Of a stretch of 64,000 bases of DNA, positions 1-64,000 are shown piece after piece. The stretch comes from an uncultured Alphaproteobacteria bacterium (lineage in GTDB: Bacteria > Pseudomonadota > Alphaproteobacteria > GCA-2731375). The DNA is taken from positions 1,070,557 to 1,134,556 of the forward strand of contig CATOSZ010000003.1 in NCBI GenBank assembly GCA_951812805.1, written 5' to 3'. The translations under genes were made by a program, and so were the position numbers. The notes beneath the pieces are model-generated. The model saw only the letters and a list, made by a program, of their open reading frames with translations, made no database searches and was not told the DNA's origin. The first letter of the stretch is position 1. Each line of letters begins with the position of its first letter.

Positions 1-701
1 TCGCCTGGAAGGCGATCACCGATGCCGAGGACGCGGAGGCCGGCAAAGCGGAACTGTATGCGGGCGGCACCACCTATATCGGCGTCGATGTCGCGCGGCG
101 GCGCGATCTCTGGGTCGCCGCCGTCATCGAGAAGGTCGGCGATGTCTTGTGGCTGCGCGAGATCCAGACGGCGCGCGATATCTCCTTCTCCGAACAGCGC
201 GCGATCGTGCGCACGCTCGCCGCTCGCTACCGCCCGCTCCGCATCGCCGTCGATCAGACCGGCATGGGCGAGGCCGTCGTCGAGCAGCTGGCCGAGGATC
301 ACGGCGGCCTCACCGTCGAGGGCGTGCTGATGACGACCCCCAAACGGCTCGACGTCGCCACCGCGCTGCGCGAGGCCTTCGAGGACAACCGTATTCGTAT
401 CCCCGCCGACGAGGCGCTGCGGCGCGACCTGCACAGCCTGCGCGCCGAAGCCGGGCCCACGGGCGCCCCCCGGCTGACCGCCGAGCGAGCCGACACCGAC
501 GGCCACGGCGACCGCTTCTGGGCCCTCGCGCTCGCCTGCGCCGCTGCTGCCCAGGCCCGCGGCCCCTTCGAGGCCTGGACCACGGACCGCCGGCACGCCG
601 CCTTCCGCGCGCCCGATGGACTGGGACCCGGCAGTGGCCATGAGATCGACTACGAACTCGGCGTCGTGCGCTCGCCCCTCTCGGCTCTGAACGGGTGGTG
701 A
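1..701 (+). CDS. Mu-like phage terminase large subunit (gp28-type), C-terminal part
   Basis: The reading frame is open from base 3 to the stop at 699-701, so the gene begins before the window. The visible part is the RNase H-like nuclease domain of a large terminase, which cuts concatemeric phage DNA during packaging. The signs are an acidic strand YIGVDVARRRDLW, the DQTGMGE block and a late GHGDRFWALALA motif that supplies another acidic metal ligand. The ATPase half lies outside. The portal and head genes follow at once in the order typical of Mu-like prophages. The family assignment is firm; whether the gene is intact cannot be judged. Confidence 0.85.
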   Translation, partial: AWKAITDAEDAEAGKAELYAGGTTYIGVDVARRRDLWVAAVIEKVGDVLWLREIQTARDISFSEQRAIVRTLAARYRPLRIAVDQTGMGEAVVEQLAEDHGGLTVEGVLMTTPKRLDVATALREAFEDNRIRIPADEALRRDLHSLRAEAGPTGAPRLTAERADTDGHGDRFWALALACAAAAQARGPFEAWTTDRRHAAFRAPDGLGPGSGHEIDYELGVVRSPLSALNGW

Positions 702-703
702 GC

Positions 704-2191
704 ATGGCGAAAGACCTCCCCGCGACGCCCGACACGGCCGAGATCGCCGCGCCCGAGGCCGGCCGCGAGGGTATCGGCGCCTGGGCCGGCGCCTGGCTCG
801 ACGAGATGGGCGCGTTCGCCGCCGATCCCCGTCAGTGGCGAAGCGACCCCGCCTCGATCTCCGCCGCCACGGCGGCGCTCACCGACCCCCACGCCCGCGC
901 CGTGCTCGACCAGCGCCTCGACGCCGGCACCGCCGCGCCGCTCGAGGTCGAACCCGGCGGCACGGCGCGGCGCGACCGCATCGCCGCCGAGGACCTCGCC
1001 GGGCAACTCGAGGCCATCGAGATCGACCGCGTCAGCCGGGAACTGCTACACGCCGTCTGGTACGGCTATGCCATCGCCGAGTGCCTCTGGGAGATCGACG
1101 GCGGCCGTGCCCGCCTCGCCGATCTCAAGGTGCGCGATCCCGCCCGATTCCGCTTCCGCCCCGACGGCACGCCGTTGCTGATCGCCCGGGACCGGCCGCG
1201 CGGAATCGAACTGCCGCCGGCCAAGTTCACCGTCCTGCGCCAGCCCCGCCAGCACGGCGGCCAGCCGCACGGCCCCGGTGTCGCCCGCTGGTGCCTCTGG
1301 CCCGTCTGGTTAAAGCGGCAGGGTGTCCGCTTCTGGTCGACCGCGCTGGAGAAGTTCGGCATGCCCGCCCTCGTGATCTCGCTCCGGGGCGACGCCCCGC
1401 CCGAAGAGGTCGCCTTGGCGCTCGAAACCGTAAGCGCCGTCATCGGCGGCGCCGGCGTCGTGACCAAGGAGGGCCAGAAGATCGAGACCCTCGACTCCCA
1501 GCGCCGCGCCGGCGGCGACTACAAGGAGTTCACCGCCGCCATGGACGGCATGATCGCCGACGCCGTGCTCGGCCAGCGCGCCACCAGCGAGATCGGCCCC
1601 TGGCAGGCCACGGCCGAGGTCCATGCCGAGGTGCTGCAACGCCTCGTCGCCGCCGACGCACGACGCCTCTCCGCCGCCCTCCAGCACTCCCTCGCCACCT
1701 GGCTCACCCACTGGAACCACCCAGGCGCCGCCGTGCCGCGCTTGATCCGCGACACCGCCCCGCCGGAAGACCTGGAGCGCCGCGCGAACCGCGATGACAT
1801 CGTCGCCCGGATGTCCGAGCTCAAGCCGACCCAAGCCTATGTCGAGCGCACCTACGGGGGAGAATGGGAAGCGGCGGCGCCCTCGACGCCGCCCGCGCGG
1901 GCCGAGGAGGAGCGTCTGGCGCTCGCGGGACCCAGGCGGGCGGGCGACGCTATCGATCGGGCCGTCGACGCGCTGATCGAAGACGAAGGCTGGACACGCA
2001 TCATGGAGCCCATCGTCCAGCCGGTGCTCGACGCCGCCACCGACGCCCCTGGATTCGCGACATTCCGCCAAAGGCTCGACGGCGAGGCGTTGCAAAACGC
2101 CATGGACACGAGCGAGCTGGCCACCACGTTGCACCGCACGACCTTCTCGGCCGAGATCGCCGGACAGGGCGAACCCGAGGGCGGAGAGTAG
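704..2191 (+). CDS. Mu-like portal protein (gp29, DUF935 family)
   Basis: This 495-residue protein matches the DUF935/Mu gp29 portal family, which forms the dodecameric ring at the capsid vertex through which DNA is packaged. Characteristic stretches are the ELLHAVWYGYAIAECLWE region, the RDRPRGIELPPAKF segment and the later DGMIADAVLGQRATSE block. GTG codons at 695 and 698 are in frame, but the ATG at 704 just after the terminase stop is the natural start. Its length is normal for the family, so this gene looks intact. It sits between the terminase and a minor head protein, in canonical Mu order. Confidence 0.88.
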   Translation: MAKDLPATPDTAEIAAPEAGREGIGAWAGAWLDEMGAFAADPRQWRSDPASISAATAALTDPHARAVLDQRLDAGTAAPLEVEPGGTARRDRIAAEDLAGQLEAIEIDRVSRELLHAVWYGYAIAECLWEIDGGRARLADLKVRDPARFRFRPDGTPLLIARDRPRGIELPPAKFTVLRQPRQHGGQPHGPGVARWCLWPVWLKRQGVRFWSTALEKFGMPALVISLRGDAPPEEVALALETVSAVIGGAGVVTKEGQKIETLDSQRRAGGDYKEFTAAMDGMIADAVLGQRATSEIGPWQATAEVHAEVLQRLVAADARRLSAALQHSLATWLTHWNHPGAAVPRLIRDTAPPEDLERRANRDDIVARMSELKPTQAYVERTYGGEWEAAAPSTPPARAEEERLALAGPRRAGDAIDRAVDALIEDEGWTRIMEPIVQPVLDAATDAPGFATFRQRLDGEALQNAMDTSELATTLHRTTFSAEIAGQGEPEGGE

Positions 2192-2194
2192 GCC

Positions 2195-2401
2195 ATGGCC
2201 GGACGCGAAGACGCACAAGACGATATCCAGCCCGGCCACTGGATGCGCTGGCCAGCGGGACGGCGCAATGGCCGCGTTCAACACATGCTCCACGACGACC
2301 ACGGCGATCTCGCCGGCGCCGTGCTGGAAGCGGACGGCGGCGGATGGATTGCCGCCGCCGTCGGCGAACTCACGCCCATCTCCCCCCGCGGCTTGAACTG
2401 A
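2195..2401 (+). CDS. small phage protein of unknown function
   Basis: A 68-residue acidic protein starts 3 bases after the portal stop and ends 9 bases before the head protein start. The tight packing on the same strand supports a real gene. It shows no signal peptide, membrane segment or motif that I recognise. Small uncharacterised proteins between portal and head morphogenesis genes are common in Mu-like phages. Confidence 0.55.
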   Translation: MAGREDAQDDIQPGHWMRWPAGRRNGRVQHMLHDDHGDLAGAVLEADGGGWIAAAVGELTPISPRGLN

Positions 2402-2410
2402 AGACCGATC

Positions 2411-3172
2411 ATGGCGGACCCCGAGATCCTCGACGTCCCGCCCCGGGAGGCGATCGAGCACTTCCGCGCCAAGGGCTACCATATCGGCTACCACTGGCTC
2501 GACACCGACGCCGCACGGCACACCGCCTCCTTCACCGTCGCCAAGGTGGCGCAGCTCGACATTCTCGAGGACATCCGCGCCGCCGTGGACGCGGCGGTCG
2601 CCGAGGGCAAGACCTACGACTGGTTCCAGGGCGAACTCGAACCCATTCTGCGCCGCAAGGGCTGGTGGGGCCGCGAGCGCATGATCGATCCCCTGACCGG
2701 CGAGAGCCAGATCGTCCAACTCGGCTCGCCCCATCGTCTGCGCATCATCTTCGACACCAATCTCCGCATGGCCTACGCCCATGGCCGCTGGGAAAAGATC
2801 GAACGGCTCGCCGGCCGATTATCCTATCTCCGCTACGTCGCCGTTCAGGACAGGCGCACCCGGCCCGAACACATGGCCTGGCATGGCACCGTGCTGCGCT
2901 GGGACGACCCCTTCTGGCACAGCCACTATCCGCCCAACGGCTGGAAATGCCGTTGCATCGTCCAGCAGCTCGGCGAAGACGATCTCGAGCGCTACGGTCA
3001 CGCCGTCTCCGATCGCCCACCCGACGGCTGGGACCGGACCCGGGATTGGCTCGACAGGCGCAACGGACAGATCCACCGGATCCCGGTCGGCATCGATCCG
3101 GGCTTCGCCCACAACGTCGGACTCGTCGATCCCGCCGCGCAGGCCCAGCGCCTGCTCGATCAAAGGACGTAG
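2411..3172 (+). CDS. Mu gp30/F-like head morphogenesis protein, probably shortened at the C-terminus
   Basis: The 253 residues carry the Mu F-like minor head domain: a central IFDTNLRMAYAHGRWEKI helix, then DRRTRPEHMAWHGTVL and HYPPNGWKCRCIVQQL, which are hallmarks of this family. The protein helps prohead assembly and contacts the portal. Family members I know are usually clearly longer, and here the frame stops soon after the conserved DPGFAHNVG motif. No scaffold, protease, major capsid or tail gene follows. I infer that the prophage has lost everything downstream. The stop itself may be native or created by the deletion. Confidence 0.82.
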   Translation: MADPEILDVPPREAIEHFRAKGYHIGYHWLDTDAARHTASFTVAKVAQLDILEDIRAAVDAAVAEGKTYDWFQGELEPILRRKGWWGRERMIDPLTGESQIVQLGSPHRLRIIFDTNLRMAYAHGRWEKIERLAGRLSYLRYVAVQDRRTRPEHMAWHGTVLRWDDPFWHSHYPPNGWKCRCIVQQLGEDDLERYGHAVSDRPPDGWDRTRDWLDRRNGQIHRIPVGIDPGFAHNVGLVDPAAQAQRLLDQRT

Positions 3173-3451
3173 TCCCGGCCGCCGTTCCTCGGTTTGGCAA
3201 CCGCGAATCGACGCTCCCGGAAATGGCCGATTTTGGCGCGAATTCAGGGGGCTGAAAATGGGCCTTTTCGATCCGTTTCCAGCCGATTCATGGCCTCTGA
3301 ACGGCCATTTCGACAAATATTTTCGATTAACCGATTCCGGCCTCGATAGGCCCGCCGATCACCTCCAACCTACTGATCCGACAAGGCTTTGTTCGGAATA
3401 GTCCGACCTCATCCGAGATAGTCCGGATTCTTAGTCTTTTCTGTCTCCCCA
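3173..3451 (+). other. non-coding prophage/host junction region
   Basis: I find no convincing gene in these 279 bases. The region is more AT-rich than its surroundings, notably around 3300-3345. It holds a 10-base inverted repeat (3220-3229 with 3302-3311), a small hairpin ATGGCC/GGCCAT at 3290-3308, and two copies of ATAGTCCG at 3398 and 3418. It lies exactly between the last phage gene and a host gene that lacks its 5' end. A transposable phage terminus is a reasonable guess. Confidence 0.5.
3398..3425 (+). repeat. paired ATAGTCCG direct repeats, 20 bases apart
   Basis: The octamer ATAGTCCG occurs at 3398-3405 and again at 3418-3425, with partly similar flanks. TCCGAC also occurs at 3377. 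A spacing of two helical turns at the edge of a Mu-like remnant resembles tandem transposase-binding end sites, but the match is short and the role is inferred. Confidence 0.35.
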
Positions 3452-4489
3452 CACCGGGTCGAAAGCCGCGACGGCATGGGCCTGTGGGTCTGCGAGGACC
3501 GGGTCTGGGGCAGCTGGCGCGGCGAGTTGCCAGGCGGTAACCGGCGCCCGGACCGGCCGGTGACCTCGGCACTCGAACGCGGCGGCCACGAGGATTACGG
3601 CGAACGACGCCCGGCGGTGACGGCGCTCCGCCTCGCCGACATGGACCGCGACGGCGTGTATACCCATGTGATCTACGGCCCGATCTTCTCGATCAAGGCC
3701 GAGGACCCGGCGCTGCGCGACGCCTGTTATGCCGCCTACAACGATTCCCTCGCCGAGTTCGTGGCCGAGGCGCCGGAACGGTTGATCGGCGTCGCCATGC
3801 TGCCGCCGCAAGCCGAGGCGGCGACGGCGGAGCTCTGGCGGCTTGCCCGCCGGGGCGGCTGGAAGCAGGCCAACCTGCAGATCGCCGAGGCCGTGCCCGG
3901 CCTGCACGATCCGGCCTGGCAGCCGTTCTGGAAGGCACTGGAGGAGACGGGCATCATCCTCTCCTTCCACGTCGCGGTCATCGACCTGCCGAAGGGCGAT
4001 CCCGCCGCCGGCACGCCGGCCGCGAGTTTCGCGCTGGCCAAGGCCTTCCCCGGACAGTTCCTCGATCCCTTCGTCGACCTCTTCGCCTGGGGCATCCTGG
4101 AAAATCATCCCAAGCTGCGCCTGACCATGGCCGAAAGCGGCCTCGGCTGGGTCCCCTGGGTGGTGCAGGAACTCGACCACCGTTTCGAGCTGATGTGGGA
4201 GAACAACGGTTATTGGGAACGCCACGGCGGCATCCCGCTGAAGGAACGCCCGAGCGACATCTTCAAGCGGCAGGTCTGGGCAAGCTTCCAGGACGATCCC
4301 GTCGCCATTCGCCTGCTGCCCTTCCTCGGCGAGGGCAAGGCCATGTGGGCCTCCGACTATCCCCATCCCGATAGCACCTGGCCGCATTCGAAGGCCAAGA
4401 TCGAGGCGCAGATGGCCGACCTGCCGGCCGAGGCCCGCAAGGCGCTGCTGCACGATAACGCCGCGCGGCTCTACGGCCTGGAGATCTGA
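3452..4489 (+). pseudogene. amidohydrolase (ACMSD-like superfamily), 5' truncated
   Basis: The protein resembles amidohydrolase-2 metal-dependent hydrolases, with RLADMDRDGVYTHVIYGP, the HPKLRLTMAESGLGW stretch, WASDYPHPDSTWP near the end, and a final HDNAARLYGLE. Family members begin with a short strand carrying a metal-binding D-x-H or H-x-H motif about 30-40 residues before the first homologous segment. That part is missing: the homologous frame begins near 3452, the first ATG is 3476, and an in-frame stop lies at 3419. Loss of the metal site predicts an inactive protein. The cause is probably the phage-derived junction immediately upstream. Downstream genes are in the same direction with a 2-base gap. 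Confidence 0.75.
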
Positions 4490-4491
4490 AC

Positions 4492-5385
4492 ATGGGCAAG
4501 ACAATCGGTTTCATCGGCCTCGGCGCGATCGGTGAGGGCATGGCCCGGAACCTGGTGCGCGCCGGCCATCGGGTGAGCGGCCTCGACGTCCGCGCCGCGC
4601 CGCTGGAACGCCACGTCGAGGCCGGCGGCCTTCGCGCCGAGACGCCGGCGGAAGCGGCGAGCGAGGCCGACATCCTCTGCGTCACCGTTTACGATTCGAG
4701 CCAGGCGCGCGAGGTGCTGTTCGGCGAGGCGGGCGCGCTCACCACCCTGCCGGCCGGCGCCGTCGTCGCCATGCACACCACCATGCCGCCCGACGATTCC
4801 CGCGAGATCGCCGCCCGGGTCGAGGCCGGCGGCCACCTCTTCGTCGACGCGCCCGTCACCGGCGGGGTCGACGGCGCCGACGCCGGCACCTTGACCGTGA
4901 TGGCGGCGGGCTCTGGCGCCGCGCTTTCGGCGGCACACGACGCGTTACAGGCGATGTCGACGAAGATCGTCCATTGCGGCGAGGCGGCGGGCGACGGCTC
5001 GACCGTGAAGATGATCAACCAGCTGCTGGTCGGCACCCAGGTCGCCCTCGTCGCCGAAGCGATGACGCTCGCCGCCAAGGCCGGCGCCGATCCCCGCACC
5101 GTGTTCGACGTCGTCTCGACCGGTTCCGCCCGCTCCTACGTGCTGGAGACCTGGGCGCCCCGCATCTTGGCGCGCGACTTCGATCCCCACGCGATGCTCG
5201 ACATCTTCCGCAAGGACCTGAAGATCGTCGTCGACGGGGCGAGCGACGCCCGCGCCTACACCCCGCTGGCGGCGGCGGCCTTGCAGATGTTCCAGGCCGG
5301 CACCGCCGCCGGCCTCGGCGGCGAGGGCAGCGCAGCTTTGGCCAAGGTCTACGAGCGCATGGCCGGGCTGGAAGTGGACGGCTAG
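4492..5385 (+). CDS. NAD(P)-dependent beta-hydroxyacid dehydrogenase (3-hydroxyisobutyrate dehydrogenase family)
   Basis: This 297-residue protein has an N-terminal Rossmann motif GFIGLGAIGEGMARNL, a substrate-binding DAPVTGGVDGADAGTL segment (Thr where many members have Ser), and the catalytic lysine in GSTVKMINQLLVG. Family members oxidise or reduce small beta-hydroxyacids such as 3-hydroxyisobutyrate, tartronate semialdehyde or 6-phosphogluconate-like compounds; the substrate here cannot be read. It follows the truncated amidohydrolase by 2 bases and precedes an FAD oxidoreductase, so a catabolic operon is likely. Confidence 0.85.
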   Translation: MGKTIGFIGLGAIGEGMARNLVRAGHRVSGLDVRAAPLERHVEAGGLRAETPAEAASEADILCVTVYDSSQAREVLFGEAGALTTLPAGAVVAMHTTMPPDDSREIAARVEAGGHLFVDAPVTGGVDGADAGTLTVMAAGSGAALSAAHDALQAMSTKIVHCGEAAGDGSTVKMINQLLVGTQVALVAEAMTLAAKAGADPRTVFDVVSTGSARSYVLETWAPRILARDFDPHAMLDIFRKDLKIVVDGASDARAYTPLAAAALQMFQAGTAAGLGGEGSAALAKVYERMAGLEVDG

Positions 5386-5410
5386 GCGGCGCGAGCGCGG
5401 AGAACCAACG

Positions 5411-6586
5411 ATGAGCAAGACCCACGACGTGATCATCGTCGGCGGCGGCCTGCATGGCTCGTCCGCCGCCTATCACCTGCTGCACCGCGATGCGGGCCTT
5501 GACGTGGTCGTCGTCGAGAAGGACCCGACGTACGAGTTCGCCGCCACCGGCCGTTCCTTCGGCGGGGTCCGAGTGCTGTTCTCCCAGGAGGAGAACATCG
5601 CCATGTCGCTCTATGGGCATGAGTTCTACGGCGATTTCGCCGCGCGGACGGCGGTCGCGGGCGAGAGCGTCGAGATCAACTTCCGCCGCCAGGGCTATCT
5701 CTTCATGGCGCTGAACCGGGACGAGGCGGAGATCATCGAATTGAACCTCGAGGTCCAGCGCGCCATGGGCTGCGAGGTGGTGGAGCTGGACGCGGCGGGC
5801 CTGAAGGCGCGGTTTCCCTCGCTCACCACCGAGGACGTGGTGCTCGCCGTGCTGACGCCGAACGACGGCTGGGTCGATCCGCACGCGGCGCTGATGGGCT
5901 TTCGCGCCAAGGCGCGCGATCTCGGCGCCCGCTATGTCCGGGGCGAGGTGGCGGAAATCACGCATGAGGGCGGGCGGGCCCGCGGCGTGCGCCTCGCCGA
6001 CGGCGACACGCTCGCGGCCGAAACGGTGATCATCGCGGCCGGCGCCTGGTCCGGCGAGATCGCCGCCCGCGTCGGCTGGGAGTTGCCGGTGGTACCGCTC
6101 GCCCGCTCCAACTTCCATTTCGAAACGCGCGAAGAGTTGGAGCCGCTGCCGCTGTTCCGCTCGCTCCCGGGTTTTGGCGGGCGGCCGGAGGGCAGCGGCT
6201 ATATCTGCGGCTATACCGACTTCGACCGGGCCGGACAGTTCGATTTCGACGTGCGCCACCAGCTGTTCGAAGACCTGCTGTGGCCCGGCCTCGCCCATCG
6301 GGTGAAGGCCTTCGAAGCGATCAAAGTGACCAATTCCTGGGTCGGGCACTACGCCTACAACACGTTCGACGGTAACCTCATCGTCGGTCCCTGGCGCGGG
6401 CGGATGGACAATCTGCTGGTCGCCAGCGGGTTCTCGGGCCATGGTCTGCAGCACGCACCGGCGGTTGGCCGGGCGCTCGCCGAGCTGGTGCTGGACGGCG
6501 GCTACGGCGCCATCGACCTGGAACGCTTCGACTATGCCCGCATCCCCGCCGGCCGGGCCGAGCCGGAACGTGGCATGAAGGCGTAA
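5411..6586 (+). CDS. FAD-dependent amine/amino-acid oxidoreductase (DAO family)
   Basis: The 391-residue protein opens with the dinucleotide-binding motif DVIIVGGGLHGSSAAYHLL and an FAD-ribose acid in VVVVEKDPTYEFAATGRS, followed by a sarcosine oxidase/D-amino-acid oxidase-type fold. A C-terminal GFSGHGLQHAPAVGRALAEL helix closes the FAD site. Such enzymes deaminate secondary amines or amino acids. A GGAGA ribosome site precedes the ATG at 5411. It sits between a hydroxyacid dehydrogenase and an aminotransferase, which suggests degradation of an amino acid or amine, but the substrate is open. Confidence 0.85.
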   Translation: MSKTHDVIIVGGGLHGSSAAYHLLHRDAGLDVVVVEKDPTYEFAATGRSFGGVRVLFSQEENIAMSLYGHEFYGDFAARTAVAGESVEINFRRQGYLFMALNRDEAEIIELNLEVQRAMGCEVVELDAAGLKARFPSLTTEDVVLAVLTPNDGWVDPHAALMGFRAKARDLGARYVRGEVAEITHEGGRARGVRLADGDTLAAETVIIAAGAWSGEIAARVGWELPVVPLARSNFHFETREELEPLPLFRSLPGFGGRPEGSGYICGYTDFDRAGQFDFDVRHQLFEDLLWPGLAHRVKAFEAIKVTNSWVGHYAYNTFDGNLIVGPWRGRMDNLLVASGFSGHGLQHAPAVGRALAELVLDGGYGAIDLERFDYARIPAGRAEPERGMKA

Positions 6587-6603
6587 CCCTGGAGCAATCG
6601 ACC

Positions 6604-7809
6604 ATGAGCTTTTCTCCCGCCGAGCGGATGAGCCGCTTTCAGCCGTCCGCCAGCACGTCGGCCGCCCAGCATGCCCGCACGCTGAAGGCGGAGGGGCGCG
6701 ACATCATCGATCTCACCCTGGGCGAGCCGGACTTCGCAACGCCGGAGAACGTGAAGCAGGCGGCGCTCGCGGCGATGGACGCGGATGAAACCCATTACAC
6801 CAACGTCGCCGGCACACCCGCCCTGCTGGCGGCGATCGCGGCCAAGCTGAAACGCGACCAGGAGCTCGACTACGAGGCAAGCGAGCTGATGGCGTCGGCC
6901 GGCGGCAAGCAGGCGATGTTCAACGCCTTCGCCGCCAGCGCCGGGCCCGGAGACGAGATCCTGGTGCCCCTGCCCTATTGGATCAGCTACCCCAACCAGA
7001 CGCTGCTGGCCGACGCGACGCCGGTCTTCGTCGAGGGACGGGCCGAGAACGGCTACAAGCTGGCGGCCGCGGATCTCGCCGCCGCGATCCGCCCGGCCAG
7101 CAGGTGGCTGGTGCTGAACTCGCCCTGCAACCCGACCGGGGCGGTCTATTCCGCGGACGAACTGGCGGCGCTGGCCGAGGTGCTGCGCGAACATCCCCAC
7201 GTCTGGATCATGGCCGACGAAATCTACGAACACCTGGTCTACGGCGACGTCACGCACGTCTCGCTTCTCGAGGTGGCGCCGGACCTGAAGCCGCGCACGT
7301 TGATCATCAACGGCGTCTCCAAGGCCTATGCGATGACCGGCTGGCGGCTCGGCTTCGCGGCCGGGCCGGCGCCGCTGATCGCCGCCATGACCAAGGTGCA
7401 GAGCCAGGTCACCTCTTGCCCCTCGGCGATCTCGCAAGCCGCCGCCGCCGAGGCGATCGCCGGACCGCAGGAGGTGCTGGCGGAGCGGCGGGCTATCATG
7501 ACGGCCAGGCGCGATACGATCTTTCAGGCCCTCGCCCAGGTCGAAGGGCTGAAGACCTGGCGGCCGGACGGCGCCATGTACCTGTTCTGCGATGCGAGCG
7601 GGTTGATCGGCCGCCGGGACGCCGAGGGCCGGGAAATCGCCGACGACCAGGATCTCGTGCGCTATCTCCTGGACACGGGCGAGGTCGCTTTGGTGCCGGG
7701 CGGCGCCTATGGCGTGCCCAATCATTTCCGCCTCAGCTTCGCCATCGACGAAGCACTGCTGGCGGAAGCCGGCCGGCGCATCCGGGCCGCCTGCGACGCC
7801 TTGAAATAA
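6604..7809 (+). CDS. class I PLP-dependent aminotransferase
   Basis: This 401-residue fold type I aminotransferase resembles aspartate aminotransferases of the I-gamma group. The PLP lysine is Lys240 in NGVSKAYAMTGWRLGF; LNSPCNPTGAVY and MADEIYEHLVY supply the cofactor-binding Asn and Asp/Tyr, and a C-terminal arginine in NHFRLSFA binds the substrate carboxylate. It starts at an ATG after GGAG, 17 bases behind the FAD oxidoreductase, and is probably co-transcribed with it. The amino donor specificity cannot be set from sequence alone. Confidence 0.88.
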   Translation: MSFSPAERMSRFQPSASTSAAQHARTLKAEGRDIIDLTLGEPDFATPENVKQAALAAMDADETHYTNVAGTPALLAAIAAKLKRDQELDYEASELMASAGGKQAMFNAFAASAGPGDEILVPLPYWISYPNQTLLADATPVFVEGRAENGYKLAAADLAAAIRPASRWLVLNSPCNPTGAVYSADELAALAEVLREHPHVWIMADEIYEHLVYGDVTHVSLLEVAPDLKPRTLIINGVSKAYAMTGWRLGFAAGPAPLIAAMTKVQSQVTSCPSAISQAAAAEAIAGPQEVLAERRAIMTARRDTIFQALAQVEGLKTWRPDGAMYLFCDASGLIGRRDAEGREIADDQDLVRYLLDTGEVALVPGGAYGVPNHFRLSFAIDEALLAEAGRRIRAACDALK

Positions 7810-7871
7810 AACCGGAAAACGGTGCCCTTGCCGCTTGGACCCACCGCCCGGTGGGCGTATAAGAGGCCGCC

Positions 7872-8885
7872 ATGACACGGCGATTATGGACAATTCCGGC
7901 GGCCCTGGCGCTCGCCCTCGCGCTGCTGGCGGCAAGCGGGCCCGCGCGCGCCGGCAGCAGCGACTTCTTCCGCATCGCCACCGGGCCGACGGTCGCGACC
8001 TACTTCCCGATCGGCGGCATGCTCGCCGGTGCGATCTCACGTCCGCCGGGCGGGCGGGACTGCGCGGATGGCGGCAGTTGCGGGGTCGAAGGCCTGATCG
8101 CCGTCGCCCACAGCAGCGGCGGGGCCCGCCAGAACCTGGACCTGATCGCCCAGGGCGAGGTCGAGTCGGCGCTCAGCCAGGCCGACCTGGCGCATTGGGC
8201 CCATACCGGCAGCGGTGTCTTCGAGGCGTCGGGCGCCAACGAGAAACTGCGGCTGATCGCCAACCTCTATGCCGAGGCGGTGCAGATCGTCGTCCGGCGC
8301 GACTCGGGCATCGAGAACCCGGCCGACCTGCGCGGGCGCCGCGTGTCCTACGGGCCGGCGGAAAGCGGCGCCGTCTCGCACAGCCGGTTGATCCTCTCGG
8401 CTTACGGGGTCAACGAGGACGACGTGATCCGCGAGTACAGCAGCCAGGCCGAGGCGGGCGAGCACCTGCGCCAAGGCAAGGTCGAGGCGATGATCGTCAT
8501 CGGCGGCCATCCGGTGCCGGTGATCACGGCGCTGGCCCGCGACGGCCTGGTCGACCTGCTGGCGATCGACGGGGCGCCGGCCGGCGCGCTGATCGAGCGC
8601 AATCCCTTCCTGCATGCGCTGGAGATCCCGGCGGAAATCTACCCGGGCATCCCGGCGCGCCGCACCCTGGCGGTCGAGGCGCAATGGCTCACCTCCAGCG
8701 ACGTGGACGAGGCGCTGGTCTACGCCATCACCCGGGCGCTTTGGCATCGGGGCAATCGCGACCTGCTCGACGGCGGTCATCCGAAGGGGCGCGAGATCCG
8801 GCTGGAGCGCGCGTTGAACGGCAATTCCGTCCCCCTGCACCCGGGCGCCCAGCGCTTCTACCGGGAGGTGGGCGCGCTGAAGTGA
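7872..8885 (+). CDS. TAXI-family TRAP transporter solute-binding protein, orphan
   Basis: The 337-residue protein starts with a signal peptide (positive RR, hydrophobic ALALALALLAAS, Ala-rich cleavage zone ending near residue 27) followed by RIATGPTVATYFPIGGMLAG, the start of TAXI-type periplasmic receptors. The GVEGLIAVAHSSGGARQNL and LSQADLAHWA segments fit the ligand-binding domain. TAXI receptors feed a fused DctQM membrane permease, but no such gene lies on either side, so the partner must be elsewhere. An AGAGG ribosome site is 5 bases before the ATG. Confidence 0.85.
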   Translation: MTRRLWTIPAALALALALLAASGPARAGSSDFFRIATGPTVATYFPIGGMLAGAISRPPGGRDCADGGSCGVEGLIAVAHSSGGARQNLDLIAQGEVESALSQADLAHWAHTGSGVFEASGANEKLRLIANLYAEAVQIVVRRDSGIENPADLRGRRVSYGPAESGAVSHSRLILSAYGVNEDDVIREYSSQAEAGEHLRQGKVEAMIVIGGHPVPVITALARDGLVDLLAIDGAPAGALIERNPFLHALEIPAEIYPGIPARRTLAVEAQWLTSSDVDEALVYAITRALWHRGNRDLLDGGHPKGREIRLERALNGNSVPLHPGAQRFYREVGALK

Positions 8886-8929
8886 TGGTCACCCGCCACC
8901 GATACACCCCAACCTGAGCGGAGCGAGAC

Positions 8930-11602
8930 ATGAACGACGAGGCGATGGCAGCGCCCGAGGCGATCCGTCTGGAAGATTACCAACCGCCCGCCTGGCGCAT
9001 CGACGCGGTCTCCCTGACCTTCGACCTGGCGCCCGAGGCGACCCGGGTCGAGAGCCGGCTGACCCTGTCCCGCGCGGGTGACGGACCGCTCCGCCTCGAT
9101 GGCGAGGATCTGCGGCTGCTCACCGTCAAGCTCGACGGCCGCGAACTCGATGCGGGCGAATACGTTGTCGACGGCGAAGGCCTGACGGTGCACGAGCCGC
9201 CGGCGACCTGCGTGCTGGAGACGGTCGTCGAGATCGATCCCCAGGCCAACACCAAGCTCGAGGGCCTCTATCTCTCGAACGCGATCTATTGCACCCAGTG
9301 CGAGGCCGAGGGCTTTCGCCGCATCACCTATTTCCTCGACCGGCCCGACGCGATGACCGTCTTCGAGGTCCGCATCCGGGCCGACGCCGCGGCCTGTCCG
9401 GTGCTGCTCTCGAACGGCAACCTGGTGGAAAGCGGCACGCTGCCCGACGGCCGGCACGAGGCGTTGTGGCACGACCCCTTCCCCAAGCCCGCCTATCTCT
9501 TCGCCCTGGTCGCCGGCCGCCTCGGCAAGGTGGCGGACCGCTTCCGCACCGCGTCCGGGCGTGATGTCGACCTCGCCATCTATGTCGATCCCGGCAACGA
9601 GAACCGGGCCGGATACGCGATGCAGTCGTTGATCCGCTCGATGCGCTGGGACGAGGAGGTCTTCGGCCTGGAATACGACCTCGACCTGTTCAACATCGTC
9701 GCCATCGCCGACTTCAACATGGGCGCGATGGAGAACAAGAGCCTGAACGTCTTCAACGCCAAATACGTGCTGGCCGACCCGGAGACGGCGACGGACCAGG
9801 ATCACGCCTTCATCGAAGCGATCGTCGCGCATGAATATTTCCACAACTGGACCGGCAACCGGGTGACCTGCCGCGACTGGTTCCAGCTGAGCCTGAAGGA
9901 AGGCCTGACGGTCTTTCGCGACCAACAGTTCTCGGCCGACATGCGCTCGGCCCCGGTACAGCGGATCCAGGACGTGCGCGGGCTGCGCCACGCCCAGTTC
10001 CCGGAGGATTCGGGCCCGCTCGCCCATCCGGTGCGACCGGCCTCCTACATCGAGATCAACAATTTCTATACCGCAACCGTCTACGAGAAAGGCGCCGAGG
10101 TCGTCCGCCTGCTGCACACCCTGCTGGGCCGGGAAGGTTTCCGCCGCGGCATGGACCTCTATTTCGAGCGCCACGACGGCCAGGCGGTGACCTGTGACGA
10201 TTTCGCCGCCGCGATGGCGGACGCCAACGACATGGCGCTCGGCGATTTCAAGCTCTGGTATGCCCAGGCGGGCACGCCGGAGGTCACGGTCGAGACGGCG
10301 CACGACGCGGCGGAACGGCGCTTTACCGTCACCCTCACGCAGCACACGCCGCCGACGCCCGGACAGCCGGAGAAGGCGCCGCTGCGTTTGCCGCTCGAGC
10401 TGGGCCTGATCGATCGCGAAGGCGAGGCCCTGGCGCTGCGCTTCGCGGGCGAAGAGGACGCGGCGGGCACCAGCCGGCTCGTGGAACTCGACACGGCCAG
10501 GCGAGACATCGTCTTCGAGGACGTGGCGGCGCCGCCGCTGCTCTCCCTCAACCGTAACTTCACCGCGCCGATCAAACTGAACGACGCCATGACTTCGGCG
10601 GACCGGGCCTTCCTGATGCGCCACGACACGGACCCGTTCAACCGATGGGAAGCCGGCCAGCGCCTGGCCGTGGACGTCCTGCTGGCCCGCGCGCGCGCCT
10701 TCGCCGCCACCGGCCGGGCGACGGCGGGACCGGACGACGCGGCTTTCGTCGAGGCCTTCGCCGCCTGCCTCGCGGACGACGGCGCGGACGATGCCTTCCG
10801 CGCGGAACTGCTGGCCCTGCCGAGCCCGGCCTACCTGGCGGAGCAGATGGCGGAAATCGACGTCGACGGCGTCCATGCGGCCCGGCACGGCCTGATGGCC
10901 GATATCGCCGCCGGCAACGGTGCCGTGCTGCAGGACCTGCACGACCGGTTGGCGTCGGCCGAGCCCTACAGCCCGGACGGGCCGCAGGTCGGCGGGCGGG
11001 CGCTGCGCAACCGGGCACTCGGCTACCTGGCGTACGGGCCGGACGCGGCGGCGGCCGAGGCCTTGCTCGCCGCCCGCTACGGGGCGGCCGACAACATGAC
11101 CGACCGCATGGCGGCCCTCGCCCTGCTGGCCGAGCGGGACGGCGCGGCGGGCGAGGCGGCGCTCGCCGACTTCCACGACCGTTTCCGCGACGACGCCATC
11201 GTCATCGACAAATGGTTCTCCGTGCAGGCGATCTCCTCGCGCTCCGATACGCTGGCGCGGGTGGAGGGCCTGCTGGACCACGCGGCCTTCTCGCTGCGCA
11301 ATCCGAACCGGGTCCGGGCGCTGATCGGGGCGTTCGTGTCGGGCAATCCGTTGCGCTTCCATGCGGCCGACGGCGCCGGTTATGAATTCCTCACCCGGCG
11401 CATCGCCGAGCTCGACCCGCTGAACCCGCAGGTCGCGGCGCGTCTGGTCGCCCCGCTCGGGCGCTGGCGGCGCTTCGATTCCTCTCGGGCCGCGTTGATG
11501 CGCGCCGCGTTGGAACGCATCCTGGCGACGGACGGTCTTTCGAAGGACGTCTTCGAACTGGCCTCCAAATCCCTCGGCGACGCAAAGGACGATGCCGCAT
11601 GA
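8930..11602 (+). CDS. pepN: aminopeptidase N (M1 family, bacterial PepN type)
   Basis: The 890-residue protein is full length for the E. coli-type PepN. It carries the substrate-recognition GAMEN motif at residues 265-269 and the zinc site HEYFHNW at 301-307, with the third ligand in LKEGLTVFRD. The DUF3458-type middle domain and long C-terminal helical domain follow. It removes N-terminal residues from peptides in the cytoplasm as the last step of protein turnover. A GGAG site precedes the ATG. Its last four bases overlap the next gene (ATGA), so the two are translationally coupled. Confidence 0.95.
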   Translation: MNDEAMAAPEAIRLEDYQPPAWRIDAVSLTFDLAPEATRVESRLTLSRAGDGPLRLDGEDLRLLTVKLDGRELDAGEYVVDGEGLTVHEPPATCVLETVVEIDPQANTKLEGLYLSNAIYCTQCEAEGFRRITYFLDRPDAMTVFEVRIRADAAACPVLLSNGNLVESGTLPDGRHEALWHDPFPKPAYLFALVAGRLGKVADRFRTASGRDVDLAIYVDPGNENRAGYAMQSLIRSMRWDEEVFGLEYDLDLFNIVAIADFNMGAMENKSLNVFNAKYVLADPETATDQDHAFIEAIVAHEYFHNWTGNRVTCRDWFQLSLKEGLTVFRDQQFSADMRSAPVQRIQDVRGLRHAQFPEDSGPLAHPVRPASYIEINNFYTATVYEKGAEVVRLLHTLLGREGFRRGMDLYFERHDGQAVTCDDFAAAMADANDMALGDFKLWYAQAGTPEVTVETAHDAAERRFTVTLTQHTPPTPGQPEKAPLRLPLELGLIDREGEALALRFAGEEDAAGTSRLVELDTARRDIVFEDVAAPPLLSLNRNFTAPIKLNDAMTSADRAFLMRHDTDPFNRWEAGQRLAVDVLLARARAFAATGRATAGPDDAAFVEAFAACLADDGADDAFRAELLALPSPAYLAEQMAEIDVDGVHAARHGLMADIAAGNGAVLQDLHDRLASAEPYSPDGPQVGGRALRNRALGYLAYGPDAAAAEALLAARYGAADNMTDRMAALALLAERDGAAGEAALADFHDRFRDDAIVIDKWFSVQAISSRSDTLARVEGLLDHAAFSLRNPNRVRALIGAFVSGNPLRFHAADGAGYEFLTRRIAELDPLNPQVAARLVAPLGRWRRFDSSRAALMRAALERILATDGLSKDVFELASKSLGDAKDDAA

Positions 11603-12564
11603 CCACGAAGATTGCCCTGCTGGACGACTATCAGAACGTGGCGCTCTCCATGGCCGACTGGTCGGCGCTCAGGGCCCGGGCCGAGATCACCTGTTTCGAC
11701 GATCACGAGGCGGACCTCGATGCCCTCGCCGCCCGCCTGGCACCCTTCGAATGCATCGGCATCATGCGGGAGCGGACCCCCTTTCCCGCCGCGCTGATGG
11801 AGCGGCTGCCCAACCTGCGCCTGCTGGTGACGACGGGCATGCGCAACGCCTCCGTCGATCTGGAGGCGGCGGTCGGCGCGGGCGTCACCGTCTGCGGCAC
11901 CGGCGCCGGCAACACCGCGACGGCGGAGCTGACCTGGGGCCTCATCCTCTCGCTGCTGCGGCAGATCCACCTGAACCATGCGGTCATGCGCGCCGGCGGC
12001 TGGCAGGATCACATCGGCCTCGACGTCGCCGGCAAGACGCTGGGGCTCATCGGCCTCGGCCGCCTCGGCGCCCAGGTCGCCCGGGTCGGCCTTGCCTTCG
12101 GCATGAAGGTCGTCGCCTGGAGCCAGAACCTCACCGACGAGCGCGCCGGCGAGATCGGGGCCAGCCGGGCGGAGAGCCTGCAGGCCCTGCTCGAAGTCGC
12201 GGACATCGCCACCATCCACCTGGTGTTGAGCAATCGCAGCCGCGGCCTGGTCGGCGCGGCGGAACTGGCGGCGCTGGGCCCGGCTGGATATCTCGTCAAC
12301 ACGAGCCGCGGGCCGATCGTCGACGAGGGGGCGCTGCTCGCGGCCCTCGAGGCGGGCACCATCGCCGGCGCGGGGCTGGACGTCTACGACACCGAGCCGC
12401 TGCCCGCGGACCACCCGCTGCGGGGGGCCCCGAACCTCCTGCTCTCACCGCACGTCGGCTATGTCACGCAGGAGACCTACGAGGTGTTCTATGCCGACAT
12501 GGCCGGCGTCATGGCCGCCTTCCTCGACGGTGCGCCGAGCCGCGTCATCGCCGCGCCCGGTTGA
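11599..12564 (+). CDS. D-2-hydroxyacid dehydrogenase family protein
   Basis: This 321-residue enzyme has the NAD-binding motif GLIGLGRLGAQVARVGLAFG and the catalytic Arg-Glu-His set in NTSRGPIVDE, the VYDTEPLP region and LSPHVGYVT. Members reduce 2-keto acids to D-2-hydroxyacids (glyoxylate, phosphohydroxypyruvate and similar). It is coupled to pepN by an ATGA overlap, which gives no clear functional hint, and a phytanoyl-CoA dioxygenase-type gene follows. The exact substrate is unknown. Confidence 0.87.
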   Translation: MTTKIALLDDYQNVALSMADWSALRARAEITCFDDHEADLDALAARLAPFECIGIMRERTPFPAALMERLPNLRLLVTTGMRNASVDLEAAVGAGVTVCGTGAGNTATAELTWGLILSLLRQIHLNHAVMRAGGWQDHIGLDVAGKTLGLIGLGRLGAQVARVGLAFGMKVVAWSQNLTDERAGEIGASRAESLQALLEVADIATIHLVLSNRSRGLVGAAELAALGPAGYLVNTSRGPIVDEGALLAALEAGTIAGAGLDVYDTEPLPADHPLRGAPNLLLSPHVGYVTQETYEVFYADMAGVMAAFLDGAPSRVIAAPG

Positions 12565-12667
12565 GGCGACGGCGCGACCAATCGACGCGAAGCGGTTCCG
12601 AGACGTTGAAATCCCCGAGGCTTCGGGCTACCTCGAACGTCCGAAGCAGATGACGGAGGCAGGTCCC

Positions 12668-13432
12668 ATGGCGACCCGCGTATTGAGCGACGAACAGGTG
12701 GCGTTCTTCGAGGCGCAGGGCTATCTCATCGCGCCGGGCCTGTTCGATGCGTCGATGACGGCGGCGCTGATCCAGGCCACTGCGGAAGTCCAGGCGATGC
12801 CCGAAGTTGCCGGCCGGCAGATGGTCTATTGGGAGACCAGCCAGCATGGCGACGGCACCCGCATGGTGCAGCGGATCGAGAACTTCTATCCCTATCACGA
12901 CTGGTTCCACGAGCTGTTCGACGGCCCCCTTCTGCGGCGCGCGGTGGATCAGCTGTTCGGCGAGGACTCGGTCCTCTACAAGGACAAGATCAACCTGAAG
13001 ATGCCGGGCGGCGACGGCTTCAAGCTGCACCAGGACCAGCAGGCCGGCTGGGGCATCTATGCGCCGATCTTCATCACCGCCCTCGTCTGCGTCGATGAGG
13101 CGACGATCGAGAACGGCTGCCTCAAGGTGGCGGGCGGCCTGCACCGCCAAGGTCTGATCGGCAAGGAGTGGGAACCGATGACTGAGGCCGACCTCGGCGA
13201 TGCCGACTATGTCGCGGCGCCGACCAAGCCCGGCGACGTGATCTTCTTCGATTCCTTCGCCCCGCACGGCTCCGAGCCGAACCTGACCGACAGTTCGCGC
13301 CGCGTGCTCTACGTCACCTACAACAAGCGAAGCGACGGCGATCACCGCGCGCAGTATTACGCCGACAAACGGGCGAGCTTCCCGCCCGATATCGAGCGTG
13401 AGGCCGGCGCGGAGTACAAGTTCAGGGTTTAG
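12668..13432 (+). CDS. phytanoyl-CoA dioxygenase (PhyH) family protein
   Basis: This 254-residue Fe(II)/2-oxoglutarate oxygenase shows the iron ligands His121 and Asp123 in KLHQDQQAG and His200 in FAPHGSEPNLTDSSRR; the arginine pair at 211-212 should bind 2-oxoglutarate. An in-frame ATG exists at 12650, but GGAGG lies correctly before the ATG at 12668, which I take as the start. PhyH relatives in bacteria hydroxylate small molecules such as ectoine, phosphonates or lipids; nothing here identifies the substrate. The family is certain, the reaction is not. Confidence 0.85.
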   Translation: MATRVLSDEQVAFFEAQGYLIAPGLFDASMTAALIQATAEVQAMPEVAGRQMVYWETSQHGDGTRMVQRIENFYPYHDWFHELFDGPLLRRAVDQLFGEDSVLYKDKINLKMPGGDGFKLHQDQQAGWGIYAPIFITALVCVDEATIENGCLKVAGGLHRQGLIGKEWEPMTEADLGDADYVAAPTKPGDVIFFDSFAPHGSEPNLTDSSRRVLYVTYNKRSDGDHRAQYYADKRASFPPDIEREAGAEYKFRV

Positions 13433-13446
13433 GACAGCGTCGGCCG

Positions 13447-14007
13447 ATGACGACGGACCTGGAGCTTCGCTTCACCACGCAGGCCGCGTCCCTGACGGCG
13501 AGCGTCCGCTTCGAGGATCTCGTCGTCGTCGTGGACGATACGGCGCTGCTGCTCGCCGCCAACCGCCTGACCACGGCGGCGGAAATCTCCCTCGCCGGCG
13601 CCGAAACGGGCGGCGCGCTCGCCTACGGTCTGTTCTCCTGGGGCGGCGCGCTCTGGCTTTGTGTCGGCTCAGACCACCGTGATCTGGTCGAAGCCGACCC
13701 GGTGCGCGCCCGGATGCTGTGCCAGACGCCGATCGGCCCGGAGGTCTGGCGCCTCGACGAAGTGATCGGGCATTGGGACCGGCTGGACGTCGCGGGCCCG
13801 CATCCCCGCGACCTGATCGGCCGCGCCGCGGGCGTCGGCGGTGGAATCGCAGAAGGGGTGCTGCTGTTGGCCGGAAGCGCCGAGGCGGTGCCAGCGGGCG
13901 ACGGCCTCGTGGTGCGCCTCGCCGATTCCGTGCTCGGCCGCGAATTACGCCACGGCTACCGGGTGCGGGTGCTGTCCCAGCCAATCGATCGCTTCAGGAA
14001 GCGATAG
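13447..14007 (+). CDS. DUF2848 family protein
   Basis: The 186-residue protein matches DUF2848 (fumarylacetoacetate hydrolase-like fold) in the LWLCVGSDHRDLVEAD block, the MLCQTPIGPEVWRLDEV segment and the C-terminal DSVLGRELRHGYRVRVL, all family hallmarks. Many members are longer at the N-terminus. The family usually accompanies catabolic operons and no reaction is assigned. Its last 52 bases overlap the 3' end of the convergent peptidase gene. It follows the PhyH-like gene by 14 bases and is probably in its operon. Confidence 0.75.
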   Translation: MTTDLELRFTTQAASLTASVRFEDLVVVVDDTALLLAANRLTTAAEISLAGAETGGALAYGLFSWGGALWLCVGSDHRDLVEADPVRARMLCQTPIGPEVWRLDEVIGHWDRLDVAGPHPRDLIGRAAGVGGGIAEGVLLLAGSAEAVPAGDGLVVRLADSVLGRELRHGYRVRVLSQPIDRFRKR

Positions 14008-16028
14008 CCGAGCGCGGTGAAGGCCGCCCGTTCCTCGAGATCGCGGCCATGGCCGTGGCCGCCGGTCGCGGGCTCGTGAAACCAGGCCTCGTGGCCGAGC
14101 GCCTGCAGCTTCGCCGCGAACTTGCGGGCATGGCCCGGATGGACCCGATCGTCGCGGCGCAACGTCGCGAGCAGGATCGGCGGATAACGCTCCCCGGTCG
14201 CGGCCAGGTGGTAGGCGGAGTAGGTCTTCAAATGCGCCCAATCCGCCGGATCGTCGGGATCGCCGTATTCCGCGATCCAGCTGGCGCCGGCCAGCAGCTT
14301 CGTGTAGCGGCGCATGTCGACGAGCGGGATCGTGCAGAACAGGGCGCCGAAACGTTCCGGGTGCCGGACCAGCATGTTGGCGATCAGCAGCCCGCCGTTG
14401 GAGCCGCCCTCCGCCGCGATTCGGCCCGGCACGGTCACGCCGCGCGCGACGAGATCACGGGCGACGGCGGCGAAATCGTCCTGCGCCAAACGCTTGCCGG
14501 CGCCGCAGCCCGCCTGGTGCCAGGCGCTGCCGAACTCACCGCCGCCGCGAAGACAGGCGGTGACGGCGGTGCCGCCCGCCTCCAGCCACAGCTTGCCGAT
14601 GCCCTTGCGATAGACCGGCAGCTCCGCCACCTCGAAACCGCCGTAGCCATGCAGGTGAACCGGCGCCCGGCCGCTGTCCTCGTCGGCCGGGCCGACCTGG
14701 AAATAGGGGATGCGGGTGCCGTCGTCGGCCAGCGCCTCGTGCCGCCGGGCGACCAGGCCCTCGGCCTCGAAGGCGGCACCCTCGCGCTTCAGCAGGGCGG
14801 GTGCCGCGCCCGGCTCGATCAGCAGCAGTGAGGGCGGCGTCAGCGGCCCTTCGAGGTCGAGCAGCAGATCGCCGTTCGAGTCGCCCGGATCCGCGTCCAG
14901 GCGGCCCACCCGGGCGGTCGCGACGCTCGGCACACCGGCGATGCGCTCGCGCGACCAGCCGGCATCGCCCGGCGTGAACAGCTCGAAGACCGGAACCAGG
15001 TCGTCCAACACCGGTTGCACGAACCGCCCCCCGGCCCAGAAGCCGTCTTCCACCGGCACCCGGCGCGGCGCCGCCTCGAACAGCACCTCGAACGTCCCCT
15101 CCCCCGCCCGCAGCGCGTCGACCGAGATCCCCAGCAGCGTGTCGGCGGCAAAGGTCCGTCCGGCCGCCGACCAGGGCCGGCGCGGCCGGAAGGCCAGCCA
15201 GTCGCCCTGGATCTGCGGCCAGGAATCCGACGGCAGGTCCAGCCGTTCTCGCGGGCCGGCGCCGTCACCCTGCCAGACGGCCACGTTCTGGAAGTCCTCG
15301 GCCTCGTGGAACCAGACGCGCGGGGCGGCCGCGGGCAGGGTTTCGACGGTAGCCCAGACCGCCATGCTGTCCGCACCGGCGGTGAAGACGATCTCGGGCG
15401 CCGTTCCGCGGTGCCAGCGCCGCACGCATCGGGCATAGCCCGATGCCGTCGCCATGCCCTCGCCGTGTGCGCTCGACAGCAACACCGTGTCGGGGTCGAG
15501 CCAGCTGACGCCGCCCTTCGCTTCGTCCAGGACGAAGCCGTCGTCGACGAATCGCCCCGTCTCGATATCGAATTCGCGCAGCACCACCGCATCGCCGCCA
15601 CCCCGGCTGAGCCTGAGGATCGCGCGCGCCGGCCGCATCGGACAGACGGTCGCGCCGCCCCAGACCCAATCCTCCCCCTCCGCCCCGGAAAGCGCGTCGA
15701 GGTCGAACAGCAGGTCCCAGGCCGGCGTTTCGTCCCGGTAGGCGGCGAGCGTCGTGCGCCGCCAGAGGCCGCGCGGGTTCGCCCGGTCGGTCCAGAAGTT
15801 GTAGAGCCAATCTCCGCGGCGGCGAACGTGCGGCAGCCGGTCGGCACGACCCAGCAGGGTCGCCAGCGCGTCACGCTCCGCCTCGAAACCCGCGTCGGCG
15901 AAGGCGGCCCGGGTTTCCTGGTTGCGCGCCGCGACCCAGGCCAGCGCGGCCTCGCCCTCGATCTCCTCGAGCCAGAGATAGGGATCGTCGTCGGGAGCCT
16001 CGATGGTCGGCCCCGTCGGCGCAGTCAT
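13956..16028 (-). CDS. S9 family serine peptidase (prolyl oligopeptidase type)
   Basis: The 690-residue protein has an N-terminal beta-propeller and a C-terminal alpha/beta hydrolase domain. The nucleophile is Ser543 in GGSNGG, the acid is in RRDDRVHP (626/627) and the histidine is in GGHGHG (658). The N-terminal DDPYLWLEEIEGEAALAWV is typical of prolyl oligopeptidases. There is no signal peptide, so a cytosolic or periplasm-independent role is likely. The propeller limits access to short peptides. The 3' end overlaps the convergent DUF2848 gene by 52 bases. Confidence 0.9.
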   Translation of the reverse strand: MTAPTGPTIEAPDDDPYLWLEEIEGEAALAWVAARNQETRAAFADAGFEAERDALATLLGRADRLPHVRRRGDWLYNFWTDRANPRGLWRRTTLAAYRDETPAWDLLFDLDALSGAEGEDWVWGGATVCPMRPARAILRLSRGGGDAVVLREFDIETGRFVDDGFVLDEAKGGVSWLDPDTVLLSSAHGEGMATASGYARCVRRWHRGTAPEIVFTAGADSMAVWATVETLPAAAPRVWFHEAEDFQNVAVWQGDGAGPRERLDLPSDSWPQIQGDWLAFRPRRPWSAAGRTFAADTLLGISVDALRAGEGTFEVLFEAAPRRVPVEDGFWAGGRFVQPVLDDLVPVFELFTPGDAGWSRERIAGVPSVATARVGRLDADPGDSNGDLLLDLEGPLTPPSLLLIEPGAAPALLKREGAAFEAEGLVARRHEALADDGTRIPYFQVGPADEDSGRAPVHLHGYGGFEVAELPVYRKGIGKLWLEAGGTAVTACLRGGGEFGSAWHQAGCGAGKRLAQDDFAAVARDLVARGVTVPGRIAAEGGSNGGLLIANMLVRHPERFGALFCTIPLVDMRRYTKLLAGASWIAEYGDPDDPADWAHLKTYSAYHLAATGERYPPILLATLRRDDRVHPGHARKFAAKLQALGHEAWFHEPATGGHGHGRDLEERAAFTALGYRFLKRSIGWDSTRTR

Positions 16029-16038
16029 GGCGACGCGG

Positions 16039-16374
16039 TCAGGACGCGGGCGAGCGTTTCGTCTCGCGCGCGAGATGCGGGCTCATGCGCGAGCCGGAGG
16101 CATGTACGCAAGCCTGCCCGTCGGGGCGGAATTCGACCAGCGTCCAGGACCCCCGGCGCGAAACGTAGATCGCCATGGGATTGCCGTTTTCGAGATCGCC
16201 GCTCAACTGGCGGGATTCGTTCCAGGCGCGGCCTAAATAGCTGTTCAACTCCTGGCGCGGCAGGCAGTGGACACCGTCGGAGTCCATGGCCTGCGCCGAG
16301 GTCGTGGGGATCAGTGCCGCGAAGGCGGCGGCGAGCAAAAGATGACGGATCACGGGCGTTCTTCCCTTGTGCAT
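16039..16374 (-). CDS. small secreted protein of unknown function
   Basis: The ATG at 16374 gives a 111-residue protein with a clear signal peptide (RHLLLAAAFAALIPTTSAQA) and a short mature domain with two cysteines. In-frame ATGs further upstream would bury the signal peptide, so I reject them. The mature part has a compact beta-like pattern (NPMAIYVSRRGSWTLVEF). I recognise no family. The gene ends 10 bases upstream of the S9 peptidase start on the same strand and may be transcribed with it. Confidence 0.6.
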   Translation of the reverse strand: MHKGRTPVIRHLLLAAAFAALIPTTSAQAMDSDGVHCLPRQELNSYLGRAWNESRQLSGDLENGNPMAIYVSRRGSWTLVEFRPDGQACVHASGSRMSPHLARETKRSPAS

Positions 16375-16441
16375 TGCGGTCTTCGTTGTACGTGACGCAT
16401 GCCATATGGGATCACCCGGCGGGCCCGGAAAGTGCCGGTCG

Positions 16442-17236
16442 TCAATAGTTGATCGATTGTGCGCTGCCACCGTCGACGGCGATCGACTGGCCGGTGATCA
16501 TGCCGGCCCGGGGCGCACAGAGAAACAGCACCGCGGCCGCGATGTCCTCGGGCTGGATCAACCGGCCGAGCGGGATTTCGGCAGCGGCCCGGGCGGTCAT
16601 CTCGGCGAGGTCGACCCCGGCATCGTCGGCGCGGCGCTTCAAATTACCGGTCATCCGATCGGTCTCGGTCAGGCCCGGGTGCACGCAGTTGATGGTGATG
16701 CCGTGCGCCGCGACCCGGCCCGCCAGCTGCTTGGTGAGATTGGCGACGCCCGCGTTGACGATGCCGTTGGTAACCCGCAAGGGCGCGGCGATCCGGGCCG
16801 TCATGCCGCCGATATTGATGATCCGGCCCCAGCCGCGGGCCTCCATCGACGGCAGCACGGCGCGGGCGAAGCGGATGTAGGCCAGCAGCTTGACGTCGAT
16901 GTGATATTGCCAGTGCTCGTCCGTCTGTTCGTCGAACGGCGCGCTCAACGAGGTGACGGCGTTGTTGACCAGGATATCGACGCCGCCCATCGCCGTGGTC
17001 GTCTCGGCAATGCAGGCCTCGATGTCCTCGAGCCGGCTGACGTCCGCGACGATCGGCCACGCCGCGACCCCGTGGCCGCGGATCTCGGCCGCCGTCGCCT
17101 CCAGCGTCTCCCGCGTGCGGCCGCAGATCGCGACGTTAGCCCCCTCGCCCGCGAAGGCCAGCGCGATAGCCCGTCCAATCCCCCGGCTGCCGCCGGTGAC
17201 GAGGATGTTCCGGCCCCGGGCCTCGATATTGATCAT
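16442..17236 (-). CDS. SDR-fold protein lacking the canonical catalytic residues
   Basis: This 264-residue protein has a normal NAD(P)-binding motif TGGSRGIG (14-21) and NNA (91-93), and a C-terminal HPGLTETDR loop. The catalytic part is abnormal: the NISS serine region reads NIGG (143-144), and the YxxxK motif is replaced by Asn157 and Asn161 in NGIVNAGVANLTKQ. Without Ser, Tyr and Lys ordinary SDR chemistry is not expected. It could bind a nucleotide in a structural or regulatory role, or use another mechanism. It lies 51 bases downstream of rho on the same strand. Confidence 0.85.
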   Translation of the reverse strand: MINIEARGRNILVTGGSRGIGRAIALAFAGEGANVAICGRTRETLEATAAEIRGHGVAAWPIVADVSRLEDIEACIAETTTAMGGVDILVNNAVTSLSAPFDEQTDEHWQYHIDVKLLAYIRFARAVLPSMEARGWGRIINIGGMTARIAAPLRVTNGIVNAGVANLTKQLAGRVAAHGITINCVHPGLTETDRMTGNLKRRADDAGVDLAEMTARAAAEIPLGRLIQPEDIAAAVLFLCAPRAGMITGQSIAVDGGSAQSINY

Positions 17237-17287
17237 GGCGACCGCCTCCCCGACCGGCGCCGGGCGCCGGCTTCACACCGGACCGGA

Positions 17288-18544
<1,257 letters not shown>

Positions 18545-18918
18545 GGAAAAACCGTTACGTGTTTCGTGGGGGAGGGGCTCGGATCTCGGCTGATTTCGGG
18601 CTGTCTCTATCGCGGCGGTGTTGCCGTCGTTGCCTGCGCTTGCCGTTGGTCTCGTCCGCTCAGGGACGTCGGTCCCCGATAGCCGTGGCTTGTCGGTTGT
18701 GCCGGGTTGGCGATGCCCCGGCGTCATGGGCCGGTACTAACGAGAGCTTCTGGGATCGTTACCGTTGGATGGAGGCGCGGCCCGGGCTTAGGTCCGAAGG
18801 TCGTCGCCACGACCGGCCACGCGCTGAAAAGGATAATTAGCCGCTTCGGAGAAAAAAGCAAGCGAAGATGCGTGACCCCGCCGTGTCCCTCTTCCCCCGT
18901 GCCGGCCGCGGCCCCGCG
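18545..18918 (-). other. rho leader and promoter region
   Basis: These 374 bases hold no supported gene. Read on the minus strand they form a leader of roughly 280 nucleotides from a promoter-like site near 18834-18861 to the rho start. The transcript has C-rich, G-poor patches such as CCCAACCCGGCACAACCGAC and CCTCCCCCACGAAACAC, which could serve as rut sites for Rho feedback. That reading is inference from known rho autoregulation in other bacteria. Confidence 0.45.
18834..18861 (-). promoter_or_regulatory. candidate sigma70-type promoter for rho
   Basis: On the minus strand TTGCTT (18856-18861) and TAATTA (18834-18839) are separated by 16 bases in an AT-rich island that contrasts with the GC-rich surroundings. 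Orientation and distance suit rho. No experimental support is available. Confidence 0.4.
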
Positions 18919-19857
18919 TCAGCCGTCAAGATGTGCTAGATACTGGCCGACGAAATCATGGCCGACGACCTCGGCGAAGGCCTCTTGCAGGCGCCGGGTC
19001 ACCGGACCCGGCACATCGGGCTCGGCCAGCGTGCGGCCCTGGATGGCGCGAACCGGACAAAGGCAGAGGCTGGTCGAGGTGATGAACGCCTCGTCCGCGG
19101 TCGCCGCGTCGAACAGGGTGAGATCGGCCTCGCGGTAAGGAATGGAGAGGGCCTCGCACTGCTCGAGCGCGACGTCGCGGCTGATGCCGGCCAGGACATA
19201 TTCCCGCTTCGGGGTCAGAACCTCGCCGTCGCGGACCAGGAACAGGTTCGAACCGCTGCCTTCGGTCAGGAAACCGCGCGTGTCCAGCAGGATCGGCCAG
19301 GCGCCTGGGTTCGAATCCTTCACCTCGTTGGCCGCGACGATCAGGTTCAGATAGTTGTGCGTCTTGGCGTTGGGCGAGAGGGATTCGGGCGGCGTGCGCC
19401 GGGTCGGCGGCACGGCGATCTCGATGCCGTCGCGGAACAAAGCCGCCCGCTTGGCGAGCGGCAGCGGCACCGTCAGGACGATCACCGTCGGCCCCTCGTG
19501 AGCGCCGGGCCCGTCTGGATCGTTGGCACCCCGCGTGATGCGCTGGAAAATCCAGTAGTCGTCGTCCGGGCCGAGCAGGTGGCGGTTGCGCGCGACGATG
19601 TCGGAGGAGATCTCCGTCAGCTCCGCCTTGGAGAGGCCGGGATCGATGTCGACGTAGCGCAGCGAGCGGTAGAGCCGGTCGATATGCTCGCGCAGGCGGA
19701 AGGTTTCGCCGCCGAAGGTCCGCGCGGTATCGAACACCGCGTCGCCGTAGATGAAGCCGCGATCGTTCACATGCACACGGGCGTCCGCCTCGGCGACGAT
19801 TTCGCCGTTCATGTAGACCTGCCGCTGATTGGCCATGCCGCCGGCGTTCTCGCTCAT
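18919..19857 (-). CDS. class IV aminotransferase (D-alanine/branched-chain aminotransferase-like)
   Basis: The ATG at 19857 is preceded by GGGGAGA and gives 312 residues of the fold type IV PLP family. The PLP lysine is Lys165 in NAKTHNYLNL; HVNDRGFIYGDAVFDTART and GFLTEGSGSNLF are the hallmark segments. Members include D-alanine, branched-chain and aminodeoxychorismate enzymes. The pattern looks most like D-amino-acid transaminases, but specificity is not decided by sequence. It is divergent from the M24 gene, with about 60 bases between. Confidence 0.82.
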   Translation of the reverse strand: MSENAGGMANQRQVYMNGEIVAEADARVHVNDRGFIYGDAVFDTARTFGGETFRLREHIDRLYRSLRYVDIDPGLSKAELTEISSDIVARNRHLLGPDDDYWIFQRITRGANDPDGPGAHEGPTVIVLTVPLPLAKRAALFRDGIEIAVPPTRRTPPESLSPNAKTHNYLNLIVAANEVKDSNPGAWPILLDTRGFLTEGSGSNLFLVRDGEVLTPKREYVLAGISRDVALEQCEALSIPYREADLTLFDAATADEAFITSTSLCLCPVRAIQGRTLAEPDVPGPVTRRLQEAFAEVVGHDFVGQYLAHLDG

Positions 19858-19917
19858 CCCGTCTCTCCCCGTTCGGATCGCACCGTGCCATGATGCCCGG
19901 GGAAGCGGGGGGGAGCA

Positions 19918-21096
19918 ATGACGCGAGCGCAAGCACCGGCCGGCGCCGCCTTCGAGACGGCGGAATACGAAGCGCGGCTCGCCCGCGCGCGCGAGGCCAT
20001 GGCGGCCGCGAAACTCGACGCCGTGGTCCTGTTCGCGCAGGAGAGCCTGTATTACCTGACCGGGTTCGATTCGGGCGGTTACGTCTTCTTCCAGGCCGCC
20101 GTGTTGACCACGGTGCCGGGGGACATCGTCCTGCTGACGCGCATTCCCGACCGGGCCCAGGCCCGCGCGACCTCGATCATTCCCGACGTCCGGGTCTGGC
20201 TGAACGCGGAAGATGCCGATCCGGCCGGCATGCTCGCCGATATTCTGCGGGAAAAGGGCCTCGCCGGCGGGCGGGTCGGCCTGGAACTCGACACCTATGG
20301 CCTCACCGGGCGGAACCATGCGGCGGTCACCGCGGCCGTCGATGGGCTCGTTGGGACCACCGACGCCTCCGAGTTGCTGCGCCGCCTGCGCCTGATCAAG
20401 TCACCGGCCGAAATCGCCTATGTCCGCGAGGCGGCAGCCCTGGCGGACCGGGCGCTCGACGCCATGCTCGAGGCCGCGGTGCCGGGGGTGCCGGACAGTG
20501 CGCTGGCGTCGGCTTGCCTGCACGAGATCCTGTTGGGCGGCGGCGACATGCCGCCCGCCGGGCCGCTGGTCAATTCGGGCGAGCGAGCCCCCTTCGGGCG
20601 CGGCGTCGGCGGGCCCCGGCGGCTGGAGGCGCAAGACCAGGTCGTCGTCGAGTATGCGGCGACCCGGCGGCGCTACAACGTCTGCCTGGAGGCGACGATC
20701 GCCCTCGGCCCGCCCGCCGATTGGCTGTCCGAAATGCACGAGGCGGTGCGCGAGGCGCTCGACGCCATGATCGCCACCGCCCGGCCCGGCGTGCCGCTCG
20801 GCGAGATCGACGTCGCCCATCGCCGGGTGCTCGACGCCCGGGGCTTCGCCAAAATGCGCTTCGCCGCCTGTGGTTATTCCCTGGGGGCGACCTACCGGCC
20901 GTCCTGGATGGATGTGCCGCCGATGCTTTATGCCGGCAACCCGGAGCCGGCGGCGGCGGGCATGGTGCTGTTTCCCCACGCGATTCTCGGCGACGCCGCC
21001 AGCGGGCGGGGCTGCGGCGTCGGTCGCACCATCCTGATCGGGCCCGACGGTGCCGAGGTTCTGAGCCGCCACCCGATCGAATTGCTTCGGGCATGA
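19918..21096 (+). CDS. M24 (creatinase/Xaa-Pro peptidase fold) protein without the metal ligands
   Basis: The 392-residue protein has the two-domain creatinase/prolidase layout, with LYYLTGFDSGGYVFFQ in the N-terminal half and CGYSLGATYRPSWMD in the C-terminal half. Metal-dependent members need two Asp, one His and two Glu. Here the first Asp site reads Glu245, the second Cys256, and the final His/Glu sites read differently (LFPHAILGD, CGVGRTILIG). This resembles metal-independent relatives such as creatinase and ectoine hydrolase, so a small C-N hydrolase is more likely than a peptidase. The substrate is unknown. Confidence 0.75.
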   Translation: MTRAQAPAGAAFETAEYEARLARAREAMAAAKLDAVVLFAQESLYYLTGFDSGGYVFFQAAVLTTVPGDIVLLTRIPDRAQARATSIIPDVRVWLNAEDADPAGMLADILREKGLAGGRVGLELDTYGLTGRNHAAVTAAVDGLVGTTDASELLRRLRLIKSPAEIAYVREAAALADRALDAMLEAAVPGVPDSALASACLHEILLGGGDMPPAGPLVNSGERAPFGRGVGGPRRLEAQDQVVVEYAATRRRYNVCLEATIALGPPADWLSEMHEAVREALDAMIATARPGVPLGEIDVAHRRVLDARGFAKMRFAACGYSLGATYRPSWMDVPPMLYAGNPEPAAAGMVLFPHAILGDAASGRGCGVGRTILIGPDGAEVLSRHPIELLRA

Positions 21097-21199
21097 GCCT
21101 TGGGGGCCTGAGCGCTGGAAACCGTTTGGAAACTCTTCTCCCGCTATAAGTGTCGAGGCCGATCCTGCGGCCAGGCCCGCTCGGAACCGAGGACACCCC

Positions 21200-21955
21200 A
21201 TGCGCGAGGTCAGTTTCGACGCCGGTGAGACCATCTTCCGCGAAGGTGACGCGGCGGATGCGGTGTTTCTATTGCGTGCCGGCGAGGTCGAAGTGGTGCG
21301 CGAGAACCAGGGCGCCGAAGTTCGCATCGCCGTGCTCCGCGACGGCGAGATTTTCGGCGAGATCTCGGTGCTGCGGGGCGAGCCCCGCTCGACCACGCTG
21401 CGCGCGCTGGCCAAGACGCGGGCCGTGGCGATCCCCGCGACCGCCTTCCTCGAAGCCTTTCCAAAGGACAGTCCCTTCACCCTCAAGGTGCTGCGCACCC
21501 TGTGCGGACGCCTGATCGACACGAACGAGATGATGATCGACAGCCAAGCCCCCGCCGGCGTAAAGGCGGACGATTTCCGCCGCATCCGGCTTTTGCCCGA
21601 TTCCCACGCCATCGCCGCCCAGATCGGCGCCGAGGGCGTCTCCATCGACGCCTTTCCCTTCGAGGTCGGCGGCCATGTCCGCGCCGGCAAATCGCCGAGC
21701 CGGTCGAGCCATGGCCTGACCCTGCGTCACGCCGGCGAGCATCACATCGCCACGCGACAGTTCTGCCTGGAGTTTCTGGCCGGCCGCCTGCACCTGCGCG
21801 ACCTCGGCAGCCCGCTCGGTACCCTGGTGAACGACACCCGTGTCGCCCGCTTCGAGGAGAGCGATATCGTCCCCCTCGACCTCGGCGAAACCCTGGTGCA
21901 GGCGGGCGGCGAGGATTCGCCCTATCGCTTCCGCCTACTGGTCGAGGCCTCCTGA
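21200..21955 (+). CDS. cyclic-nucleotide-binding domain fused to an FHA-like domain
   Basis: Residues 1-120 form a cNMP-binding beta-roll with a recognisable phosphate-binding cassette (FGEISVLRGEPRSTTL, Gly53, Glu54, Arg63). Residues 150-235 resemble a forkhead-associated domain, with DLGSPLGTLVNDT at 201-213. Key phosphothreonine contacts are altered: the GR motif reads GG (158-159), SxxH reads ATRQFC, and the Asn of GSxNGT is Leu. No output domain, helix-turn-helix or enzyme is attached, so it should act by binding a partner. It stands alone, 103 bases behind the M24 gene. Confidence 0.78.
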   Translation: MREVSFDAGETIFREGDAADAVFLLRAGEVEVVRENQGAEVRIAVLRDGEIFGEISVLRGEPRSTTLRALAKTRAVAIPATAFLEAFPKDSPFTLKVLRTLCGRLIDTNEMMIDSQAPAGVKADDFRRIRLLPDSHAIAAQIGAEGVSIDAFPFEVGGHVRAGKSPSRSSHGLTLRHAGEHHIATRQFCLEFLAGRLHLRDLGSPLGTLVNDTRVARFEESDIVPLDLGETLVQAGGEDSPYRFRLLVEAS

Positions 21956-21977
21956 GGGACCGGGGGTCTCCTAGGTC

Positions 21978-23174
21978 CTACGCCCGGTGCGCGTGCAGCA
22001 CCGAATCACCGACCATCGCGTCGATTTCGCCGTCGTCGTAGCCGACCTCGCGCAGCAGCTCGTAGGTGTGCTCGCCCAACAGCGGGGCGCCGTGCCGGAT
22101 CGCCGTCGGCGTGCCCTCGAAACGTGCCGCGGGGCGTGCCTGGCGAAGACGTCCGGCGTGGGGATGCTCGTGCTCGACGACGATCTCGCTGGCGGTCACC
22201 TGGGGATGGTCGATCATCTCCCGGCGTGAGAGCACCGGGGCCGAGGGCACGCCGGCATCGTCGAGGATGCGCAGCCATTCCGCGGCCGGCCGCTCCAGCA
22301 GCGCTTCCTGGATCAGGTTCAGCCGCTCGTCCGCATTCTCGTCGCGCAGCGCCGGGGTGGCGAAACGCGGATCCTCCAGCAGATGCTCGCGGTCCGCCGT
22401 CTTGCAGAACGCCTCCCACTGCTGGTTGGTCATGGTCGAGACGGTGATGTAGTCGGTCGCGGTCTCGTAGATCAGGTCGATGAAGGTCGCCGCCTTCTGT
22501 TCGCTGATCTCGTTGCCGACGAAGGTCTGCCCACCCATGTCGGAGGACCAGAGGAAGGCGATGATCGAGTCGAGCATGGAGACCTTCACATGCTGGCCCT
22601 CACCGCTCTTGGCGCGGCCGGCAAGCGCGGCGACGACCGCCTGGGCGGCGGTGATACCGGTCAGTTTGTCGGGCAGAATGGTGCGGATCAGCCGGGGGCG
22701 TTCCGTGTCCGAGCCCGCCTGCACCGTGGCGAGCCCCGAAAGCGCCTGGATGATCGGGTCGTAGACCGGCTTGTGGGCGAAGGGCCCGCGCTCGCCCCAG
22801 CCGCTCATGGAGACATAGACCAGGTCCGGCGTGATCGCCCGCAACTCGGGCTCGCCGATGCCGAGCCGTTCGACCACGCCCGGGCGGAAGTTCTGGATGA
22901 AGACGTCTGCCGTGGCGACGAGCCGCTGCAATGCCGCGCGCCCGGCATCGCTTTTGACGTCGATCGAGATCGAGCGTTTGTTGCGATTGTTGTTCAGGAA
23001 GGTGGCGCGCAGTCCCGCTTGCCCGTGGCCCGCCTGGCGCGTGTGGTCGGGGCGATGCGGCGCCTCGACTTTGATGACGTCCGCGCCCTGGTCGGCAAGG
23101 ATCATGGTGGCGAAGGGGCCGGCGATCACGTTGGTGAAATCGATGACCCGATACCCGCTCAGCGGTCCCGACAT
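21978..23174 (-). CDS. family III CoA transferase (CaiB/BaiF type)
   Basis: The start at 23174 follows GAGGAG and yields 398 residues beginning with GYRVIDFTNVIAGPFATMIL, the usual CaiB/BaiF N-terminus. The NFRPGVVERLGI block and the RLIRTILPDKLTGI segment fit the interlocked-dimer fold. These enzymes move CoA between carboxylic acids through an Asp-linked anhydride, normally with an acyl-CoA dehydrogenase or lyase partner; none is adjacent here. It is divergent from phnD, whose promoter shares the 229-base gap. Confidence 0.88.
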   Translation of the reverse strand: MSGPLSGYRVIDFTNVIAGPFATMILADQGADVIKVEAPHRPDHTRQAGHGQAGLRATFLNNNRNKRSISIDVKSDAGRAALQRLVATADVFIQNFRPGVVERLGIGEPELRAITPDLVYVSMSGWGERGPFAHKPVYDPIIQALSGLATVQAGSDTERPRLIRTILPDKLTGITAAQAVVAALAGRAKSGEGQHVKVSMLDSIIAFLWSSDMGGQTFVGNEISEQKAATFIDLIYETATDYITVSTMTNQQWEAFCKTADREHLLEDPRFATPALRDENADERLNLIQEALLERPAAEWLRILDDAGVPSAPVLSRREMIDHPQVTASEIVVEHEHPHAGRLRQARPAARFEGTPTAIRHGAPLLGEHTYELLREVGYDDGEIDAMVGDSVLHAHRA

Positions 23175-23324
23175 GCAGTGCGTCTCCTCGACTAGGTACC
23201 ATCTTGGAACGGGCCCCGACCGCCGACGGCGGGCAGCGCCCCGATGGGATTTGGTTCCCGGGCCATATGGTAGCGATTGGATCGCGCGGCAACAAATTCG
23301 GGGCCGACGGCGCACCATATTTCG

Positions 23325-23353
23325 TTGTTGTCACCGCAGCGACGGGTTAGGTT
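23325..23353 (+). promoter_or_regulatory. candidate promoter for phnDCEE
   Basis: TTGTTG (23325-23330) and TAGGTT (23348-23353) are separated by 17 bases, about 50 bases before the phnD start. An AGGGGGA ribosome site follows. No Pho-box could be recognised with confidence. Confidence 0.4.
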
Positions 23354-23403
23354 CGCAGCGGACAATCGGAATTGCATCCGGTGAAACGAGGGGGAACCAG
23401 ACC

Positions 23404-24381
23404 ATGCAGATGCCTTCACTCAGTACTTTCGGCGCGCTCGCCGCCGGCGCCCTGATGACGCTCGGCCTCGCCGGGACGGCCGGCGCCCAGGACTGCCCGC
23501 GCAGCTTCCTCGACAAGGCCTATTGCGATTACGACGGCGACCTGGTGGCCGACCTGCCGCTCGACGAGAAGGAATGGAAGGACCCGTCCACCATTATCTT
23601 CTCCTACACCCCCGTCGAGGATCCGGCGGTCTATGCCAAGGTCTGGGACGGCTTCGTCAACCACATGGCGAAAGTGACCGGGCGCAAGGTGGTTTTCTTC
23701 CCCGTGCAGTCCTACGCCGCGCAGTACGAGGCCATGCGCTCCGGCCGCCTGCACATCGCCGGCGTCAACACCGGCGGCAATCCGGTCGCGGTGGCCTGTG
23801 CCGGCCTGGTGCCCTTCGCCATGATGGCCAAGGCGGACAACAGCTTCGGCTACGAGATGGAAATCATCGTGCCGGCCGACAGCCCGTTGAAGTCGCCCGC
23901 CGAACTGAAGGGCAAGACGCTGGCCTTCACCTCGCCAACCTCGAATTCCGGCTTTAAGGCGCCATCCGCCATCCTGAAGGGCGAGTTCGGCCTGGTCGCC
24001 GACAAGGACTTCAAGACGACCTATTCCGGCAAGCACGACAACTCGATCCTCGGCGTCGCCAACAAGGACTACGAGGCGGCGGCGATCGCCAATTCGGTGC
24101 TGGGCCGGATGATCAGCCGCGACGTCGTCAAGGCCGACCAGATCCGCTCGATCTACAAGTCGGGAACCTTCCCGACGACCGGCTACGGCCATGCCCACAA
24201 TTTGCATCCCGCCCTGGTGGCGAAGATCAAACAGGCTTTCTTCTCCTTCAATTGGGTTGGCTCCGAGCTAAAGAAGGAGTTCAAGAAGGAAGACAAGTTC
24301 ATCGCCATCAACCACAAGCACGACTGGGACGTGATCCGGAAGATCGACGCCGCCAACGGCGTGAGCTACGGCTGCAAGTAG
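23404..24381 (+). CDS. phnD: phosphonate-type ABC transporter periplasmic binding protein
   Basis: The 325-residue protein starts with a signal peptide (hydrophobic [14 protein letters not shown], cleavage after GAQ or nearby) and has the PhnD fold: [20 protein letters not shown], the ligand-loop region [19 protein letters not shown], and [12 protein letters not shown]. PhnD proteins bind phosphonates or related phosphate esters in the periplasm. The ATPase and two permease genes follow on the same strand, completing a transporter. No C-P lyase or phosphonatase is visible, so the true ligand could also be phosphite or a phosphoester. Confidence 0.9.
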
Positions 24382-24409
24382 GCGGCTGCGAGTAGGCGGG
24401 GACGACGCG

Positions 24410-25267
24410 ATGCTGCGTCTCGAGGGCTTGCACAAGCGCTATCCCACAGGCGACGTGGCGTTGCAAAGCGTCGACCTGGAGGTGCCCGAAGGCCAGGTCA
24501 TGGCCCTCATCGGGCCCTCCGGCGCCGGCAAGAGCACGCTGATCCGCTGCATCAACCGGCTGGTGGAGCCGACCGCCGGGCGGGTCTTCATCGGCGATGA
24601 AGAGGTGAGCGCGCTCTCCAAACGGCGCCTGCGCCGGGCGCGGCGGCGGATGGGCATGATCTTCCAGGAGTACGCCCTGGTCGAACGGCTGACGGTGATG
24701 GAGAACGTGCTGTCCGGGCGGCTCGGCTATGTCGGCTTCTGGCGCAGCTGGGCCCGGCGCTTTCCCCAGAGCGACGTCGACGAGGCGTTCCGCCTGCTCG
24801 CCCGCGTCGGCCTGGACGAGATGGTCGACAAGCGGGCGGACGAGCTGTCGGGCGGCCAGCGCCAGCGCGTCGGCATCGCCCGGGCGCTGATCCAGGACCC
24901 GGCCTTGCTGCTGGTCGACGAGCCGACCGCCAGTCTCGATCCCAAGACCTCGCGGCAAATCATGCGGCTGATCCGCGAGCTGTGCCAGGAACGCCGCCTG
25001 GCGGCCATCATCAACATCCACGACGTGGCGCTGGCGCAGATGTTCGCCCAGCGCATCGTCGGTCTGCGGCTCGGCGAGATCGTCTACGACGGGCCGACCG
25101 ACGGGCTTGATGCCGCCGTGCTGACCGAGATCTACGGCGAGGAAGACTGGCAGGCCACGATCCGCAAGGACGATGACGACGCGGAGACGGCGGACGACGA
25201 CGACCAGGCCGTCACCGGCCCGCGCGGCCCCACGCTCGACGAAGAGCGGATGGCCGGGATCGGGTAG
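24410..25267 (+). CDS. phnC: phosphonate-type ABC transporter ATP-binding protein
   Basis: The 285-residue ATPase has Walker [10 protein letters not shown] at 35-43, the signature [15 protein letters not shown], Walker [13 protein letters not shown] and an H-loop in [11 protein letters not shown]. It drives import through the two PhnE permeases. The last 30 or so residues form an acidic tail ([14 protein letters not shown]) beyond the usual ATPase end, which is unusual. It starts 28 bases after phnD and ends 6 bases before the first permease gene. Confidence 0.93.
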
Positions 25268-25273
25268 CGGGTC

Positions 25274-26086
25274 ATGAGCCTGGGAGAGGGGATCGCCGCG
25301 GGCCGCCGCTGGCGCAAGCCGCCGCTGATCAAGAATCCGCGCCTGCGTTGGGGCCTGGCGATCTTCGCCGCGCTCTATCTCGCCGCGGCCTTCGGCACCA
25401 TCGAGGTCAACTGGACCCGGGTCTGGGACGGCCTGCCGCGCGGCGAACAGTTCCTGCTCGCCTTCCTGCCGCCGGACTTCGCCACGCGCTGGGACGACAT
25501 CCTCGACGGCATCCTCGAAAGCCTGTGGATGACGGTGACCGCCACCGTCGTCGGCATCGCCATCTCGGTGCCGATCGGCCTCGGTGCCGCCAAGAACATC
25601 GCGCCGGCGCCGGTCTATTACGTCTGCCGCGCCATCGTCGCCGGCTCGCGCAGTTTCCAGGAGATCATCCTGGCGATCTTCTTCGTGAAGCTGTTCGGCT
25701 TCGGCCCCTTCGCCGGCTTCATCACGCTCAGCGTGGCGACCGTCGGCTTCTTCGCCAAGCTGCTGGCCGAGGACATCGAGGCGATGGACTGGCGCCAGGC
25801 CGAGGCGGTGCGCAGCACCGGCGCCGGCTGGTTCCAATGGCTGGAGTATTCCGTCCGCCCGCAGGTCATGCCGCGCTTCATCGGCCTCTCGCTGTACCGG
25901 CTGGACATCAACTTCCGCGAGTCGGCCGTGGTCGGCATCGTCGGCGGCGGCGGCATCGGGGCGACGCTGAACACCGCCTTCGATCGCTACGAATTCGACA
26001 GCGCGGCCGCCATCCTGGTGGTGATCATCGTTCTGGTCATGGGCGCCGAGTACGCCTCCGGCCATATCCGGCGCTGGATGCAGTGA
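25274..26086 (+). CDS. phnE: phosphonate-type ABC transporter permease 1
   Basis: The 270-residue protein has about six membrane segments and the PhnE-type coupling loop EAMDWRQAEAVRSTGAGWFQ, followed by the NFRESAVVGIVGGGGIGATL block typical of this permease class. It forms half of the membrane channel served by PhnC. Its stop shares one base with the start of the second permease (TGATG), so the two are translationally coupled. Confidence 0.92.
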   Translation: MSLGEGIAAGRRWRKPPLIKNPRLRWGLAIFAALYLAAAFGTIEVNWTRVWDGLPRGEQFLLAFLPPDFATRWDDILDGILESLWMTVTATVVGIAISVPIGLGAAKNIAPAPVYYVCRAIVAGSRSFQEIILAIFFVKLFGFGPFAGFITLSVATVGFFAKLLAEDIEAMDWRQAEAVRSTGAGWFQWLEYSVRPQVMPRFIGLSLYRLDINFRESAVVGIVGGGGIGATLNTAFDRYEFDSAAAILVVIIVLVMGAEYASGHIRRWMQ

Positions 26087-26901
26087 TGGTGACGAAACGC
26101 GAAGACGGGAAACAGCTCTGGCGCCGGCGCGCGACGCGAACGCAGCTGGCAATCTGGTTCGCCTGGCTCGTCGGCACGGCGATCTTCGTCTACTGCTTCC
26201 AGCTGATCAGCGAGAAGACGATCTGGTTCTTCGTGCTCGACGCGGGCACCCAGGCGGTCGACCTCGGCTCCCGCATGCTGCCGCCCAACTGGGGCTATAT
26301 GGAGGTGCTCTGGCGCCCGATCTGGGACACCATCAACATCGCCACGCTCGGCACGCTGATGGCCCTGGTGATCGCCGTGCCGGTGGCCTTCCTCGCCGCC
26401 CACAACACCACGCCCTCGGTCACCTTCGTGCGCCCGATCGCCCTGCTGATCATCGTCTCCAGCCGGTCCATCAACTCGCTGATCTGGGCCCTGCTGCTGG
26501 TAGCGATCGTCGGGCCGGGCGTGTTCGCTGGCGTCCTGGCGATCGGCTTCCGCTCCATCGGCTTCTGCGCCAAGTTGCTGTACGAGGCGATCGAGGAGAT
26601 CGATCCCAAGCAGGTCGAGGCGGTCGAGGCGACCGGCGCCGCCCGCACCCAGGTGCTGAGCTACGGCGTGGTGCCGCAGGTCCTGCCGGCGTTTGCCGGC
26701 ATCTCGGTGTTTCGCTGGGACATCAACATCCGCGAATCCACCATCCTCGGCCTGGTCGGCGCCGGCGGAATCGGCATCCAGCTTAGCGCGGCGATCGCCG
26801 AACTCGCCTGGAGCAAGGTGGCGCTGATCCTGCTCGTCATCATCGCCACCGTCGTGGTCAGCGAATGGGTCTCGGCCAAGGTCCGCCACTCGTTCATTTG
26901 A
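26086..26901 (+). CDS. phnE: phosphonate-type ABC transporter permease 2
   Basis: The 271-residue second permease starts at the ATG inside TGATG; an upstream in-frame extension is only the shadow of permease 1. It repeats the same architecture: a coupling loop EEIDPKQVEAVEATGAARTQ and NIRESTILGLVGAGGIGIQL. Paired PhnE proteins form a heterodimeric channel. The glycosyltransferase gene begins 71 bases later and probably belongs to another unit. Confidence 0.92.
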   Translation: MVTKREDGKQLWRRRATRTQLAIWFAWLVGTAIFVYCFQLISEKTIWFFVLDAGTQAVDLGSRMLPPNWGYMEVLWRPIWDTINIATLGTLMALVIAVPVAFLAAHNTTPSVTFVRPIALLIIVSSRSINSLIWALLLVAIVGPGVFAGVLAIGFRSIGFCAKLLYEAIEEIDPKQVEAVEATGAARTQVLSYGVVPQVLPAFAGISVFRWDINIRESTILGLVGAGGIGIQLSAAIAELAWSKVALILLVIIATVVVSEWVSAKVRHSFI

Positions 26902-26972
26902 GGCCATGGATAGCGGGGGAAATGCGGGCTACGCTCGTCGGGTGATTCGCGCCCGCTGGCCGGAGGCCGCAT

Positions 26973-27686
26973 TTGACCGCCCTCTCCCTCGTCATCCCCT
27001 GCTACAACGAGGCGGCGAACCTGCCGCTGCTGATCGGCCGGCTGTCCGAGATAATGACGCGCGACGACGTCGAGGTGGTGCTGGTCGACAACGGCTCGTC
27101 CGACGCCAGCGCGGCGATCCTGACCGAAGCGAGCCGGGCGCACGATTTCCTGGCGACGACACGGGTCGAGGTCAATCAGGGCTATGGCCACGGCATCCTC
27201 GCCGGCCTCGCCGCGGCCCGGGGCGCGGTGCTGGCCTGGACCCATGCGGACATGCAGACGGATCCCGAGGACGCGCTTCGCGGCCTCGCGCTGTTCGAAG
27301 CAGCGGCGGAGCCGGCCCGCCTGTTCGTCAAGGGCCGGCGTTATGGCCGGCCGCTCGGCGATGTCGCCTTCACTGTGGGCATGGCGGGCTTCGAAACCCT
27401 GCTGCTCGGCCGGCCCCTGTGGGACATCAACGCGCAACCCACCATGTTCCCGCGCGCCTTCTACGAGACCTGGCGCGCACCGCCGGGCGATTTCTCCCTC
27501 GACCTCTATGCCTATTACCAGGCGCGGCTCGCCGGCCTGGAGGTCACCCGCTTCCCCGTCCGCTTCGGCGAGCGGGCGCACGGCACCTCGCACTGGAACG
27601 TCGACTGGAAAGCCAAGGTGCGCTTCATCCGCCGCACCATGGGCTATAGCCTGGAGTTGCGCCGACGCCTGAGGGAGGTCGCATGA
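26973..27686 (+). CDS. GT2 family glycosyltransferase (polyprenyl-phosphate sugar synthase-like)
   Basis: The start is TTG at 26973, preceded at good spacing by GGAGG; no ATG fits. The 237-residue protein has the GT-A core LSLVIPCYNEAANLPLLIGR, VVLVDNGSSDASA and a DxD-like HADMQTDPED. There is no membrane anchor. The overall pattern is that of dolichol-phosphate mannose synthase-like enzymes that load a sugar onto a polyprenyl phosphate. It overlaps the next gene by 4 bases, opening a five-gene tight cluster that ends with uppP. The sugar is unknown. Confidence 0.82.
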   Translation: MTALSLVIPCYNEAANLPLLIGRLSEIMTRDDVEVVLVDNGSSDASAAILTEASRAHDFLATTRVEVNQGYGHGILAGLAAARGAVLAWTHADMQTDPEDALRGLALFEAAAEPARLFVKGRRYGRPLGDVAFTVGMAGFETLLLGRPLWDINAQPTMFPRAFYETWRAPPGDFSLDLYAYYQARLAGLEVTRFPVRFGERAHGTSHWNVDWKAKVRFIRRTMGYSLELRRRLREVA

Positions 27687-28267
27687 TCCTGGTCCGCCAT
27701 CGCCGGAACACGCCCGAGGAGCTGGCCGCGACGCCGCGGGAATACGGCATCGAGGTCGACATCCGCAGCCAGGGCGCGGATTTGGTCATCCACCACGATC
27801 CCTTCGTCCATGGCGGGCGCTTCGAGGACTGGCTGGCCGGCTATGCGCACGGCACCCTCATCGCCAACGTGAAGGAGGAGGGGCTGGAGGAACGGGTGTT
27901 GGCCGCGCTTGCGCGGCGGGGCATCGAGGATTTCTTCTTCCTCGATCAATCCTTCCCCTTCCTGATCCGCACCGCGCGTAGCGGGGAACGGCGCACGGCC
28001 GTCCGCGTCTCCGAATATGAATCGATCGACACCGCGATGAGCCTCGCCGGCCGGGTCGAATGGGTCTGGGTCGACTGTTTCACGAAATTCCCCCTGTCGG
28101 GGGACGCGGCGGCCCGCCTCCAGGCCGCGGGCTTCAAGCTGTGCCTGGTCTCACCCGAATTGCAGGGCCGCGACAACGCCGAGATCGCCGCGATGCGCGA
28201 CCTGCTGGCCGCCCGCGATATCCAGGCCGAGGCGGTCTGCACCAAGGCGCCGGAGCTCTGGCGATGA
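27683..28267 (+). CDS. GDPD-like phosphodiesterase-fold protein
   Basis: The 194-residue protein resembles a shortened glycerophosphodiester phosphodiesterase barrel: His6-Arg7 and Asn9-Thr10 (HRRNT), the acidic pair Glu24 and Asp26 (EVDIRS), and HHDP at 37-40 match the metal and catalytic positions in order. It is shorter than typical GDPDs (about 240-300 residues). There is no signal peptide, so it should act in the cytoplasm, unlike many GDPDs. It overlaps the GT2 gene by 4 bases, and the membrane fusion protein starts 4 bases later. Its role could be hydrolysis of a phosphodiester-linked intermediate. Confidence 0.65.
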   Translation: MILVRHRRNTPEELAATPREYGIEVDIRSQGADLVIHHDPFVHGGRFEDWLAGYAHGTLIANVKEEGLEERVLAALARRGIEDFFFLDQSFPFLIRTARSGERRTAVRVSEYESIDTAMSLAGRVEWVWVDCFTKFPLSGDAAARLQAAGFKLCLVSPELQGRDNAEIAAMRDLLAARDIQAEAVCTKAPELWR

Positions 28268-28271
28268 GCGG

Positions 28272-30359
28272 ATGAGCGGGTTTCGTGAGATCGGCCGCCA
28301 GCCGCTGTTCCGCATCGGCCTGGCGGCGAAGCTGGTCCTCGTCGCCCTGGTGGTACCCGAGGTGCAGCAGGAGTGGTTTCTGCCCTTCGTCAGCTTCATG
28401 CCGACCGCACCGAGCTTCGACCCCTGGACCGCCTTCGTTGCCGGCGGCGGCGATACGCTGGCTTTTCCTTACGGTGTCGTCATGGCACTGGCCCACCTGC
28501 CGACGGTGGCGCTCGGCCTCCTCGCCGACAAGCTCACCGGGCTCGACTACCTGGCGGGCGTCGGCTTCCGGGCGAGCTTGCTGCTGGCCGACATCGCGGC
28601 GTTGTCACTGCTCGCCCGGCTCGCGGGCGATGGCAGCCTGCGCGCCGTGCTGGTGTTCTACTGGCTCTCGCCGTTCTCCCTCTACGTCACCTATTGGCAT
28701 GGGCAGACCGACGTGGTGCCGGTGCTGCTGCTGCTGGCCGCCCTGCTCTACCTGAAGGACGCGCGCGCCCACGCGGCCGGCGTCGCCACCGGCCTGGCGA
28801 TGGTCGCCAAGCTGTCGATGGGGCTCGCCGCGCCGTTCCTGCTGCTCTACCTCTGGGTCAACAAGCGGACCCGCGATCTCGCCATCCCCTTCGCCGCGGC
28901 GGCGGCCGGCGCCCTGCTGCTGGCCCAGGGACCCTGGCTCGCCTCCCCCGGCTTTCGCGAGATGGTCTTCGGCAGCCGGGAGATCGCCAAGGTCTATCAG
29001 CTGAGCCTGGAACTGGCGCCGGGCCTGTCGCTCTACCTAACGCCCTTGATCTACCTGCTATTGCTCTATTTCGTCTGGCGCTTTCGCCGGCAGAACTTCG
29101 AGCTGCTTCTGGCCGTGCTCGGCGTGGTCTTCTTCGCCGTCGTGCTGATGACCCCCGCCTCGGTCGGCTGGTACCTCTGGGTGCTGCCGTTCCTGGCCTT
29201 GCACCAGGCCCGAGCCGGCGCCAGCGCCGTGTTCCTGACCACGGTCTTCGCAGCATTGTTGATCTCCTACCACCTGCTCTATTCGCAGGGGGCACAGGTC
29301 CCGGCCCTCGGCCTCGACTACACCTGGCAGGGGGCGGAGATCGCGGCCTACGTCTCGAACCACGCCCGCTCCCTCTGGCTCACCCTGATCGGCGCCTTCG
29401 GCATCGTGCTGGCGGTCGGCATGTACCGGCGCGGCATTACCGACAACGATTTCCATCGCCTCGGCCGGCGACCCCTGGCCCTGGCGATCGCCGGTGACAG
29501 CGGTGCCGGCAAGAGCACGCTGGCGCTGGCACTCGCCGGTCTGTTCGGCGAGCGGGCGGTCACCCACGTCGCGGGCGACGACTACCACCTCTGGGAACGG
29601 CAGGAGCCGATGTGGCGGGCATTGACCCATCTCGATCCGCGAGCCAACGACCTGCAGCGCTTTACCCAAGACGCGCTCGGCATGATCGAGGGCCGACGCG
29701 TCGTCGCCCGGCGTTACGATCACGGTACCGGCCGCTTCACCAGCCCCGAGGTGATCCCGGCCAACGACGTCGTCATCGTCTCCGGCCTGCACGCGCTCTA
29801 TCCCCCGGAGCTGCGCGCGCGCCTCGACCTTCGCATCTTCATCGGTGCCGAGGAGGCCCTGCGCCGGCACTGGAAGATCGCCCGCGACGTCACCGAACGG
29901 GGACATGACGCCGACACGGTCGTCGCCTCGATGGACCGGCGCACACCCGACGGCGCGCGCTACATCGCACCGCAGGCCGATCACGCCGACCTGGTCTTCA
30001 CCCTGCTACCGGTCGACCCGCGACTGCTGGAGGGTGAAGCCCCCCTCGGCGAGGATCAGGTCAAGCTTCGCGTACGGCTGCGCGAGGGGCTCTATTACGA
30101 ACAGCTCTCCCGCGTGCTGATCGGCATCTGCGGCCTGAGCGTCGAGGTCGAAGCGATCGACCAGGACGCCACCGTCGTCTTCGTCGTCGACGGCGAGGTG
30201 GCGGCCGAGGACATCGCGCTGGCGGCAGGCATGCTGGTGCCGCGTCTCGACGAACTGCTCGACCGGGCACCGCTTTGGCACGGGCGCATGGCCGGCATCA
30301 TGCAGCTGGTCTGCCTGATGCAGATCGACCAGGCCCTGAGGGAACGGACATGGCGGTGA
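28272..30359 (+). CDS. GT-C-like polytopic membrane protein fused to a uridine-kinase-type P-loop kinase
   Basis: Residues 1-390 contain about ten to twelve membrane segments with the PFSLYVTYWHGQTDVVPVLL loop seen in GT-C/DUF2029-type mannosyltransferases, which use lipid-linked sugars. From residue 400 the protein becomes a soluble kinase of the uridine kinase/phosphoribulokinase class: Walker A GDSGAGKS at 408-415, then GDDYHLWERQEP and the VIVSGLHALYPPELR strand. The junction is in frame with no stop or shift, so the fusion looks genuine. The first ATG (28264) is cut by a stop; the ATG at 28272 is used. The kinase end overlaps the HAD gene by 10 bases. Confidence 0.78.
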   Translation: MSGFREIGRQPLFRIGLAAKLVLVALVVPEVQQEWFLPFVSFMPTAPSFDPWTAFVAGGGDTLAFPYGVVMALAHLPTVALGLLADKLTGLDYLAGVGFRASLLLADIAALSLLARLAGDGSLRAVLVFYWLSPFSLYVTYWHGQTDVVPVLLLLAALLYLKDARAHAAGVATGLAMVAKLSMGLAAPFLLLYLWVNKRTRDLAIPFAAAAAGALLLAQGPWLASPGFREMVFGSREIAKVYQLSLELAPGLSLYLTPLIYLLLLYFVWRFRRQNFELLLAVLGVVFFAVVLMTPASVGWYLWVLPFLALHQARAGASAVFLTTVFAALLISYHLLYSQGAQVPALGLDYTWQGAEIAAYVSNHARSLWLTLIGAFGIVLAVGMYRRGITDNDFHRLGRRPLALAIAGDSGAGKSTLALALAGLFGERAVTHVAGDDYHLWERQEPMWRALTHLDPRANDLQRFTQDALGMIEGRRVVARRYDHGTGRFTSPEVIPANDVVIVSGLHALYPPELRARLDLRIFIGAEEALRRHWKIARDVTERGHDADTVVASMDRRTPDGARYIAPQADHADLVFTLLPVDPRLLEGEAPLGEDQVKLRVRLREGLYYEQLSRVLIGICGLSVEVEAIDQDATVVFVVDGEVAAEDIALAAGMLVPRLDELLDRAPLWHGRMAGIMQLVCLMQIDQALRERTWR

Positions 30360-31129
30360 AACGGCGAGCGGCGGGCACGTTCGAGCGCGCACCCAAGGCG
30401 GTGATTTTCGACCTGGATGATACGCTCTATGCCTATGCCCCGGCGCACGAGGCGGCGACGGCCATCGTCGAGGCCAAGGCCGTCGGGCTTTTGGGCGTCG
30501 AGCGCGAGGCCTTCGCCGAGGCTCTCGCGCGCGGCCGGGATGCGACGAAGGACCTGCTCGGCCAGACCGCCAGCGCGCATAGCCGCCTGCTGTACTTCCA
30601 CCGGGCGATCGAACTGCTCGGCATGAAGAGCCGGCCGCTCACCAGCCTGGACCTCGAGCAGACCTACTGGCGCGCCTTCCTCGCCAACGCCCGCCTGTTC
30701 CCCGACGTCGAGGACTTCATCCGCGACCTGCGCGGCGCCGGTATCGCCACCGCCGTGCTGACCGACCTCACCGCCCAGATTCAGTTCCGCAAGCTGGTCT
30801 ATTTCGGGCTGGAGGGCGCCTTCGACTATGTCGTGACGTCGGAGGAGGCCGGCGCCGACAAGCCCGACAACGCGCCCTTCCGCCTCGTGCTCGACAAGCT
30901 TGCCGTCGCCCCGGACGCGGCTTGGCTGATCGGCGACAACCCGGCGAGCGACATCGAGGGTGCGCGACGCCTCGCGATCCCGGCGTTGCAACGCCTCCCC
31001 GCCGGCGCGCGGATCGGTGAGGGTGACCGGGCGCCCGACGCGACGTTCGAGAATTTTGGCGAGCTCCGAGAGCTGCTGGGCGACCTGGTCGGGGAAGCGG
31101 GGCCGGACGAGCGGCAGGACGGAGATTGA
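30350..31129 (+). CDS. HAD family hydrolase (probable phosphatase)
   Basis: The ATG at 30350, after GAGGGAA, gives 259 residues. The nucleophile pair is Asp21 and Asp23 in IFDLDDTLYAYAP; motif II lies in TAVLTDLTAQIQ, and the motif IV region reads LIGDNPASDIEGARR. The cap is helical (subfamily I), which fits small phosphometabolites. It overlaps the kinase fusion by 10 bases, so kinase and phosphatase are made together; it may remove the phosphate that the kinase adds, or act on the product. Substrate unknown. Confidence 0.82.
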   Translation: MAVKRRAAGTFERAPKAVIFDLDDTLYAYAPAHEAATAIVEAKAVGLLGVEREAFAEALARGRDATKDLLGQTASAHSRLLYFHRAIELLGMKSRPLTSLDLEQTYWRAFLANARLFPDVEDFIRDLRGAGIATAVLTDLTAQIQFRKLVYFGLEGAFDYVVTSEEAGADKPDNAPFRLVLDKLAVAPDAAWLIGDNPASDIEGARRLAIPALQRLPAGARIGEGDRAPDATFENFGELRELLGDLVGEAGPDERQDGD

Positions 31130-31200
31130 CGAATCGAATCGGCGACCACGTGCTATAAGCCTCGTTGCGCGAGGGTCGGGGGCAACGGCACGGTCGGGAC

Positions 31201-32019
31201 ATGATGGACGGAGAACTCGGCCTGGTGCAGATCGTCACCCTGGCGCTGATCCAGGGCGTGACGGAATTTCTGCCGATCAGTTCCTCCGCGCATCTGATCC
31301 TGGTCCCGCTCGTCGCGGACTGGCCCGACCAGGGCCAGGAGATCGACATCGCCGTGCACGTCGGTACCCTCGGCGCGGTGATGATCTATTTCCGCGACGA
31401 GGTCCGCCGCCTCACCGGCGCGCTGTTCGCGGCACTCGGCCGACGACGGACCGTGGACACGCCGCTGCTCGGCCTGCTGATCGTCGCCACCGTGCCGCTC
31501 ATCTGCGCGGGCGTCGTGCTAACCCGTTTCGATATCGACGACTGGCTTCGCGCCATCGAGGTCATCGCCTGGGCGACCATCGTCTTCGCCGTTCTGCTCT
31601 ACCTCGTCGATCTTTCGCCGCGAACCCAGGGTACGGTCCGCGAGCTCGGCTGGAAGGGCGCGCTGGCGATCGGCCTGGTCCAGTGTTTCGCCCTGATACC
31701 GGGGACTAGCCGCGCCGGTGCCTGCGTCATCGGCGCCCGGATGCTGGGCATGGAACGCGCGGAGGCCGCGCGTTTTTCCATGCTGCTGTCGATCCCCGCC
31801 ATCCTGGCGGCGGGCGGCTACGCGAGCGTCAAGATCGCCGCCACGGGCAGTCTGGACTTCGGCCTGGCCGCGCTCACCGCCGGCGCGCTCGCCTTCGTCG
31901 CGGCGCTGGCCGGCATCGCCTTCCTGATGTTCTGGGTGCGGCGCTCCAGCTACACGATCTTCGTGGTTTATCGGCTGATGCTCGGCGGCGGCCTGCTGTG
32001 GTGGGTCTACGGCGGCTGA
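31201..32019 (+). CDS. uppP: undecaprenyl-diphosphatase
   Basis: This 272-residue integral membrane protein has the BacA/UppP signatures QGVTEFLPISSSAH (18-31) and PGTSRAGACVIGARMLG (the usual Ser after PGTSR is Ala). It recycles undecaprenyl diphosphate to the monophosphate carrier needed for peptidoglycan and glycan export. ATGs at 31201 and 31204 are both possible, and the ribosome site is weak. It lies 71 bases behind the HAD gene on the same strand, which links lipid-carrier recycling to the upstream glycan-like cluster. Confidence 0.93.
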   Translation: MMDGELGLVQIVTLALIQGVTEFLPISSSAHLILVPLVADWPDQGQEIDIAVHVGTLGAVMIYFRDEVRRLTGALFAALGRRRTVDTPLLGLLIVATVPLICAGVVLTRFDIDDWLRAIEVIAWATIVFAVLLYLVDLSPRTQGTVRELGWKGALAIGLVQCFALIPGTSRAGACVIGARMLGMERAEAARFSMLLSIPAILAAGGYASVKIAATGSLDFGLAALTAGALAFVAALAGIAFLMFWVRRSSYTIFVVYRLMLGGGLLWWVYGG

Positions 32020-32039
32020 GGCCGCGCGCGATTGCCCGC

Positions 32040-32558
32040 CTAATGCAGCTTCATGGCCTCCAGGACCGCGGCGCAGGCGGCATGAACGGCGTCGACCTGC
32101 TTCTCGTCGCGGGCCTCGCACTGCGCGCTGTAGGTGCCATTGCCGCTGATGAACCACATCCGACGGAGGATGTTCTTGCGCTTGATGTTCTGGATCGTGA
32201 TGCCGACCGCCTCGGTACCGCCCGCAACCGTCGCCGTGTCGTCGCGGCTCATGACGAGGGTCTTGTCCGGTGCCTTGTCGAAGCTCTTTAGATTGGCCTC
32301 GCGATACATCTCGGGCGTGCGTTTCGCCTTGCCCTCGCGCTTTACCCGCAGCGACAGCTTCAGCTTCGACTTCTGAATGGAAATGCCGTAACGCCCCGCC
32401 GGCGAGAACGACCAGCCGTCGTCGGGCAGGGCGATGGTGAGGCCGAAGCCGTTGTGACGCAGCACCATATAGGGCTCGTCCGCCCGAACCGGGGCGGACA
32501 CGCTCACCGCCAAGGCCAAACCCATCAACACGCCAAGAGATTTCGTCGTCAACGTCAT
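32040..32558 (-). CDS. secreted protein of unknown function
   Basis: The ATG at 32558 follows GGGGGA and gives 172 residues with a signal peptide (LGVLMGLALAVSVSAPVRA). The mature part is beta-rich and basic (KSKLKLSLRVKREGKAKR) with two cysteines near the C-terminus. I recognise no family. Before the IS insertion its start lay only 38 bases past the tsaD stop, on the same strand, so it was probably the second gene of a tsaD operon. An ACTATA (TATAGT on the minus strand) at 32590-32595 could be a -10 element. Confidence 0.6.
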   Translation of the reverse strand: MTLTTKSLGVLMGLALAVSVSAPVRADEPYMVLRHNGFGLTIALPDDGWSFSPAGRYGISIQKSKLKLSLRVKREGKAKRTPEMYREANLKSFDKAPDKTLVMSRDDTATVAGGTEAVGITIQNIKRKNILRRMWFISGNGTYSAQCEARDEKQVDAVHAACAAVLEAMKLH

Positions 32559-32596
32559 CGGATCGTCCCCCTTTATTGCACAGGGGAAAACTATAG

Positions 32597-32600
32597 CTAG
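32597..32600 (+). repeat. target site duplication CTAG, left copy
   Basis: CTAG directly flanks the left inverted repeat of the insertion sequence and matches the copy at 34145-34148. Confidence 0.75.
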
Positions 32601-34144
32601 CAGCCTGTCGGACTCGGGCATGCAAGGATTGGTAAGATTGGCTTGGCGGGCGTCGATGTCATGGATTTACCCCCATGAAGTTGCGAACGCGGGTTGGCCC
32701 GCCCGTTCAGGCGTGGCTGAGGACGAACATCCGCTTGATGTTCCAGGAGAGCGTGGCCAAGGTCCATTCCCCCTTCGCCTTGTCGAGGCCGCGCAGGCTG
32801 AACTGACGCAAGCCCATCACCGATTTGATGATGCCGAACACCGGCTCCGGCGTCTGCTTGCGAAGCGCGTAGAGCGCCCGGCCCTCGGGTGTGGCCAGGC
32901 GATGGCACATCGCCTCGAGCGGCGTCGGATCCTCGGGCGCTGGCGGCGCCTCGGCGAAGCGGTCCCGCCAGGAAAGATGGTGGTGCTCCCGGCCGAGCGC
33001 GATCAGCGGCGCGATCTCCGCTTCCCCGCAGGCCTCGACGTTGGCCTGGCTGAAGTAGCCGCTGTCCGCCAACAGGGTCTCGACCTCGCCAAGCCCGTCC
33101 GGCAGGCCGGCGAGTGCTTCGAGCGTCGGTTCGATCTGCTGCTTGTCGTTCGCCGCCTGCACCACGTCGGCGCTGACCACCAGCAGGCTGCCGGCGGCCA
33201 CCGCAGCCTGGGCGTTGTAGCACTGCTCGAAGCCGCCGCCGGCCACCGGCATGATGCGCGAGTCCGGGTCCGTCAGGTTGACCTGGTCCTTCGCCCGTGG
33301 CCCCGGCTCCGGCGGCTTCGGTGGCCGCCCGCCCGGCTTGCGGCCGGTCCGCGTTTCCTTCGCCTCGCGGGCTGCCAGCTTCTCTTCGTACTCCGCCTGC
33401 TCCCGCGCATGACGCTCGGCCGCCCGCGCCTCGATCTCCGCCTTCGCCGCGGCGATCGCCGCCAGCCGGTCCTCGCGCCGTGCCAGCTCCTCCGGCACGC
33501 TCATGCCGTCGGGAACCTCGGACCGGTCCGCCGCTTCCGCCAACGCCATCAACTCCGCCACCTCGGCCCGCAGCCGGGCTTCGATCTCGCCCGCACGCTG
33601 CCACGACAGGGCGCTGTGCCGGCTCGCGTCGGCATGGATCTTCGTCCCGTCCAGCGCCACCGTGCCCAGTTGCAGCATGCCGGCCTGCCGCGCCAGCAGC
33701 AGAACCTGCACGAACAGCCCCTCGATCAGCGGCAGGAAGCGACGGCGGAACGTGGCGATCGTGTCGTGGTCGGGGTGGTCGTTTGCCGCGATGAAGCGGA
33801 AGGCCACCGAATCATAGCTCGCCCGCTCCAGCTTCCGGCTGGAATGCACCCCCGTCGCGTAGCCGTAGATCAGCAGGCCCAGCAGGACGCTCGGGTGATG
33901 CGCCGCCGAGCCCGAACCACGATAGGCCTTCACGAACGCAGAGAGATCCAGCTGCTCCAGCACATCGACCACGAAGCGCGCCAGATGACGATCAGGCAGC
34001 CATTCGTCCACCGAAGGCGGCAGAAGATAGCTGGTCTCCCGGTCAACCTGTCGAAAGTTGCTCATCACAAAATCACCGCGCAGGAGAGAATCAGACCGTG
34101 ACAGTGAATCTCATCTCGAAACTCGGCTCAAGTCCGACAGGCTG
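32601..34144 (-). mobile_element. IS1182-type insertion sequence
   Basis: The element is 1544 bases long with perfect 14-base terminal inverted repeats (CAGCCTGTCGGACT at 32601-32614, its complement at 34131-34144) and some further imperfect pairing inward. It is flanked by the 4-base palindrome CTAG on both sides, read as a target duplication. It holds one intact transposase gene on the minus strand. The intact ends and full-length transposase suggest a recent insertion. Confidence 0.9.
32707..34065 (-). CDS. IS1182 family transposase
   Basis: The 452-residue transposase has an N-terminal DUF772-type domain (LPPSVDEWLPDRHLARFVVD, and a HHPSVLLGLLIYGYATGV helix) and a DDE catalytic domain: Asp in VALDGTKIHADAS, Asp in LLADSGYFSQANV and Glu in PEPVFGIIKS. 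A charged coiled-coil insertion of about 90 residues lies between the first and second Asp. Family length is normal and no frameshift is visible, so it should be active. A GTG precedes the ATG at 34065 by one codon. Confidence 0.92.
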   Translation of the reverse strand: MSNFRQVDRETSYLLPPSVDEWLPDRHLARFVVDVLEQLDLSAFVKAYRGSGSAAHHPSVLLGLLIYGYATGVHSSRKLERASYDSVAFRFIAANDHPDHDTIATFRRRFLPLIEGLFVQVLLLARQAGMLQLGTVALDGTKIHADASRHSALSWQRAGEIEARLRAEVAELMALAEAADRSEVPDGMSVPEELARREDRLAAIAAAKAEIEARAAERHAREQAEYEEKLAAREAKETRTGRKPGGRPPKPPEPGPRAKDQVNLTDPDSRIMPVAGGGFEQCYNAQAAVAAGSLLVVSADVVQAANDKQQIEPTLEALAGLPDGLGEVETLLADSGYFSQANVEACGEAEIAPLIALGREHHHLSWRDRFAEAPPAPEDPTPLEAMCHRLATPEGRALYALRKQTPEPVFGIIKSVMGLRQFSLRGLDKAKGEWTLATLSWNIKRMFVLSHA

Positions 34145-34148
34145 CTAG
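34145..34148 (+). repeat. target site duplication CTAG, right copy, contains the tsaD stop codon
   Basis: CTAG follows the right inverted repeat; its first three bases are the complement of the tsaD stop codon TAG. The duplicated target therefore restored the end of tsaD after insertion. Confidence 0.75.
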
Positions 34149-35203
34149 GCCTTGATCCCGGCGAAAGGCGCCGGCGTGGCGTCGGGATCGAGGGGCCAGC
34201 GGGCGCGGGCCGGCGCGTCCAGGCCGTCGGTGAGGCCGAGGCGCAACCGTTCGATCCCGGCCCAGGCGATCATCACGCCGTTGTCGGTACAGAGCCGGGG
34301 CGGCGGCACCACGAGGTCGAGGCCCTCGCCGGCCGCGAGGTCGGCCAGCGCGCCGCCGATCGCCTGGTTCGCCGCGACGCCGCCGGCAACGACGAGATGG
34401 CCAAGCGCCGGCGCCTCGGCGCGCGCCATGGCGAGCGCGTTACGGGTCCGGTCGACCAGCACGTCGATGACGGCGGCCTGGAAGCCGGCGGCGACGTCCT
34501 CGACCCGGGAGTCCGGCACCCGCTCGCGCAGATGGCGAACCGCCGTCTTCAGGCCGGAGAAAGAAAAATCGGCGCCGTCCCGCCCCCGCATCGGTCGCGG
34601 CAGGGCGTGGGCGGTGGGATCGCCGTCGCGGGCCGCACGCTCGATCGCCGGGCCGCCCGGATAGCCGAGCCCCAGCAGAATTGCGGTCTTGTCGAAGGCC
34701 TCGCCCGCGGCATCGTCGATGGTCGTGCCGAGGCGCCGGTAGCGGCCAACCCCGGTGACCAGTTGCAACTGACAGTGTCCGCCCGAAATCAACAGCAACA
34801 GGAAGGGAAAGGGCGCCTCGGCGACGAGCCGGGCGCTGAGCGCGTGGCCCTCCAGATGGTTGACGGCAATCAAGGGTTTGGCCAGGGCGACGGCGATCGC
34901 CTTGGCCGTCGACAGGCCGACCAGAAGGCCGCCGATCAGCCCGGGCCCGGCGGTGGCGGCAACGGCGTCGATATCTGATAGCGGCACGCCCGCCTCGCCC
35001 ACCACCTCGGCGATCAGGGAATCGAGGTGCTGCACATGGGCACGGGCGGCGATCTCCGGCACCACGCCGCCATAGGGCGCGTGCTCGACGGTCTGGCTGG
35101 CGACCCGCTCGGCCAGGATCCGACCGTTTCCGTCGACCAGCGCCACCGCCGTCTCGTCACAGCTGGTTTCGATGCCGAGAACACATAGGCGCCCCTGCGT
35201 CAC
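34145..35203 (-). CDS. tsaD: tRNA N6-threonylcarbamoyladenosine transferase subunit TsaD
   Basis: The 352-residue ASKHA-fold protein attaches the threonylcarbamoyl group to A37 of ANN-decoding tRNAs together with TsaB and Tsa[18 protein letters not shown] opens it, [11 protein letters not shown] follows, and the metal site is NHLEGH. It is divergent from hemC with an 80-base gap, an arrangement frequent in alphaproteobacteria. The coding sequence ends exactly at the IS target site and keeps its stop codon, so the essential protein is unaltered. Confidence 0.97.
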
Positions 35204-35283
35204 GAAGCTTCTCCCCGAGGCTTTCCCGCGCCGCGGCGACCTGCCCCTTGCGCCCGGCGTCGCAAGCGCTTAGCACCGGGGGC

Positions 35284-36225
35284 ATGAGCCCGCAACCGAC
35301 ACCTCCCTTTCGCATCGGCACCCGCGGCAGCCCGCTGGCGCTGGTCCAGGCCGAAGAGGTCCGCGACCGCCTCGCCGCCGCACATGGCGCCGGCGCGCCG
35401 GAAACCGAAATCGTCGTCATTTCGACCGCCGGCGACCGCATTCGCGACAAGCCGCTGCGCGCCTTCGGTGGCAAGGGCCTGTTCACCAAGGAGATCGAGG
35501 CGGCCCTGCTGGCGGGCGAAATCGACGTCGCGGTGCACTCGATGAAGGACGTGCCGACGGAGAACCCGCCCGGCCTGGCGATCGACTGCATCCTGCCCCG
35601 GGCCGATGCCCGCGACGCCCTGCTCGCCCATGATGCGACCAGCCTCGGCGCCCTGCCGGAAGGCGCGGTGATGGCGACCTCCTCGCTGCGTCGCCGGGCG
35701 CAATCGCTCTTTCTCCGGCCCGACCTTCGCATCGTCGAGAATCGCGGCAACGTGCAGACCCGGATGGCCCGGCTCGCGAGCGGCGAGGTGACGGGGATGC
35801 TGCTTGCCGAAGCGGGGCTGCGCCGTCTCGGCCTGCCGGCCGAAACCGGGGTGCCGCTGGCACCGGAGGAAATCCTGCCCGCCGTCGCCCAGGGGGCCAT
35901 CGGCGTGCAACGGCGGGCCGACGATGAGCGGACGCAGGCACTGCTCCGCCCCCTCGACGATGCCGCCTCGGCGCTTTGCGTCGCCACGGAACGGGCCTTC
36001 CTCGCCGCCCTTGACGGGTCCTGCCGCACACCGATCGCCGGCCTGGCCCTGCTGGAAGACGGCGGCGCGATCCATTTCCGTGGCGAAATCCTCACCCCTG
36101 ACGGGCAAACCCGCCATGCCACCAGCCGTCGCGGCGCCGCGGCTGATGGACCTACCCTCGGCCGCGAGGCGGGAGAGGAACTGCTGGCGCGCGCCGGCCC
36201 CGACTTCTTCACGGACGAGGTGTGA
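35284..36225 (+). CDS. hemC: hydroxymethylbilane synthase (porphobilinogen deaminase)
   Basis: The ATG at 35284 gives 313 residues. The protein joins four porphobilinogen units; its dipyrromethane cofactor is attached to Cys247 in LDGSCRTPIAG. RIGTRGSPLALVQAEEV, the GKGLFTKEIE loop and SSLRRRAQ are all conserved, and the catalytic Asp lies in HSMKDVPTE. It begins a heme operon: the hemD fusion starts 8 bases after its stop. Confidence 0.96.
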   Translation: MSPQPTPPFRIGTRGSPLALVQAEEVRDRLAAAHGAGAPETEIVVISTAGDRIRDKPLRAFGGKGLFTKEIEAALLAGEIDVAVHSMKDVPTENPPGLAIDCILPRADARDALLAHDATSLGALPEGAVMATSSLRRRAQSLFLRPDLRIVENRGNVQTRMARLASGEVTGMLLAEAGLRRLGLPAETGVPLAPEEILPAVAQGAIGVQRRADDERTQALLRPLDDAASALCVATERAFLAALDGSCRTPIAGLALLEDGGAIHFRGEILTPDGQTRHATSRRGAAADGPTLGREAGEELLARAGPDFFTDEV

Positions 36226-36233
36226 GGCGGCCG

Positions 36234-38276
36234 ATGCGTTTGTTGGTGACCCGGCCGGCGGACGACGCCCGACGCCTCGTCGACGACCTCCGGGCGCGGG
36301 GCCACGAGGTGATCGAGGCCCCCTTGCTGGAAATCGAGTTCCACGAGGGCCCGCCGCCCGATCTCGACGGCGTGCAGGCCCTTCTGGCGACCAGTGCCAA
36401 CGGCGTGCGGGCACTCGCCCACCGGCTGGCCGGCGGGCCGCCGGATTTGCCGCTGCTGGCGGTCGGCGACGCGACGGCGCGGGCGGCACAGGATCTCGGT
36501 TTCCGCGACGTCGAAAGCGCCGGGGGCGATGTCGGCGCGCTCGCCGCGTTGGTCGAGCGGCGCTTGCAACCCGAGAACGGTACGCTTGTGCATGTCGCGG
36601 CCGGTGCGGTGGCGGGCGATCTCGCGGGCGCGTTGAGCGCGGCCGGCTTTACAGTTCGCCGCGACGTGCTGTACGAGGCGCGCAGCCTCGAGCATCTGCC
36701 ACCGCTCGCGGTCCGGGCGCTCGGCGCGGGACAAATCGACGCCGTGTTGTTTTTTTCGCCGCGTACCGCCGCCGCCTTTGTTAGGCTTGCCCGGGCGGCG
36801 GATGTCGCGGACGATTGCGATAGGGTGACGGCCTGCTGCCTGTCGCCCGCGGTGGCCGAGGCGGCCGCCGGGTTGAACTGGCGGGACGTCGTGGTCGCGG
36901 CGGAACCGCGCGAAGCGGCGCTGCTGCAAGGGTTGGAGGAGACGGTCGTGGCGATACCGCCGGAACGAGACAAGACGGGCGAGCCGGACGACACGCGCGA
37001 AACGGCCGCTGTGGACGCGCCCGAGGAGACGACGGAGGGTCTCTCCGATACGCCGTTCACGGTGAGCGACGCGGCACCCGAAGACGGGCCGGTGATCGAC
37101 GCGCCCCCGGCGGCCGCGCCGCAGCGGGGCCGCCGACGGGCGATCCGCATCGCCTGGGTCGCCTCCCTGGTCGTGGCCTTTATTCTCGGCATGCTGGTCT
37201 GGCCGTCGACGGCGCCGCATTTGCTGCCCTACCTGCCGGATTTCATGCAGGACCCGAAGGAGCTCCGCCTGGCCTCCCTCGAAGCCCGGTTGGAAAGCCT
37301 CGGCAATCGGGTCGCCGCGACGGCGCCGGCCGATACGGCGCCGGTGCGCCAGCTCACCGGCCGGCTCGAGACGGTCGAAAAACGGCTCGCCGCGACGACG
37401 GAGAAGATCGATCCGAGCCTCGGCGCGCGACTGGAGGCCCTGGAAGCCCGGCTCGGCGAGGTCGCGGCACGGCGCGCGTCGAGTGGCGACGAAGACCGTC
37501 TGGCGGCCCTGGAAACGGCGGTCACGGGACTGCAGGGCAAGGCGCTGGCGGCGGCCGACGGCGGCGGCGAAGCGACGGCGGCGGCCGAAGCCCTTACGGA
37601 ACGGATCGACGCGGTCGCCGGTGAAACCAAAGGGCTGCGCGGCGCCATCGACGACGTCGCGGGCACGGCCGGCGGCCTGGCCGGGCGGATCGACGCCCTC
37701 GACCTCAAGCTCGCGGCCTTGGCGAAGGACGACGGCGGCGGGAACGCCGGCGCACGGGCCCAGGCCCTGGTGCTGGCGGTCGGACATCTCGACAACGTGC
37801 TGCGCGCAGGGCGGGCTTATGACCGGGCGCTCGGCACCGTTTCGCCACTCGGCCAGGGCGACGCGAAGATCGAGGCCGCGCTTGCGACCTTGAAAACCAC
37901 GGCCGGCAGCGGCGTCGCCACGGCCGCGTCACTTCGCGCCCGGTTCGCACCACTGATCGCCGAGGCACTGGCGGCCGATGGCCGGTCGAACGACGAGCAT
38001 TGGTGGGACTATGTGAAGCACGAACTGTTCGGGCTCGTCACCGTGCGTCGGCGCGGCGAGGTCGCGGGCGAGGACACGCCCAGCGCGCTCGCCCGGGCGG
38101 AAGCGCGGCTGGAGCAGGGCGATGTCGCTGGCGCCTTGAAGGCGGTCGTGGCAATCGAGGGGGCGCCGGCGAAGGTGCTGGCCGCCTGGCGGGCCGAGGC
38201 GGCTGCCCGCGTCGCCGCCATTTCCGCCCTCGACGGCTTGCGCACGCGGGCCATCGAATTGCTCGGCACCGGGTGA
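36234..38276 (+). CDS. hemD: uroporphyrinogen-III synthase fused to a mitofilin/Mic60-type membrane protein
   Basis: Residues 1-235 form a HemD-type domain (RLLVTRPADDARRLVDDL, LLATSANGVRALA, DAVLFFSPRTAAAFVRLA) that closes the tetrapyrrole ring. An acidic linker leads to one membrane helix at about 304-325 (IAWVASLVVAFILGMLVW), then a long coiled coil (about 335-500) and a C-terminal domain like mitofilin. There is no stop or frame change between the parts. Alphaproteobacterial Mic60 genes are known to lie in heme operons as separate genes; here the two are one polypeptide. A GTG at 36222 overlapping the hemC stop is an alternative start. Confidence 0.85.
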   Translation: MRLLVTRPADDARRLVDDLRARGHEVIEAPLLEIEFHEGPPPDLDGVQALLATSANGVRALAHRLAGGPPDLPLLAVGDATARAAQDLGFRDVESAGGDVGALAALVERRLQPENGTLVHVAAGAVAGDLAGALSAAGFTVRRDVLYEARSLEHLPPLAVRALGAGQIDAVLFFSPRTAAAFVRLARAADVADDCDRVTACCLSPAVAEAAAGLNWRDVVVAAEPREAALLQGLEETVVAIPPERDKTGEPDDTRETAAVDAPEETTEGLSDTPFTVSDAAPEDGPVIDAPPAAAPQRGRRRAIRIAWVASLVVAFILGMLVWPSTAPHLLPYLPDFMQDPKELRLASLEARLESLGNRVAATAPADTAPVRQLTGRLETVEKRLAATTEKIDPSLGARLEALEARLGEVAARRASSGDEDRLAALETAVTGLQGKALAAADGGGEATAAAEALTERIDAVAGETKGLRGAIDDVAGTAGGLAGRIDALDLKLAALAKDDGGGNAGARAQALVLAVGHLDNVLRAGRAYDRALGTVSPLGQGDAKIEAALATLKTTAGSGVATAASLRARFAPLIAEALAADGRSNDEHWWDYVKHELFGLVTVRRRGEVAGEDTPSALARAEARLEQGDVAGALKAVVAIEGAPAKVLAAWRAEAAARVAAISALDGLRTRAIELLGTG

Positions 38277-38283
38277 GGCGATC

Positions 38284-39696
38284 ATGACCAGAACCATCGT
38301 TTTCGCGCTGTGTTTGGGTGCGCTCGGTTGGATCGCCGCCTGGTTCGCGGACTATCCAGGCCGTTTCAGCCTCGACCTCGGGCCCTGGCGGATCGAGACC
38401 CATGTCGGTGTGGCCCTGGCGGCGCTGCTGGTCCTGGTGGTCCTGGCGGTCGGCGGCTATCGCCTGCTCGCCTGGATCGGCCTTCGGCCGGGCGCCTGGC
38501 GCGACGGTCGCGCCCGGCGGCGGCAGGCTCGCGGCTATCAGGTGTTGAGCCAGGGCCTGGTCGCCGTCGCCGCGGGCGATACGCGGCAGGGCGAGAAGCT
38601 CGCCCGGCGGGCCCATACCCTGCTGGAGGGCGAACCGCTGACCCATCTTCTGGCGGCCCAGGCGGCCCAACTCGGCGGCGACGAGGACGAGGCACGCCGG
38701 CAGTTCGAGGCGCTGCGCCAAAGCCCGGGCGGCGCCTTCCTGGGGGCCCGCGGCCTGCTGGTCATGGCCCAGCGCGACGGCGACGGCGACGCGGCCCGGA
38801 AACTGGCGGGGGAAGCCGTATCGCTTCGCCCCGACGCGGCCTGGGCGGTGCTGGAGCTGTTCCAACTGCAGGCCGCCGCCGGGGACTGGGTCGGCGCGCT
38901 CGCCGGTCTGGAACAGGCCAAGCGGCACAAGGCCATCGCCAAGCCCGCCCTCGACCGGCGGCGCGGCGTGGCGCTGATCGGGCGGGCCGGGCAGCGCCTG
39001 GCCGCCGGCGAAACCCGCGCGGCGATGGAAGACGCGCGCCAGGCCCGCCAGCTGGTCCCGGACCTGGTCGAGGCCGCCGCGCTCGTCGTCCGCCTGCACG
39101 CCGCGGCCGGTGACCTAAAACGCGGACGGCGCGCCCTGGTCGACGCCTGGACGGCGGCGCCGAACCCGCGCCTCGGCGCGGCGGCCGGCGAACTCTGGGC
39201 CGGCCTCGACGGCGCCAATCGGCTGAAGGAGGCGCGTTTGGCGGTCGCCGGCCGTCCCGACCATCTGGAAAGCCGGCTGCTGCTGGCCGAACACGCGCTG
39301 GCCGCACCGGACCTGGACGAGGCCCGCCGCAGCCTGGAGGCGGCGTTGGCCGACGGGCCGGATGGCCGGGTCTACCGCCTGCGCGCCGAACTCGCGCTCG
39401 CCGACGGCGGCGGGGAGGCCGAGGCACGGCAATGGCTGGAGCGGGCGGCCTCGGCGAGCGACGGTCACGCCTGGCGTTGCGGGGCCTGCGGCTGGCGGGG
39501 CGACGGCTGGCAGGCCTGCTGTCCGCATTGCGGCACCTTCGACAGGATCGAATGGGGCCGGCCGCCGGGCGCACCGAAACTGCTTGCCCCGCCGCCGGTC
39601 GCAAGCGTCGAAGCGGAGGAGGTCGCCGCCGAAGTCGTCGAGCCGCCGGCAGCGCTGTTGCGCATGGACGACACACCCGCCCGCCAGACCTCGTGA
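38284..39696 (+). CDS. hemY: HemY-like membrane TPR protein with C-terminal zinc ribbon
   Basis: The 470-residue protein has two N-terminal membrane helices (residues 5-21 and about 40-62), a HemY_N-type linker and repeated TPR helices. Near residues 397-420 a rubredoxin-like pair CGAC...CPHC lies in a Trp-rich setting (WRCGACGWRGDGW), like the metal domain of LapB/YciM. It starts 7 bases after the hemD-mic60 fusion. HemY proteins of this type are membrane scaffolds of uncertain function, distinct from protoporphyrinogen oxidase. The proline-rich C-terminal tail looks disordered. Confidence 0.87.
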   Translation: MTRTIVFALCLGALGWIAAWFADYPGRFSLDLGPWRIETHVGVALAALLVLVVLAVGGYRLLAWIGLRPGAWRDGRARRRQARGYQVLSQGLVAVAAGDTRQGEKLARRAHTLLEGEPLTHLLAAQAAQLGGDEDEARRQFEALRQSPGGAFLGARGLLVMAQRDGDGDAARKLAGEAVSLRPDAAWAVLELFQLQAAAGDWVGALAGLEQAKRHKAIAKPALDRRRGVALIGRAGQRLAAGETRAAMEDARQARQLVPDLVEAAALVVRLHAAAGDLKRGRRALVDAWTAAPNPRLGAAAGELWAGLDGANRLKEARLAVAGRPDHLESRLLLAEHALAAPDLDEARRSLEAALADGPDGRVYRLRAELALADGGGEAEARQWLERAASASDGHAWRCGACGWRGDGWQACCPHCGTFDRIEWGRPPGAPKLLAPPPVASVEAEEVAAEVVEPPAALLRMDDTPARQTS

Positions 39697-39706
39697 CGGG
39701 TCGGCC

Positions 39707-40417
39707 ATGAGCCCAGCGCTACCCGGCACCCAGGGCCGTCGCCGGCTCTATCTCATGCGCCATGGCCAGGCCGCATATTTCGACGCCGACGGGCGTCTGG
39801 TATCCGATCCCCGTGCCGTTGGATTGACGGAACGCGGGCGCGACCAGGCCCGCACCATGGGCGCGCTGCTGGCCGCCGTCCCCTTCGATCGCTGGGCCCA
39901 CACCGGGCTGCCGCGGACCGCGGAAACCCTCGCGCTGGTCGCCCCCGAAGGGCACGGGCGGGCGGAGGTGCTGCGCGACCTCGAGGAGATCCACCTCGGC
40001 ATCGTCGCGGACCTGCCGCGCGACCGGGTGGAGGCGGAGTTCGTCTACGGCCTCGAGCGCGCGGCCCTGCCCGATGCCCGCTTCGCCGGCGGGGAACGCT
40101 TCGTCGATTTCGAGGCGCGGGTCAGCCGAGGCATCGAGGCCGCAGTGCGCGCGCCCGGCTGGCATCGCCTGCTGCTGGTGGCGCACGACGCGGTCAACCG
40201 GATGATCCTCGGTTGGGCGACCGGCGGCGGCCTCGCCGCACTGGGTGCCTTCGAACAGGACGCCGGCTGTCTCAATATTCTCGATGTCGACGTGATCGAC
40301 GGGGAGATCCAGCGCAAGCTGGTGAAGTGCCTGAATCTGACCCCGGACAATCCGGCCAAGGCGGGCAACTACCTGACCAGCATCGAGCAGGTCGCCCGCC
40401 CGCGCGACGACGATTAA
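39707..40417 (+). CDS. histidine phosphatase (phosphoglycerate mutase-like) family protein
   Basis: The ATG at 39707 gives 236 residues. The phospho-accepting histidine is in YLMRHGQAAYF near the N-terminus, with the second catalytic His in LLLVAHDAVNRMIL and an arginine in GLPRTAETLAL. Members range from phosphoserine phosphatases to sugar phosphatases; an extended insertion after the first motif does not settle it. It follows hemY by 10 bases and closes the heme operon, without an obvious link to heme. Confidence 0.85.
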   Translation: MSPALPGTQGRRRLYLMRHGQAAYFDADGRLVSDPRAVGLTERGRDQARTMGALLAAVPFDRWAHTGLPRTAETLALVAPEGHGRAEVLRDLEEIHLGIVADLPRDRVEAEFVYGLERAALPDARFAGGERFVDFEARVSRGIEAAVRAPGWHRLLLVAHDAVNRMILGWATGGGLAALGAFEQDAGCLNILDVDVIDGEIQRKLVKCLNLTPDNPAKAGNYLTSIEQVARPRDDD

Positions 40418-40439
40418 ACGAGTACAACACCCGTCTGGA

Positions 40440-40468
40440 TTTTATGTATCGGCAAAATCTGTTATACT
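40440..40468 (+). promoter_or_regulatory. candidate promoter for the secreted protein gene at 40502
   Basis: TATACT at 40463-40468 is a good -10 element in an AT-rich stretch; the -35 region at 40440-40445 (TTTTAT) matches poorly. The ATG lies 33 bases downstream of the -10. Confidence 0.35.
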
Positions 40469-40501
40469 GTTGCCGCCTCGTTCGTCGGAAAGGCGTCGCC
40501 A

Positions 40502-40978
40502 ATGCTTCGGATGGCACCGGTTCTGCTGTTGTTGTTTCTTGTCGCCACGCCTGCGGCACCGGCCCGCGCGGCCGGCTGCGAGACCCATCCGGAATTCACC
40601 GCCTCGTTCCGCAAGTCCCTGAACCGGGCGCTCTACAGCGTCCAGAACCAGCAGCACCTCGCCCAGGTGATCTACCAGATGCGCCGCATCCACCGGGAGG
40701 TGACGGAGCACGAGCTGACCCATTTCTACGCCGCGAAGGGCTGGGGCTCGAAACCGAGCTACGACACCATCGAGCTTTACGGCAAGGTCTACCGGGTCGG
40801 CGGCTGCGTGCGCCTGAAGGCCGGCACGCCGGCCCGCATCGCGCTCATCGCCGCGCTGGCGCCCAAACGGCCCTCGGCCCAGGATCGTCGCGTGGCAGCC
40901 GAGGCCAGACGGATCCTCGCCGACGCGGAGCGCCGCCGACGCCTGTTGGAAAACCTCCAGCGCCAACACGGCCGGTGA
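40502..40978 (+). CDS. small secreted protein of unknown function
   Basis: This 158-residue protein has a signal peptide (VLLLLFLVATPAAPARA) and a mature helical, basic domain with two cysteines (one at the mature start, one in RVGGCVRLK). The C-terminus is an Arg-rich helix. It reads as a real gene, with its own promoter-like element and 84 bases from the heme operon, but I recognise no family. It converges with the gene at 40985-41599. Confidence 0.55.
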   Translation: MLRMAPVLLLLFLVATPAAPARAAGCETHPEFTASFRKSLNRALYSVQNQQHLAQVIYQMRRIHREVTEHELTHFYAAKGWGSKPSYDTIELYGKVYRVGGCVRLKAGTPARIALIAALAPKRPSAQDRRVAAEARRILADAERRRRLLENLQRQHGR

Positions 40979-40984
40979 GGTCGC

Positions 40985-41599
40985 CTATTCGGACGCTTCG
41001 GCGGGGGTGAGCTTGCGCGAGAGGGGGCGAAGGCTCGTGGCGTCGATCTCGATCACCGCTTCGACGATGGAAGACGGCTTGCGGCCCATGACGGAATCGT
41101 ACCGGTCGCCCCGGAGCTGGCCGGAAACGGCGAGCCGGGCCGTGCCGGACGGCGCGTCGAGCGCGCGAACCTCTCCGTCTGCCGGTCCCGTCGCCACGAT
41201 GCCGTGCCGACCGTCGTCACCGGCCCAGTATACCGTCGCATAAGCGGAGAGCCGGGCCGACGCGAGTTCCTGGTTCACCAGATAGAGGTCGCCCGGACCG
41301 AGGTCGAAGCGTTGAAGCGTGAAAACCATGACCCGCAGCATGTCCTTGCCGCGCAGATCTTCCCCCGGCGCGAGATCCAGCGGACAGAGCGCCCGGAGCT
41401 TCACCGGCGCCTCCAGCCGGATCAGGTCGACGACCTTCCCGTCTCCCTCGCAACCGCCGCCACGGCGCCAATCGTGATCGAGGAGCTTTGCCCAGGCCTC
41501 GGCGTCCAGGCCCCGCAGCATCGCGCGCGGTTCCGCCGCCGAGGCACCGGCACACAGGAAGATCGAAAGCAGAAGCCCTGCGAGACAACGGACGAGCAT
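40985..41599 (-). CDS. secreted protein of unknown function
   Basis: The ATG at 41599 gives 204 residues beginning with a clear signal peptide (CLAGLLLSIFLCAGASA). The mature part has a pair of cysteines (GGGCEGDG and LRALCPLD), beta-strands typical of a periplasmic domain, and no motif I can name. A longer in-frame start would place the signal sequence internally. The stop lies 6 bases from the convergent upstream gene, with no hairpin between them. Confidence 0.55.
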   Translation of the reverse strand: MLVRCLAGLLLSIFLCAGASAAEPRAMLRGLDAEAWAKLLDHDWRRGGGCEGDGKVVDLIRLEAPVKLRALCPLDLAPGEDLRGKDMLRVMVFTLQRFDLGPGDLYLVNQELASARLSAYATVYWAGDDGRHGIVATGPADGEVRALDAPSGTARLAVSGQLRGDRYDSVMGRKPSSIVEAVIEIDATSLRPLSRKLTPAEASE

Positions 41600-41610
41600 C
41601 GGGGCCGAGC

Positions 41611-41847
41611 TCAGCGCTGGCGCCGTTCCTCGGCGCGCGCTTCCCATTCGCCGCACCAGTCATGGCCCAGCGTCTGCGCCCAGGAGGTTTGCGTCTGGTT
41701 CGGCCGGGGGGCGTGGCGACAACACAGACCGACGCTGGAGCGGCGCGCCTGCTCGTCCTCTTCCGCCGTCGAATTCACACCATGTTCCGAGGGGGAGAGC
41801 GTACTAGCGGACCGCCAGAACCGACAAAAGGCGCAGATACGTTCCAT
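41611..41847 (-). CDS. possible small cysteine-containing protein
   Basis: An ATG at 41847 follows a GGGGAG stretch and opens a 78-residue frame with five cysteines (ICAFC, GLCCRH, DWCGEW). It ends 11 bases before the start of the secreted protein at 41599 and could be its upstream operon partner. The composition is not distinctive and the gap otherwise has no gene. I give it low confidence. Confidence 0.3.
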   Translation of the reverse strand: MERICAFCRFWRSASTLSPSEHGVNSTAEEDEQARRSSVGLCCRHAPRPNQTQTSWAQTLGHDWCGEWEARAEERRQR

Positions 41848-41969
41848 GCTCCCCACACTCCCGCCGGATCGGCCTCGAACAGCGTTGATTCGCCAGACCG
41901 ATACTATCGCTGCGAACCGCCCCTGCAAAGGGCGCAGGCGCTCGGCCGACACACGAGCCGGCGCTATTG

Positions 41970-42848
41970 TCAGGTGGTCGGCGGGGCGACCCGGGCGAGG
42001 AAGGAAATGACGGAATCGGCGAAGATATCGTTGCGGTCGCCGGCCACCATGTGGGCGGCGTTGGCGACGTTGACGTATTCGGCGTGCGGGCACTGGGCGA
42101 GGAAGCTTTGTGCGCCCTCCTCGCTCAAGACGTCCGAGAGGCCGCCGCGGACCAGCAAGGTCGGCAGGGTCAGCGTGTCCGCCGCCGCCGACAGACGGTC
42201 CCGGTAGGCGACCATGCCGACCCGGGTGCGCCGGCGCGCCGGATCCCAATGCCAGACATACTTGCCGTTCGCGCCGAGCCGCACGTTCTTGGCCAAACCG
42301 TCCAGCGTGCGCGGACGCGGGCGGTGGGGCTGGTAGTTGGCGATCGCCTCGGCGACCTCCTCCAGGCTGTCGAAGCCGTCGGGCTTCTGGTCCATGAAGG
42401 CCTGGATCTTGGCGCTGCCCTCAGGCTCGATCTTCGGTGCGACGTCGACCAGCACCAGGGCCGAGGCGTCGACGCGCTTCTCGCCGATCGCCAGCAGGCT
42501 GGTACCGCCGCCCATCGAGGCCCCGACCAGGATCGGCTTTTCACTGCCCACGGCCTCGATCACCGCCGCCAGGTCGTCGACCAGGCGGTCGGCCTCGTAG
42601 TCGCCGTCGGCGGCCCAGCCACTGTCGCCATGGCCCCGGGCGTCGAAGGCAATGGCGCGATATCCCGCATCGCCGAGCGTCTCGCCGGCGCCCTTCCAGG
42701 CATGCCGCGTCTGCCCGCCGCCGTGCAGCAGCAGGGCCAGGCGCCCGTCCTCCGGCCCCCAGGCGTCGCCGGCGATTTCCACGCCTTTCGCACCCGCCCA
42801 GGTATGCATCGGCACCGGCGTGCCGGGCAGCCGTTCTCCAGCGCTCAT
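41970..42848 (-). CDS. alpha/beta hydrolase
   Basis: This 292-residue hydrolase has the oxyanion motif LLHGGGQTRHAW, the nucleophile Ser111 in GASMGG, an acidic residue on the strand LLVRGGLSDVL, and a catalytic His in NAAHMVAGD. The cap region is moderate. The pattern is that of esterases, epoxide hydrolases and related enzymes; the substrate is not readable. It is divergent from the DUF1185 gene. Confidence 0.85.
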   Translation of the reverse strand: MSAGERLPGTPVPMHTWAGAKGVEIAGDAWGPEDGRLALLLHGGGQTRHAWKGAGETLGDAGYRAIAFDARGHGDSGWAADGDYEADRLVDDLAAVIEAVGSEKPILVGASMGGGTSLLAIGEKRVDASALVLVDVAPKIEPEGSAKIQAFMDQKPDGFDSLEEVAEAIANYQPHRPRPRTLDGLAKNVRLGANGKYVWHWDPARRRTRVGMVAYRDRLSAAADTLTLPTLLVRGGLSDVLSEEGAQSFLAQCPHAEYVNVANAAHMVAGDRNDIFADSVISFLARVAPPTT

Positions 42849-43013
42849 GCGGCTCTCCCCGTTCCTTAATCGTCGTCTTCAGGAATGATGACGGCGAACG
42901 CCGCCACCTGGATGTCGTGCCCTTGAATAGCCGACGGCCCGAACGCCTTCAAGCGACGGGCCCCGCCTGCTGCTATGATCGCCGCCCGGAGCCAAGGACA
43001 AGGAGGGCCCGAC

Positions 43014-43559
43014 ATGACCATTCGCAAGACCGTGCTGTATCGCGAACGCATCGAGACCGACGGCCACGGCGCGCCCTGCGACCCGATGACGCGGGTGGTG
43101 GTCGGCGCGGTGCTGGTGAACCCGTTCGCCGGGCGCCACGAGGCGGACCTCGGCGCGCTGTTCGATCTCGGCGGCGAACTCGGCGCCCGCTTGATGAACG
43201 AGGCCGTAGCCCTGCTGGACGGCCCACCGGTGAGCTACGGCAAGGCGGCGATCGTCGGCGTCGCCGGCGACATGGAGCATGGCGGCGCCATGATCCACCC
43301 CAAACTCGGCAAGCCGATGCGCGCGGCGGTCGGCGGCGGGGCCGCGCTCATCCCCTCCAACGCCAAGGTGGGATGCGTCGGGACAGCCATCGACATGCCG
43401 CTCGGCCACAAGGACGAGGCCTGGTCCTTCGCCCATTTCGACACCATAACGGTCATGGTCTACGACGCCCCCCGGCCCGAGGAGATCGTGCTGTTGATGG
43501 GCGTCGCCGACGGCGGGCGAACGCACCCGCGTTCCGGCACCGTGCCGATCATCGACTAG
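43014..43559 (+). CDS. DUF1185 ('amino acid synthesis') family protein
   Basis: A perfect AGGAGG at 43001 precedes the ATG at 43014. The 181-residue protein matches the DUF1185 family (named for amino acid synthesis without a proven reaction): VNPFAGRHEADLGAL, GVAGDMEHGGAMIHP, and MGVADGGRTHPR near the end. Members form rings and sit in catabolic operons. Its 3' end is part of a 17-base tandem duplication that supplies the ribosome site of the next gene. Confidence 0.82.
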   Translation: MTIRKTVLYRERIETDGHGAPCDPMTRVVVGAVLVNPFAGRHEADLGALFDLGGELGARLMNEAVALLDGPPVSYGKAAIVGVAGDMEHGGAMIHPKLGKPMRAAVGGGAALIPSNAKVGCVGTAIDMPLGHKDEAWSFAHFDTITVMVYDAPRPEEIVLLMGVADGGRTHPRSGTVPIID

Positions 43560-43577
43560 GGCCGATCATCGACTAGG
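43544..43577 (+). repeat. 17-base tandem duplication across a stop codon and ribosome site
   Basis: GCCGATCATCGACTAGG occurs at 43544-43560 and again at 43561-43577. The first copy ends the DUF1185 gene with its TAG; the second adds a spare in-frame-looking stop and ends in AGG that forms AGGAGG before the next start. Confidence 0.9.
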
Positions 43578-43589
43578 AGGGCGACAACC

Positions 43590-44303
43590 ATGGACGATAT
43601 CAAGGCACTGACCTTCGACACCGGCGGCACCATCCTCGACTGGCACACCGGCATGAGCGACGCCCTGGCCGCGGCCGGCGCCCGGCACGGGGTCGAGCGG
43701 GACTGGGCGACCGTCGCCAACGACTACCGCCGCCGCGCGTTGAAGAAGATGCTGAACCACGGCGCCGATGGACCGGCGAGCTACAACATCGACGGCGCCC
43801 ACGCCATGGCCCTGGAGGAGATCGCAGAGCAGCACGATCTCGCCGCTTTCGACGCGGCGGACCGGGCCGGCCTCGTCCAGGCCTGGCACGAGCTTAGGAC
43901 CTGGCCGGATTTTCCGGCCGTGCTGCCCCGCCTCAGGGAACGTTTCATCGTCGCCTCCTTCACCATCCTCTCGACCCGGCTGATCGTCGATACGGCCCGG
44001 CTGAACGGGCTGTCGTGGGACGCGGTGATCAGCTGCGAGATGATCGGCGCCTACAAGCTGCTGCCCATCGCCTATCAGACGGCGGCCCGCTGGCTGCAGC
44101 TGGAGCCCTCGCAATGCCTGATGGTGGCCTGTCACAACTTCGACCTCGACGCCGCCAAAGCCCAGGGCTTCCGTACCGCCTTCGTGCATCGCCCCGACGA
44201 ATGGGGTGCCGCCGGCCCGCCGGACCCGACGCCCAATCCGGCGCACGACATCATCGTCGAAGATTTTCCCGGCCTGGCCCGGGCGCTCGGCATTGAGCTC
44301 TGA
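43590..44303 (+). CDS. HAD family hydrolase (haloacid dehalogenase-like)
   Basis: The 237-residue protein has the nucleophile Asp in LTFDTGGTILDWH, a motif II region FTILSTRLI, Lys in GAYKLLPIAY and the acidic ACHNFDLDAAKAQGF block. The four-helix cap and these spacings resemble L-2-haloacid dehalogenases rather than phosphatases. The ribosome site AGGAGG lies 10 bases before the ATG. The stop overlaps the TTG start of the SDR gene. Confidence 0.8.
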   Translation: MDDIKALTFDTGGTILDWHTGMSDALAAAGARHGVERDWATVANDYRRRALKKMLNHGADGPASYNIDGAHAMALEEIAEQHDLAAFDAADRAGLVQAWHELRTWPDFPAVLPRLRERFIVASFTILSTRLIVDTARLNGLSWDAVISCEMIGAYKLLPIAYQTAARWLQLEPSQCLMVACHNFDLDAAKAQGFRTAFVHRPDEWGAAGPPDPTPNPAHDIIVEDFPGLARALGIEL

Positions 44304-45024
44304 ACGCACGGCCCTGGTCACCGGGGGCAGCCGGGGCATCGGCGCGGCGATCGCCCGGCGCCTGGCCGCCGACGGTATCGCCATCATCGTCAATCATCGC
44401 GATTCGCGCGCGGCGGCGGCCGCCGTCGTCGCGGACATCGCCGCCGGCGGCGGGCAGGCGCGGGCGATCCAGGCCGACGTCGCGATTCCGCACGAGCTGG
44501 ACCGCCTGTTCGACGAGGCCGGCCCGGTCGATATCCTGGTCAACAACGCCGGCCTGCATATTTTCGGCACGCTCGCCGAAATCGACCGCGCGCATGTCGA
44601 GCGGCACATGGCACTGAACTTTACCGCCGCGCTTTTCGCCTGCCAGCGCGCGGCGGCCTCGATGACGGGGCCGGACGGGCGAATCGTCAACATCTCCTCG
44701 ATCATCGCCCGCACACCGCAACCGGGCCGCGCGATCTATGCGGCGAGCAAGGCGGCGCTGGAGGCCTTGACGATCGCGCTCGCCGCCGAACTCGGCCCGC
44801 GCGGCATCACCGTCAACGCGGTATCGCCCGGTTCGACCGATACGGACATGACCCGGCCCTACATGGTGGGCGCCATGCGGGATCGCGCGATCGCCGGCAC
44901 GCCCATCGGCCGCCTCGGTGCGCCCGCCGACATCGCGGCGGCCGTCGCCTTCCTCGCCTCGCCGGAGGCCGGCTTCATCACCGGGGAAATCCTCGCCGTC
45001 GACGGCGGCCGCATGGACATGTAG
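44293..45024 (+). CDS. SDR family oxidoreductase (intact catalytic residues)
   Basis: The protein starts at TTG 44293, inside the end of the HAD gene, so that ERTALVTGGSRGIGAAIARR opens the Rossmann fold; no ATG lies between. NNAG, the Ser in NISSIIART, and Tyr and Lys in YAASKAAL are intact, in contrast to the SDR-fold protein at 16442. It should reduce a ketone or oxidise an alcohol with NADP or NAD. The ribosome site is weak, and translation may depend on coupling to the HAD gene. Confidence 0.8.
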   Translation: MSSERTALVTGGSRGIGAAIARRLAADGIAIIVNHRDSRAAAAAVVADIAAGGGQARAIQADVAIPHELDRLFDEAGPVDILVNNAGLHIFGTLAEIDRAHVERHMALNFTAALFACQRAAASMTGPDGRIVNISSIIARTPQPGRAIYAASKAALEALTIALAAELGPRGITVNAVSPGSTDTDMTRPYMVGAMRDRAIAGTPIGRLGAPADIAAAVAFLASPEAGFITGEILAVDGGRMDM

Positions 45025-45034
45025 CCTTCCGCCC

Positions 45035-46339
45035 ATGCGCATTCTGGTTACCGGCGCCTCCGGCTTCATCGGCCACCATATCGTCGCGCGGCTCGGCGCG
45101 GAGGGCCACGAGGTCGTCGGCTGCGCCCGCGACCTGGCGACCGCGCGCCGGATGATTCCGGACATCGCCTGGCATCACGCGGATCTCAACGTCGATGTCA
45201 CGCCGGAGGCCTGGGCGCCGCGTCTCGCCGGCATCGAGGTGGTGATCAACTGCGCCGGCATCCTGCAATCTTCCGCCGGCAACGATATCCACCGGGTGCA
45301 CGAGAGCGGGCCGATCGCCCTCTTCCGCGCGGCCGAGACCGCGGGCGTGCGCCGGATCATCCAGATCTCGGCGCTGGGCGCCGGCCAGGGCGCCGGCACG
45401 GCCTATGCCGCCAGCAAGGACGCCGCCGACCGCTGGCTGGCGGACAGCGGGCTGGAGTGGATCGTGCTCCGCCCCTCCCTCGTCGTCGGGCGCGACGCCT
45501 ATGGCGGCACCGCGCTGTTTCGCGCGCTGGCGGCCCTGCCGTGGGTCCTGCCGCTTCCGGGCGACGGTGAGCAGCGATTCCAGCCGATCGCCATGCAGGA
45601 CGTGGCCGAGGCGATTGTGCGCCTGCTGCCCCCGGACGCGCCGCAAGGCCGCATCCTCGACCTTGCCGGCCCGCGCGAGACGAGCCTCAGGGAAATTCTG
45701 CTGGCGCTGCGCCAGTGGCTCGGCCTGCCGCCCCCCGTGGTCGTGGCGGTGCCGCTTCCTCTGATCCGCCTCGGCGCCCGCCTGGCGGATGCGCTGCGCT
45801 GGTTCGGCGGCCGTGGCGCCCTCTCCAGCACGTCGGTCCGACAGCTCGCCTTCGGCTGTACCGCGCCGGCGGAACCCTTCATGGCCGCCCTCGACATGCG
45901 GCCGCTGTCGCTCCCGGAAATGCTGGCCCGACAGCCGGCCGGTGTCGCCGACCGCTGGCATGCCCGGCTCTATTTTTTGCGCCCGGCCCTGCGCATTTCG
46001 CTGGGCCTGTTCTGGCTGTGGACCGGGATCGCCACCGCCTTCTTTTTCCCCCGCGCGGAGGGGGAGGCCCTGCTCGCCGCCGTGGGGGTCCCGGCGGGCC
46101 TTTTCGGTCCGGCCTACGGGTTCGGCTGCCTGCTCGACGTGGTCCTCGGCCTGGCCCTGCTGGCACGCGCCAAGGTGCGGCTGGTGGCGGGCGTGCAAAT
46201 TGCCGTCACCATTCCCTACATGGTCTTGCTGACGATCGGTCTGCCATCGCTATGGTTCGATCCCCTCGGTCCGATGAGCAAGCTGGTGCCGCTGCTGGTC
46301 GCGACCGCCATTGTGATGGCGATCGAGGACGACCGGTAA
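45035..46339 (+). CDS. NAD-dependent epimerase-type SDR fused to a DoxX-like membrane domain
   Basis: The ATG at 45035 gives 434 residues. The N-terminal part is an atypical SDR (MRILVTGASGFIGHHIVARL) of the NmrA/NDUFA9 class; the C-terminal part (from about 310) has four membrane segments typical of DoxX_3-type domains. Fusions of this kind occur in proteobacteria; their reaction is not established. It ends in TAATG, sharing one base with the start of the DUF2269 gene, so the two are coupled. Confidence 0.82.
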   Translation: MRILVTGASGFIGHHIVARLGAEGHEVVGCARDLATARRMIPDIAWHHADLNVDVTPEAWAPRLAGIEVVINCAGILQSSAGNDIHRVHESGPIALFRAAETAGVRRIIQISALGAGQGAGTAYAASKDAADRWLADSGLEWIVLRPSLVVGRDAYGGTALFRALAALPWVLPLPGDGEQRFQPIAMQDVAEAIVRLLPPDAPQGRILDLAGPRETSLREILLALRQWLGLPPPVVVAVPLPLIRLGARLADALRWFGGRGALSSTSVRQLAFGCTAPAEPFMAALDMRPLSLPEMLARQPAGVADRWHARLYFLRPALRISLGLFWLWTGIATAFFFPRAEGEALLAAVGVPAGLFGPAYGFGCLLDVVLGLALLARAKVRLVAGVQIAVTIPYMVLLTIGLPSLWFDPLGPMSKLVPLLVATAIVMAIEDDR

Positions 46340-46803
46340 TGGACGCCTATCTCGCATTGAAGCTGCTGCACGTCATCGGCGCGGCGGTGCTGTTCGGGAC
46401 CGGCGCCGGCATCGCCTTTTTCATGTGGATGGCGCACCGCGGCGGCGAGGTGCGGGTCATTCACGCCACCGCGCGCCTCGTGGTGATCGCGGACTTCGTC
46501 TTCACTCTGCCCGCCGTGGTCGCCCAGCCGGTGACCGGCGCCGTGCTGGTCCATCTCGGCGGGCATGGCTGGGACGACAAGTGGCTGGTCTGGGCCCTGA
46601 TCCTCTATCTCGTCACCGGCACCTGCTGGATACCGGTTGTGTTCCTGCAGATCCGGGCCCGCGACCTGGCGGCAGCGGCACTGGCGAGCGGCAGCGCCCT
46701 GCCCTGGGACTATTACCGGGCGATGCGGATCTGGTTCGCCCTCGGCTGGCCGGCCTTCCTCTCGGTCGTGGCGATCTTCGCGCTGATGATCTTCAAACCT
46801 TGA
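46339..46803 (+). CDS. DUF2269 family integral membrane protein
   Basis: The 154-residue protein has four membrane helices with LKLLHVIGAAVLFGTGAG at the start and VFTLPAVVAQPVTGAVLV, as in the DUF2269 family. Its start shares one base with the stop of the DoxX-fused epimerase gene. Pairs like this often stand next to each other, which suggests the membrane proteins work with the SDR. No function is established. Confidence 0.8.
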   Translation: MDAYLALKLLHVIGAAVLFGTGAGIAFFMWMAHRGGEVRVIHATARLVVIADFVFTLPAVVAQPVTGAVLVHLGGHGWDDKWLVWALILYLVTGTCWIPVVFLQIRARDLAAAALASGSALPWDYYRAMRIWFALGWPAFLSVVAIFALMIFKP

Positions 46804-46860
46804 GCCGGCCTCGCCCTGGGCTAGACTGATGCCAGGGCGATGACACCAGGGAGCAAGGGC

Positions 46861-48129
46861 ATGGCGGTACTGCTGGGGGCGATCGCGGACGACGTCACGG
46901 GGGCCACCGACCTGGCGAACACCCTGGTGCGCCAGGGCATGTCGACGGTGCAGCTGTTCGGCGCACCCGCCGCGGACCTGCCCGTCCCCGAGGTCGATGC
47001 CGTGGTGGTCGCGCTGAAAAGCCGGACGATCCCCGCCGGCGAGGCGATCGCGCAATCGCGACAAGCGCTCGACTGGCTGCGCGGCGCGGGCGCCCGGCAG
47101 ATCTTCTTCAAATATTGTTCGACCTTTGATTCGACCCCCACCGGCAACATCGGGCCCGTCGCCGACGCCCTGCTCGACGCCCTGGAGGCCGACTTCACCA
47201 TCGCCTGCCCGGCCTTTCCCGAGACCGGACGGACGATCTGCCATGGCTATCTGTTCGTCGGCACGGAGCTGTTGTCGGAAAGCGGGATGAAGGACCATCC
47301 CCTAACGCCGATGACGGATCCGAGCCTGGTCCGCGTGCTGGCGGCGCAGACACCCCGGCCCGTCGGTTTAGTCCGCTACGACACCGTCGCCGAGGGGCCG
47401 GGCGCCATCCGCGAGGCGTTCGCCGCGCTCCGCGCCGAGGGCAAGGCGCACGCCATCGTCGACGCCCTGAGCGACCGGGACCTGATGGCGATCGGCGAGG
47501 CCGCGGCGGACCTGGCATTGATCACCGGGGGCTCCGGCGTTGCCCTGGGCCTGCCAGCGAACTTTCGCCGCCGGGGCCTGCTGCCGGAAGGCCGGATCTC
47601 CGACACCCTGCCGACAATCGCGGGGCGGGAGGCCGTGCTGGCCGGGTCCTGCTCGCGCGCCACCTTGGGGCAAATCGAAGCGATGCGGGCGATCCGTCCG
47701 CATCTGGCGTTGGACCCGCTGCGCCTCGCCGCCGGCGAGAACGTCGCCGGCGAGGCGCTCGCCTGGGCCGAGGGGCATCTCGACGACGGTCCGGTGTTGA
47801 TCTATTCGAGCGCGGCGCCCGACGCCCTGGGTGCGATCCAGGAGAAACTCGGACGCGAGGCGGCCGGCGACATGATCGAGGCGGCGATGGCCGAGATCGC
47901 CCGGGGCCTGGTCGCCCGGGGCGTGCGACGCCTGGTCGTCGCGGGCGGCGAAACCTCCGGCGCCGTGGTCCAGGGGCTCGGCCTCGCCGGCATCCAAATC
48001 GGGCCGCAGATCGACCCGGGCGTGCCCTGGACGGCCAGCCTGGGCGAGACGCCCTTGGCGCTGGCCTTGAAGTCCGGCAACTTCGGCGGCCCCGACTTCT
48101 TCACCAAGGCCTTCGAGGTGTTGCCATGA
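46861..48129 (+). CDS. otnK: 3-oxo-tetronate kinase (four-carbon acid sugar kinase family)
   Basis: The ATG at 46861 after GGGAG is preferred over an ATG at 46840. The 422-residue protein has the N-terminal DUF1537 domain with GAIADDVTGATDLANTL and the C-terminal nucleotide-binding domain with VAGGETSGAVVQGLGL. OtnK phosphorylates 3-oxo-tetronate at O4 in the degradation of four-carbon acid sugars. The next gene encodes the matching decarboxylase with a 4-base overlap. The epimerase and dehydrogenase normally found with it are not adjacent. Confidence 0.88.
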   Translation: MAVLLGAIADDVTGATDLANTLVRQGMSTVQLFGAPAADLPVPEVDAVVVALKSRTIPAGEAIAQSRQALDWLRGAGARQIFFKYCSTFDSTPTGNIGPVADALLDALEADFTIACPAFPETGRTICHGYLFVGTELLSESGMKDHPLTPMTDPSLVRVLAAQTPRPVGLVRYDTVAEGPGAIREAFAALRAEGKAHAIVDALSDRDLMAIGEAAADLALITGGSGVALGLPANFRRRGLLPEGRISDTLPTIAGREAVLAGSCSRATLGQIEAMRAIRPHLALDPLRLAAGENVAGEALAWAEGHLDDGPVLIYSSAAPDALGAIQEKLGREAAGDMIEAAMAEIARGLVARGVRRLVVAGGETSGAVVQGLGLAGIQIGPQIDPGVPWTASLGETPLALALKSGNFGGPDFFTKAFEVLP

Positions 48130-48764
48130 ACGAATCCCGATTACGCGAAGAGATCACGCGGTACGGTCGTTCGATTTTCGATCGCGGGCTGACGGGCGGT
48201 TCCACCGGCAACATTTCGGTTCGGGTCGAGGACGGATTCCTGATGACGCCGACCGGCTCCTCCCTCGGCACCCTGGATCCGGCGAGAATTTCCAAACTGG
48301 ACGATTCCGGCGGGCACGTCTCCGGCGACGCGCCGACGAAGGAAGCGTTCCTGCACATCGCGATGTATCGCCAGAGGCTGGCGGCCGGCGCCGTCGTGCA
48401 TCTGCATTCCACGCATTCCGTCGCCGTCGGCTGCCTCGCCGACGTCGATCCCGAGGACGTGTTGCCGCCGCTCACCGCCTATTACGTCATGCGGATCGGA
48501 CGGCTGCCCCTGGTCCCGTTCTTTCCGCCGGGCGACCCCGCGCTGGCCGACGCGGTCGGCGACTATGCCGCACGCCATCACGCGGTCCTGCTGGCCAATC
48601 ACGGGCCCGTGGTGGCGGGCAGCGGTCTTTCCGCCGCCGTCGACGCGGTGGAGGAGCTGGAGGAGACGGCGCGTTTGCACCTGCTGCTGCAGGGCCATCG
48701 CACCCGTCCCCTGACCGCCGCCCAGGCCGACGCGGTGCGCGACGCCTTTCCCGTGCGGGCCTGA
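48126..48764 (+). CDS. otnC: 3-oxo-tetronate 4-phosphate decarboxylase (class II aldolase fold)
   Basis: The 212-residue protein has the class II aldolase/adducin fold: GLTGGSTGNISVRVEDGF binds phosphate, AVVHLHSTHSVAVG supplies two metal His, and ANHGPVVAG the third. Glu in TKEAFLHIAMY is the general acid/base. It releases CO2 from 3-oxo-tetronate 4-phosphate to give dihydroxyacetone phosphate. It overlaps otnK by four bases, which confirms the pair. Confidence 0.87.
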   Translation: MNESRLREEITRYGRSIFDRGLTGGSTGNISVRVEDGFLMTPTGSSLGTLDPARISKLDDSGGHVSGDAPTKEAFLHIAMYRQRLAAGAVVHLHSTHSVAVGCLADVDPEDVLPPLTAYYVMRIGRLPLVPFFPPGDPALADAVGDYAARHHAVLLANHGPVVAGSGLSAAVDAVEELEETARLHLLLQGHRTRPLTAAQADAVRDAFPVRA

Positions 48765-48775
48765 GGTAACGACAA

Positions 48776-49288
48776 GTGGCGGAGGCGGCGCGCGTTCGAC
48801 AGGCCACGGCGGGCGACGCCGGCGATATCGTCCGCCTGGTCCGCGCGCTCGCGGTCTATGCGGGCGAGCCGGCGGAAAGCGTCCGGTTGACCGAAGACAT
48901 CGTGCGCCGCGACGCGTTCGGCGGCCAGCCACGCTTCGCCGCCCTGCTCGGCGAACGGGACGGCCGGGTGAGTGGCCTGACGCTCTATTTCTTCAGCTAC
49001 TCGACCTGGGAAGGCCGGCCCAGCCTGTTCCTGGAAGACTTGTTCCTCGAACCCGCGGCACGGGGCTGCGGTCTCGGCCGGGCGATGATGGTCGCCCTGG
49101 CACGCATCGCCCGCGAGCAAAACTGCGGGCGGCTGGATTTGAGCGTGCTCGAATGGAATCCGACGCGGGAATTCTACCATCGCCTCGGCATCGAACGTCT
49201 GGAAACCTGGCTGCCTTATCGCATGGACGAGACGGCAATTCGTCACCTCGCGGAAAGCGAGGCGCGTGCAACCATCGTCGCGCCGTAA
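48776..49288 (+). CDS. GNAT N-acetyltransferase (diamine/spermidine acetyltransferase-like)
   Basis: The GTG at 48776, preceded by GAGG, gives 170 residues. The acetyl-CoA loop RGCGLGRAMMVALAR and the NPTREFYHRLGIER motif, with LEDLFLEP before it, match the SSAT-like subgroup of GNATs. The acceptor could be a polyamine or amino compound. It follows otnC by 11 bases and converges on clpS. Confidence 0.82.
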   Translation: MAEAARVRQATAGDAGDIVRLVRALAVYAGEPAESVRLTEDIVRRDAFGGQPRFAALLGERDGRVSGLTLYFFSYSTWEGRPSLFLEDLFLEPAARGCGLGRAMMVALARIAREQNCGRLDLSVLEWNPTREFYHRLGIERLETWLPYRMDETAIRHLAESEARATIVAP

Positions 49289-49307
49289 TCACCAGCTCGT
49301 GAGGGAA

Positions 49308-49325
49308 CGCGACCGCGCAGTCGCG
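49308..49325 (+). terminator. short hairpin between convergent GNAT and clpS genes
   Basis: CGCGAC/GTCGCG (49308-49313 with 49320-49325) forms a 6-base stem with a 6-base loop in the 40-base gap between two convergent stops. No T-run follows on either strand, so it is weak. Confidence 0.25.
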
Positions 49326-49328
49326 AAC

Positions 49329-49634
49329 TTATTCCTCGGGCTCCGTCGAAAACATCAAGGGATAACCGGCCCTGCGGGCGGCGTCCGTCGCTTCCGTCGC
49401 CTTGGTTTCTGCGATATCTCGGGTGTACACTGCCACGACGGCACTGCCGAGACGGTGTGCGATCATCATCACCCGATAAGCCTGATCGTCACTCATTTGA
49501 AAAACGGCGCGCAAGACGGCGACCACGAATTCCCGTGGCGTGTAGTCGTCATTCAAAAGCAAGACTTTGTAAAGACGGGGTTTTTCCGTCTTTGCCTTGG
49601 TCTTGCCCTTTGGGCGTGTTGTCGTATCGCTCAT
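49329..49634 (-). CDS. clpS: ATP-dependent Clp protease adaptor ClpS
   Basis: The start at 49634 gives 101 residues; a further ATG upstream would add an unconserved tail. The core LYKVLLLNDDYTPREFVV and VMMIAHRLGSAVVAVYTRD is the ClpS fold that delivers N-degron substrates to ClpAP. The N-terminal tail is short and Lys-rich (RPKGKTKAKTEKP), as usual. clpA is not in the window. The divergent gene at 49825 shares the 190-base gap. Confidence 0.93.
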   Translation of the reverse strand: MSDTTTRPKGKTKAKTEKPRLYKVLLLNDDYTPREFVVAVLRAVFQMSDDQAYRVMMIAHRLGSAVVAVYTRDIAETKATEATDAARRAGYPLMFSTEPEE

Positions 49635-49824
49635 CTCAACCGCATTCGCAGCCCCGGCTCCCCGGTGTTTGCAAATCGTGACATAGTCTAACACGATCCC
49701 GTTTATGTCGCCATCCGGCATCTATGGGGAGAGAATTCTTGCAATTTCTTAATTCAAGGCTCGCCGTTTTAGTTGGAAAGAGTTATTCAACAGCATCATC
49801 TCAACCTGCATGGAAAGTTTCACG

Positions 49825-50112
49825 ATGGCTCGCAAACCAAGTCTCGACGAATCCACTCTCACGAAGATGGAAGTCCGCAAGCTGAATGCCCTGCGGAAGT
49901 CCATTGGTGACGATCTCGGCACCAAGGCATTCGTCGACTGGCAGAAATCCCAGCCGGCCACGGCCGATTCCGCGCCGTCCGACAAGACCGCAGACGCGAT
50001 CGCGGACGCAGTCATGGCCCTGATCAACGATGGCACCATCAAGGGTCTGCCGCGCGGTGGCTATACCGTGCGACGGGGCCGTGGGCGTGTCGTGGTCGAG
50101 ACCACCGGCTGA
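49825..50112 (+). CDS. small conserved-looking protein of unknown function
   Basis: The ATG at 49825 (after GGAAAG) gives 95 residues; an ATG at 49810 has no ribosome site. The protein is hydrophilic, with a helical KMEVRKLNALRKSIGDDLG segment and a basic C-terminus GYTVRRGRGRVVVETTG that could bind nucleic acid. I recognise no family. A strong hairpin downstream and an AT-rich region upstream mark it as its own transcription unit. Confidence 0.6.
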   Translation: MARKPSLDESTLTKMEVRKLNALRKSIGDDLGTKAFVDWQKSQPATADSAPSDKTADAIADAVMALINDGTIKGLPRGGYTVRRGRGRVVVETTG

Positions 50113-50482
50113 ATCGACGATCTGTTGTTCGATGCCGCGCCGCCCTGCTATGCGGCGCGGCATCGACATTTCTCACGCTGAATTGCCAGCGGACGAAATC
50201 TTTATATTTGTTCGCCGGAAGCCAGCCAAATGCGCTTCCCGGATCTGGGCGATGCTTCATCGCTCATCGCGCCTCGTTGCCGACCCGGAATTGCAAGGCT
50301 GGAACTGGTGATCTCTCCAGGCACGGTAATGATTTTTCCGGACGCGACCCGCGAACAAGGTGGCGGCCAGGCGTAAACTTCGCCACCCGTCGAAAAACCC
50401 TCCGAAAACCGATGCGGGATCGACATCCCCGACGGGCTTCCGATAGGATTTTAGGCGGCGCGGTGCACCGGCCGCCGGCATC
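50113..50482 (+). other. intergenic region with a terminator
   Basis: The 370 bases after the small gene hold the hairpin at 50129-50166. In the remaining 300 bases I see no supported gene on either strand; open frames there have no ribosome site or recognisable product and run into the antisense of the monooxygenase gene. Confidence 0.5.
50129..50166 (+). terminator. strong rho-independent terminator candidate
   Basis: A perfect 15-base stem (50129-50143 with 50152-50166) and 8-base loop follows 17 bases after the stop of the small gene. The stem is very GC-rich and is followed by a weak T-rich stretch (CATTTCTC), so termination is likely but not textbook. Confidence 0.6.
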
Positions 50483-51949
50483 CTATCCCTCACTTGCCGC
50501 ATCGATATGCGCCGATGCATCGCCGCCTGCCCACTCGATCTCGTCGAAGTCGAACATCGCGACATCGTAGTCGAGGAAGCTTTGATAATGGCGTTCGATG
50601 TCGGCACGAAACAGGCCTCGCGTGAGGCCACGAACCAGGCGCGGTACCGCCGTCGTCATGGCATTGATCGACGCACCCGCGGGGCCGAGACTCATCACCG
50701 TCGCGATCGTAAAATCATGGATATCGGCGAGATACGGCGCTTGGCCGGTCCGCCGCTCCAGGAATTGTTGTTCCGGGCCGAGATAGGGATAACGGGCGAG
50801 CCGCGGATCGTCCTCGTCCACCGGTGGCGTATAACGGTCGGACCAGCGGGCGATGTCGTCGGCAATCCCCGCGAGCTCCGGGCGTCGGCCGGGATCGATA
50901 TCGATGCCGGTTCCGGTGATGACGAAGTCGGCGACGACCTCGCCCCGCGGCGTTTGCAGGCGCGCCTGCCCGTCGACCGCCGCGGCCGCCAGAACCGGGG
51001 CGCCGAGCACCAGGCGGAAGCCCTTGTGGCGCGCCAGCCGCTGAAAGCTCTGCTTCGGGATACCCTCGCGCATGCCGATGACGCGGCTCATGAAGCGCCA
51101 GCGCCAGGCATCGTCCAGTTCGCCCAGATGGCGCAGAAAGCCTGCGAAGGTCAGCCAACGCAGCGGTTGGATGCGTTGCAATTCAGCCCGACGGCAAAGC
51201 ATGTCGACCCCGGTCGCCCCGGCCTCCAAGGCCATCGCCGCGTTGTCGGCGGCGCTGGCGCCGGCGCCGATCACCACCACCCGGCGCCCGGCGAGCGCTG
51301 CGAAATCGATGTCGTCCGCCGCATGGGCGCGTAGAGTCCCCGGCAGAGCCTCGATTTCCGGCGGCATCCACCAGCAGCCGAGGCCATCCTGTCCGCTGGC
51401 CAGGACGATCTTGCGGCACGGCACGGCTTCGGGCCCAGCCGGCGTTTCCAGCCGGGCGACGAGGTGGCCTTCCGGCGCAGGCTCGATGCCGGCGAGGGCC
51501 GTCTCGTTGCGCACCGGAAGCTCGAGGCTATCGCGGTACCAATCGAGATAATCCGCCCAGTCGGCCGCTCGAATGAGGGGGATCCGCGCCCAATCCTCGG
51601 CGCCGTGCCGGGCGAGATGCCAGGCCTCGTAGGTCAGGCTCGGCACGCCGAGGTCCGGGCCGCTGTAATCCTTGGGCGAGCGGAGTTCCGGCATCCGGGC
51701 ATAGGTGCGCCAGACCCCCTCACGCCCGCGCGGGGCACGATCGATCACCTGGATGTTGTCCACCCGCTGGCGCCGCAATTCGAACGCCGTGGCGAGGCCG
51801 CCCTGCCCGGCGCCGACGACCAGCACGTCGAGCAGCCGTTCGCCCGCGCGGGTAAATCGCTCTGGCATCCAATCGAGTCGGGGGTGAGCGGTCATCTCGA
51901 CCTCACGGCGCGCGCGCACCGTCAGGTCCCTCAGCGCCGCCTCGCTCAT
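50483..51949 (-). CDS. FAD/NAD(P)-binding flavoprotein monooxygenase-like protein
   Basis: The start at 51949 gives 488 residues. FAD binding is seen in VLVVGAGQGGLATAFEL (GAGQGG at 46-51), and a second dinucleotide motif VVVIGAGASAADNAA binds NADPH, as in Baeyer-Villiger and N-hydroxylating monooxygenases. A central WRTYARMPELRSPKDYSG segment fits the FMO type. It overlaps nothing and follows the esterase gene by 7 bases. The pairing with an esterase suggests ketone to ester to alcohol degradation, but this is inference. Confidence 0.8.
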   Translation of the reverse strand: MSEAALRDLTVRARREVEMTAHPRLDWMPERFTRAGERLLDVLVVGAGQGGLATAFELRRQRVDNIQVIDRAPRGREGVWRTYARMPELRSPKDYSGPDLGVPSLTYEAWHLARHGAEDWARIPLIRAADWADYLDWYRDSLELPVRNETALAGIEPAPEGHLVARLETPAGPEAVPCRKIVLASGQDGLGCWWMPPEIEALPGTLRAHAADDIDFAALAGRRVVVIGAGASAADNAAMALEAGATGVDMLCRRAELQRIQPLRWLTFAGFLRHLGELDDAWRWRFMSRVIGMREGIPKQSFQRLARHKGFRLVLGAPVLAAAAVDGQARLQTPRGEVVADFVITGTGIDIDPGRRPELAGIADDIARWSDRYTPPVDEDDPRLARYPYLGPEQQFLERRTGQAPYLADIHDFTIATVMSLGPAGASINAMTTAVPRLVRGLTRGLFRADIERHYQSFLDYDVAMFDFDEIEWAGGDASAHIDAASEG

Positions 51950-51956
51950 CGCCGGT

Positions 51957-53078
51957 TCAGGCCGTGAACCATTCGAGCAGGGGGATGTTCTCGTCGCGGG
52001 GGAAGCTGTGCGAAAGATCCTCGATCTCCCGGTAGGTGACGTCCGCACCGGCCGTGCTGAGACTGTCGCGGGCCTGGCGGGCGACCTGTATCGGGAACAT
52101 CCAGTCCAGCGCCCCGTGGATGATGCTGATCTTGCGGCCTTCGACGGCGGGATCCTCGATGACGTCGAGCAGCCCCGGATGGAAACTGGCGGCGATCGGC
52201 GCCAGGTGCGTGAAGGGCGAAGCGGCGCGCAGGCCGCTCACATAGCAGAAGGTGCCGCCATCGCTGAGGCCGGTGAGCAGGCGCCGCTCCGGGTCGATGT
52301 TCCAGTGACCGGCGACGAAATCCAGCATCGCCTCCAGGTTCTCGCTGTCGACGTCCGGCCCCATCAACGACCAGGTCCGCTCGATCGAGCTCGGGCTGAC
52401 CAGGATGACGCCGCCCGCGCGGGCCTCCCGCATCCAGTTCCAGAAGAAGCTGCGGCCATGGCCGGAGCCACCGTGCAGAGCAAAGACGATCGGCCAGGCC
52501 AGGCTTTCGTCGTAATACTCCGGCACATAGAGGGAAAAGCCGCCGCGATCCGAACGCTCGTTCTCGACATGCATGACACCGACGTTGTCGCGATCGATGT
52601 CCGCCGTGCGCAGCCGCTCGAGCAGGTCCCGATCCTCGCGCGCCTCCTCGGGCAGGAAGAACCGGCTGATCGGCGCCATGCCGGCGGCCAGCGGATAGAG
52701 CGTTTCCAACGCTTCCGAGGCACCACGCAGCCGGCGCGTCGCCTGGATGGCGCCGTCCGGCGCATCCTGCACCTGGCGTAGCGCCTCGATCGCCGCCAGC
52801 GCTATCGCCCCGGAGCCACTCACCCGCTCGGCGAAGTCCTTGTAGACCTCGGGCCAGCAGACCGCGTTGAAGGCGGCGAGGCCCTCGCCGAGCGGCGCTT
52901 CCATCGGTTCGAGCTGGGCGACCAGTTGCGGCAGGTGCGGCGGATAGAGATGCCGGACCACGAAATCGAACAGATCGAAGAGATGCAGCAGCGGGTCGAG
53001 AACGCCGTTGATCTCATGATAATGGGTATCGCCGTCGCCGGCCTCGTCGTACTCTTTCACCATCGTGCCAATGTCCAT
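51957..53078 (-). CDS. esterase/phospholipase-type alpha/beta hydrolase
   Basis: The 373-residue protein has a long helical N-terminal part and a C-terminal hydrolase domain: oxyanion loop HGGSGHG at 202-208, nucleophile Ser272 in GLSDGG, acid in HGALDWMFP and His in DLSHSFPRDE. It resembles the LpqC/poly(3-hydroxybutyrate) depolymerase-like group. No signal peptide is visible. The monooxygenase-like gene follows on the same strand with a 7-base gap. Confidence 0.8.
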   Translation of the reverse strand: MDIGTMVKEYDEAGDGDTHYHEINGVLDPLLHLFDLFDFVVRHLYPPHLPQLVAQLEPMEAPLGEGLAAFNAVCWPEVYKDFAERVSGSGAIALAAIEALRQVQDAPDGAIQATRRLRGASEALETLYPLAAGMAPISRFFLPEEAREDRDLLERLRTADIDRDNVGVMHVENERSDRGGFSLYVPEYYDESLAWPIVFALHGGSGHGRSFFWNWMREARAGGVILVSPSSIERTWSLMGPDVDSENLEAMLDFVAGHWNIDPERRLLTGLSDGGTFCYVSGLRAASPFTHLAPIAASFHPGLLDVIEDPAVEGRKISIIHGALDWMFPIQVARQARDSLSTAGADVTYREIEDLSHSFPRDENIPLLEWFTA

Positions 53079-53184
53079 GGGTGCGTCACGTCAAACAGCG
53101 GGCACAGTATGGGTTGTCGGCCGCCATGATGTCACCCCCAAACGGCACGCCAATAACACCGCGGGGCAGAGGGACGGAAACGGC

Positions 53185-53868
53185 ATGCATATCGGTCTGA
53201 TCGGCGGCATCGGCCCCGCCGCCACCCTGTTCTACTACCAGGGCCTGGTCGACGGTCATGCGGCGGCGGGACGGCGCCTGGACCTCGCCATCCAGCAGGC
53301 CCATTCGGCCGACATGATCGCCAACCTCATGGCAGGCAATGCCGCCGCCCAGGGCGAGATCTTCGCCGCCATCGTCAAGCGCCTGGCGGCGGCCGGCGCC
53401 GACATCGCGGCCGTGACCTCCATGGGCGGCCACTTCTGCATCGCCGAGCTGGAGAAACGCTCTGTCCTGCCGCTCTGCAACCTGGTCGGGGAGATGGCGG
53501 CACGCCTCACCGCGGACGGCCACCGTCGTATCGCCATCATGGGTACGGCCGCGGTGATGGAAAGCCACATCTACGGCGCCATTCCCGACATCGAGGTCGT
53601 CCTGCCCCAAGGCGACGACCTGCAGGCGACGCACGACAATTACGTTGCCATGGCCTCGGCCGGCCGCGTGAGCGAGGCACAGCGCGATTTCTTCTTTCGC
53701 CAGGGCGCAGCACTGGTCCGCGATCAGGGGGCGGAAGTCGTGGTGCTGGGCGGCACCGACCTCTGCCTCGCCTTCGAGGGCCGGGACTGTGGCTTTCCGG
53801 TGCTGGACAGCGCCGCGGTGCATGTCGACGCCCTCAACAGATTATCCCTGGCCGGCCCGGCCGCATAG
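53185..53868 (+). CDS. aspartate/glutamate racemase-fold protein with atypical active site
   Basis: The ATG at 53185 after GAGGGA gives 227 residues starting HIGLIGGIGPAATLFYYQ, the usual beginning of this family. The two catalytic cysteines are not at their canonical places: the CTNT..H motif reads TSMGGHF (Thr78, His83) with Cys85 a little later, and GCTE reads GGTD (Gly190) with Cys194 beyond it. The paired shift suggests a subfamily with its own chemistry rather than decay. It precedes an LLM flavoprotein by 9 bases. Confidence 0.8.
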   Translation: MHIGLIGGIGPAATLFYYQGLVDGHAAAGRRLDLAIQQAHSADMIANLMAGNAAAQGEIFAAIVKRLAAAGADIAAVTSMGGHFCIAELEKRSVLPLCNLVGEMAARLTADGHRRIAIMGTAAVMESHIYGAIPDIEVVLPQGDDLQATHDNYVAMASAGRVSEAQRDFFFRQGAALVRDQGAEVVVLGGTDLCLAFEGRDCGFPVLDSAAVHVDALNRLSLAGPAA

Positions 53869-53877
53869 GAGACGACG

Positions 53878-54789
53878 ATGACCCACGACCTCCGTTTTCA
53901 AGTCGCGATCATGCCCAACGACGGTTTCGCCGGCGTGTTGCGCCGCTTCCGTCATGTCGAGGACCTCGGCATCGACATGGCGACGACGGGCGACCACTTC
54001 TGCGACTGGAGCAACCCGGATCGCGACTGGATGGAAGCCTGGACGACGCTGGCAGGGCTGGCGCAGGGGACATCGCGGATCCGCCTCGCGACCTATGTCA
54101 CGCAGATCCCGCTGCGCAATCCGGCGATGCTGGCCCGCCAGGCCATGACCGTGGATCACATTTCGGGCGGCCGCCTCGATCTCGGCCTCGGCATCGGCCT
54201 CAGGATCGATCCCGCCTACGACATGATCGGCATGGACAACTGGAGCACGGCGGAACGGGTCGCCCGCTTCCCCGAATACGTCGAAATCGTCGATCGCCTG
54301 CTGACGAACGAGGTGTCCAGTTACGAGGGCAGCTATTACAAGGTGGAAGGTGCGACCATGCATCCGGGGCCTGTGCAATCGCCCCGGCCGCCCATCGTCA
54401 TCGCCGCGCTGAAGCCGGTGATGATGCGCCATGCGGCGAAATATGCCGACAACTGGAACAGCCTCAGCTTCTGCGAAACCTTCGAGGAGCAACTGGCCGA
54501 GACGCGCGAGCGCATGGGCCGGATGGACGACAATCTCGAGAAGCTCGGCCGTGATTCCGCGACGCTGCGCCGCTCCTACCAGATGTTCGACCCGTCCAGT
54601 CGGGCGAGCGGTGGGGCCGTCACCTATTACGAATCGACCAATCTCTTCGTCGACATGGTCGAAAGCCTGATCGAAACCGGGATGAGCGAGCTCGGCATCT
54701 ACTATCCGACGCTCGACTCGCAGAACGACGCCTTCGAAAAGATCGTCTCCGAGGTGATCCCGGAGATCAAGGCACGCCACGCCGGGTGA
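53878..54789 (+). CDS. LLM-class (luciferase-like) flavin-dependent oxidoreductase
   Basis: The 303-residue protein has the TIM-barrel pattern of bacterial luciferase relatives: MATTGDHFCDWSNPDRDW, RIRLATYVTQIPLRNPAMLA and DHISGGRLDLGLGIG, which bind FMN or F420. Members oxidise or monooxygenate small organic substrates. It lies between the racemase-fold gene and a GNAT, whose GTG start overlaps its stop by 4 bases. Confidence 0.85.
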   Translation: MTHDLRFQVAIMPNDGFAGVLRRFRHVEDLGIDMATTGDHFCDWSNPDRDWMEAWTTLAGLAQGTSRIRLATYVTQIPLRNPAMLARQAMTVDHISGGRLDLGLGIGLRIDPAYDMIGMDNWSTAERVARFPEYVEIVDRLLTNEVSSYEGSYYKVEGATMHPGPVQSPRPPIVIAALKPVMMRHAAKYADNWNSLSFCETFEEQLAETRERMGRMDDNLEKLGRDSATLRRSYQMFDPSSRASGGAVTYYESTNLFVDMVESLIETGMSELGIYYPTLDSQNDAFEKIVSEVIPEIKARHAG

Positions 54790-55259
54790 GTGCACCCGAG
54801 GTCACCATCCGGCGGGCGGAGAGCGGCGATCTCGGCGCCATCGTCGACCTGCTGGCCGACGATCCGCTGGGCGCCGGGCGCGAGACGGCGGTGCGCCCGC
54901 TGGATCGCGCCTATGCGGACGCCTTCCAGGCGATCGACGCCGACCCCCACCAGCTGCTCGTCGTCGCCGAGCGGGCGGGTCACATCGTCGGCTGCCTGCA
55001 GCTCAGCTTCATCCCCGGGCTGACCCGGCGCGGCATGTGGCGCGGCCAGATCGAGGGCGTCCGCGTCGCGACGGACGAGCGAAACGGCGGCCTCGGTCGC
55101 CGGTTGTTCGAATGGGCGATCCAGCGCTGCCGGGAACGCGGTTGCGGCCTCGTCCAGCTGACCACCGACAAGACCCGGCCCGACGCCCACCGCTTCTACG
55201 AGTCGCTCGGCTTCGCCGCCAGCCACGAGGGCATGAAGCTGCCCCTCGACGGCGACTGA
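54786..55259 (+). CDS. GNAT family N-acetyltransferase
   Basis: The GTG at 54786 overlaps the LLM stop (GTGA). The 157 residues show VTIRRAESGDLGAIVDLL and the acetyl-CoA loop RNGGLGRRLFEWAIQ, with a C-terminal DAHRFYESLGF. The FYESLGF motif is typical of amine or amino-acid acetyltransferases. It is the third gene of a racemase-LLM-GNAT operon. Confidence 0.83.
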   Translation: MSAPEVTIRRAESGDLGAIVDLLADDPLGAGRETAVRPLDRAYADAFQAIDADPHQLLVVAERAGHIVGCLQLSFIPGLTRRGMWRGQIEGVRVATDERNGGLGRRLFEWAIQRCRERGCGLVQLTTDKTRPDAHRFYESLGFAASHEGMKLPLDGD

Positions 55260-55269
55260 CAAATCACGG

Positions 55270-56133
55270 TTAGATCCCGCCGAGGAAGTCCTTGCTCCAG
55301 CGCGCGAAGTCGTCGCCGCGGGTCACGCGGCGCATCAGCTCCGCGTCGGCAACGCCCGGGAGGTCGCCCGGTGCCGTGCCCTCGCGCAGCGCCTTCAGGG
55401 TCGCATAGGTCGCCTGCACGGCGGCCATGAAGGGATGGTGGCCCTGCAGCGCCACGCGGACCCGGCGCGAACCGAGATAGGCCTTGTCGGCCAGCTCCGG
55501 CCCGGTACCGCCGAGAATGAAGGGGAGGGAGACCGCCTCGAAGACAGCGTCCAGCTCCGCCCGGGTCTTGATGCCGACGAGGAATATGGCGTCGACGCCG
55601 ACCGCTTCGTAGGCCTTCGCGCGCGCAATCGTATCCTCGATGCCGGTGATCGCCGGCGCGCTGGTCCGCCCGGCGATGACCAGGTCCGGGTCCTGCCGGC
55701 CCTCGATTCCAGCGCGCATCTTGCCGACGCCTTCCTCGAGCGATATCAGCCGCGTCGCCTCGACGCCGAACTCGCGGGGCAGCACCGTGTCCTCGATCGA
55801 CAATGCGGCGACGCCGGCCGTCTCCAGCTCCTCCACCGTGCGCTTGACATTGAGGGCGTTGCCGTAGCCGTGATCGGCATCGACCAGCAGCGGCAGGTTG
55901 CCGGCCCGGTTGATGCGATAGGCCTGCTGGGCGAACTCGGTGAGGGTCAGGACGATCAGGTCCGGCGCGCCGGTCACACTCATCGAGCCGATGGAGCCCG
56001 CGAACATGCCGACCTCGAACCCGAGATCCTCCGCGATGCGGGCGGAGATCGCATCGTAGACGCTGCCTGGATGGACGCAGACGTCGCCCGAGAGGACGGC
56101 GCGAAAGGCGGTGCGGCGGGACGACCAGTGCAT
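55270..56133 (-). CDS. isocitrate lyase/PEP mutase family protein (oxaloacetate decarboxylase-like)
   Basis: AAGGAG precedes the ATG at 56133, giving 287 residues. The protein resembles the oxaloacetate decarboxylase branch of the PEP mutase superfamily (PA4872 type): SVYDAISARIAEDLGFEVG, LPLLVDADHGYGNALNVKRT, and AALSIEDTVLPREFG carry the metal and substrate residues. It should cleave or decarboxylate a 2-oxo acid with Mg2+. It converges on the GNAT gene and has a 10-base gap. Confidence 0.82.
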   Translation of the reverse strand: MHWSSRRTAFRAVLSGDVCVHPGSVYDAISARIAEDLGFEVGMFAGSIGSMSVTGAPDLIVLTLTEFAQQAYRINRAGNLPLLVDADHGYGNALNVKRTVEELETAGVAALSIEDTVLPREFGVEATRLISLEEGVGKMRAGIEGRQDPDLVIAGRTSAPAITGIEDTIARAKAYEAVGVDAIFLVGIKTRAELDAVFEAVSLPFILGGTGPELADKAYLGSRRVRVALQGHHPFMAAVQATYATLKALREGTAPGDLPGVADAELMRRVTRGDDFARWSKDFLGGI

Positions 56134-56276
56134 GGCGGTGAACTCCTTCGAGGCGATTTCGAGCGCGGCACTATAGCGCGTGGACCGGCGCCGCGCGCGC
56201 GTTGACAAGCGCCCCCGCCGGCGCCACCTTGGGCCCGCGCCCTCGCCCTCGCCTACGCCCCTGGGGAGATCCGACC

Positions 56277-57239
56277 TTGCGTAGCTATCTCGAATTCGAA
56301 CGGCCGATCGCCGAACTCGAAAACAAGATCTTGGAATTGCGCCAGCTCGACGGCGACGGCGACGGCCAGGTCGATATCGAGGAAGAGGTCCAGCGCCTGC
56401 AGAGCAAGGCGCACCAGCTGCTGAACGAAACCTACGGCGAGCTCAGCCCCTGGCAGAAGACCCAGGTCGCCCGCCACCCGCACCGCCCGCACTTCACCGA
56501 CTATGTCGAGGCGCTGATCGAGGCCTTTACCCCGCTCGCCGGCGACCGCGCCTTTGCCGACGACAAGGCGATGATCGGCGGCATCGGCCGGTTGAAGGGC
56601 CGCTCGGTGATGATCCTGGGCCAGGAAAAAGGCGCCGATACCGAAGGCCGGGTGAAGCACAATTTCGGCATGGCGCGCCCGGAAGGCTATCGCAAGGCGA
56701 TCCGGCTGATCCGCCTGGCCGACCGCTTCGGCCTGCCGGTCGTCACCCTGGTCGACACGCCCGGCGCCTACCCGGGCGTCAGCGCGGAGGAGCGCGGCCA
56801 GGCCGAAGCCATCGCGCGCTCGACCGAGGCCTGCCTGGACGTGGGCGTTCCGATCATCTCCTGCATCGTCGGCGAGGGCGGCTCGGGTGGAGCTGTGGCG
56901 TTGGCCTCGGGCAACAAGGTGCTGATGCTCGAGCACGCCATCTATTCGGTGATCATGCCGGAGGGTTGCGCCTCGATCCTCTGGCGCTCGGCCGAGAAGG
57001 CGCAGGAGGCGGCGGACGCGTTGAAGCTCACCGCCGGCCACCTGCTGGAACTGAAAGTGATCGACGCCATCGTGCCCGAGCCGGTCGGCGGCGCCCACCG
57101 GGACCGCGACCGGGCGATCAGCGCCGTCGGTGCGGCGATCGACGCGGCGATCGACGACTTCGCGGGACAAACGGCGGACGAGATCCGCCGGCACCGGCGC
57201 GACAAGTTCCTGGAGATCGGCCGGGTGGGACTGGCGTGA
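56277..57239 (+). CDS. accA: acetyl-CoA carboxylase carboxyltransferase subunit alpha
   Basis: The start is TTG at 56277, after GGGGAG at good spacing, so the protein begins [17 protein letters not shown] like other AccA proteins; a longer frame upstream is Pro/Arg-rich and rejected. The 320 residues hold [28 protein letters not shown] and [20 protein letters not shown] of the carboxyltransferase. With AccD it transfers CO2 from biotin to acetyl-CoA to give malonyl-CoA. The GTG of the next gene overlaps the stop by 4 bases. Confidence 0.95.
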
Positions 57240-57640
57240 GCGACCACCAGGCCATTCTCTTCGCCAACGAGGCGTTCTATCAGGCCTTCGCCGAGCGCGA
57301 CATGGAGGCGATGGACGCGATCTGGGCCGACGACGACGCCGTCGCCTGCATCCATCCGGGCTGGCAGCCGCTGGAGGGGCGCGAGGCGGTGCTGGAAAGC
57401 TGGCGCGCCATCCTTTCGAATGCCGACTCGCCCCCCATCGTCTGCCGCCAGGCCCGCGCCCACATGCGCGGCGAGATGGCCTTCGTCGTCTGCTACGAGG
57501 AGATCCTCGGCCAGTATCTGATCGCCACCAACGTCTTCGTGCGCGACGGGCGGACCTGGCGCATCGTCCATCACCAGGCCGGCCCGACCGCCGGCCAGCC
57601 GGAGGACGAGGGCGAGGCCGGCGAACGCACGGTCAACTGA
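57236..57640 (+). CDS. SnoaL/NTF2-like small protein
   Basis: The GTG at 57236 overlaps the accA stop (GTGA). The 134-residue protein shows the cone-like NTF2 pattern with [37 protein letters not shown] and [10 protein letters not shown]. Such domains serve as isomerases, hydratases or simply binding proteins. The coupling to accA is notable, but no functional link is known to me. Confidence 0.75.
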
Positions 57641-57668
57641 CCGCTACCAATCCGAGGGGGAAGGGGAC

Positions 57669-58838
57669 ATGGGCGCGCGGGATCCGGTCATCGTCGGCGT
57701 CGCCGACACGGCGCTGGTCGAGGGCAAGATGGCGGCGGGCACCACACCGCTCTCCATGCAGGCGCATGCCGCGAAGGCGGCGCTGGACGAGGCGGGGTTA
57801 CGGGTTGCGGATGTCGACGGCCTGCTGGTCGCCGGCGCCTGGGGCCAGCCCCGGCCCGGCAACATGATGCCGATCGCGCTCGCCGAATATTTCGGCATCC
57901 GACCCAGCTTCGCCGACGGCACCAACATCGGCGGTTCCTCCTTCGAGATGTTCGTCGGGCATGCGGCCATGGCGTTGCGCCAGGGGATGTGCGAGGTGGC
58001 GCTGATCCTCTACGGCTCCGACCAGCGCAGCGCCCGGGCCCGCACGCTGGGTGGGCGGCCGACCTATTACAGCCTGCAGTACGAGGTGCCCTGGGGCCAG
58101 CCGACGCCGCTCGGCTCCTACGCCATGGCTGCGCAGCGGCACATGCACCTCTATGGCACGAGGCCCGAGCAACTGGCCGAGGTCGCCGTTTCGGCGCGGG
58201 AATGGGCCCGCCTCAATCCCGCCGCCATGATGCGGGACGAGATGGGCATCGACGATGTGCTGGCGACGGCGATGATCGCCGACCCGCTGCGCCGGGCCGA
58301 CTGCTGCCTGGTGACCGACGGCGGCGGGGCGATCGTCATGACGACGGCGGAGCGGGCGGCCGATCTCGACGGCACCGCAATCGACGTGCTCGGCTTCGGC
58401 GAGAGCATGAGCCACATCACCATCGGCGCCATGCCGGACGTCGCCTGGCACACCACGGCGGCCGAGGCGGGGGCACGGGCCTTCGCCATGGCCGGGCTGA
58501 CGCCGGGCGACATCGACGTGGCGGAGATCTACGACAGCTTCACCATCACCGTGCTGATGAGCCTGGAAGCGCTCGGCTTCTGCGGGCGGGGGGAAAGCGG
58601 GGCCTTCGTCGCCGACGGCCGCACCCGGCCCGGCGGCGCCTTTCCGATGAACACCAACGGCGGCGGCCTCTCCTTCGCCCATCCCGGCATGTACGGCATC
58701 TTCCTGGTGACGGAGGCGGTGCGCCAGCTGCGCGGCGAGGCCGGCCCGCGCCAGGTCCCGGGCGCCCGTGTCGCCCTGGCGCACGGCACCGGCGGCACGC
58801 TGTCGAGCGGTGCGACCTGCATCCTGGCCCGGCGCTGA
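57669..58838 (+). CDS. thiolase-fold (SCP-x type) protein without the N-terminal catalytic cysteine
   Basis: The 389-residue protein has the thiolase fold with GTNIGGSSFEMFVGHAA where active thiolases carry a nucleophilic Cys; here Ser90/Ser91 occupy the place. The histidine-bearing C-terminal block NTNGGGLSFAHPG and ALAHGTGGTLSSG are kept. Such lipid-transfer-type proteins often pair with a DUF35 OB-fold protein, which follows after about 20 bases. It may act in acyl-CoA handling (HMG-CoA-synthase-like or steroid aldolase-type) rather than in thiolysis. Confidence 0.8.
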   Translation: MGARDPVIVGVADTALVEGKMAAGTTPLSMQAHAAKAALDEAGLRVADVDGLLVAGAWGQPRPGNMMPIALAEYFGIRPSFADGTNIGGSSFEMFVGHAAMALRQGMCEVALILYGSDQRSARARTLGGRPTYYSLQYEVPWGQPTPLGSYAMAAQRHMHLYGTRPEQLAEVAVSAREWARLNPAAMMRDEMGIDDVLATAMIADPLRRADCCLVTDGGGAIVMTTAERAADLDGTAIDVLGFGESMSHITIGAMPDVAWHTTAAEAGARAFAMAGLTPGDIDVAEIYDSFTITVLMSLEALGFCGRGESGAFVADGRTRPGGAFPMNTNGGGLSFAHPGMYGIFLVTEAVRQLRGEAGPRQVPGARVALAHGTGGTLSSGATCILARR

Positions 58839-58858
58839 TGAGCGGAGGAGCCCGAACG

Positions 58859-59263
58859 ATGAGCGACAAACCCCTGCCGACGATCGATCCCGACAGCGCG
58901 CCCTTCTGGGCCGCCTGCGGCGAAGGCCGCCTGGACCTGCCGCACTGCCGGGCCTGCGCGCGGCCGCACTTCCCGCCCCGCGCCCTCTGCCCGCATTGCC
59001 ACGAGGTCGGCTGCGACTGGCGGGCCGCGGCCGGCACCGGCACGATCCACACCTTCACCGTCGCCCGCCGCCCGGCCCATCCCGGCTTCAAGGACGAGGT
59101 GCCCTACGTCGTGGCGCTGATCGACCTGGACGAGGGCGTGCGCATGATGAGCAACATCGTCACCGACGACCCCGACGCCGTCGCGATCGGACAGCGCGTC
59201 GAAGTGGTCTTCGACAAGGTGACGGACGATCTGACGATGCCGAAGTTCCAACGGATCGACTGA
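58859..59263 (+). CDS. zinc-ribbon OB-fold (DUF35) protein
   Basis: GGAGGAG precedes the ATG at 58859, which I prefer to the ATG at 58838 overlapping the thiolase stop. The 134-residue protein has two CxxC pairs (CRAC, CPHC) near its start and an OB-fold with FTVARRPAHPGF. DUF35 proteins form a complex with thiolase-like partners and shape the acyl-CoA tunnel, as described for archaeal HMG-CoA synthase and actinobacterial aldolases. The adjacency here fits that. Confidence 0.85.
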   Translation: MSDKPLPTIDPDSAPFWAACGEGRLDLPHCRACARPHFPPRALCPHCHEVGCDWRAAAGTGTIHTFTVARRPAHPGFKDEVPYVVALIDLDEGVRMMSNIVTDDPDAVAIGQRVEVVFDKVTDDLTMPKFQRID

Positions 59264-59278
59264 ACCCGGAGCCACGCC

Positions 59279-59716
59279 GTGTCCACCACCATGAACCGTA
59301 GCGAGGCCAAGGCCTTTCTCGCCGCCGCCCGGGTCGCCATCCTCTCGGTGCCGGAAGCGGGCCGCGGACCGCTGGCCACGCCCGTGTGGTACCGGGTCGA
59401 GGGCGACGGGAACCTCGCCGTCATCGTGCCACGCGATTCCGCCAAGGGTCGGCTGATCGTTGTCGGCACCCGCCTTTCGCTCTGCGTCCAAAAGGACACG
59501 CCCTCCTACCAGTACGTCAGCGTCGAGGGACCCGTCGTCGGAACCGACCCGGCGGACTGGGCCGACGACCTGATCCCCATGGCGAAGCGCTATCTCGGCG
59601 AGGCGGACGGCCAGACCTATGCGGACGGCATGCGAGAGGTCTTCGCCGCGGGCGGCCGGATGCTGGTACAACTCAGGCCGGAACGCTGGCTGACGGCGGA
59701 CTACACGAAACGCTGA
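59279..59716 (+). CDS. pyridoxamine 5'-phosphate oxidase-fold flavoprotein
   Basis: The start is GTG at 59279 after GGAG; the ATG at 59291 is an alternative. The 145-residue protein has the split-barrel pattern with FLAAARVAILSVPEAG, TPVWYRVEGDGNLAVIV and LSLCVQKDTPSYQYVSVEG, like PPOX family proteins that bind FMN or F420. The substrate is unknown. It follows the DUF35 gene by 15 bases. Confidence 0.78.
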   Translation: MSTTMNRSEAKAFLAAARVAILSVPEAGRGPLATPVWYRVEGDGNLAVIVPRDSAKGRLIVVGTRLSLCVQKDTPSYQYVSVEGPVVGTDPADWADDLIPMAKRYLGEADGQTYADGMREVFAAGGRMLVQLRPERWLTADYTKR

Positions 59717-59726
59717 GGTTCGTTCC

Positions 59727-59829
59727 ATGAGCCACGCTCGCAGCTCAAACGAGCTCCAAAAGCCGTCGCCCATTCCATGACGGGGATGTCATCGAGGCTA
59801 ACAAGACCCAGGAGTTGATCTACGAATAG
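59727..59829 (+). other. possible remnant of a lost gene
   Basis: A short open stretch ends DGDVIEANKTQELIYE before a TAG at 59827-59829 and has no start or upstream part in frame. It looks coding but is too short to identify. The rest of the 211-base gap holds only a promoter-like site. Confidence 0.2.
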
Positions 59830-59856
59830 CCGCGCCCGGCAACATCGCCGATACGA

Positions 59857-59885
59857 TTGAAGTCAAATAAAATTGCACTTATATT
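59857..59885 (+). promoter_or_regulatory. candidate sigma70 promoter for the DUF2157 operon
   Basis: TTGAAG (59857-59862) and TATATT (59880-59885) lie 17 bases apart in an AT-rich island, about 43 bases before the ATG at 59928. It is one of the best promoter matches in the window. Confidence 0.5.
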
Positions 59886-59927
59886 GGGCTTCATACTCTA
59901 CCGATCACACGGAGCGGCCTAGCCGAT

Positions 59928-61319
59928 ATGTGGGACGGACTGTTTCTCAAGCGGCTCCGCAAGGAGATGCCCCACTGGCGTGAACGGGGCTGGATCGAGG
60001 CTGACGGTAGCGAGGCGATTTTGGCCGAGCTTGCCGCCCGCGGCGGCCTCTCCCGCTTCACGCCTATCGTCTTTGCCGTGCTGGGCGTACTGCTGGTCGG
60101 CGCCGGCGTCATCCTGTTCTTCGCCGCCAACTGGCAGGAGATGGCGAAGATCACGAAGATCGCTGTGCTGGTCGGCGCGCTGATCGCCACCCATGTCGCC
60201 GCTGGCCTCTCGCTCGCCCGCCCCGGCCGGGCCTCCGGCGCCGTCGCCCACGCCCTGCTGCTTCTGGGGATTATCCTGTTTGGCGCCAACATCATCCTGA
60301 TCGCGCAGATCTATCACATCGATCGCCACTACCCGGACGCCATCCTGGTATGGTCCCTGGGCGCGCTCCTGGTGGCGTGCCTGGTCCCGTCCGAGATCGC
60401 CCTGGTCGCCGGTCTGCTTCTCGGCCTGCTGTGGAGTGGATTCGAAACCCTGGATTTCGGTCGACACATTCACTGGCCGTTTCTCGTACTCTGGCTGGCG
60501 ACGGTGCCGCTGATCTGGCGAAACCGTTGGGTCTGGGGCGCGCGGGCCACCATGATCACCCTGATACTCTGGTCGATTCTGACGTTCTACTGGGGCTTCG
60601 AATGGCGCGACAGGTCGCTGGAACGGGTTTTCCTGGCGCAGGTCGTCCTCTTTGGCTTTCTCACGCTGTTCTGGTTGCTGCATGTCGCGGTACGCCGCGA
60701 CGCCGTGTCCCGCGTCGCGGACGCGGCACGATTGCCGGCTTTGGTCGGGGCGCTGCTCGCGTTCCTCGCGTTGACGGGTCGCTACCACTATGGCCTGAGA
60801 AGTGGGTCCTGGCTCGAAGGTGATTCACCACCGATTGCTTCCGCCGCTGCCGGATGGGTCGTCGCCAGCCTCGTCGCGATGGCGTCGTCGTTCGCTGCTG
60901 CGGCTTGGGCCCGTCGCCGGGCCGGCGCGCGGGCGAATGGGCCCTCGGCCGTCATCGGATTCGTGCTGTTGGGCCTGATCTGCCTTGCCAGTCTCTCCAA
61001 TCTGGCGCGCGGCTTAGAGATGGTCCCGGTGCTCGGCATCTACATCGCCTTCAATGTCTTGTTCTGTGGCGGCCTCGTCTGGCTCATTCATCAAGGCTAT
61101 CGGCAGGGTGATACCGCGATCGTCAACACCGCCTTCGTCTTCTTTGCGGTCCTCGTCTTGCAGCTCTATTTCGATACATTCTGGAGCTTGGCGGACCGAG
61201 CCTACTTCTTCATCGGCGGTGGCGTCGTCCTGTTCGCCGGCGGTTATCTGCTGGAGCGCCAGCGGCGGCGATTGCTGTCCCGCGGCAGCATGACGAGGGA
61301 CACGGAGGACGGCGCATGA
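59928..61319 (+). CDS. DUF2157 family polytopic membrane protein
   Basis: The 463-residue protein begins with a short cytosolic helical segment (MPHWRERGWIEADGSEAIL) followed by about 12 or more membrane helices. GVILFFAANWQEM is the DUF2157 hallmark. The function of the family is unknown. It overlaps the GDYXXLXY gene by 4 bases, a pairing seen in many genomes and suggestive of a two-protein membrane complex. Confidence 0.85.
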   Translation: MWDGLFLKRLRKEMPHWRERGWIEADGSEAILAELAARGGLSRFTPIVFAVLGVLLVGAGVILFFAANWQEMAKITKIAVLVGALIATHVAAGLSLARPGRASGAVAHALLLLGIILFGANIILIAQIYHIDRHYPDAILVWSLGALLVACLVPSEIALVAGLLLGLLWSGFETLDFGRHIHWPFLVLWLATVPLIWRNRWVWGARATMITLILWSILTFYWGFEWRDRSLERVFLAQVVLFGFLTLFWLLHVAVRRDAVSRVADAARLPALVGALLAFLALTGRYHYGLRSGSWLEGDSPPIASAAAGWVVASLVAMASSFAAAAWARRRAGARANGPSAVIGFVLLGLICLASLSNLARGLEMVPVLGIYIAFNVLFCGGLVWLIHQGYRQGDTAIVNTAFVFFAVLVLQLYFDTFWSLADRAYFFIGGGVVLFAGGYLLERQRRRLLSRGSMTRDTEDGA

Positions 61320-61864
61320 AGCTTCGGATCGCCGGCGCAATCGCCCTCGTCCTCGCCGCCCAGCTCACCGTGCTGGCCGTCATGGTCGGGCGCCATCAAA
61401 TGACCCTGAACGAGGGCACGCGGGTCATCCTGAAGACCGAACCGATCGACCCGCGGTCGCTGTTCCGAGGCGACTATGCGATCCTGAACTATGACATCAG
61501 TGGTCTCTCGGAATCGCTGCCCGGCGGTGATGCCGACTGGAAACGTTACGATACTATCCATGTCGTGTTGGAGCGGGAAAAGCCCTACTGGAAAGCCGTT
61601 TCCATGCATCGCAATCGGCCTGTGCTCGCGCCCGATCAAGTCGCCATTCGCGGAACCGTTCGAGACGTGTGGTCCCGTGGCGTAATCTGGGTGCGCTATG
61701 GCATCGAGAAGTACTTCGTGCCCGAGGGCGAAGGTCGAAAGATTGAGCGTCCGAGCGAGGGCAACGTCATCTCCATCGAGGTCGCAGTCGACGACGCCGG
61801 CAACGCCGGTATCACGGCCGTGCTGCTGAACGGCGAGCCGGTCTACGAGGAAGCCCTGTTCTGA
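61316..61864 (+). CDS. GDYXXLXY domain membrane-anchored protein
   Basis: The 182-residue protein has an N-terminal membrane anchor (GAIALVLAAQLTVLAVMVG) and the family motif FRGDYAILNYDIS, then a beta-rich domain with IRGTVRDVWSRGVIWVRYG. It lies behind the DUF2157 gene with a 4-base overlap, the standard arrangement. Its function is unknown. Its 3' end overlaps the convergent LLM gene by 22 bases. Confidence 0.87.
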   Translation: MKLRIAGAIALVLAAQLTVLAVMVGRHQMTLNEGTRVILKTEPIDPRSLFRGDYAILNYDISGLSESLPGGDADWKRYDTIHVVLEREKPYWKAVSMHRNRPVLAPDQVAIRGTVRDVWSRGVIWVRYGIEKYFVPEGEGRKIERPSEGNVISIEVAVDDAGNAGITAVLLNGEPVYEEALF

Positions 61865-63009
61865 GCCTCGGCCGAGACGGGCGCGCGCAGGCCGAGGCGT
61901 TCGAGGCGGGGCAGGACTTCCTGGAGGAAATAGGGGATCTCCTTCAGGTAATCGAGGAAGGCGACCGAGGTCCCGGCGAGGCCGGCCTCGCTCATCGCCG
62001 CCATCTCCGCCGCGATGTCGTCCGGCGTGCCGACGAGCGGGAAGGTGCCGGGATAGGTGCCCTCGTAGGACCGCCCCGTCGCGCGGGTGAAGCGGTTCTC
62101 GGCCGGGCGGGCGGCGACCCGGTTGCCGCTGCCGGCAACGGCGCCCCGGTGGCCCCGGTGGTAGGCGCGGCCCTCGACGTCGGCCATCTCCTCGGCGAAA
62201 TAATGGAAGAACTCTTCCGCCTCGCGCCGGCTCGGGCGGCAGACGATGTGGCTCATGGCATAGATGGGAAGGCTTCGCCCGTGCCGCGCCATGTGGCCGT
62301 GCACGTCGGCCAGCAGGTTCGCCACCTGGCCGTGCTCGGTCACCGTGGTGAAGAGGGCGTCGGCCGCCTGGGCGGCGAAGTCGCGGCCCTTGGGCGAAAA
62401 GCCGGCCGACATCACCAGGGGCCGCGGGCGCTGGATCGAAATGGGGTCGGTCTGCAGGTTTTTCAGCTGGAAGAATTCGCCCTCCCAGTCGAACTCCGAC
62501 CCGCCCTCCAGCAGTTTCGCCCAGATCCGCCACCACTCCACGCCATGTTCATAGCGTGTCTCGGGATCGATGGTGACGCCGTGCAATTCGAACTCCGGCT
62601 GGTTCCAGCCGCAGACGATGTTGAGGCCGGCGCGCCCGTGCGTCACGTGATCGATCGTCGCCATCGCTTTTGCCGCGAAGGCGGGCGTCACCAGCGGCAC
62701 ATGCACCGTGGCGAAGACGCAGATTCGTTCCGTGAGCGCGCCGATGGCGGCCGAGTGGGTGAGCGTCTCGTAGGACTTGCCGTAGATGTTGGCCTGGCCC
62801 TGATAGCCGCGCCACTTGGCGACCGGCAGGATGAATTCCAGGCCCGCCGCGTCGGCCAACCGGCACATGGCGACGATATCGTCCCACTCGGCCCGCCAGC
62901 GTTCCGGCGCCAGGGAAATCGTCAGGCCGCCGTCGCAATTGGCGCTGAAGACGCCCAGCTTGAAGCGGTTCGGCCCGAACATCGGGTTCGTCGCGGCACG
63001 CGGATCCAT
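61843..63009 (-). CDS. LLM-class flavin-dependent monooxygenase (RutA-like group)
   Basis: The 388-residue protein has the RutA/luciferase-like pattern: KLGVFSANCDGGLTIS, MCRLADAAGLEFILPVAKWR, and AGLNIVCGWNQPEFELHG with the TIM-barrel flavin site. RutA opens the pyrimidine ring of uracil; the resemblance is to the subgroup, not proof of substrate. It is 4 bases behind the racemase-fold gene. The 3' end overlaps the GDYXXLXY gene by 22 bases. Confidence 0.8.
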   Translation of the reverse strand: MDPRAATNPMFGPNRFKLGVFSANCDGGLTISLAPERWRAEWDDIVAMCRLADAAGLEFILPVAKWRGYQGQANIYGKSYETLTHSAAIGALTERICVFATVHVPLVTPAFAAKAMATIDHVTHGRAGLNIVCGWNQPEFELHGVTIDPETRYEHGVEWWRIWAKLLEGGSEFDWEGEFFQLKNLQTDPISIQRPRPLVMSAGFSPKGRDFAAQAADALFTTVTEHGQVANLLADVHGHMARHGRSLPIYAMSHIVCRPSRREAEEFFHYFAEEMADVEGRAYHRGHRGAVAGSGNRVAARPAENRFTRATGRSYEGTYPGTFPLVGTPDDIAAEMAAMSEAGLAGTSVAFLDYLKEIPYFLQEVLPRLERLGLRAPVSAEAQNRASS

Positions 63010-63013
63010 GGTC

Positions 63014-63832
63014 TCAGTCCCCGAAGTCGAGCGTGTCGAGGCCGTAGAAGGCCAACACCTGGTCGACCCGCGCGGCGCTCGGGACCGAGTTATGAAAGCC
63101 GTGCCGGCTGGCGCTCAACCCGGTGGCACGCCGTAACTCGACCATCGTCTCGGCCATCTTCAACGTGACGGCGAAAGTGTCGATCAGCGGCACGTCGTCG
63201 ATCCGCGCGATCCCATTGCGCGCCAGCAGCAGGCTGATCGGCACCTCGCCCGCGATCAGCACGTCGCAGCCGGTCTCCGCGATCATCGCCCGCGCGGCGG
63301 CGGTGAACTGTTCGATCACCGGCCCTGGATCCGTATAGCCGGCGAGGACCTGGGCGAAAGAAATACCGTTGGCGCGCACGCCGGCGGAACGTTCCGCCAG
63401 GCCATAGGCGCGGATCTGTTCCTCATAGTGCGGGATCATGCGGTCGATGAAGATCATCACGCCGAAACGCTGGCCGAGCATGGTGGCGAGATGCAGGCTC
63501 GCCTCGCCCAGGCCGATCACCGGAATGTCGACCAGGCTGCGCGCCTCGCGCAGCATCGGGTTCGGCAGGGTGCACATGGCGTAAGCGTCGTAGCCCTGCC
63601 GCTCCGCCGCCCGCGCGGCGGCGAGCCACTGGTGGCCGTGCATCATGTAGGTGAAGCCATAACCGATGTCGTCGCCTGGATAGTCGGAAGGGTAGGTCCC
63701 GGGAAGCTGGCCGTGGAACATGATTTCGCTGTCGGGGCGCAGCACCTCGGCGGCGCGTTCCGCCAACGCCTCGCCATAGGCCGGCAGGTCCTCCAACACG
63801 GTAAAGCTCTGATGCCAGATCCGCATACCCAT
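63014..63832 (-). CDS. Asp/Glu/hydantoin racemase-fold protein
   Basis: GGGAGA lies upstream of the ATG at 63832, and a second ATG follows two codons later. The 272 residues fit the hydantoin racemase group: IWHQSFTVLEDLPAYG and YDAYAMCTLPNPML hold Cys87 near the canonical site. The second catalytic Cys (GCAGM in relatives) is replaced in CDVLIAGEVPIS, where the nearest Cys is Cys189. One cysteine alone could not do two-base racemisation. It is the first gene of a two-gene operon with the RutA-like protein. Confidence 0.77.
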   Translation of the reverse strand: MGMRIWHQSFTVLEDLPAYGEALAERAAEVLRPDSEIMFHGQLPGTYPSDYPGDDIGYGFTYMMHGHQWLAAARAAERQGYDAYAMCTLPNPMLREARSLVDIPVIGLGEASLHLATMLGQRFGVMIFIDRMIPHYEEQIRAYGLAERSAGVRANGISFAQVLAGYTDPGPVIEQFTAAARAMIAETGCDVLIAGEVPISLLLARNGIARIDDVPLIDTFAVTLKMAETMVELRRATGLSASRHGFHNSVPSAARVDQVLAFYGLDTLDFGD

Positions 63833-63923
63833 CGCCGCATTCTCCCTTTCGCCAAGACGGGGCCGATCTTGGCCGAGGCCTCACATCGAGACAACAGAGG
63901 GGATGGAGATCGCGTTGGTCGCC

Positions 63924-64000
63924 TCAAGTGCGCGGATCTTCCTTTGCTTCGTCGAAGATCCTTTTGGCGATCAAATAGACCCAGCGAAGCAAGGGAACGG
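63924..64000 (-). CDS. C-terminal end of a partial gene
   Basis: A minus-strand frame from the window edge ends VYLIAKRIFDEAKEDPRT before a TGA at 63924-63926. The composition is protein-like, but only 24 codons are visible and GC at third positions is moderate. It may be the end of a gene on the next window. Confidence 0.3.
   Translation of the reverse strand, partial: VPLLRWVYLIAKRIFDEAKEDPRT

Follow-up and report, generated by a model that had tools for sequence, protein, structure and literature searches.

A run of four genes in the stretch of DNA analysed (the window, 64,000 nucleotides) is, judging from sequence comparison, the core of a cassette that moves between distant bacteria by means of plasmids and prophages. 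The genes encode a GT2 glycosyltransferase, a protein of glycerophosphodiester phosphodiesterase (GDPD) fold, a fusion of a GT-C domain with a kinase domain, and a HAD hydrolase. Very probably, the cassette adds an unusual sugar-derived group to the surface polysaccharide by way of kinase, phosphatase and aldolase steps reminiscent of ribulose-bisphosphate metabolism. It appears somewhat probable that it does so as a Gtr-type three-component decoration of an envelope glycan, with a precursor route of its own that would proceed via ketose-bisphosphate and ketose-1-phosphate chemistry.

Organization of the gene run

ORF analysis of the window placed the four genes in a single overlapping run at 26973-31129 (Table 1). 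It had been claimed from the letters alone that these genes overlap or abut, and the ORF coordinates and domain matches agree with this: the GT2 and GDPD-fold genes overlap by 4 nt, the fusion gene starts after a 4-nt gap, and the ATG of the HAD gene lies 10 nt inside the fusion gene.

Table 1. Features of the cassette core and its neighbours (positions in the window)
Feature	Position	Strand	Basis
phnD-phnC-phnE-phnE, phosphonate-type ABC transporter	23320..26901	+	ORFs, domain matches
GT2, GtrB/DPM1/ArnC-like polyprenyl-phosphate glycosyltransferase, TTG start	26973..27686	+	PF00535
GDPD-fold (TIM barrel) protein, probable phosphodiesterase-type precursor-pathway enzyme	27683..28267	+	AlphaFold model
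GT-C (GT87/PIG-M-like)::phosphoribulokinase-like kinase fusion, 695 aa	28272..30359	+	PF00485, GT87
Membrane GT-C domain of the fusion, residues 1-395	28272..29456	+	GT87, GPI mannosyltransferase 1 matches
Phosphoribulokinase-like kinase domain of the fusion, residues 400-582	29469..30017	+	PF00485
HAD-IA phosphatase	30350..31129	+	PF00702, NF053830
uppP, undecaprenyl-diphosphate phosphatase; neighbour outside the cassette	31201..32019	+	PF02673

The gene uppP follows after a 71-nt gap, and its product matches PF02673 at 6e-67. The sequence-only reading had counted UppP as part of the system; it was rejected as a cassette member because the window genome has no second copy of uppP and the gene is flanked by other genes in nine genomes of the same family. 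On the other side, the phn transporter genes end 71 nt upstream of the GT2 gene on the same strand and are possibly cotranscribed with the cassette, and they were not seen in the other cassette loci. A scan for promoters and terminators gave no signal above shuffles. Just downstream, at 32707-34068, there is a transposase-like ORF.

Distribution and mobility of the cassette

The core, in the order GT2-GDPD-GT-C::kinase-HAD, was found to be contiguous in 12 loci, whose carriers include an Azospirillum plasmid, an E. coli IncR plasmid, Hirschia pHbal01 and two viral contigs, of which one has the cassette next to tail-fibre genes. In two draws of genomes (372 of the class and 396 of the phylum), the full-length fusion and the close GDPD family coincided in 5 of 5 fusion genomes per draw (Fisher p ~1e-10). 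Considering this co-occurrence and the same order in distant genomes, it may be concluded that the cluster reflects more than chance. The gene order, for which a survey of genomes had been proposed, was thus conserved, and homologues recur side by side in distant genomes, plasmids and viral contigs rather than being scattered. When 5426 E. coli genomes were searched at the DNA level, which divergent copies would escape, the cassette was detected on two plasmids only.

In fuller loci, the core is joined by GtrA, a dual nucleotidyltransferase and a class II aldolase. The latter two were present in the same stretch in 10 of the 12 core loci (the window and L049 being the exceptions) and likewise in L002, L037 and the partial Treponema contig L003. 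GtrA was encoded between the nucleotidyltransferase and the GT2 in L036, L044, L045 and L094. L044 has polysaccharide-related neighbours, namely gmd and genes for GDP-fucose synthase and an ABC transporter. L094 adjoins baseplate-wedge and tail-fibre genes, where phages usually carry their O-antigen conversion genes. All 10 class II aldolases tested, which came from the fuller loci and not from the window, carry three zinc-binding His residues and the aldolase-type Glu, a pattern as in FucA/RhaD and unlike AraD.

In the window genome, the dual nucleotidyltransferase was not found in a search with positive controls, nor was the cassette-type aldolase in a search without a positive control; therefore, the pathway as drawn below is incomplete there, and this genome may hold a reduced or differently fed version. 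ORF and domain analysis found no GtrA among the cluster genes. A class II aldolase at 48126-48764 was considered as the missing enzyme and set aside, since it scored only 31.9 bits to the cassette family. Its ORF overlaps the end of a gene resembling four-carbon acid-sugar kinase.

The precursor enzymes also occur as a viral set without the glycosyl-transfer part. Among the other viral contigs, the kinase, GDPD and nucleotidyltransferase were each present in 21 of 21, the aldolase in 20 of 21 and a small HAD in 17 of 21. The kinase is fused to the aldolase in six viral contigs. In a further locus, L089, kinase and aldolase are replaced by a 1293-aa protein that combines a P-loop motif at its N terminus with a class II FBA domain and ribulose-phosphate 3-epimerase, beside the HAD, nucleotidyltransferase, GT2 and GDPD genes. 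Cyanophages S-SM2 and Bellamy have kept the nucleotidyltransferase, aldolase, HAD and GDPD, and the kinase is absent; their hosts form ribulose 1,5-bisphosphate (RuBP) with their own phosphoribulokinase (PRK).

Domain assignments and active sites

The GT2 protein matches PF00535 (1.2e-19) and has no membrane helices. Its best NCBIfam family was ArnC, below the cut-off, and profile matches were to ArnC, DPM synthase and sll0501. It also matched PHROG 841 (GtrB-like, O-antigen conversion) at 2.9e-17, and the GtrA of L094 likewise matched a PHROG family annotated for O-antigen conversion. Identity to the GT2 proteins of the other loci first aligned was 47-59%. The GtrB-type GT2 of a Gtr three-component system is thus present in the window.

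The GDPD-fold protein gave no Pfam or NCBIfam matches and no useful sequence match to UgpQ or the PDB, and its fold was visible only in the AlphaFold model (pLDDT 86.4), which matches glycerophosphodiester phosphodiesterases with Z ~17 over 185-188 residues. H6-R7, E24-D26, H38-D39 and K64 are invariant in A6 and A11, so that the GDPD signature His pair, E-x-D and Lys are kept (H6, E24, D26, H38, K64). At what appears by motif to be the position of the third metal-ligand Glu (E-x-K), the cassettes have N-x-K and the viral forms H-x-K; the automatic UgpQ alignment is poor there. The protein is probably a phosphodiesterase-type enzyme of the precursor pathway.

The GT-C part of the fusion scored 24.8 bits to GT87 (cut-off 25) and gave a profile match to GPI mannosyltransferase 1 (4.5e-7). 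Its model (pLDDT mostly 65-90) was matched by Foldseek to GPI mannosyltransferase I with Dol-P-Man (9wno, TMt 0.64). By homology only, this domain would be a transferase using a polyprenyl-P-sugar.

The model is weak in the kinase part (pLDDT ~30-68), so the claims on the kinase rest on sequence. This domain is predicted to be PRK-like: it matches PF00485 at 1.3e-35 (123.5 bits, cut-off 22), its closest PDB profile match was a cyanobacterial PRK (1.7e-58), and it scored 193.5 bits to PRK07429, below the cut-off of 236. D436, H439, R443, Y482, H484, K535, R538, D539 and R543 are invariant in 12 of 12 fusions and were aligned to solved PRKs; their roles in the ribulose 5-phosphate site are established for PRK. 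The Walker-B Glu is replaced by Ser in 11 of 12 fusions and by Ile in L037, and the Ser of the Walker-A GKS by Asp in 11 of 12, the window fusion keeping GKST. Owing to the Glu-to-Ser and Ser-to-Asp replacements, the chemistry or substrate of the kinase may have shifted. A dead kinase is unlikely, since the P-loop and substrate-site residues are kept.

The HAD protein matches PF00702 (4.3e-22). Its best NCBIfam family was NF053830 (ribulose-1,5-bisphosphate 5-phosphatase) with 182.9 bits, followed by a family with 94 bits; the HADs, at 182.9 and 162.6 bits, do not reach the curated cut-off of 330, and NF053830 is still their best family.

Proposed pathway and alternatives

Domain make-up, conserved order, mobility and active-site residues were read from sequences, and from these we infer every reaction, substrate and acceptor. 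Through the GT2, polyprenyl phosphate would receive a group from a nucleotide-activated donor; a flippase, which is GtrA in the fuller loci, would turn the lipid-linked group over, and the GT-C domain would pass it to a glycan outside the membrane. The substrate of the kinase is probably a ketopentose 5-phosphate, either ribulose 5-phosphate or something close to it, and its product the 1,5-bisphosphate, from which the HAD enzyme would remove the 5-phosphate to leave a ketose 1-phosphate. In the fuller loci, the aldolase would then work in ketose 1-phosphate/DHAP chemistry and the dual nucleotidyltransferase would activate the product; the GDPD-fold enzyme may act on a phosphodiester intermediate. 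The transferred group could be a ketopentose-, C3- or C2-derived residue. An aldolase that consumes ketose 1-phosphate fits awkwardly with direct nucleotidylation of ketose 1-phosphate. Lipid-carrier sugar transfer to the envelope by a GT-C enzyme, together with a kinase and phosphoester chemistry, had already been suggested for the window genes, and domain matches and the recurrent gene set support it. Xylulose O-antigen as the product was set aside: searches of the open literature gave no lead, and the DNA search of E. coli genomes showed the cassette on two plasmids only.

It is unlikely that the route instead runs through an aldose, with the kinase acting on C1 of an aldopentofuranose 5-phosphate, the HAD removing the 5-phosphate, the nucleotidyltransferase forming an NDP-pentofuranose and the GT2 making polyprenyl-P-pentofuranose, while the role of the aldolase is just to supply or edit the pentose. 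Such a pentose counterpart of the kinase-phosphatase-nucleotidyltransferase logic of ADP-heptose would suit the co-occurrence of these three enzymes and the best curated GT2 match, as ArnC handles a pentose, and transfer of lipid-linked pentofuranose by GT-C enzymes is established (PMC11127046). However, the PRK site binds a ketose phosphate, class II aldolases use ketose 1-phosphates, and the nearly constant presence of the aldolase and its viral fusions to the kinase suggest consecutive steps.

Similarly unlikely is a route in which the kinase, HAD and aldolase have no other role than to set free glycolaldehyde (or its phosphate) or DHAP, and a C2/C3 phosphate, activated by the nucleotidyltransferase, becomes a small glycan substituent. 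Conversion of RuBP via ribulose 1-phosphate to DHAP and glycolaldehyde was demonstrated in haloarchaea (PMC9700705), the aldolase-type Glu is present, and the substrates of GDPD enzymes are glycerophosphodiesters; but DHAP is available without a special pathway, the normal cargo of a GT2/GtrA/GT-C chain is a glycosyl group, and neither a reductase nor a dehydrogenase is constantly present.

It is highly improbable that unrelated envelope and metabolic genes came together in the window by chance, for example with a phn operon reading into uppP. The phn genes and uppP are such unrelated neighbours, and a transposase-like ORF is close by, but the four core genes are contiguous in distant genomes, plasmids and viral contigs.

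Comparison with known systems

One close counterpart of the cassette is GtrABC O-antigen glucosylation by temperate phages of Shigella and Salmonella, which shares the GT2 loading polyprenyl phosphate, the GtrA flippase, the GT-C enzyme and, for L094, the prophage location beside tail genes. Unlike GtrABC, the cassette adds a kinase, HAD, GDPD-fold protein, nucleotidyltransferase and aldolase, its GT-C bears a kinase domain, its GT2 is without the GtrB membrane anchor, and the window genes have no adjacent GtrA.

The pentofuranose system of Citrobacter youngae O1/O2 also combines a lipid-linked donor, a GT-C and a HAD phosphatase in a probable extracytoplasmic decoration with a pentose-derived group, but that system charges PRPP directly onto the lipid and relies on a MATE flippase and GT136 (PMC11127046), whereas the cassette has a GT2, GtrA, a GT87/PIG-M-like GT-C and a PRK-like kinase. 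Neither the polyprenyl phosphoribose synthase nor the MATE flippase family was found among the window cluster proteins with Pfam and NCBIfam. The non-carboxylating pentose bisphosphate pathway of halophilic archaea likewise uses a HAD-superfamily RuBP phosphatase and then a class II ribulose-1-phosphate aldolase; however, it is catabolic, obtains the bisphosphate through ribose-1-phosphate kinase and an isomerase (PMC9700705), and has no PRK-like kinase, nucleotidyltransferase, GDPD or glycosyltransferase. Calvin-cycle PRK of the cyanobacterial type agrees with the kinase domain in fold and in substrate-site residues, whereas the cassette kinase is fused to a GT-C or an aldolase, has Ser for the Walker-B Glu, and sits in envelope-glycan and viral gene sets.

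The sequence-only reading had matched these parts to no known system, and no description of this gene set was found in the open full-text literature searched. The precursor module is undescribed in that literature, and the decoration itself would be Gtr-like.

Implications

More tentatively, bacteria, plasmids and phages may use a PRK-like kinase to make RuBP or a close analogue, and the HAD, aldolase, GDPD-fold enzyme and nucleotidyltransferase may convert it to a new activated donor for surface glycans; this would be a sugar-bisphosphate pathway that belongs neither to carbon fixation nor to nucleoside breakdown. If this is true, the kinase-less cyanophages would draw the bisphosphate from the Calvin cycle of the host. 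The cassette offers a testable function for the viral gene families PHROG 3980, 13212 and 34507, which are catalogued with none. The cassette would represent an apparently unnamed surface-glycan modification on plasmids and prophages, tied to PRK-like chemistry familiar from carbon fixation, and it points to an activated donor undescribed in the literature searched. Such surface-glycan changes typically alter phage adsorption and antigenicity.

Organization and conservation of the cassette

The GT2, GDPD-like, fusion, HAD and uppP genes, which the sequence-only reading had joined into a five-gene envelope pathway, were re-found as a run on one strand, and the GT2, HAD, UppP and kinase-domain assignments were confirmed with Pfam and NCBIfam. 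Inclusion of uppP in the system was not upheld. UppP was the sole BacA-type copy in the genome carrying the window, the surroundings of its gene differed in nine genomes of the same family, and uppP was not next to the core run in the other loci read. Therefore, UppP is only a neighbour of the cassette.

Features of the cassette region and of two related loci
Locus	Feature	Position	Strand	Basis or remark
Window	phnD-phnC-phnE-phnE (phn-type ABC transporter)	23320-26901	same as run	ends 71 nt upstream of GT2
Window	GT2	26973-27686	same as run	Pfam, NCBIfam
Window	GDPD-fold protein, 194 aa	27683-28267	same as run	structure model; no Pfam or NCBIfam family
Window	fusion, 695 aa	28272-30359	same as run	PRK/uridine kinase domain behind GT87-like membrane part (Pfam, NCBIfam)
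Window	HAD hydrolase	30350-31129	same as run	Pfam, NCBIfam
Window	uppP	31201-32019	same as run	71 nt past HAD; Pfam, NCBIfam
Window	transposase-like ORF	32707-34068	-	by appearance; just past uppP, between cassette region and tsaD/hemC-like genes
Window	four-carbon acid-sugar kinase-like gene, then class II aldolase	46840-48764		otn-like pair
L089 (genome G405)	1293-aa protein	3474-7355		
L090	GDPD, GT2, dual nucleotidyltransferase	4306-10264		SAR11-like relative, without fusion; FGGY kinase and RhaA-like isomerase genes between GT2 and nucleotidyltransferase

When gene order was surveyed across genomes, GT2-GDPD-fusion-HAD was found contiguously, in one order, in twelve loci (the window, L034-L036, L044-L049, L093 and L094). 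With gene order and context read directly, this core is a conserved unit. Locus L002 had GT2-fusion-HAD, and its GDPD relative was divergent and lay farther along; L037 had GT2-GDPD-fusion. The fusion was absent from other genomes of the order; its distribution is therefore patchy. In the class and phylum samples, the full-length fusion and the close GDPD family co-occurred in the same genomes, except that G037 and G405 had the GDPD without this fusion. The phn transporter is possibly cotranscribed with the cassette; no such genes were seen at other cassette loci.

A class II aldolase and a two-domain nucleotidyltransferase were present in 10 of the 12 contiguous loci and also in L002, L037 and the partial Treponema contig L003, where the nucleotidyltransferase was split into two genes. 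The ten aldolases compared, from cassettes and from viral contigs, all had the FucA/RhaD catalytic Glu, not the AraD Asp, and three Zn-binding His. In the class sample, every genome in which the full two-domain nucleotidyltransferase was found also had either the cassette or its GDPD-GT2 remainder; genome G441 encoded the nucleotidyltransferase elsewhere. It was not found in the window genome (98.5% complete assembly), for which all five positive controls were detected. Therefore, either the window carries a reduced version of the cassette or a nucleotidyltransferase copy was missed.

Predicted functions of the cassette proteins

The window GT2 resembled ArnC, DPM synthase and sll0501, and its length was too small for their C-terminal membrane helices. 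The model of the 194-aa protein (pLDDT 86, built from an alignment of 18 sequences) matched glycerophosphodiester phosphodiesterases with Z of about 17 over 185-188 residues. The GT-C part matched GPI mannosyltransferase 1 in sequence (4.5e-7) and the GPI mannosyltransferase I Dol-P-Man complex in fold; both matches are to enzymes that use lipid-phosphate sugars. The kinase domain was closest to cyanobacterial phosphoribulokinases (1.7e-58). D436, H439, R443, Y482, H484, K535, R538, D539 and R543 were invariant across 12 fusions; in PRK, the catalytic Asp and residues that contact ribulose 5-phosphate are among these positions. Ser replaced the Walker-B Glu in 11 of the 12 fusions, as was the Walker-A Ser by Asp, with the window as the exception in the latter case. 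The best curated family for the HAD was RuBP 5-phosphatase, characterised in haloarchaea (PMC9700705); at 182.9 bits against a cut-off of 330 (next family, 94), the HAD is not classed in this family.

In the best reading, all reactions of which we infer, the kinase would convert a ketopentose 5-phosphate to the 1,5-bisphosphate, and the HAD would convert the latter to a ketose 1-phosphate. Aldol chemistry by the aldolase of the fuller loci and nucleotide activation would follow; GT2 would then load the activated group on polyprenyl phosphate, and the lipid-linked group would be flipped and transferred by the GT-C part. The rivals to this ketopentose sequence would run through an aldopentofuranose or through C2/C3 compounds.

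GtrABC has the same transfer logic but lacks precursor enzymes. Parallels to the Citrobacter pentofuranose system (PMC11127046) lie in the lipid-linked donor, the HAD and the GT-C principle; that system, unlike the cassette, begins at PRPP and uses other families. The haloarchaeal pathway (PMC9700705) shares HAD and aldolase chemistry with the proposal but is catabolic. No description of this gene set was found in the open full-text literature (subscription papers and preprints lay outside its scope), including by searches directed at these parts in combination.

Viral and mobile occurrences

In all 21 further viral contigs, several of them near-identical copies, a PRK-like kinase, a GDPD-like protein and a nucleotidyltransferase lay within several kilobases, with a class II aldolase in 20 and a small HAD in 17. 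Kinase and aldolase formed a single protein in six (L106, L108-L111 and L113). The precursor set thus also exists without the glycosyl-transfer part. Cyanophages S-SM2 and Bellamy had the nucleotidyltransferase, aldolase, HAD and GDPD, and no PRK-like kinase was present near these genes; their Synechococcus hosts produce RuBP as part of carbon fixation. Among annotated phage records, no full match to the kinase-containing proteins was found. The L089 protein combined an N-terminal P-loop motif with class II fructose-bisphosphate-aldolase and ribulose-phosphate 3-epimerase domains, and its gene neighboured HAD, nucleotidyltransferase, GT2 and GDPD genes. A small module, nucleotidyltransferase-GDPD-HAD-nucleotidyltransferase in variable order plus a cupin-like gene, recurred in L085, L086 and L087.

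Azospirillum brasilense plasmid p5 carried the full set alongside gmd, GDP-L-fucose synthase and ABC transporter genes; the set also occurred on Hirschia baltica pHbal01, in two viral contigs and on an E. coli IncR plasmid that has IS26 close by. The E. coli plasmid records found with it numbered two in all. In one of the viral contigs, L094, the cassette adjoined baseplate-wedge and tail-fibre genes, and PHROG families named O-antigen conversion matched the window GT2 and the L094 GtrA. Because phage seroconversion genes usually lie beside such tail genes and belong to such families, an envelope-glycan role of the cassette is well supported by context.

Follow-up and report, generated by a model that had tools for sequence, protein, structure and literature searches.

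A phosphoribulokinase-like domain fused in frame to a GT-C membrane transferase lies at the core of a conserved gene cassette probably serving surface glycosylation

Cassettes of the GtrABC type, which modify O-antigens, combine a GtrA flippase, a GtrB glycosyltransferase of family GT2 and a variable GtrC protein. In the HldE/GmhB route, which also employs a nucleotidyltransferase, a kinase and an HAD phosphatase relocate the phosphate on a heptose. Membrane transferases of the GT-C type are expected to carry an aspartate in the first periplasmic loop. The Asp-His catalytic dyad of phosphoribulokinase (PRK) has been described (PMC9978339), and in haloarchaea ribulose-1-phosphate is produced by a ribulose-1,5-bisphosphate (RuBP) phosphatase and cleaved by a class II aldolase, the two being encoded in one operon (PMC9700705). 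Here we describe a locus whose parts resemble members of these systems. The window, the whole 64,000-nucleotide stretch that was analyzed, comes from an uncultured Alphaproteobacteria bacterium and contains the following features.

26973..27686, + strand: GT2 glycosyltransferase, putative polyprenyl-phosphate sugar synthase, 237 aa (PF00535, 71.3 bits)
27683..28267, + strand: GDPD/PLC-like TIM-barrel phosphodiesterase by fold, 194 aa (AlphaFold2 pLDDT 96.3)
28272-30359, + strand: fusion gene, 695 aa in one uninterrupted frame
28272..29441, + strand: GT-C membrane domain, fusion residues 1-390 (VIA-align Z 27.1 to 9wno; GT87, 24.8 bits)
29466..30359, + strand: phosphoribulokinase-like domain, fusion residues 399-695 (PF00485, 123.5 bits; Z 28.3 to 9qkp)
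30350..31129, + strand: HAD phosphatase (NF053830, 182.9 bits; ribulose-1,5-bisphosphate 5-phosphatase is the best curated match)
31165..32019, + strand: UppP/BacA undecaprenyl-diphosphate phosphatase (PF02673, 226 bits)

The GT2 and 194-aa genes overlap by 4 nt (ATGA), the fusion gene starts 4 nt past the 194-aa gene, and its last 10 nt are shared with the beginning of the HAD gene. A phosphonate-type ABC transporter composed of a binding protein (PF12974), an ATPase and two permeases lies directly upstream of the cassette (23398-26901, + strand). On the other side, a DDE transposase (PF13751/PF05598; 32707-34068) stands between the cassette with UppP and tsaD, and further along hemC is followed immediately by a gene in which HemD (uroporphyrinogen-III synthase) continues in frame into a mitofilin-like C-terminus (36222-38276).

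The in-frame joining of a transferase and a kinase, claimed by the sequence-only reading, is borne out by the single open reading frame and by an AlphaFold2 model (pLDDT 94.6, pTM 0.92), built from 49 homologues with the alignment rows of the plasmid loci left out, which shows both domains and their relative placement at high confidence. Homologues are full-length at approximately 30-53% identity and come from dozens of genera in many phyla, and a class- and phylum-wide search returned full-length fusions at 32-49% identity. Among 60 relatives of the window genome no full-length fusion was found, so that within this group it is present in the window genome only. At least 461 relatives were recovered when 84,980 species genomes were scanned, and among the best 80 are Lysobacter, Pseudomonas, Yersinia, Legionella, Polynucleobacter, Acidobacteria, Geobacter, Actinobacteria, one cyanobacterium and candidate phyla. 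When the domain architecture was examined across 89 loci, the window counted, the fused gene was intact in 82 and the other seven were contig-truncated or locally broken. Because uninterrupted fused homologues occupy 82 of the 89 loci, the fusion is confirmed as a real protein and not an assembly artefact, and the pattern of two separate genes in all relatives, with a frameshift or assembly error here, proved false. In Candidatus Regiella insecticola LSR1, an insect symbiont, the fusion gene is interrupted and the GT2 and GDPD frames are broken, and this locus is apparently decaying.

In the predicted structure, fusion residues 5-403 superpose on GPI-mannosyltransferase I (9wno; VIA-align Z 27.1 over 351 residues), followed by ALG3 (Z 25.6), ALG6 (23.2), PimE (19.5) and ArnT (18.8). 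On the basis of this model, the membrane half is a GT-C transferase nearest to GPI-mannosyltransferase I and ALG3, in agreement with the earlier description of it as GT-C-like. Pfam places GT87 (PF09594) on residues 92-332 at 24.8 bits, 0.2 bit short of the gathering cut-off of 25. The first periplasmic loop carries D50, which is Asp in 32 of 49 relatives and Asn in 13, and these asparagines count against the main explanation given below; D147 is Asp in 48 of 49 and Glu in the remaining one. The donor would be a polyprenyl-phosphate-linked sugar, as the GT2 neighbor suggests.

The second half is of the phosphoribulokinase type by sequence, fold and C-terminal domain. PF00485 covers residues 405-581 (E 1.3e-35; 123.5 bits against a cut-off of 22), the nearest solved chains by sequence are PRKs, and residues 399-691 of the predicted structure superpose on the PRK 9qkp over 286 residues at 27% identity (Z 28.3), including the PRK C-terminal domain that uridine kinases lack. 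Comparison with uridine kinase structure gives Z 21.2 over 193 residues, and the curated udk models score far under their cut-offs (70.6 against 180 and 58.5 against 220.3 bits), so an identity as uridine kinase was rejected. Since residues 399-691 form a complete PRK fold, the label "uridine-kinase-type" given by the sequence-only reading is wrong, while its placement of the Walker A motif at 408-415 is correct (P-loop GDSGAGKS). The cut-off of the curated phosphoribulokinase model NF005655 was missed as well (193.5 against 236 bits). An alignment of the fused family with nine standalone PRKs showed that the catalytic dyad is kept (D436 in 82/82 and H484 in 81/82 fused sequences), and the near-invariant PRK positions of the fused family comprise G408-D409-S410, G413-K414, D436/H484, R443, K535, R538, D539, R543, R557 and Q568. 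Neither RuBisCO (PF00016) nor a second PF00485 protein was found in the 98.5%-complete assembly of the window genome. A role in the Calvin cycle is therefore excluded within the limits of that assembly, and carbon fixation was rejected as an explanation.

Clustering of the ORFs of homologous loci gave six near-universal neighbor families. Profile searches of the 89 loci, in which many absences are contig ends, detected the HAD phosphatase in 85 and the GT2 and the GDPD-like enzyme in 80 each. A nucleotidyltransferase of tandem double form was detected in 75 loci, a class II aldolase in 74 and GtrA in 56. In five genomes without an adjacent nucleotidyltransferase or aldolase, the nucleotidyltransferase was found elsewhere in five of five and the aldolase in four of five. 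The fusion gene is thus the core of a conserved cassette of nucleotidyltransferase, GtrA, GT2, GDPD-fold phosphodiesterase, GT-C/PRK fusion, HAD phosphatase and class II aldolase, and this gene content, like the folds and the active-site conservation, is a matter of direct observation. The GT2 orthologs are mostly 52-71% identical, and the HAD gene adjoins the fusion in most loci. The HAD protein matches NF053830, the haloarchaeal ribulose-1,5-bisphosphate 5-phosphatase model, over its full length at 182.9 bits, under the equivalog cut-off of 330; that both kinase and HAD score under the curated PRK and RuBP phosphatase cut-offs was counted against the main explanation. For the 194-aa protein no Pfam family was found at E 0.01, nor at E 1 for four relatives; however, its top Foldseek matches are glycerophosphodiester phosphodiesterases (3ks5, E 7.5e-7), and H6, E24, D26 and H38, corresponding to the two catalytic histidines and the E/D metal ligands of the GDPD fold, are invariant in 29 sequences. 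In the cassette aldolase E89, H103, H105 and H166 are invariant, which we take, after fuculose-1-phosphate aldolase, to be the zinc and catalytic set.

An extra polytopic ORF, mostly of ~400-700 aa, lies within 2.5 kb in 45 of 55 complete loci, a mechanical count that includes some chance neighbors and, in the window, the transporter permeases. These ORFs come from many unrelated families, one being a clear GT87, and by analogy the variable member resembles the GtrC of O-antigen cassettes. At two divergent copies (L121 and L123), one of them from a candidate-phylum bacterium, the nucleotidyltransferase halves are two separate genes, which suggests two distinct activation steps. A UDP-xylose synthase adjoining the GT2 gene at another locus (L126) was considered as the sugar source and set aside, being rare and accompanied there by the nucleotidyltransferase.

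The copy in the window genome is reduced to GT2, GDPD-like, fusion and HAD genes, with UppP next to them; UppP was rejected as a cassette member, as it was matched in the window and in one other genome's locus only (L114, L035). Profile searches of the window genome did not find the nucleotidyltransferase (best E 0.009) or the cassette aldolase, and the window contains no GtrA. This genome thus does not display the complete route, which was counted against the main explanation. Either the donor comes from other enzymes or the missing genes lie in assembly gaps. The best aldolase match, a different class II aldolase gene at 48126-48764, was rejected as the missing partner because a gene for a four-carbon-acid sugar kinase directly precedes it and its match to the cassette profile is weak (28.6 bits). 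The pair (46840-48764; kinase PF07005/PF17042) looks OtnK/OtnC-like by inspection, in a context unrelated to the cassette.

The fusion also occurs on plasmids of Azospirillum and Hirschia and on an E. coli IncR plasmid. The last, a small plasmid (NZ_CP145712.1), bears the whole cassette at 6022-14984, and a near search of 5,426 genomes identified a near-identical copy on the plasmid of one other E. coli; these two plasmid copies were the only ones, with no near copy on E. coli chromosomes in that search. In the fusion gene tree phyla are intermixed, with 13 label changes where at least 10 would be needed, and many forks are weak. Taken together, these sequence comparisons suggest that the cassette has spread horizontally, although the gene tree is no proof of it. 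Spread by phage was rejected, the search having given a single partial kinase-like match.

We propose that the cassette makes a sugar, probably derived from a pentose, and attaches it to bacterial surfaces, with the fusion joining two halves of one surface-glycan pathway in which relocation of a phosphate on a pentulose feeds a lipid-linked sugar. We give this account about an even chance, because of the fold matches, the charge topology, the conservation of the cassette, the likeness of the HAD and aldolase enzymes, the kept PRK dyad, the lack of RuBisCO and the polytopic ORF. In the cytosol, the PRK-like domain would phosphorylate a pentulose 5-phosphate at C1 to the 1,5-bisphosphate, and the HAD enzyme would take off the other phosphate, leaving a pentulose 1-phosphate and a net relocation. 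The aldolase could exchange this ketose-1-phosphate with DHAP and glycolaldehyde. The nucleotidyltransferase would then activate the sugar, the GT2 enzyme would load it onto undecaprenyl phosphate, and GtrA or another flippase would turn the lipid-linked sugar over, after which transfer to an external acceptor may be carried out by the GT-C domain or by the variable polytopic protein, which is GT-C-like. The fusion would tether the precursor-making kinase at the membrane assembly site. In this account we infer which substrates and product are involved, in which direction the steps run, what the GDPD-like enzyme contributes and why the two domains are fused. A more specific form of the account, tentative and rather improbable in our estimate, is that the cassette serves to place ketopentose residues, either ribulose or xylulose, on the surface glycans of bacteria. 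The pentulose phosphate would be supplied by an aldolase, a bisphosphate phosphatase and a kinase derived from PRK whose metal-binding acid has been relocated, and it would be activated, loaded onto lipid and moved by the attached GT-C enzyme. Rare polysaccharides with xylulose are known chemically (PMC8707391, PMC11380512), and no description of their biosynthetic enzymes was found in the literature searched.

The alternative that survives best, though we consider it unlikely, is that the PRK-like domain is a catalytically weak or dead sensor, binding ATP or a pentulose phosphate and acting as a gate for the transferase or a scaffold for the pathway. It draws on a swap in the metal site: in 65 of 82 fused sequences the P-loop Thr/Ser (residue 415) is replaced by Asp and the Walker-B Glu (504) by Ser, compared to Thr and Glu in all nine standalone PRKs, and the window protein, with Ser415 and Ser504, has neither acid. 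These altered Mg-site residues were also counted against the main explanation. However, D436/H484, K535, R538, D539, R543 and R557 are near-invariant across phyla, and drift would be expected had the domain lost its activity. Additionally, the Walker-B Glu is kept in two fused sequences only, both with Ser or Thr at 415, and from the alignment the acidic metal ligand looks shifted from Walker B to the P-loop, not lost.

Quite improbable is the mechanism favored by the sequence-only reading, in which the attached transferase makes a lipid-linked sugar and the tethered kinase phosphorylates this product, or an acceptor, in place. The two domains are physically fused, and the kinase most likely sits in the cytosol at the membrane, as that reading had expected: with 12 membrane segments taken from the AlphaFold2 model and loop sides assigned by charge, K/R per residue is ~0.24 in cytosol-assigned loops, the kinase junction included, versus 0.05 in periplasm-assigned loops. 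A lipid-sugar made by GT2 would face the cytosol until it is flipped, and in principle the kinase could act on it there. The GT-C active site, however, faces the periplasm in this fold, whereas the kinase and its ATP are cytosolic, so phosphorylation of the GT-C product in place is unlikely; moreover, the kinase site retains the residues with which PRK accommodates a small sugar phosphate, and the HAD neighbor resembles a soluble bisphosphate phosphatase.

Similarly improbable is a catabolic role, with kinase, HAD and aldolase recycling a glycan sugar or feeding DHAP as mere passengers of a glycosylation cassette. The same order of steps, from RuBP through Ru1P to DHAP and glycolaldehyde, is catabolic in haloarchaea (PMC9700705). 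Against this, the constant linkage to nucleotidyltransferase, GT2, GtrA and polytopic protein and the fusion to a GT-C domain point to synthesis, and no importer or regulator family is widely recurrent among the conserved neighbor clusters. The weakest alternative, that unrelated genes were joined by chance or assembly, is refuted by 82 uninterrupted fused copies from many phyla and has practically no chance of being correct.

No paper describing the cassette or the fusion architecture was found in the open-access full-text literature; the parts are known folds, and their architecture and cassette are apparently undescribed there. If the proposed phosphate-relocating pathway is true, it would represent a new use of the PRK fold, with a Calvin-cycle-type kinase joined to a GT-C transferase in surface-glycan synthesis, in this case in a bacterium that has no RuBisCO and in others even encoded on plasmids of E. 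coli. The fusion genes are annotated as "uridine kinase" or "phosphoribulokinase", which misleads surveys of carbon fixation. The exchange of Ser/Thr-Glu for Asp-Ser amounts to a natural experiment on magnesium binding by P-loop kinases, and the cassette provides a testable lead to a lipid-linked sugar that is probably pentose-derived.

By analogy, the cassette may be viewed as a Gtr-like system that modifies glycans by way of a lipid carrier and includes a precursor module derived from PRK. It shares with GtrABC the GT2 enzyme, often GtrA, a variable polytopic protein and a mobile character, but adds a nucleotidyltransferase, a GDPD-like enzyme, a PRK-fused GT-C protein, an HAD phosphatase and an aldolase, and the window copy is without GtrA. 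The whole N-terminal domain superposes on GT-C enzymes (GPI-mannosyltransferase I/PIG-M, ALG3, PimE, ArnT; GT87), yet it carries a C-terminal kinase, its first-loop Asp is not invariant and its GT87 score is 24.8 against 25. Cyanobacterial, plant and archaeal phosphoribulokinases share the full fold with its C-terminal domain, the Asp-His dyad and the substrate-loop residues; unlike them, the fusion is joined to a membrane transferase in a genome without RuBisCO, most members have Asp/Ser at the P-loop and Walker B, and it falls under the curated PRK cut-off. The haloarchaeal non-carboxylating pentose bisphosphate pathway has in common the RuBP phosphatase as best HAD match and a class II aldolase partner, but here the kinase is PRK-like instead of an R1P kinase with an isomerase, the setting is a glycan cassette and the HAD match lies under the equivalog cut-off. 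Finally, the HldE/GmhB route to ADP-heptose follows the same logic of kinase, HAD phosphatase and nucleotidyltransferase leading to a sugar 1-phosphate, whereas the cassette kinase belongs to an unrelated family.
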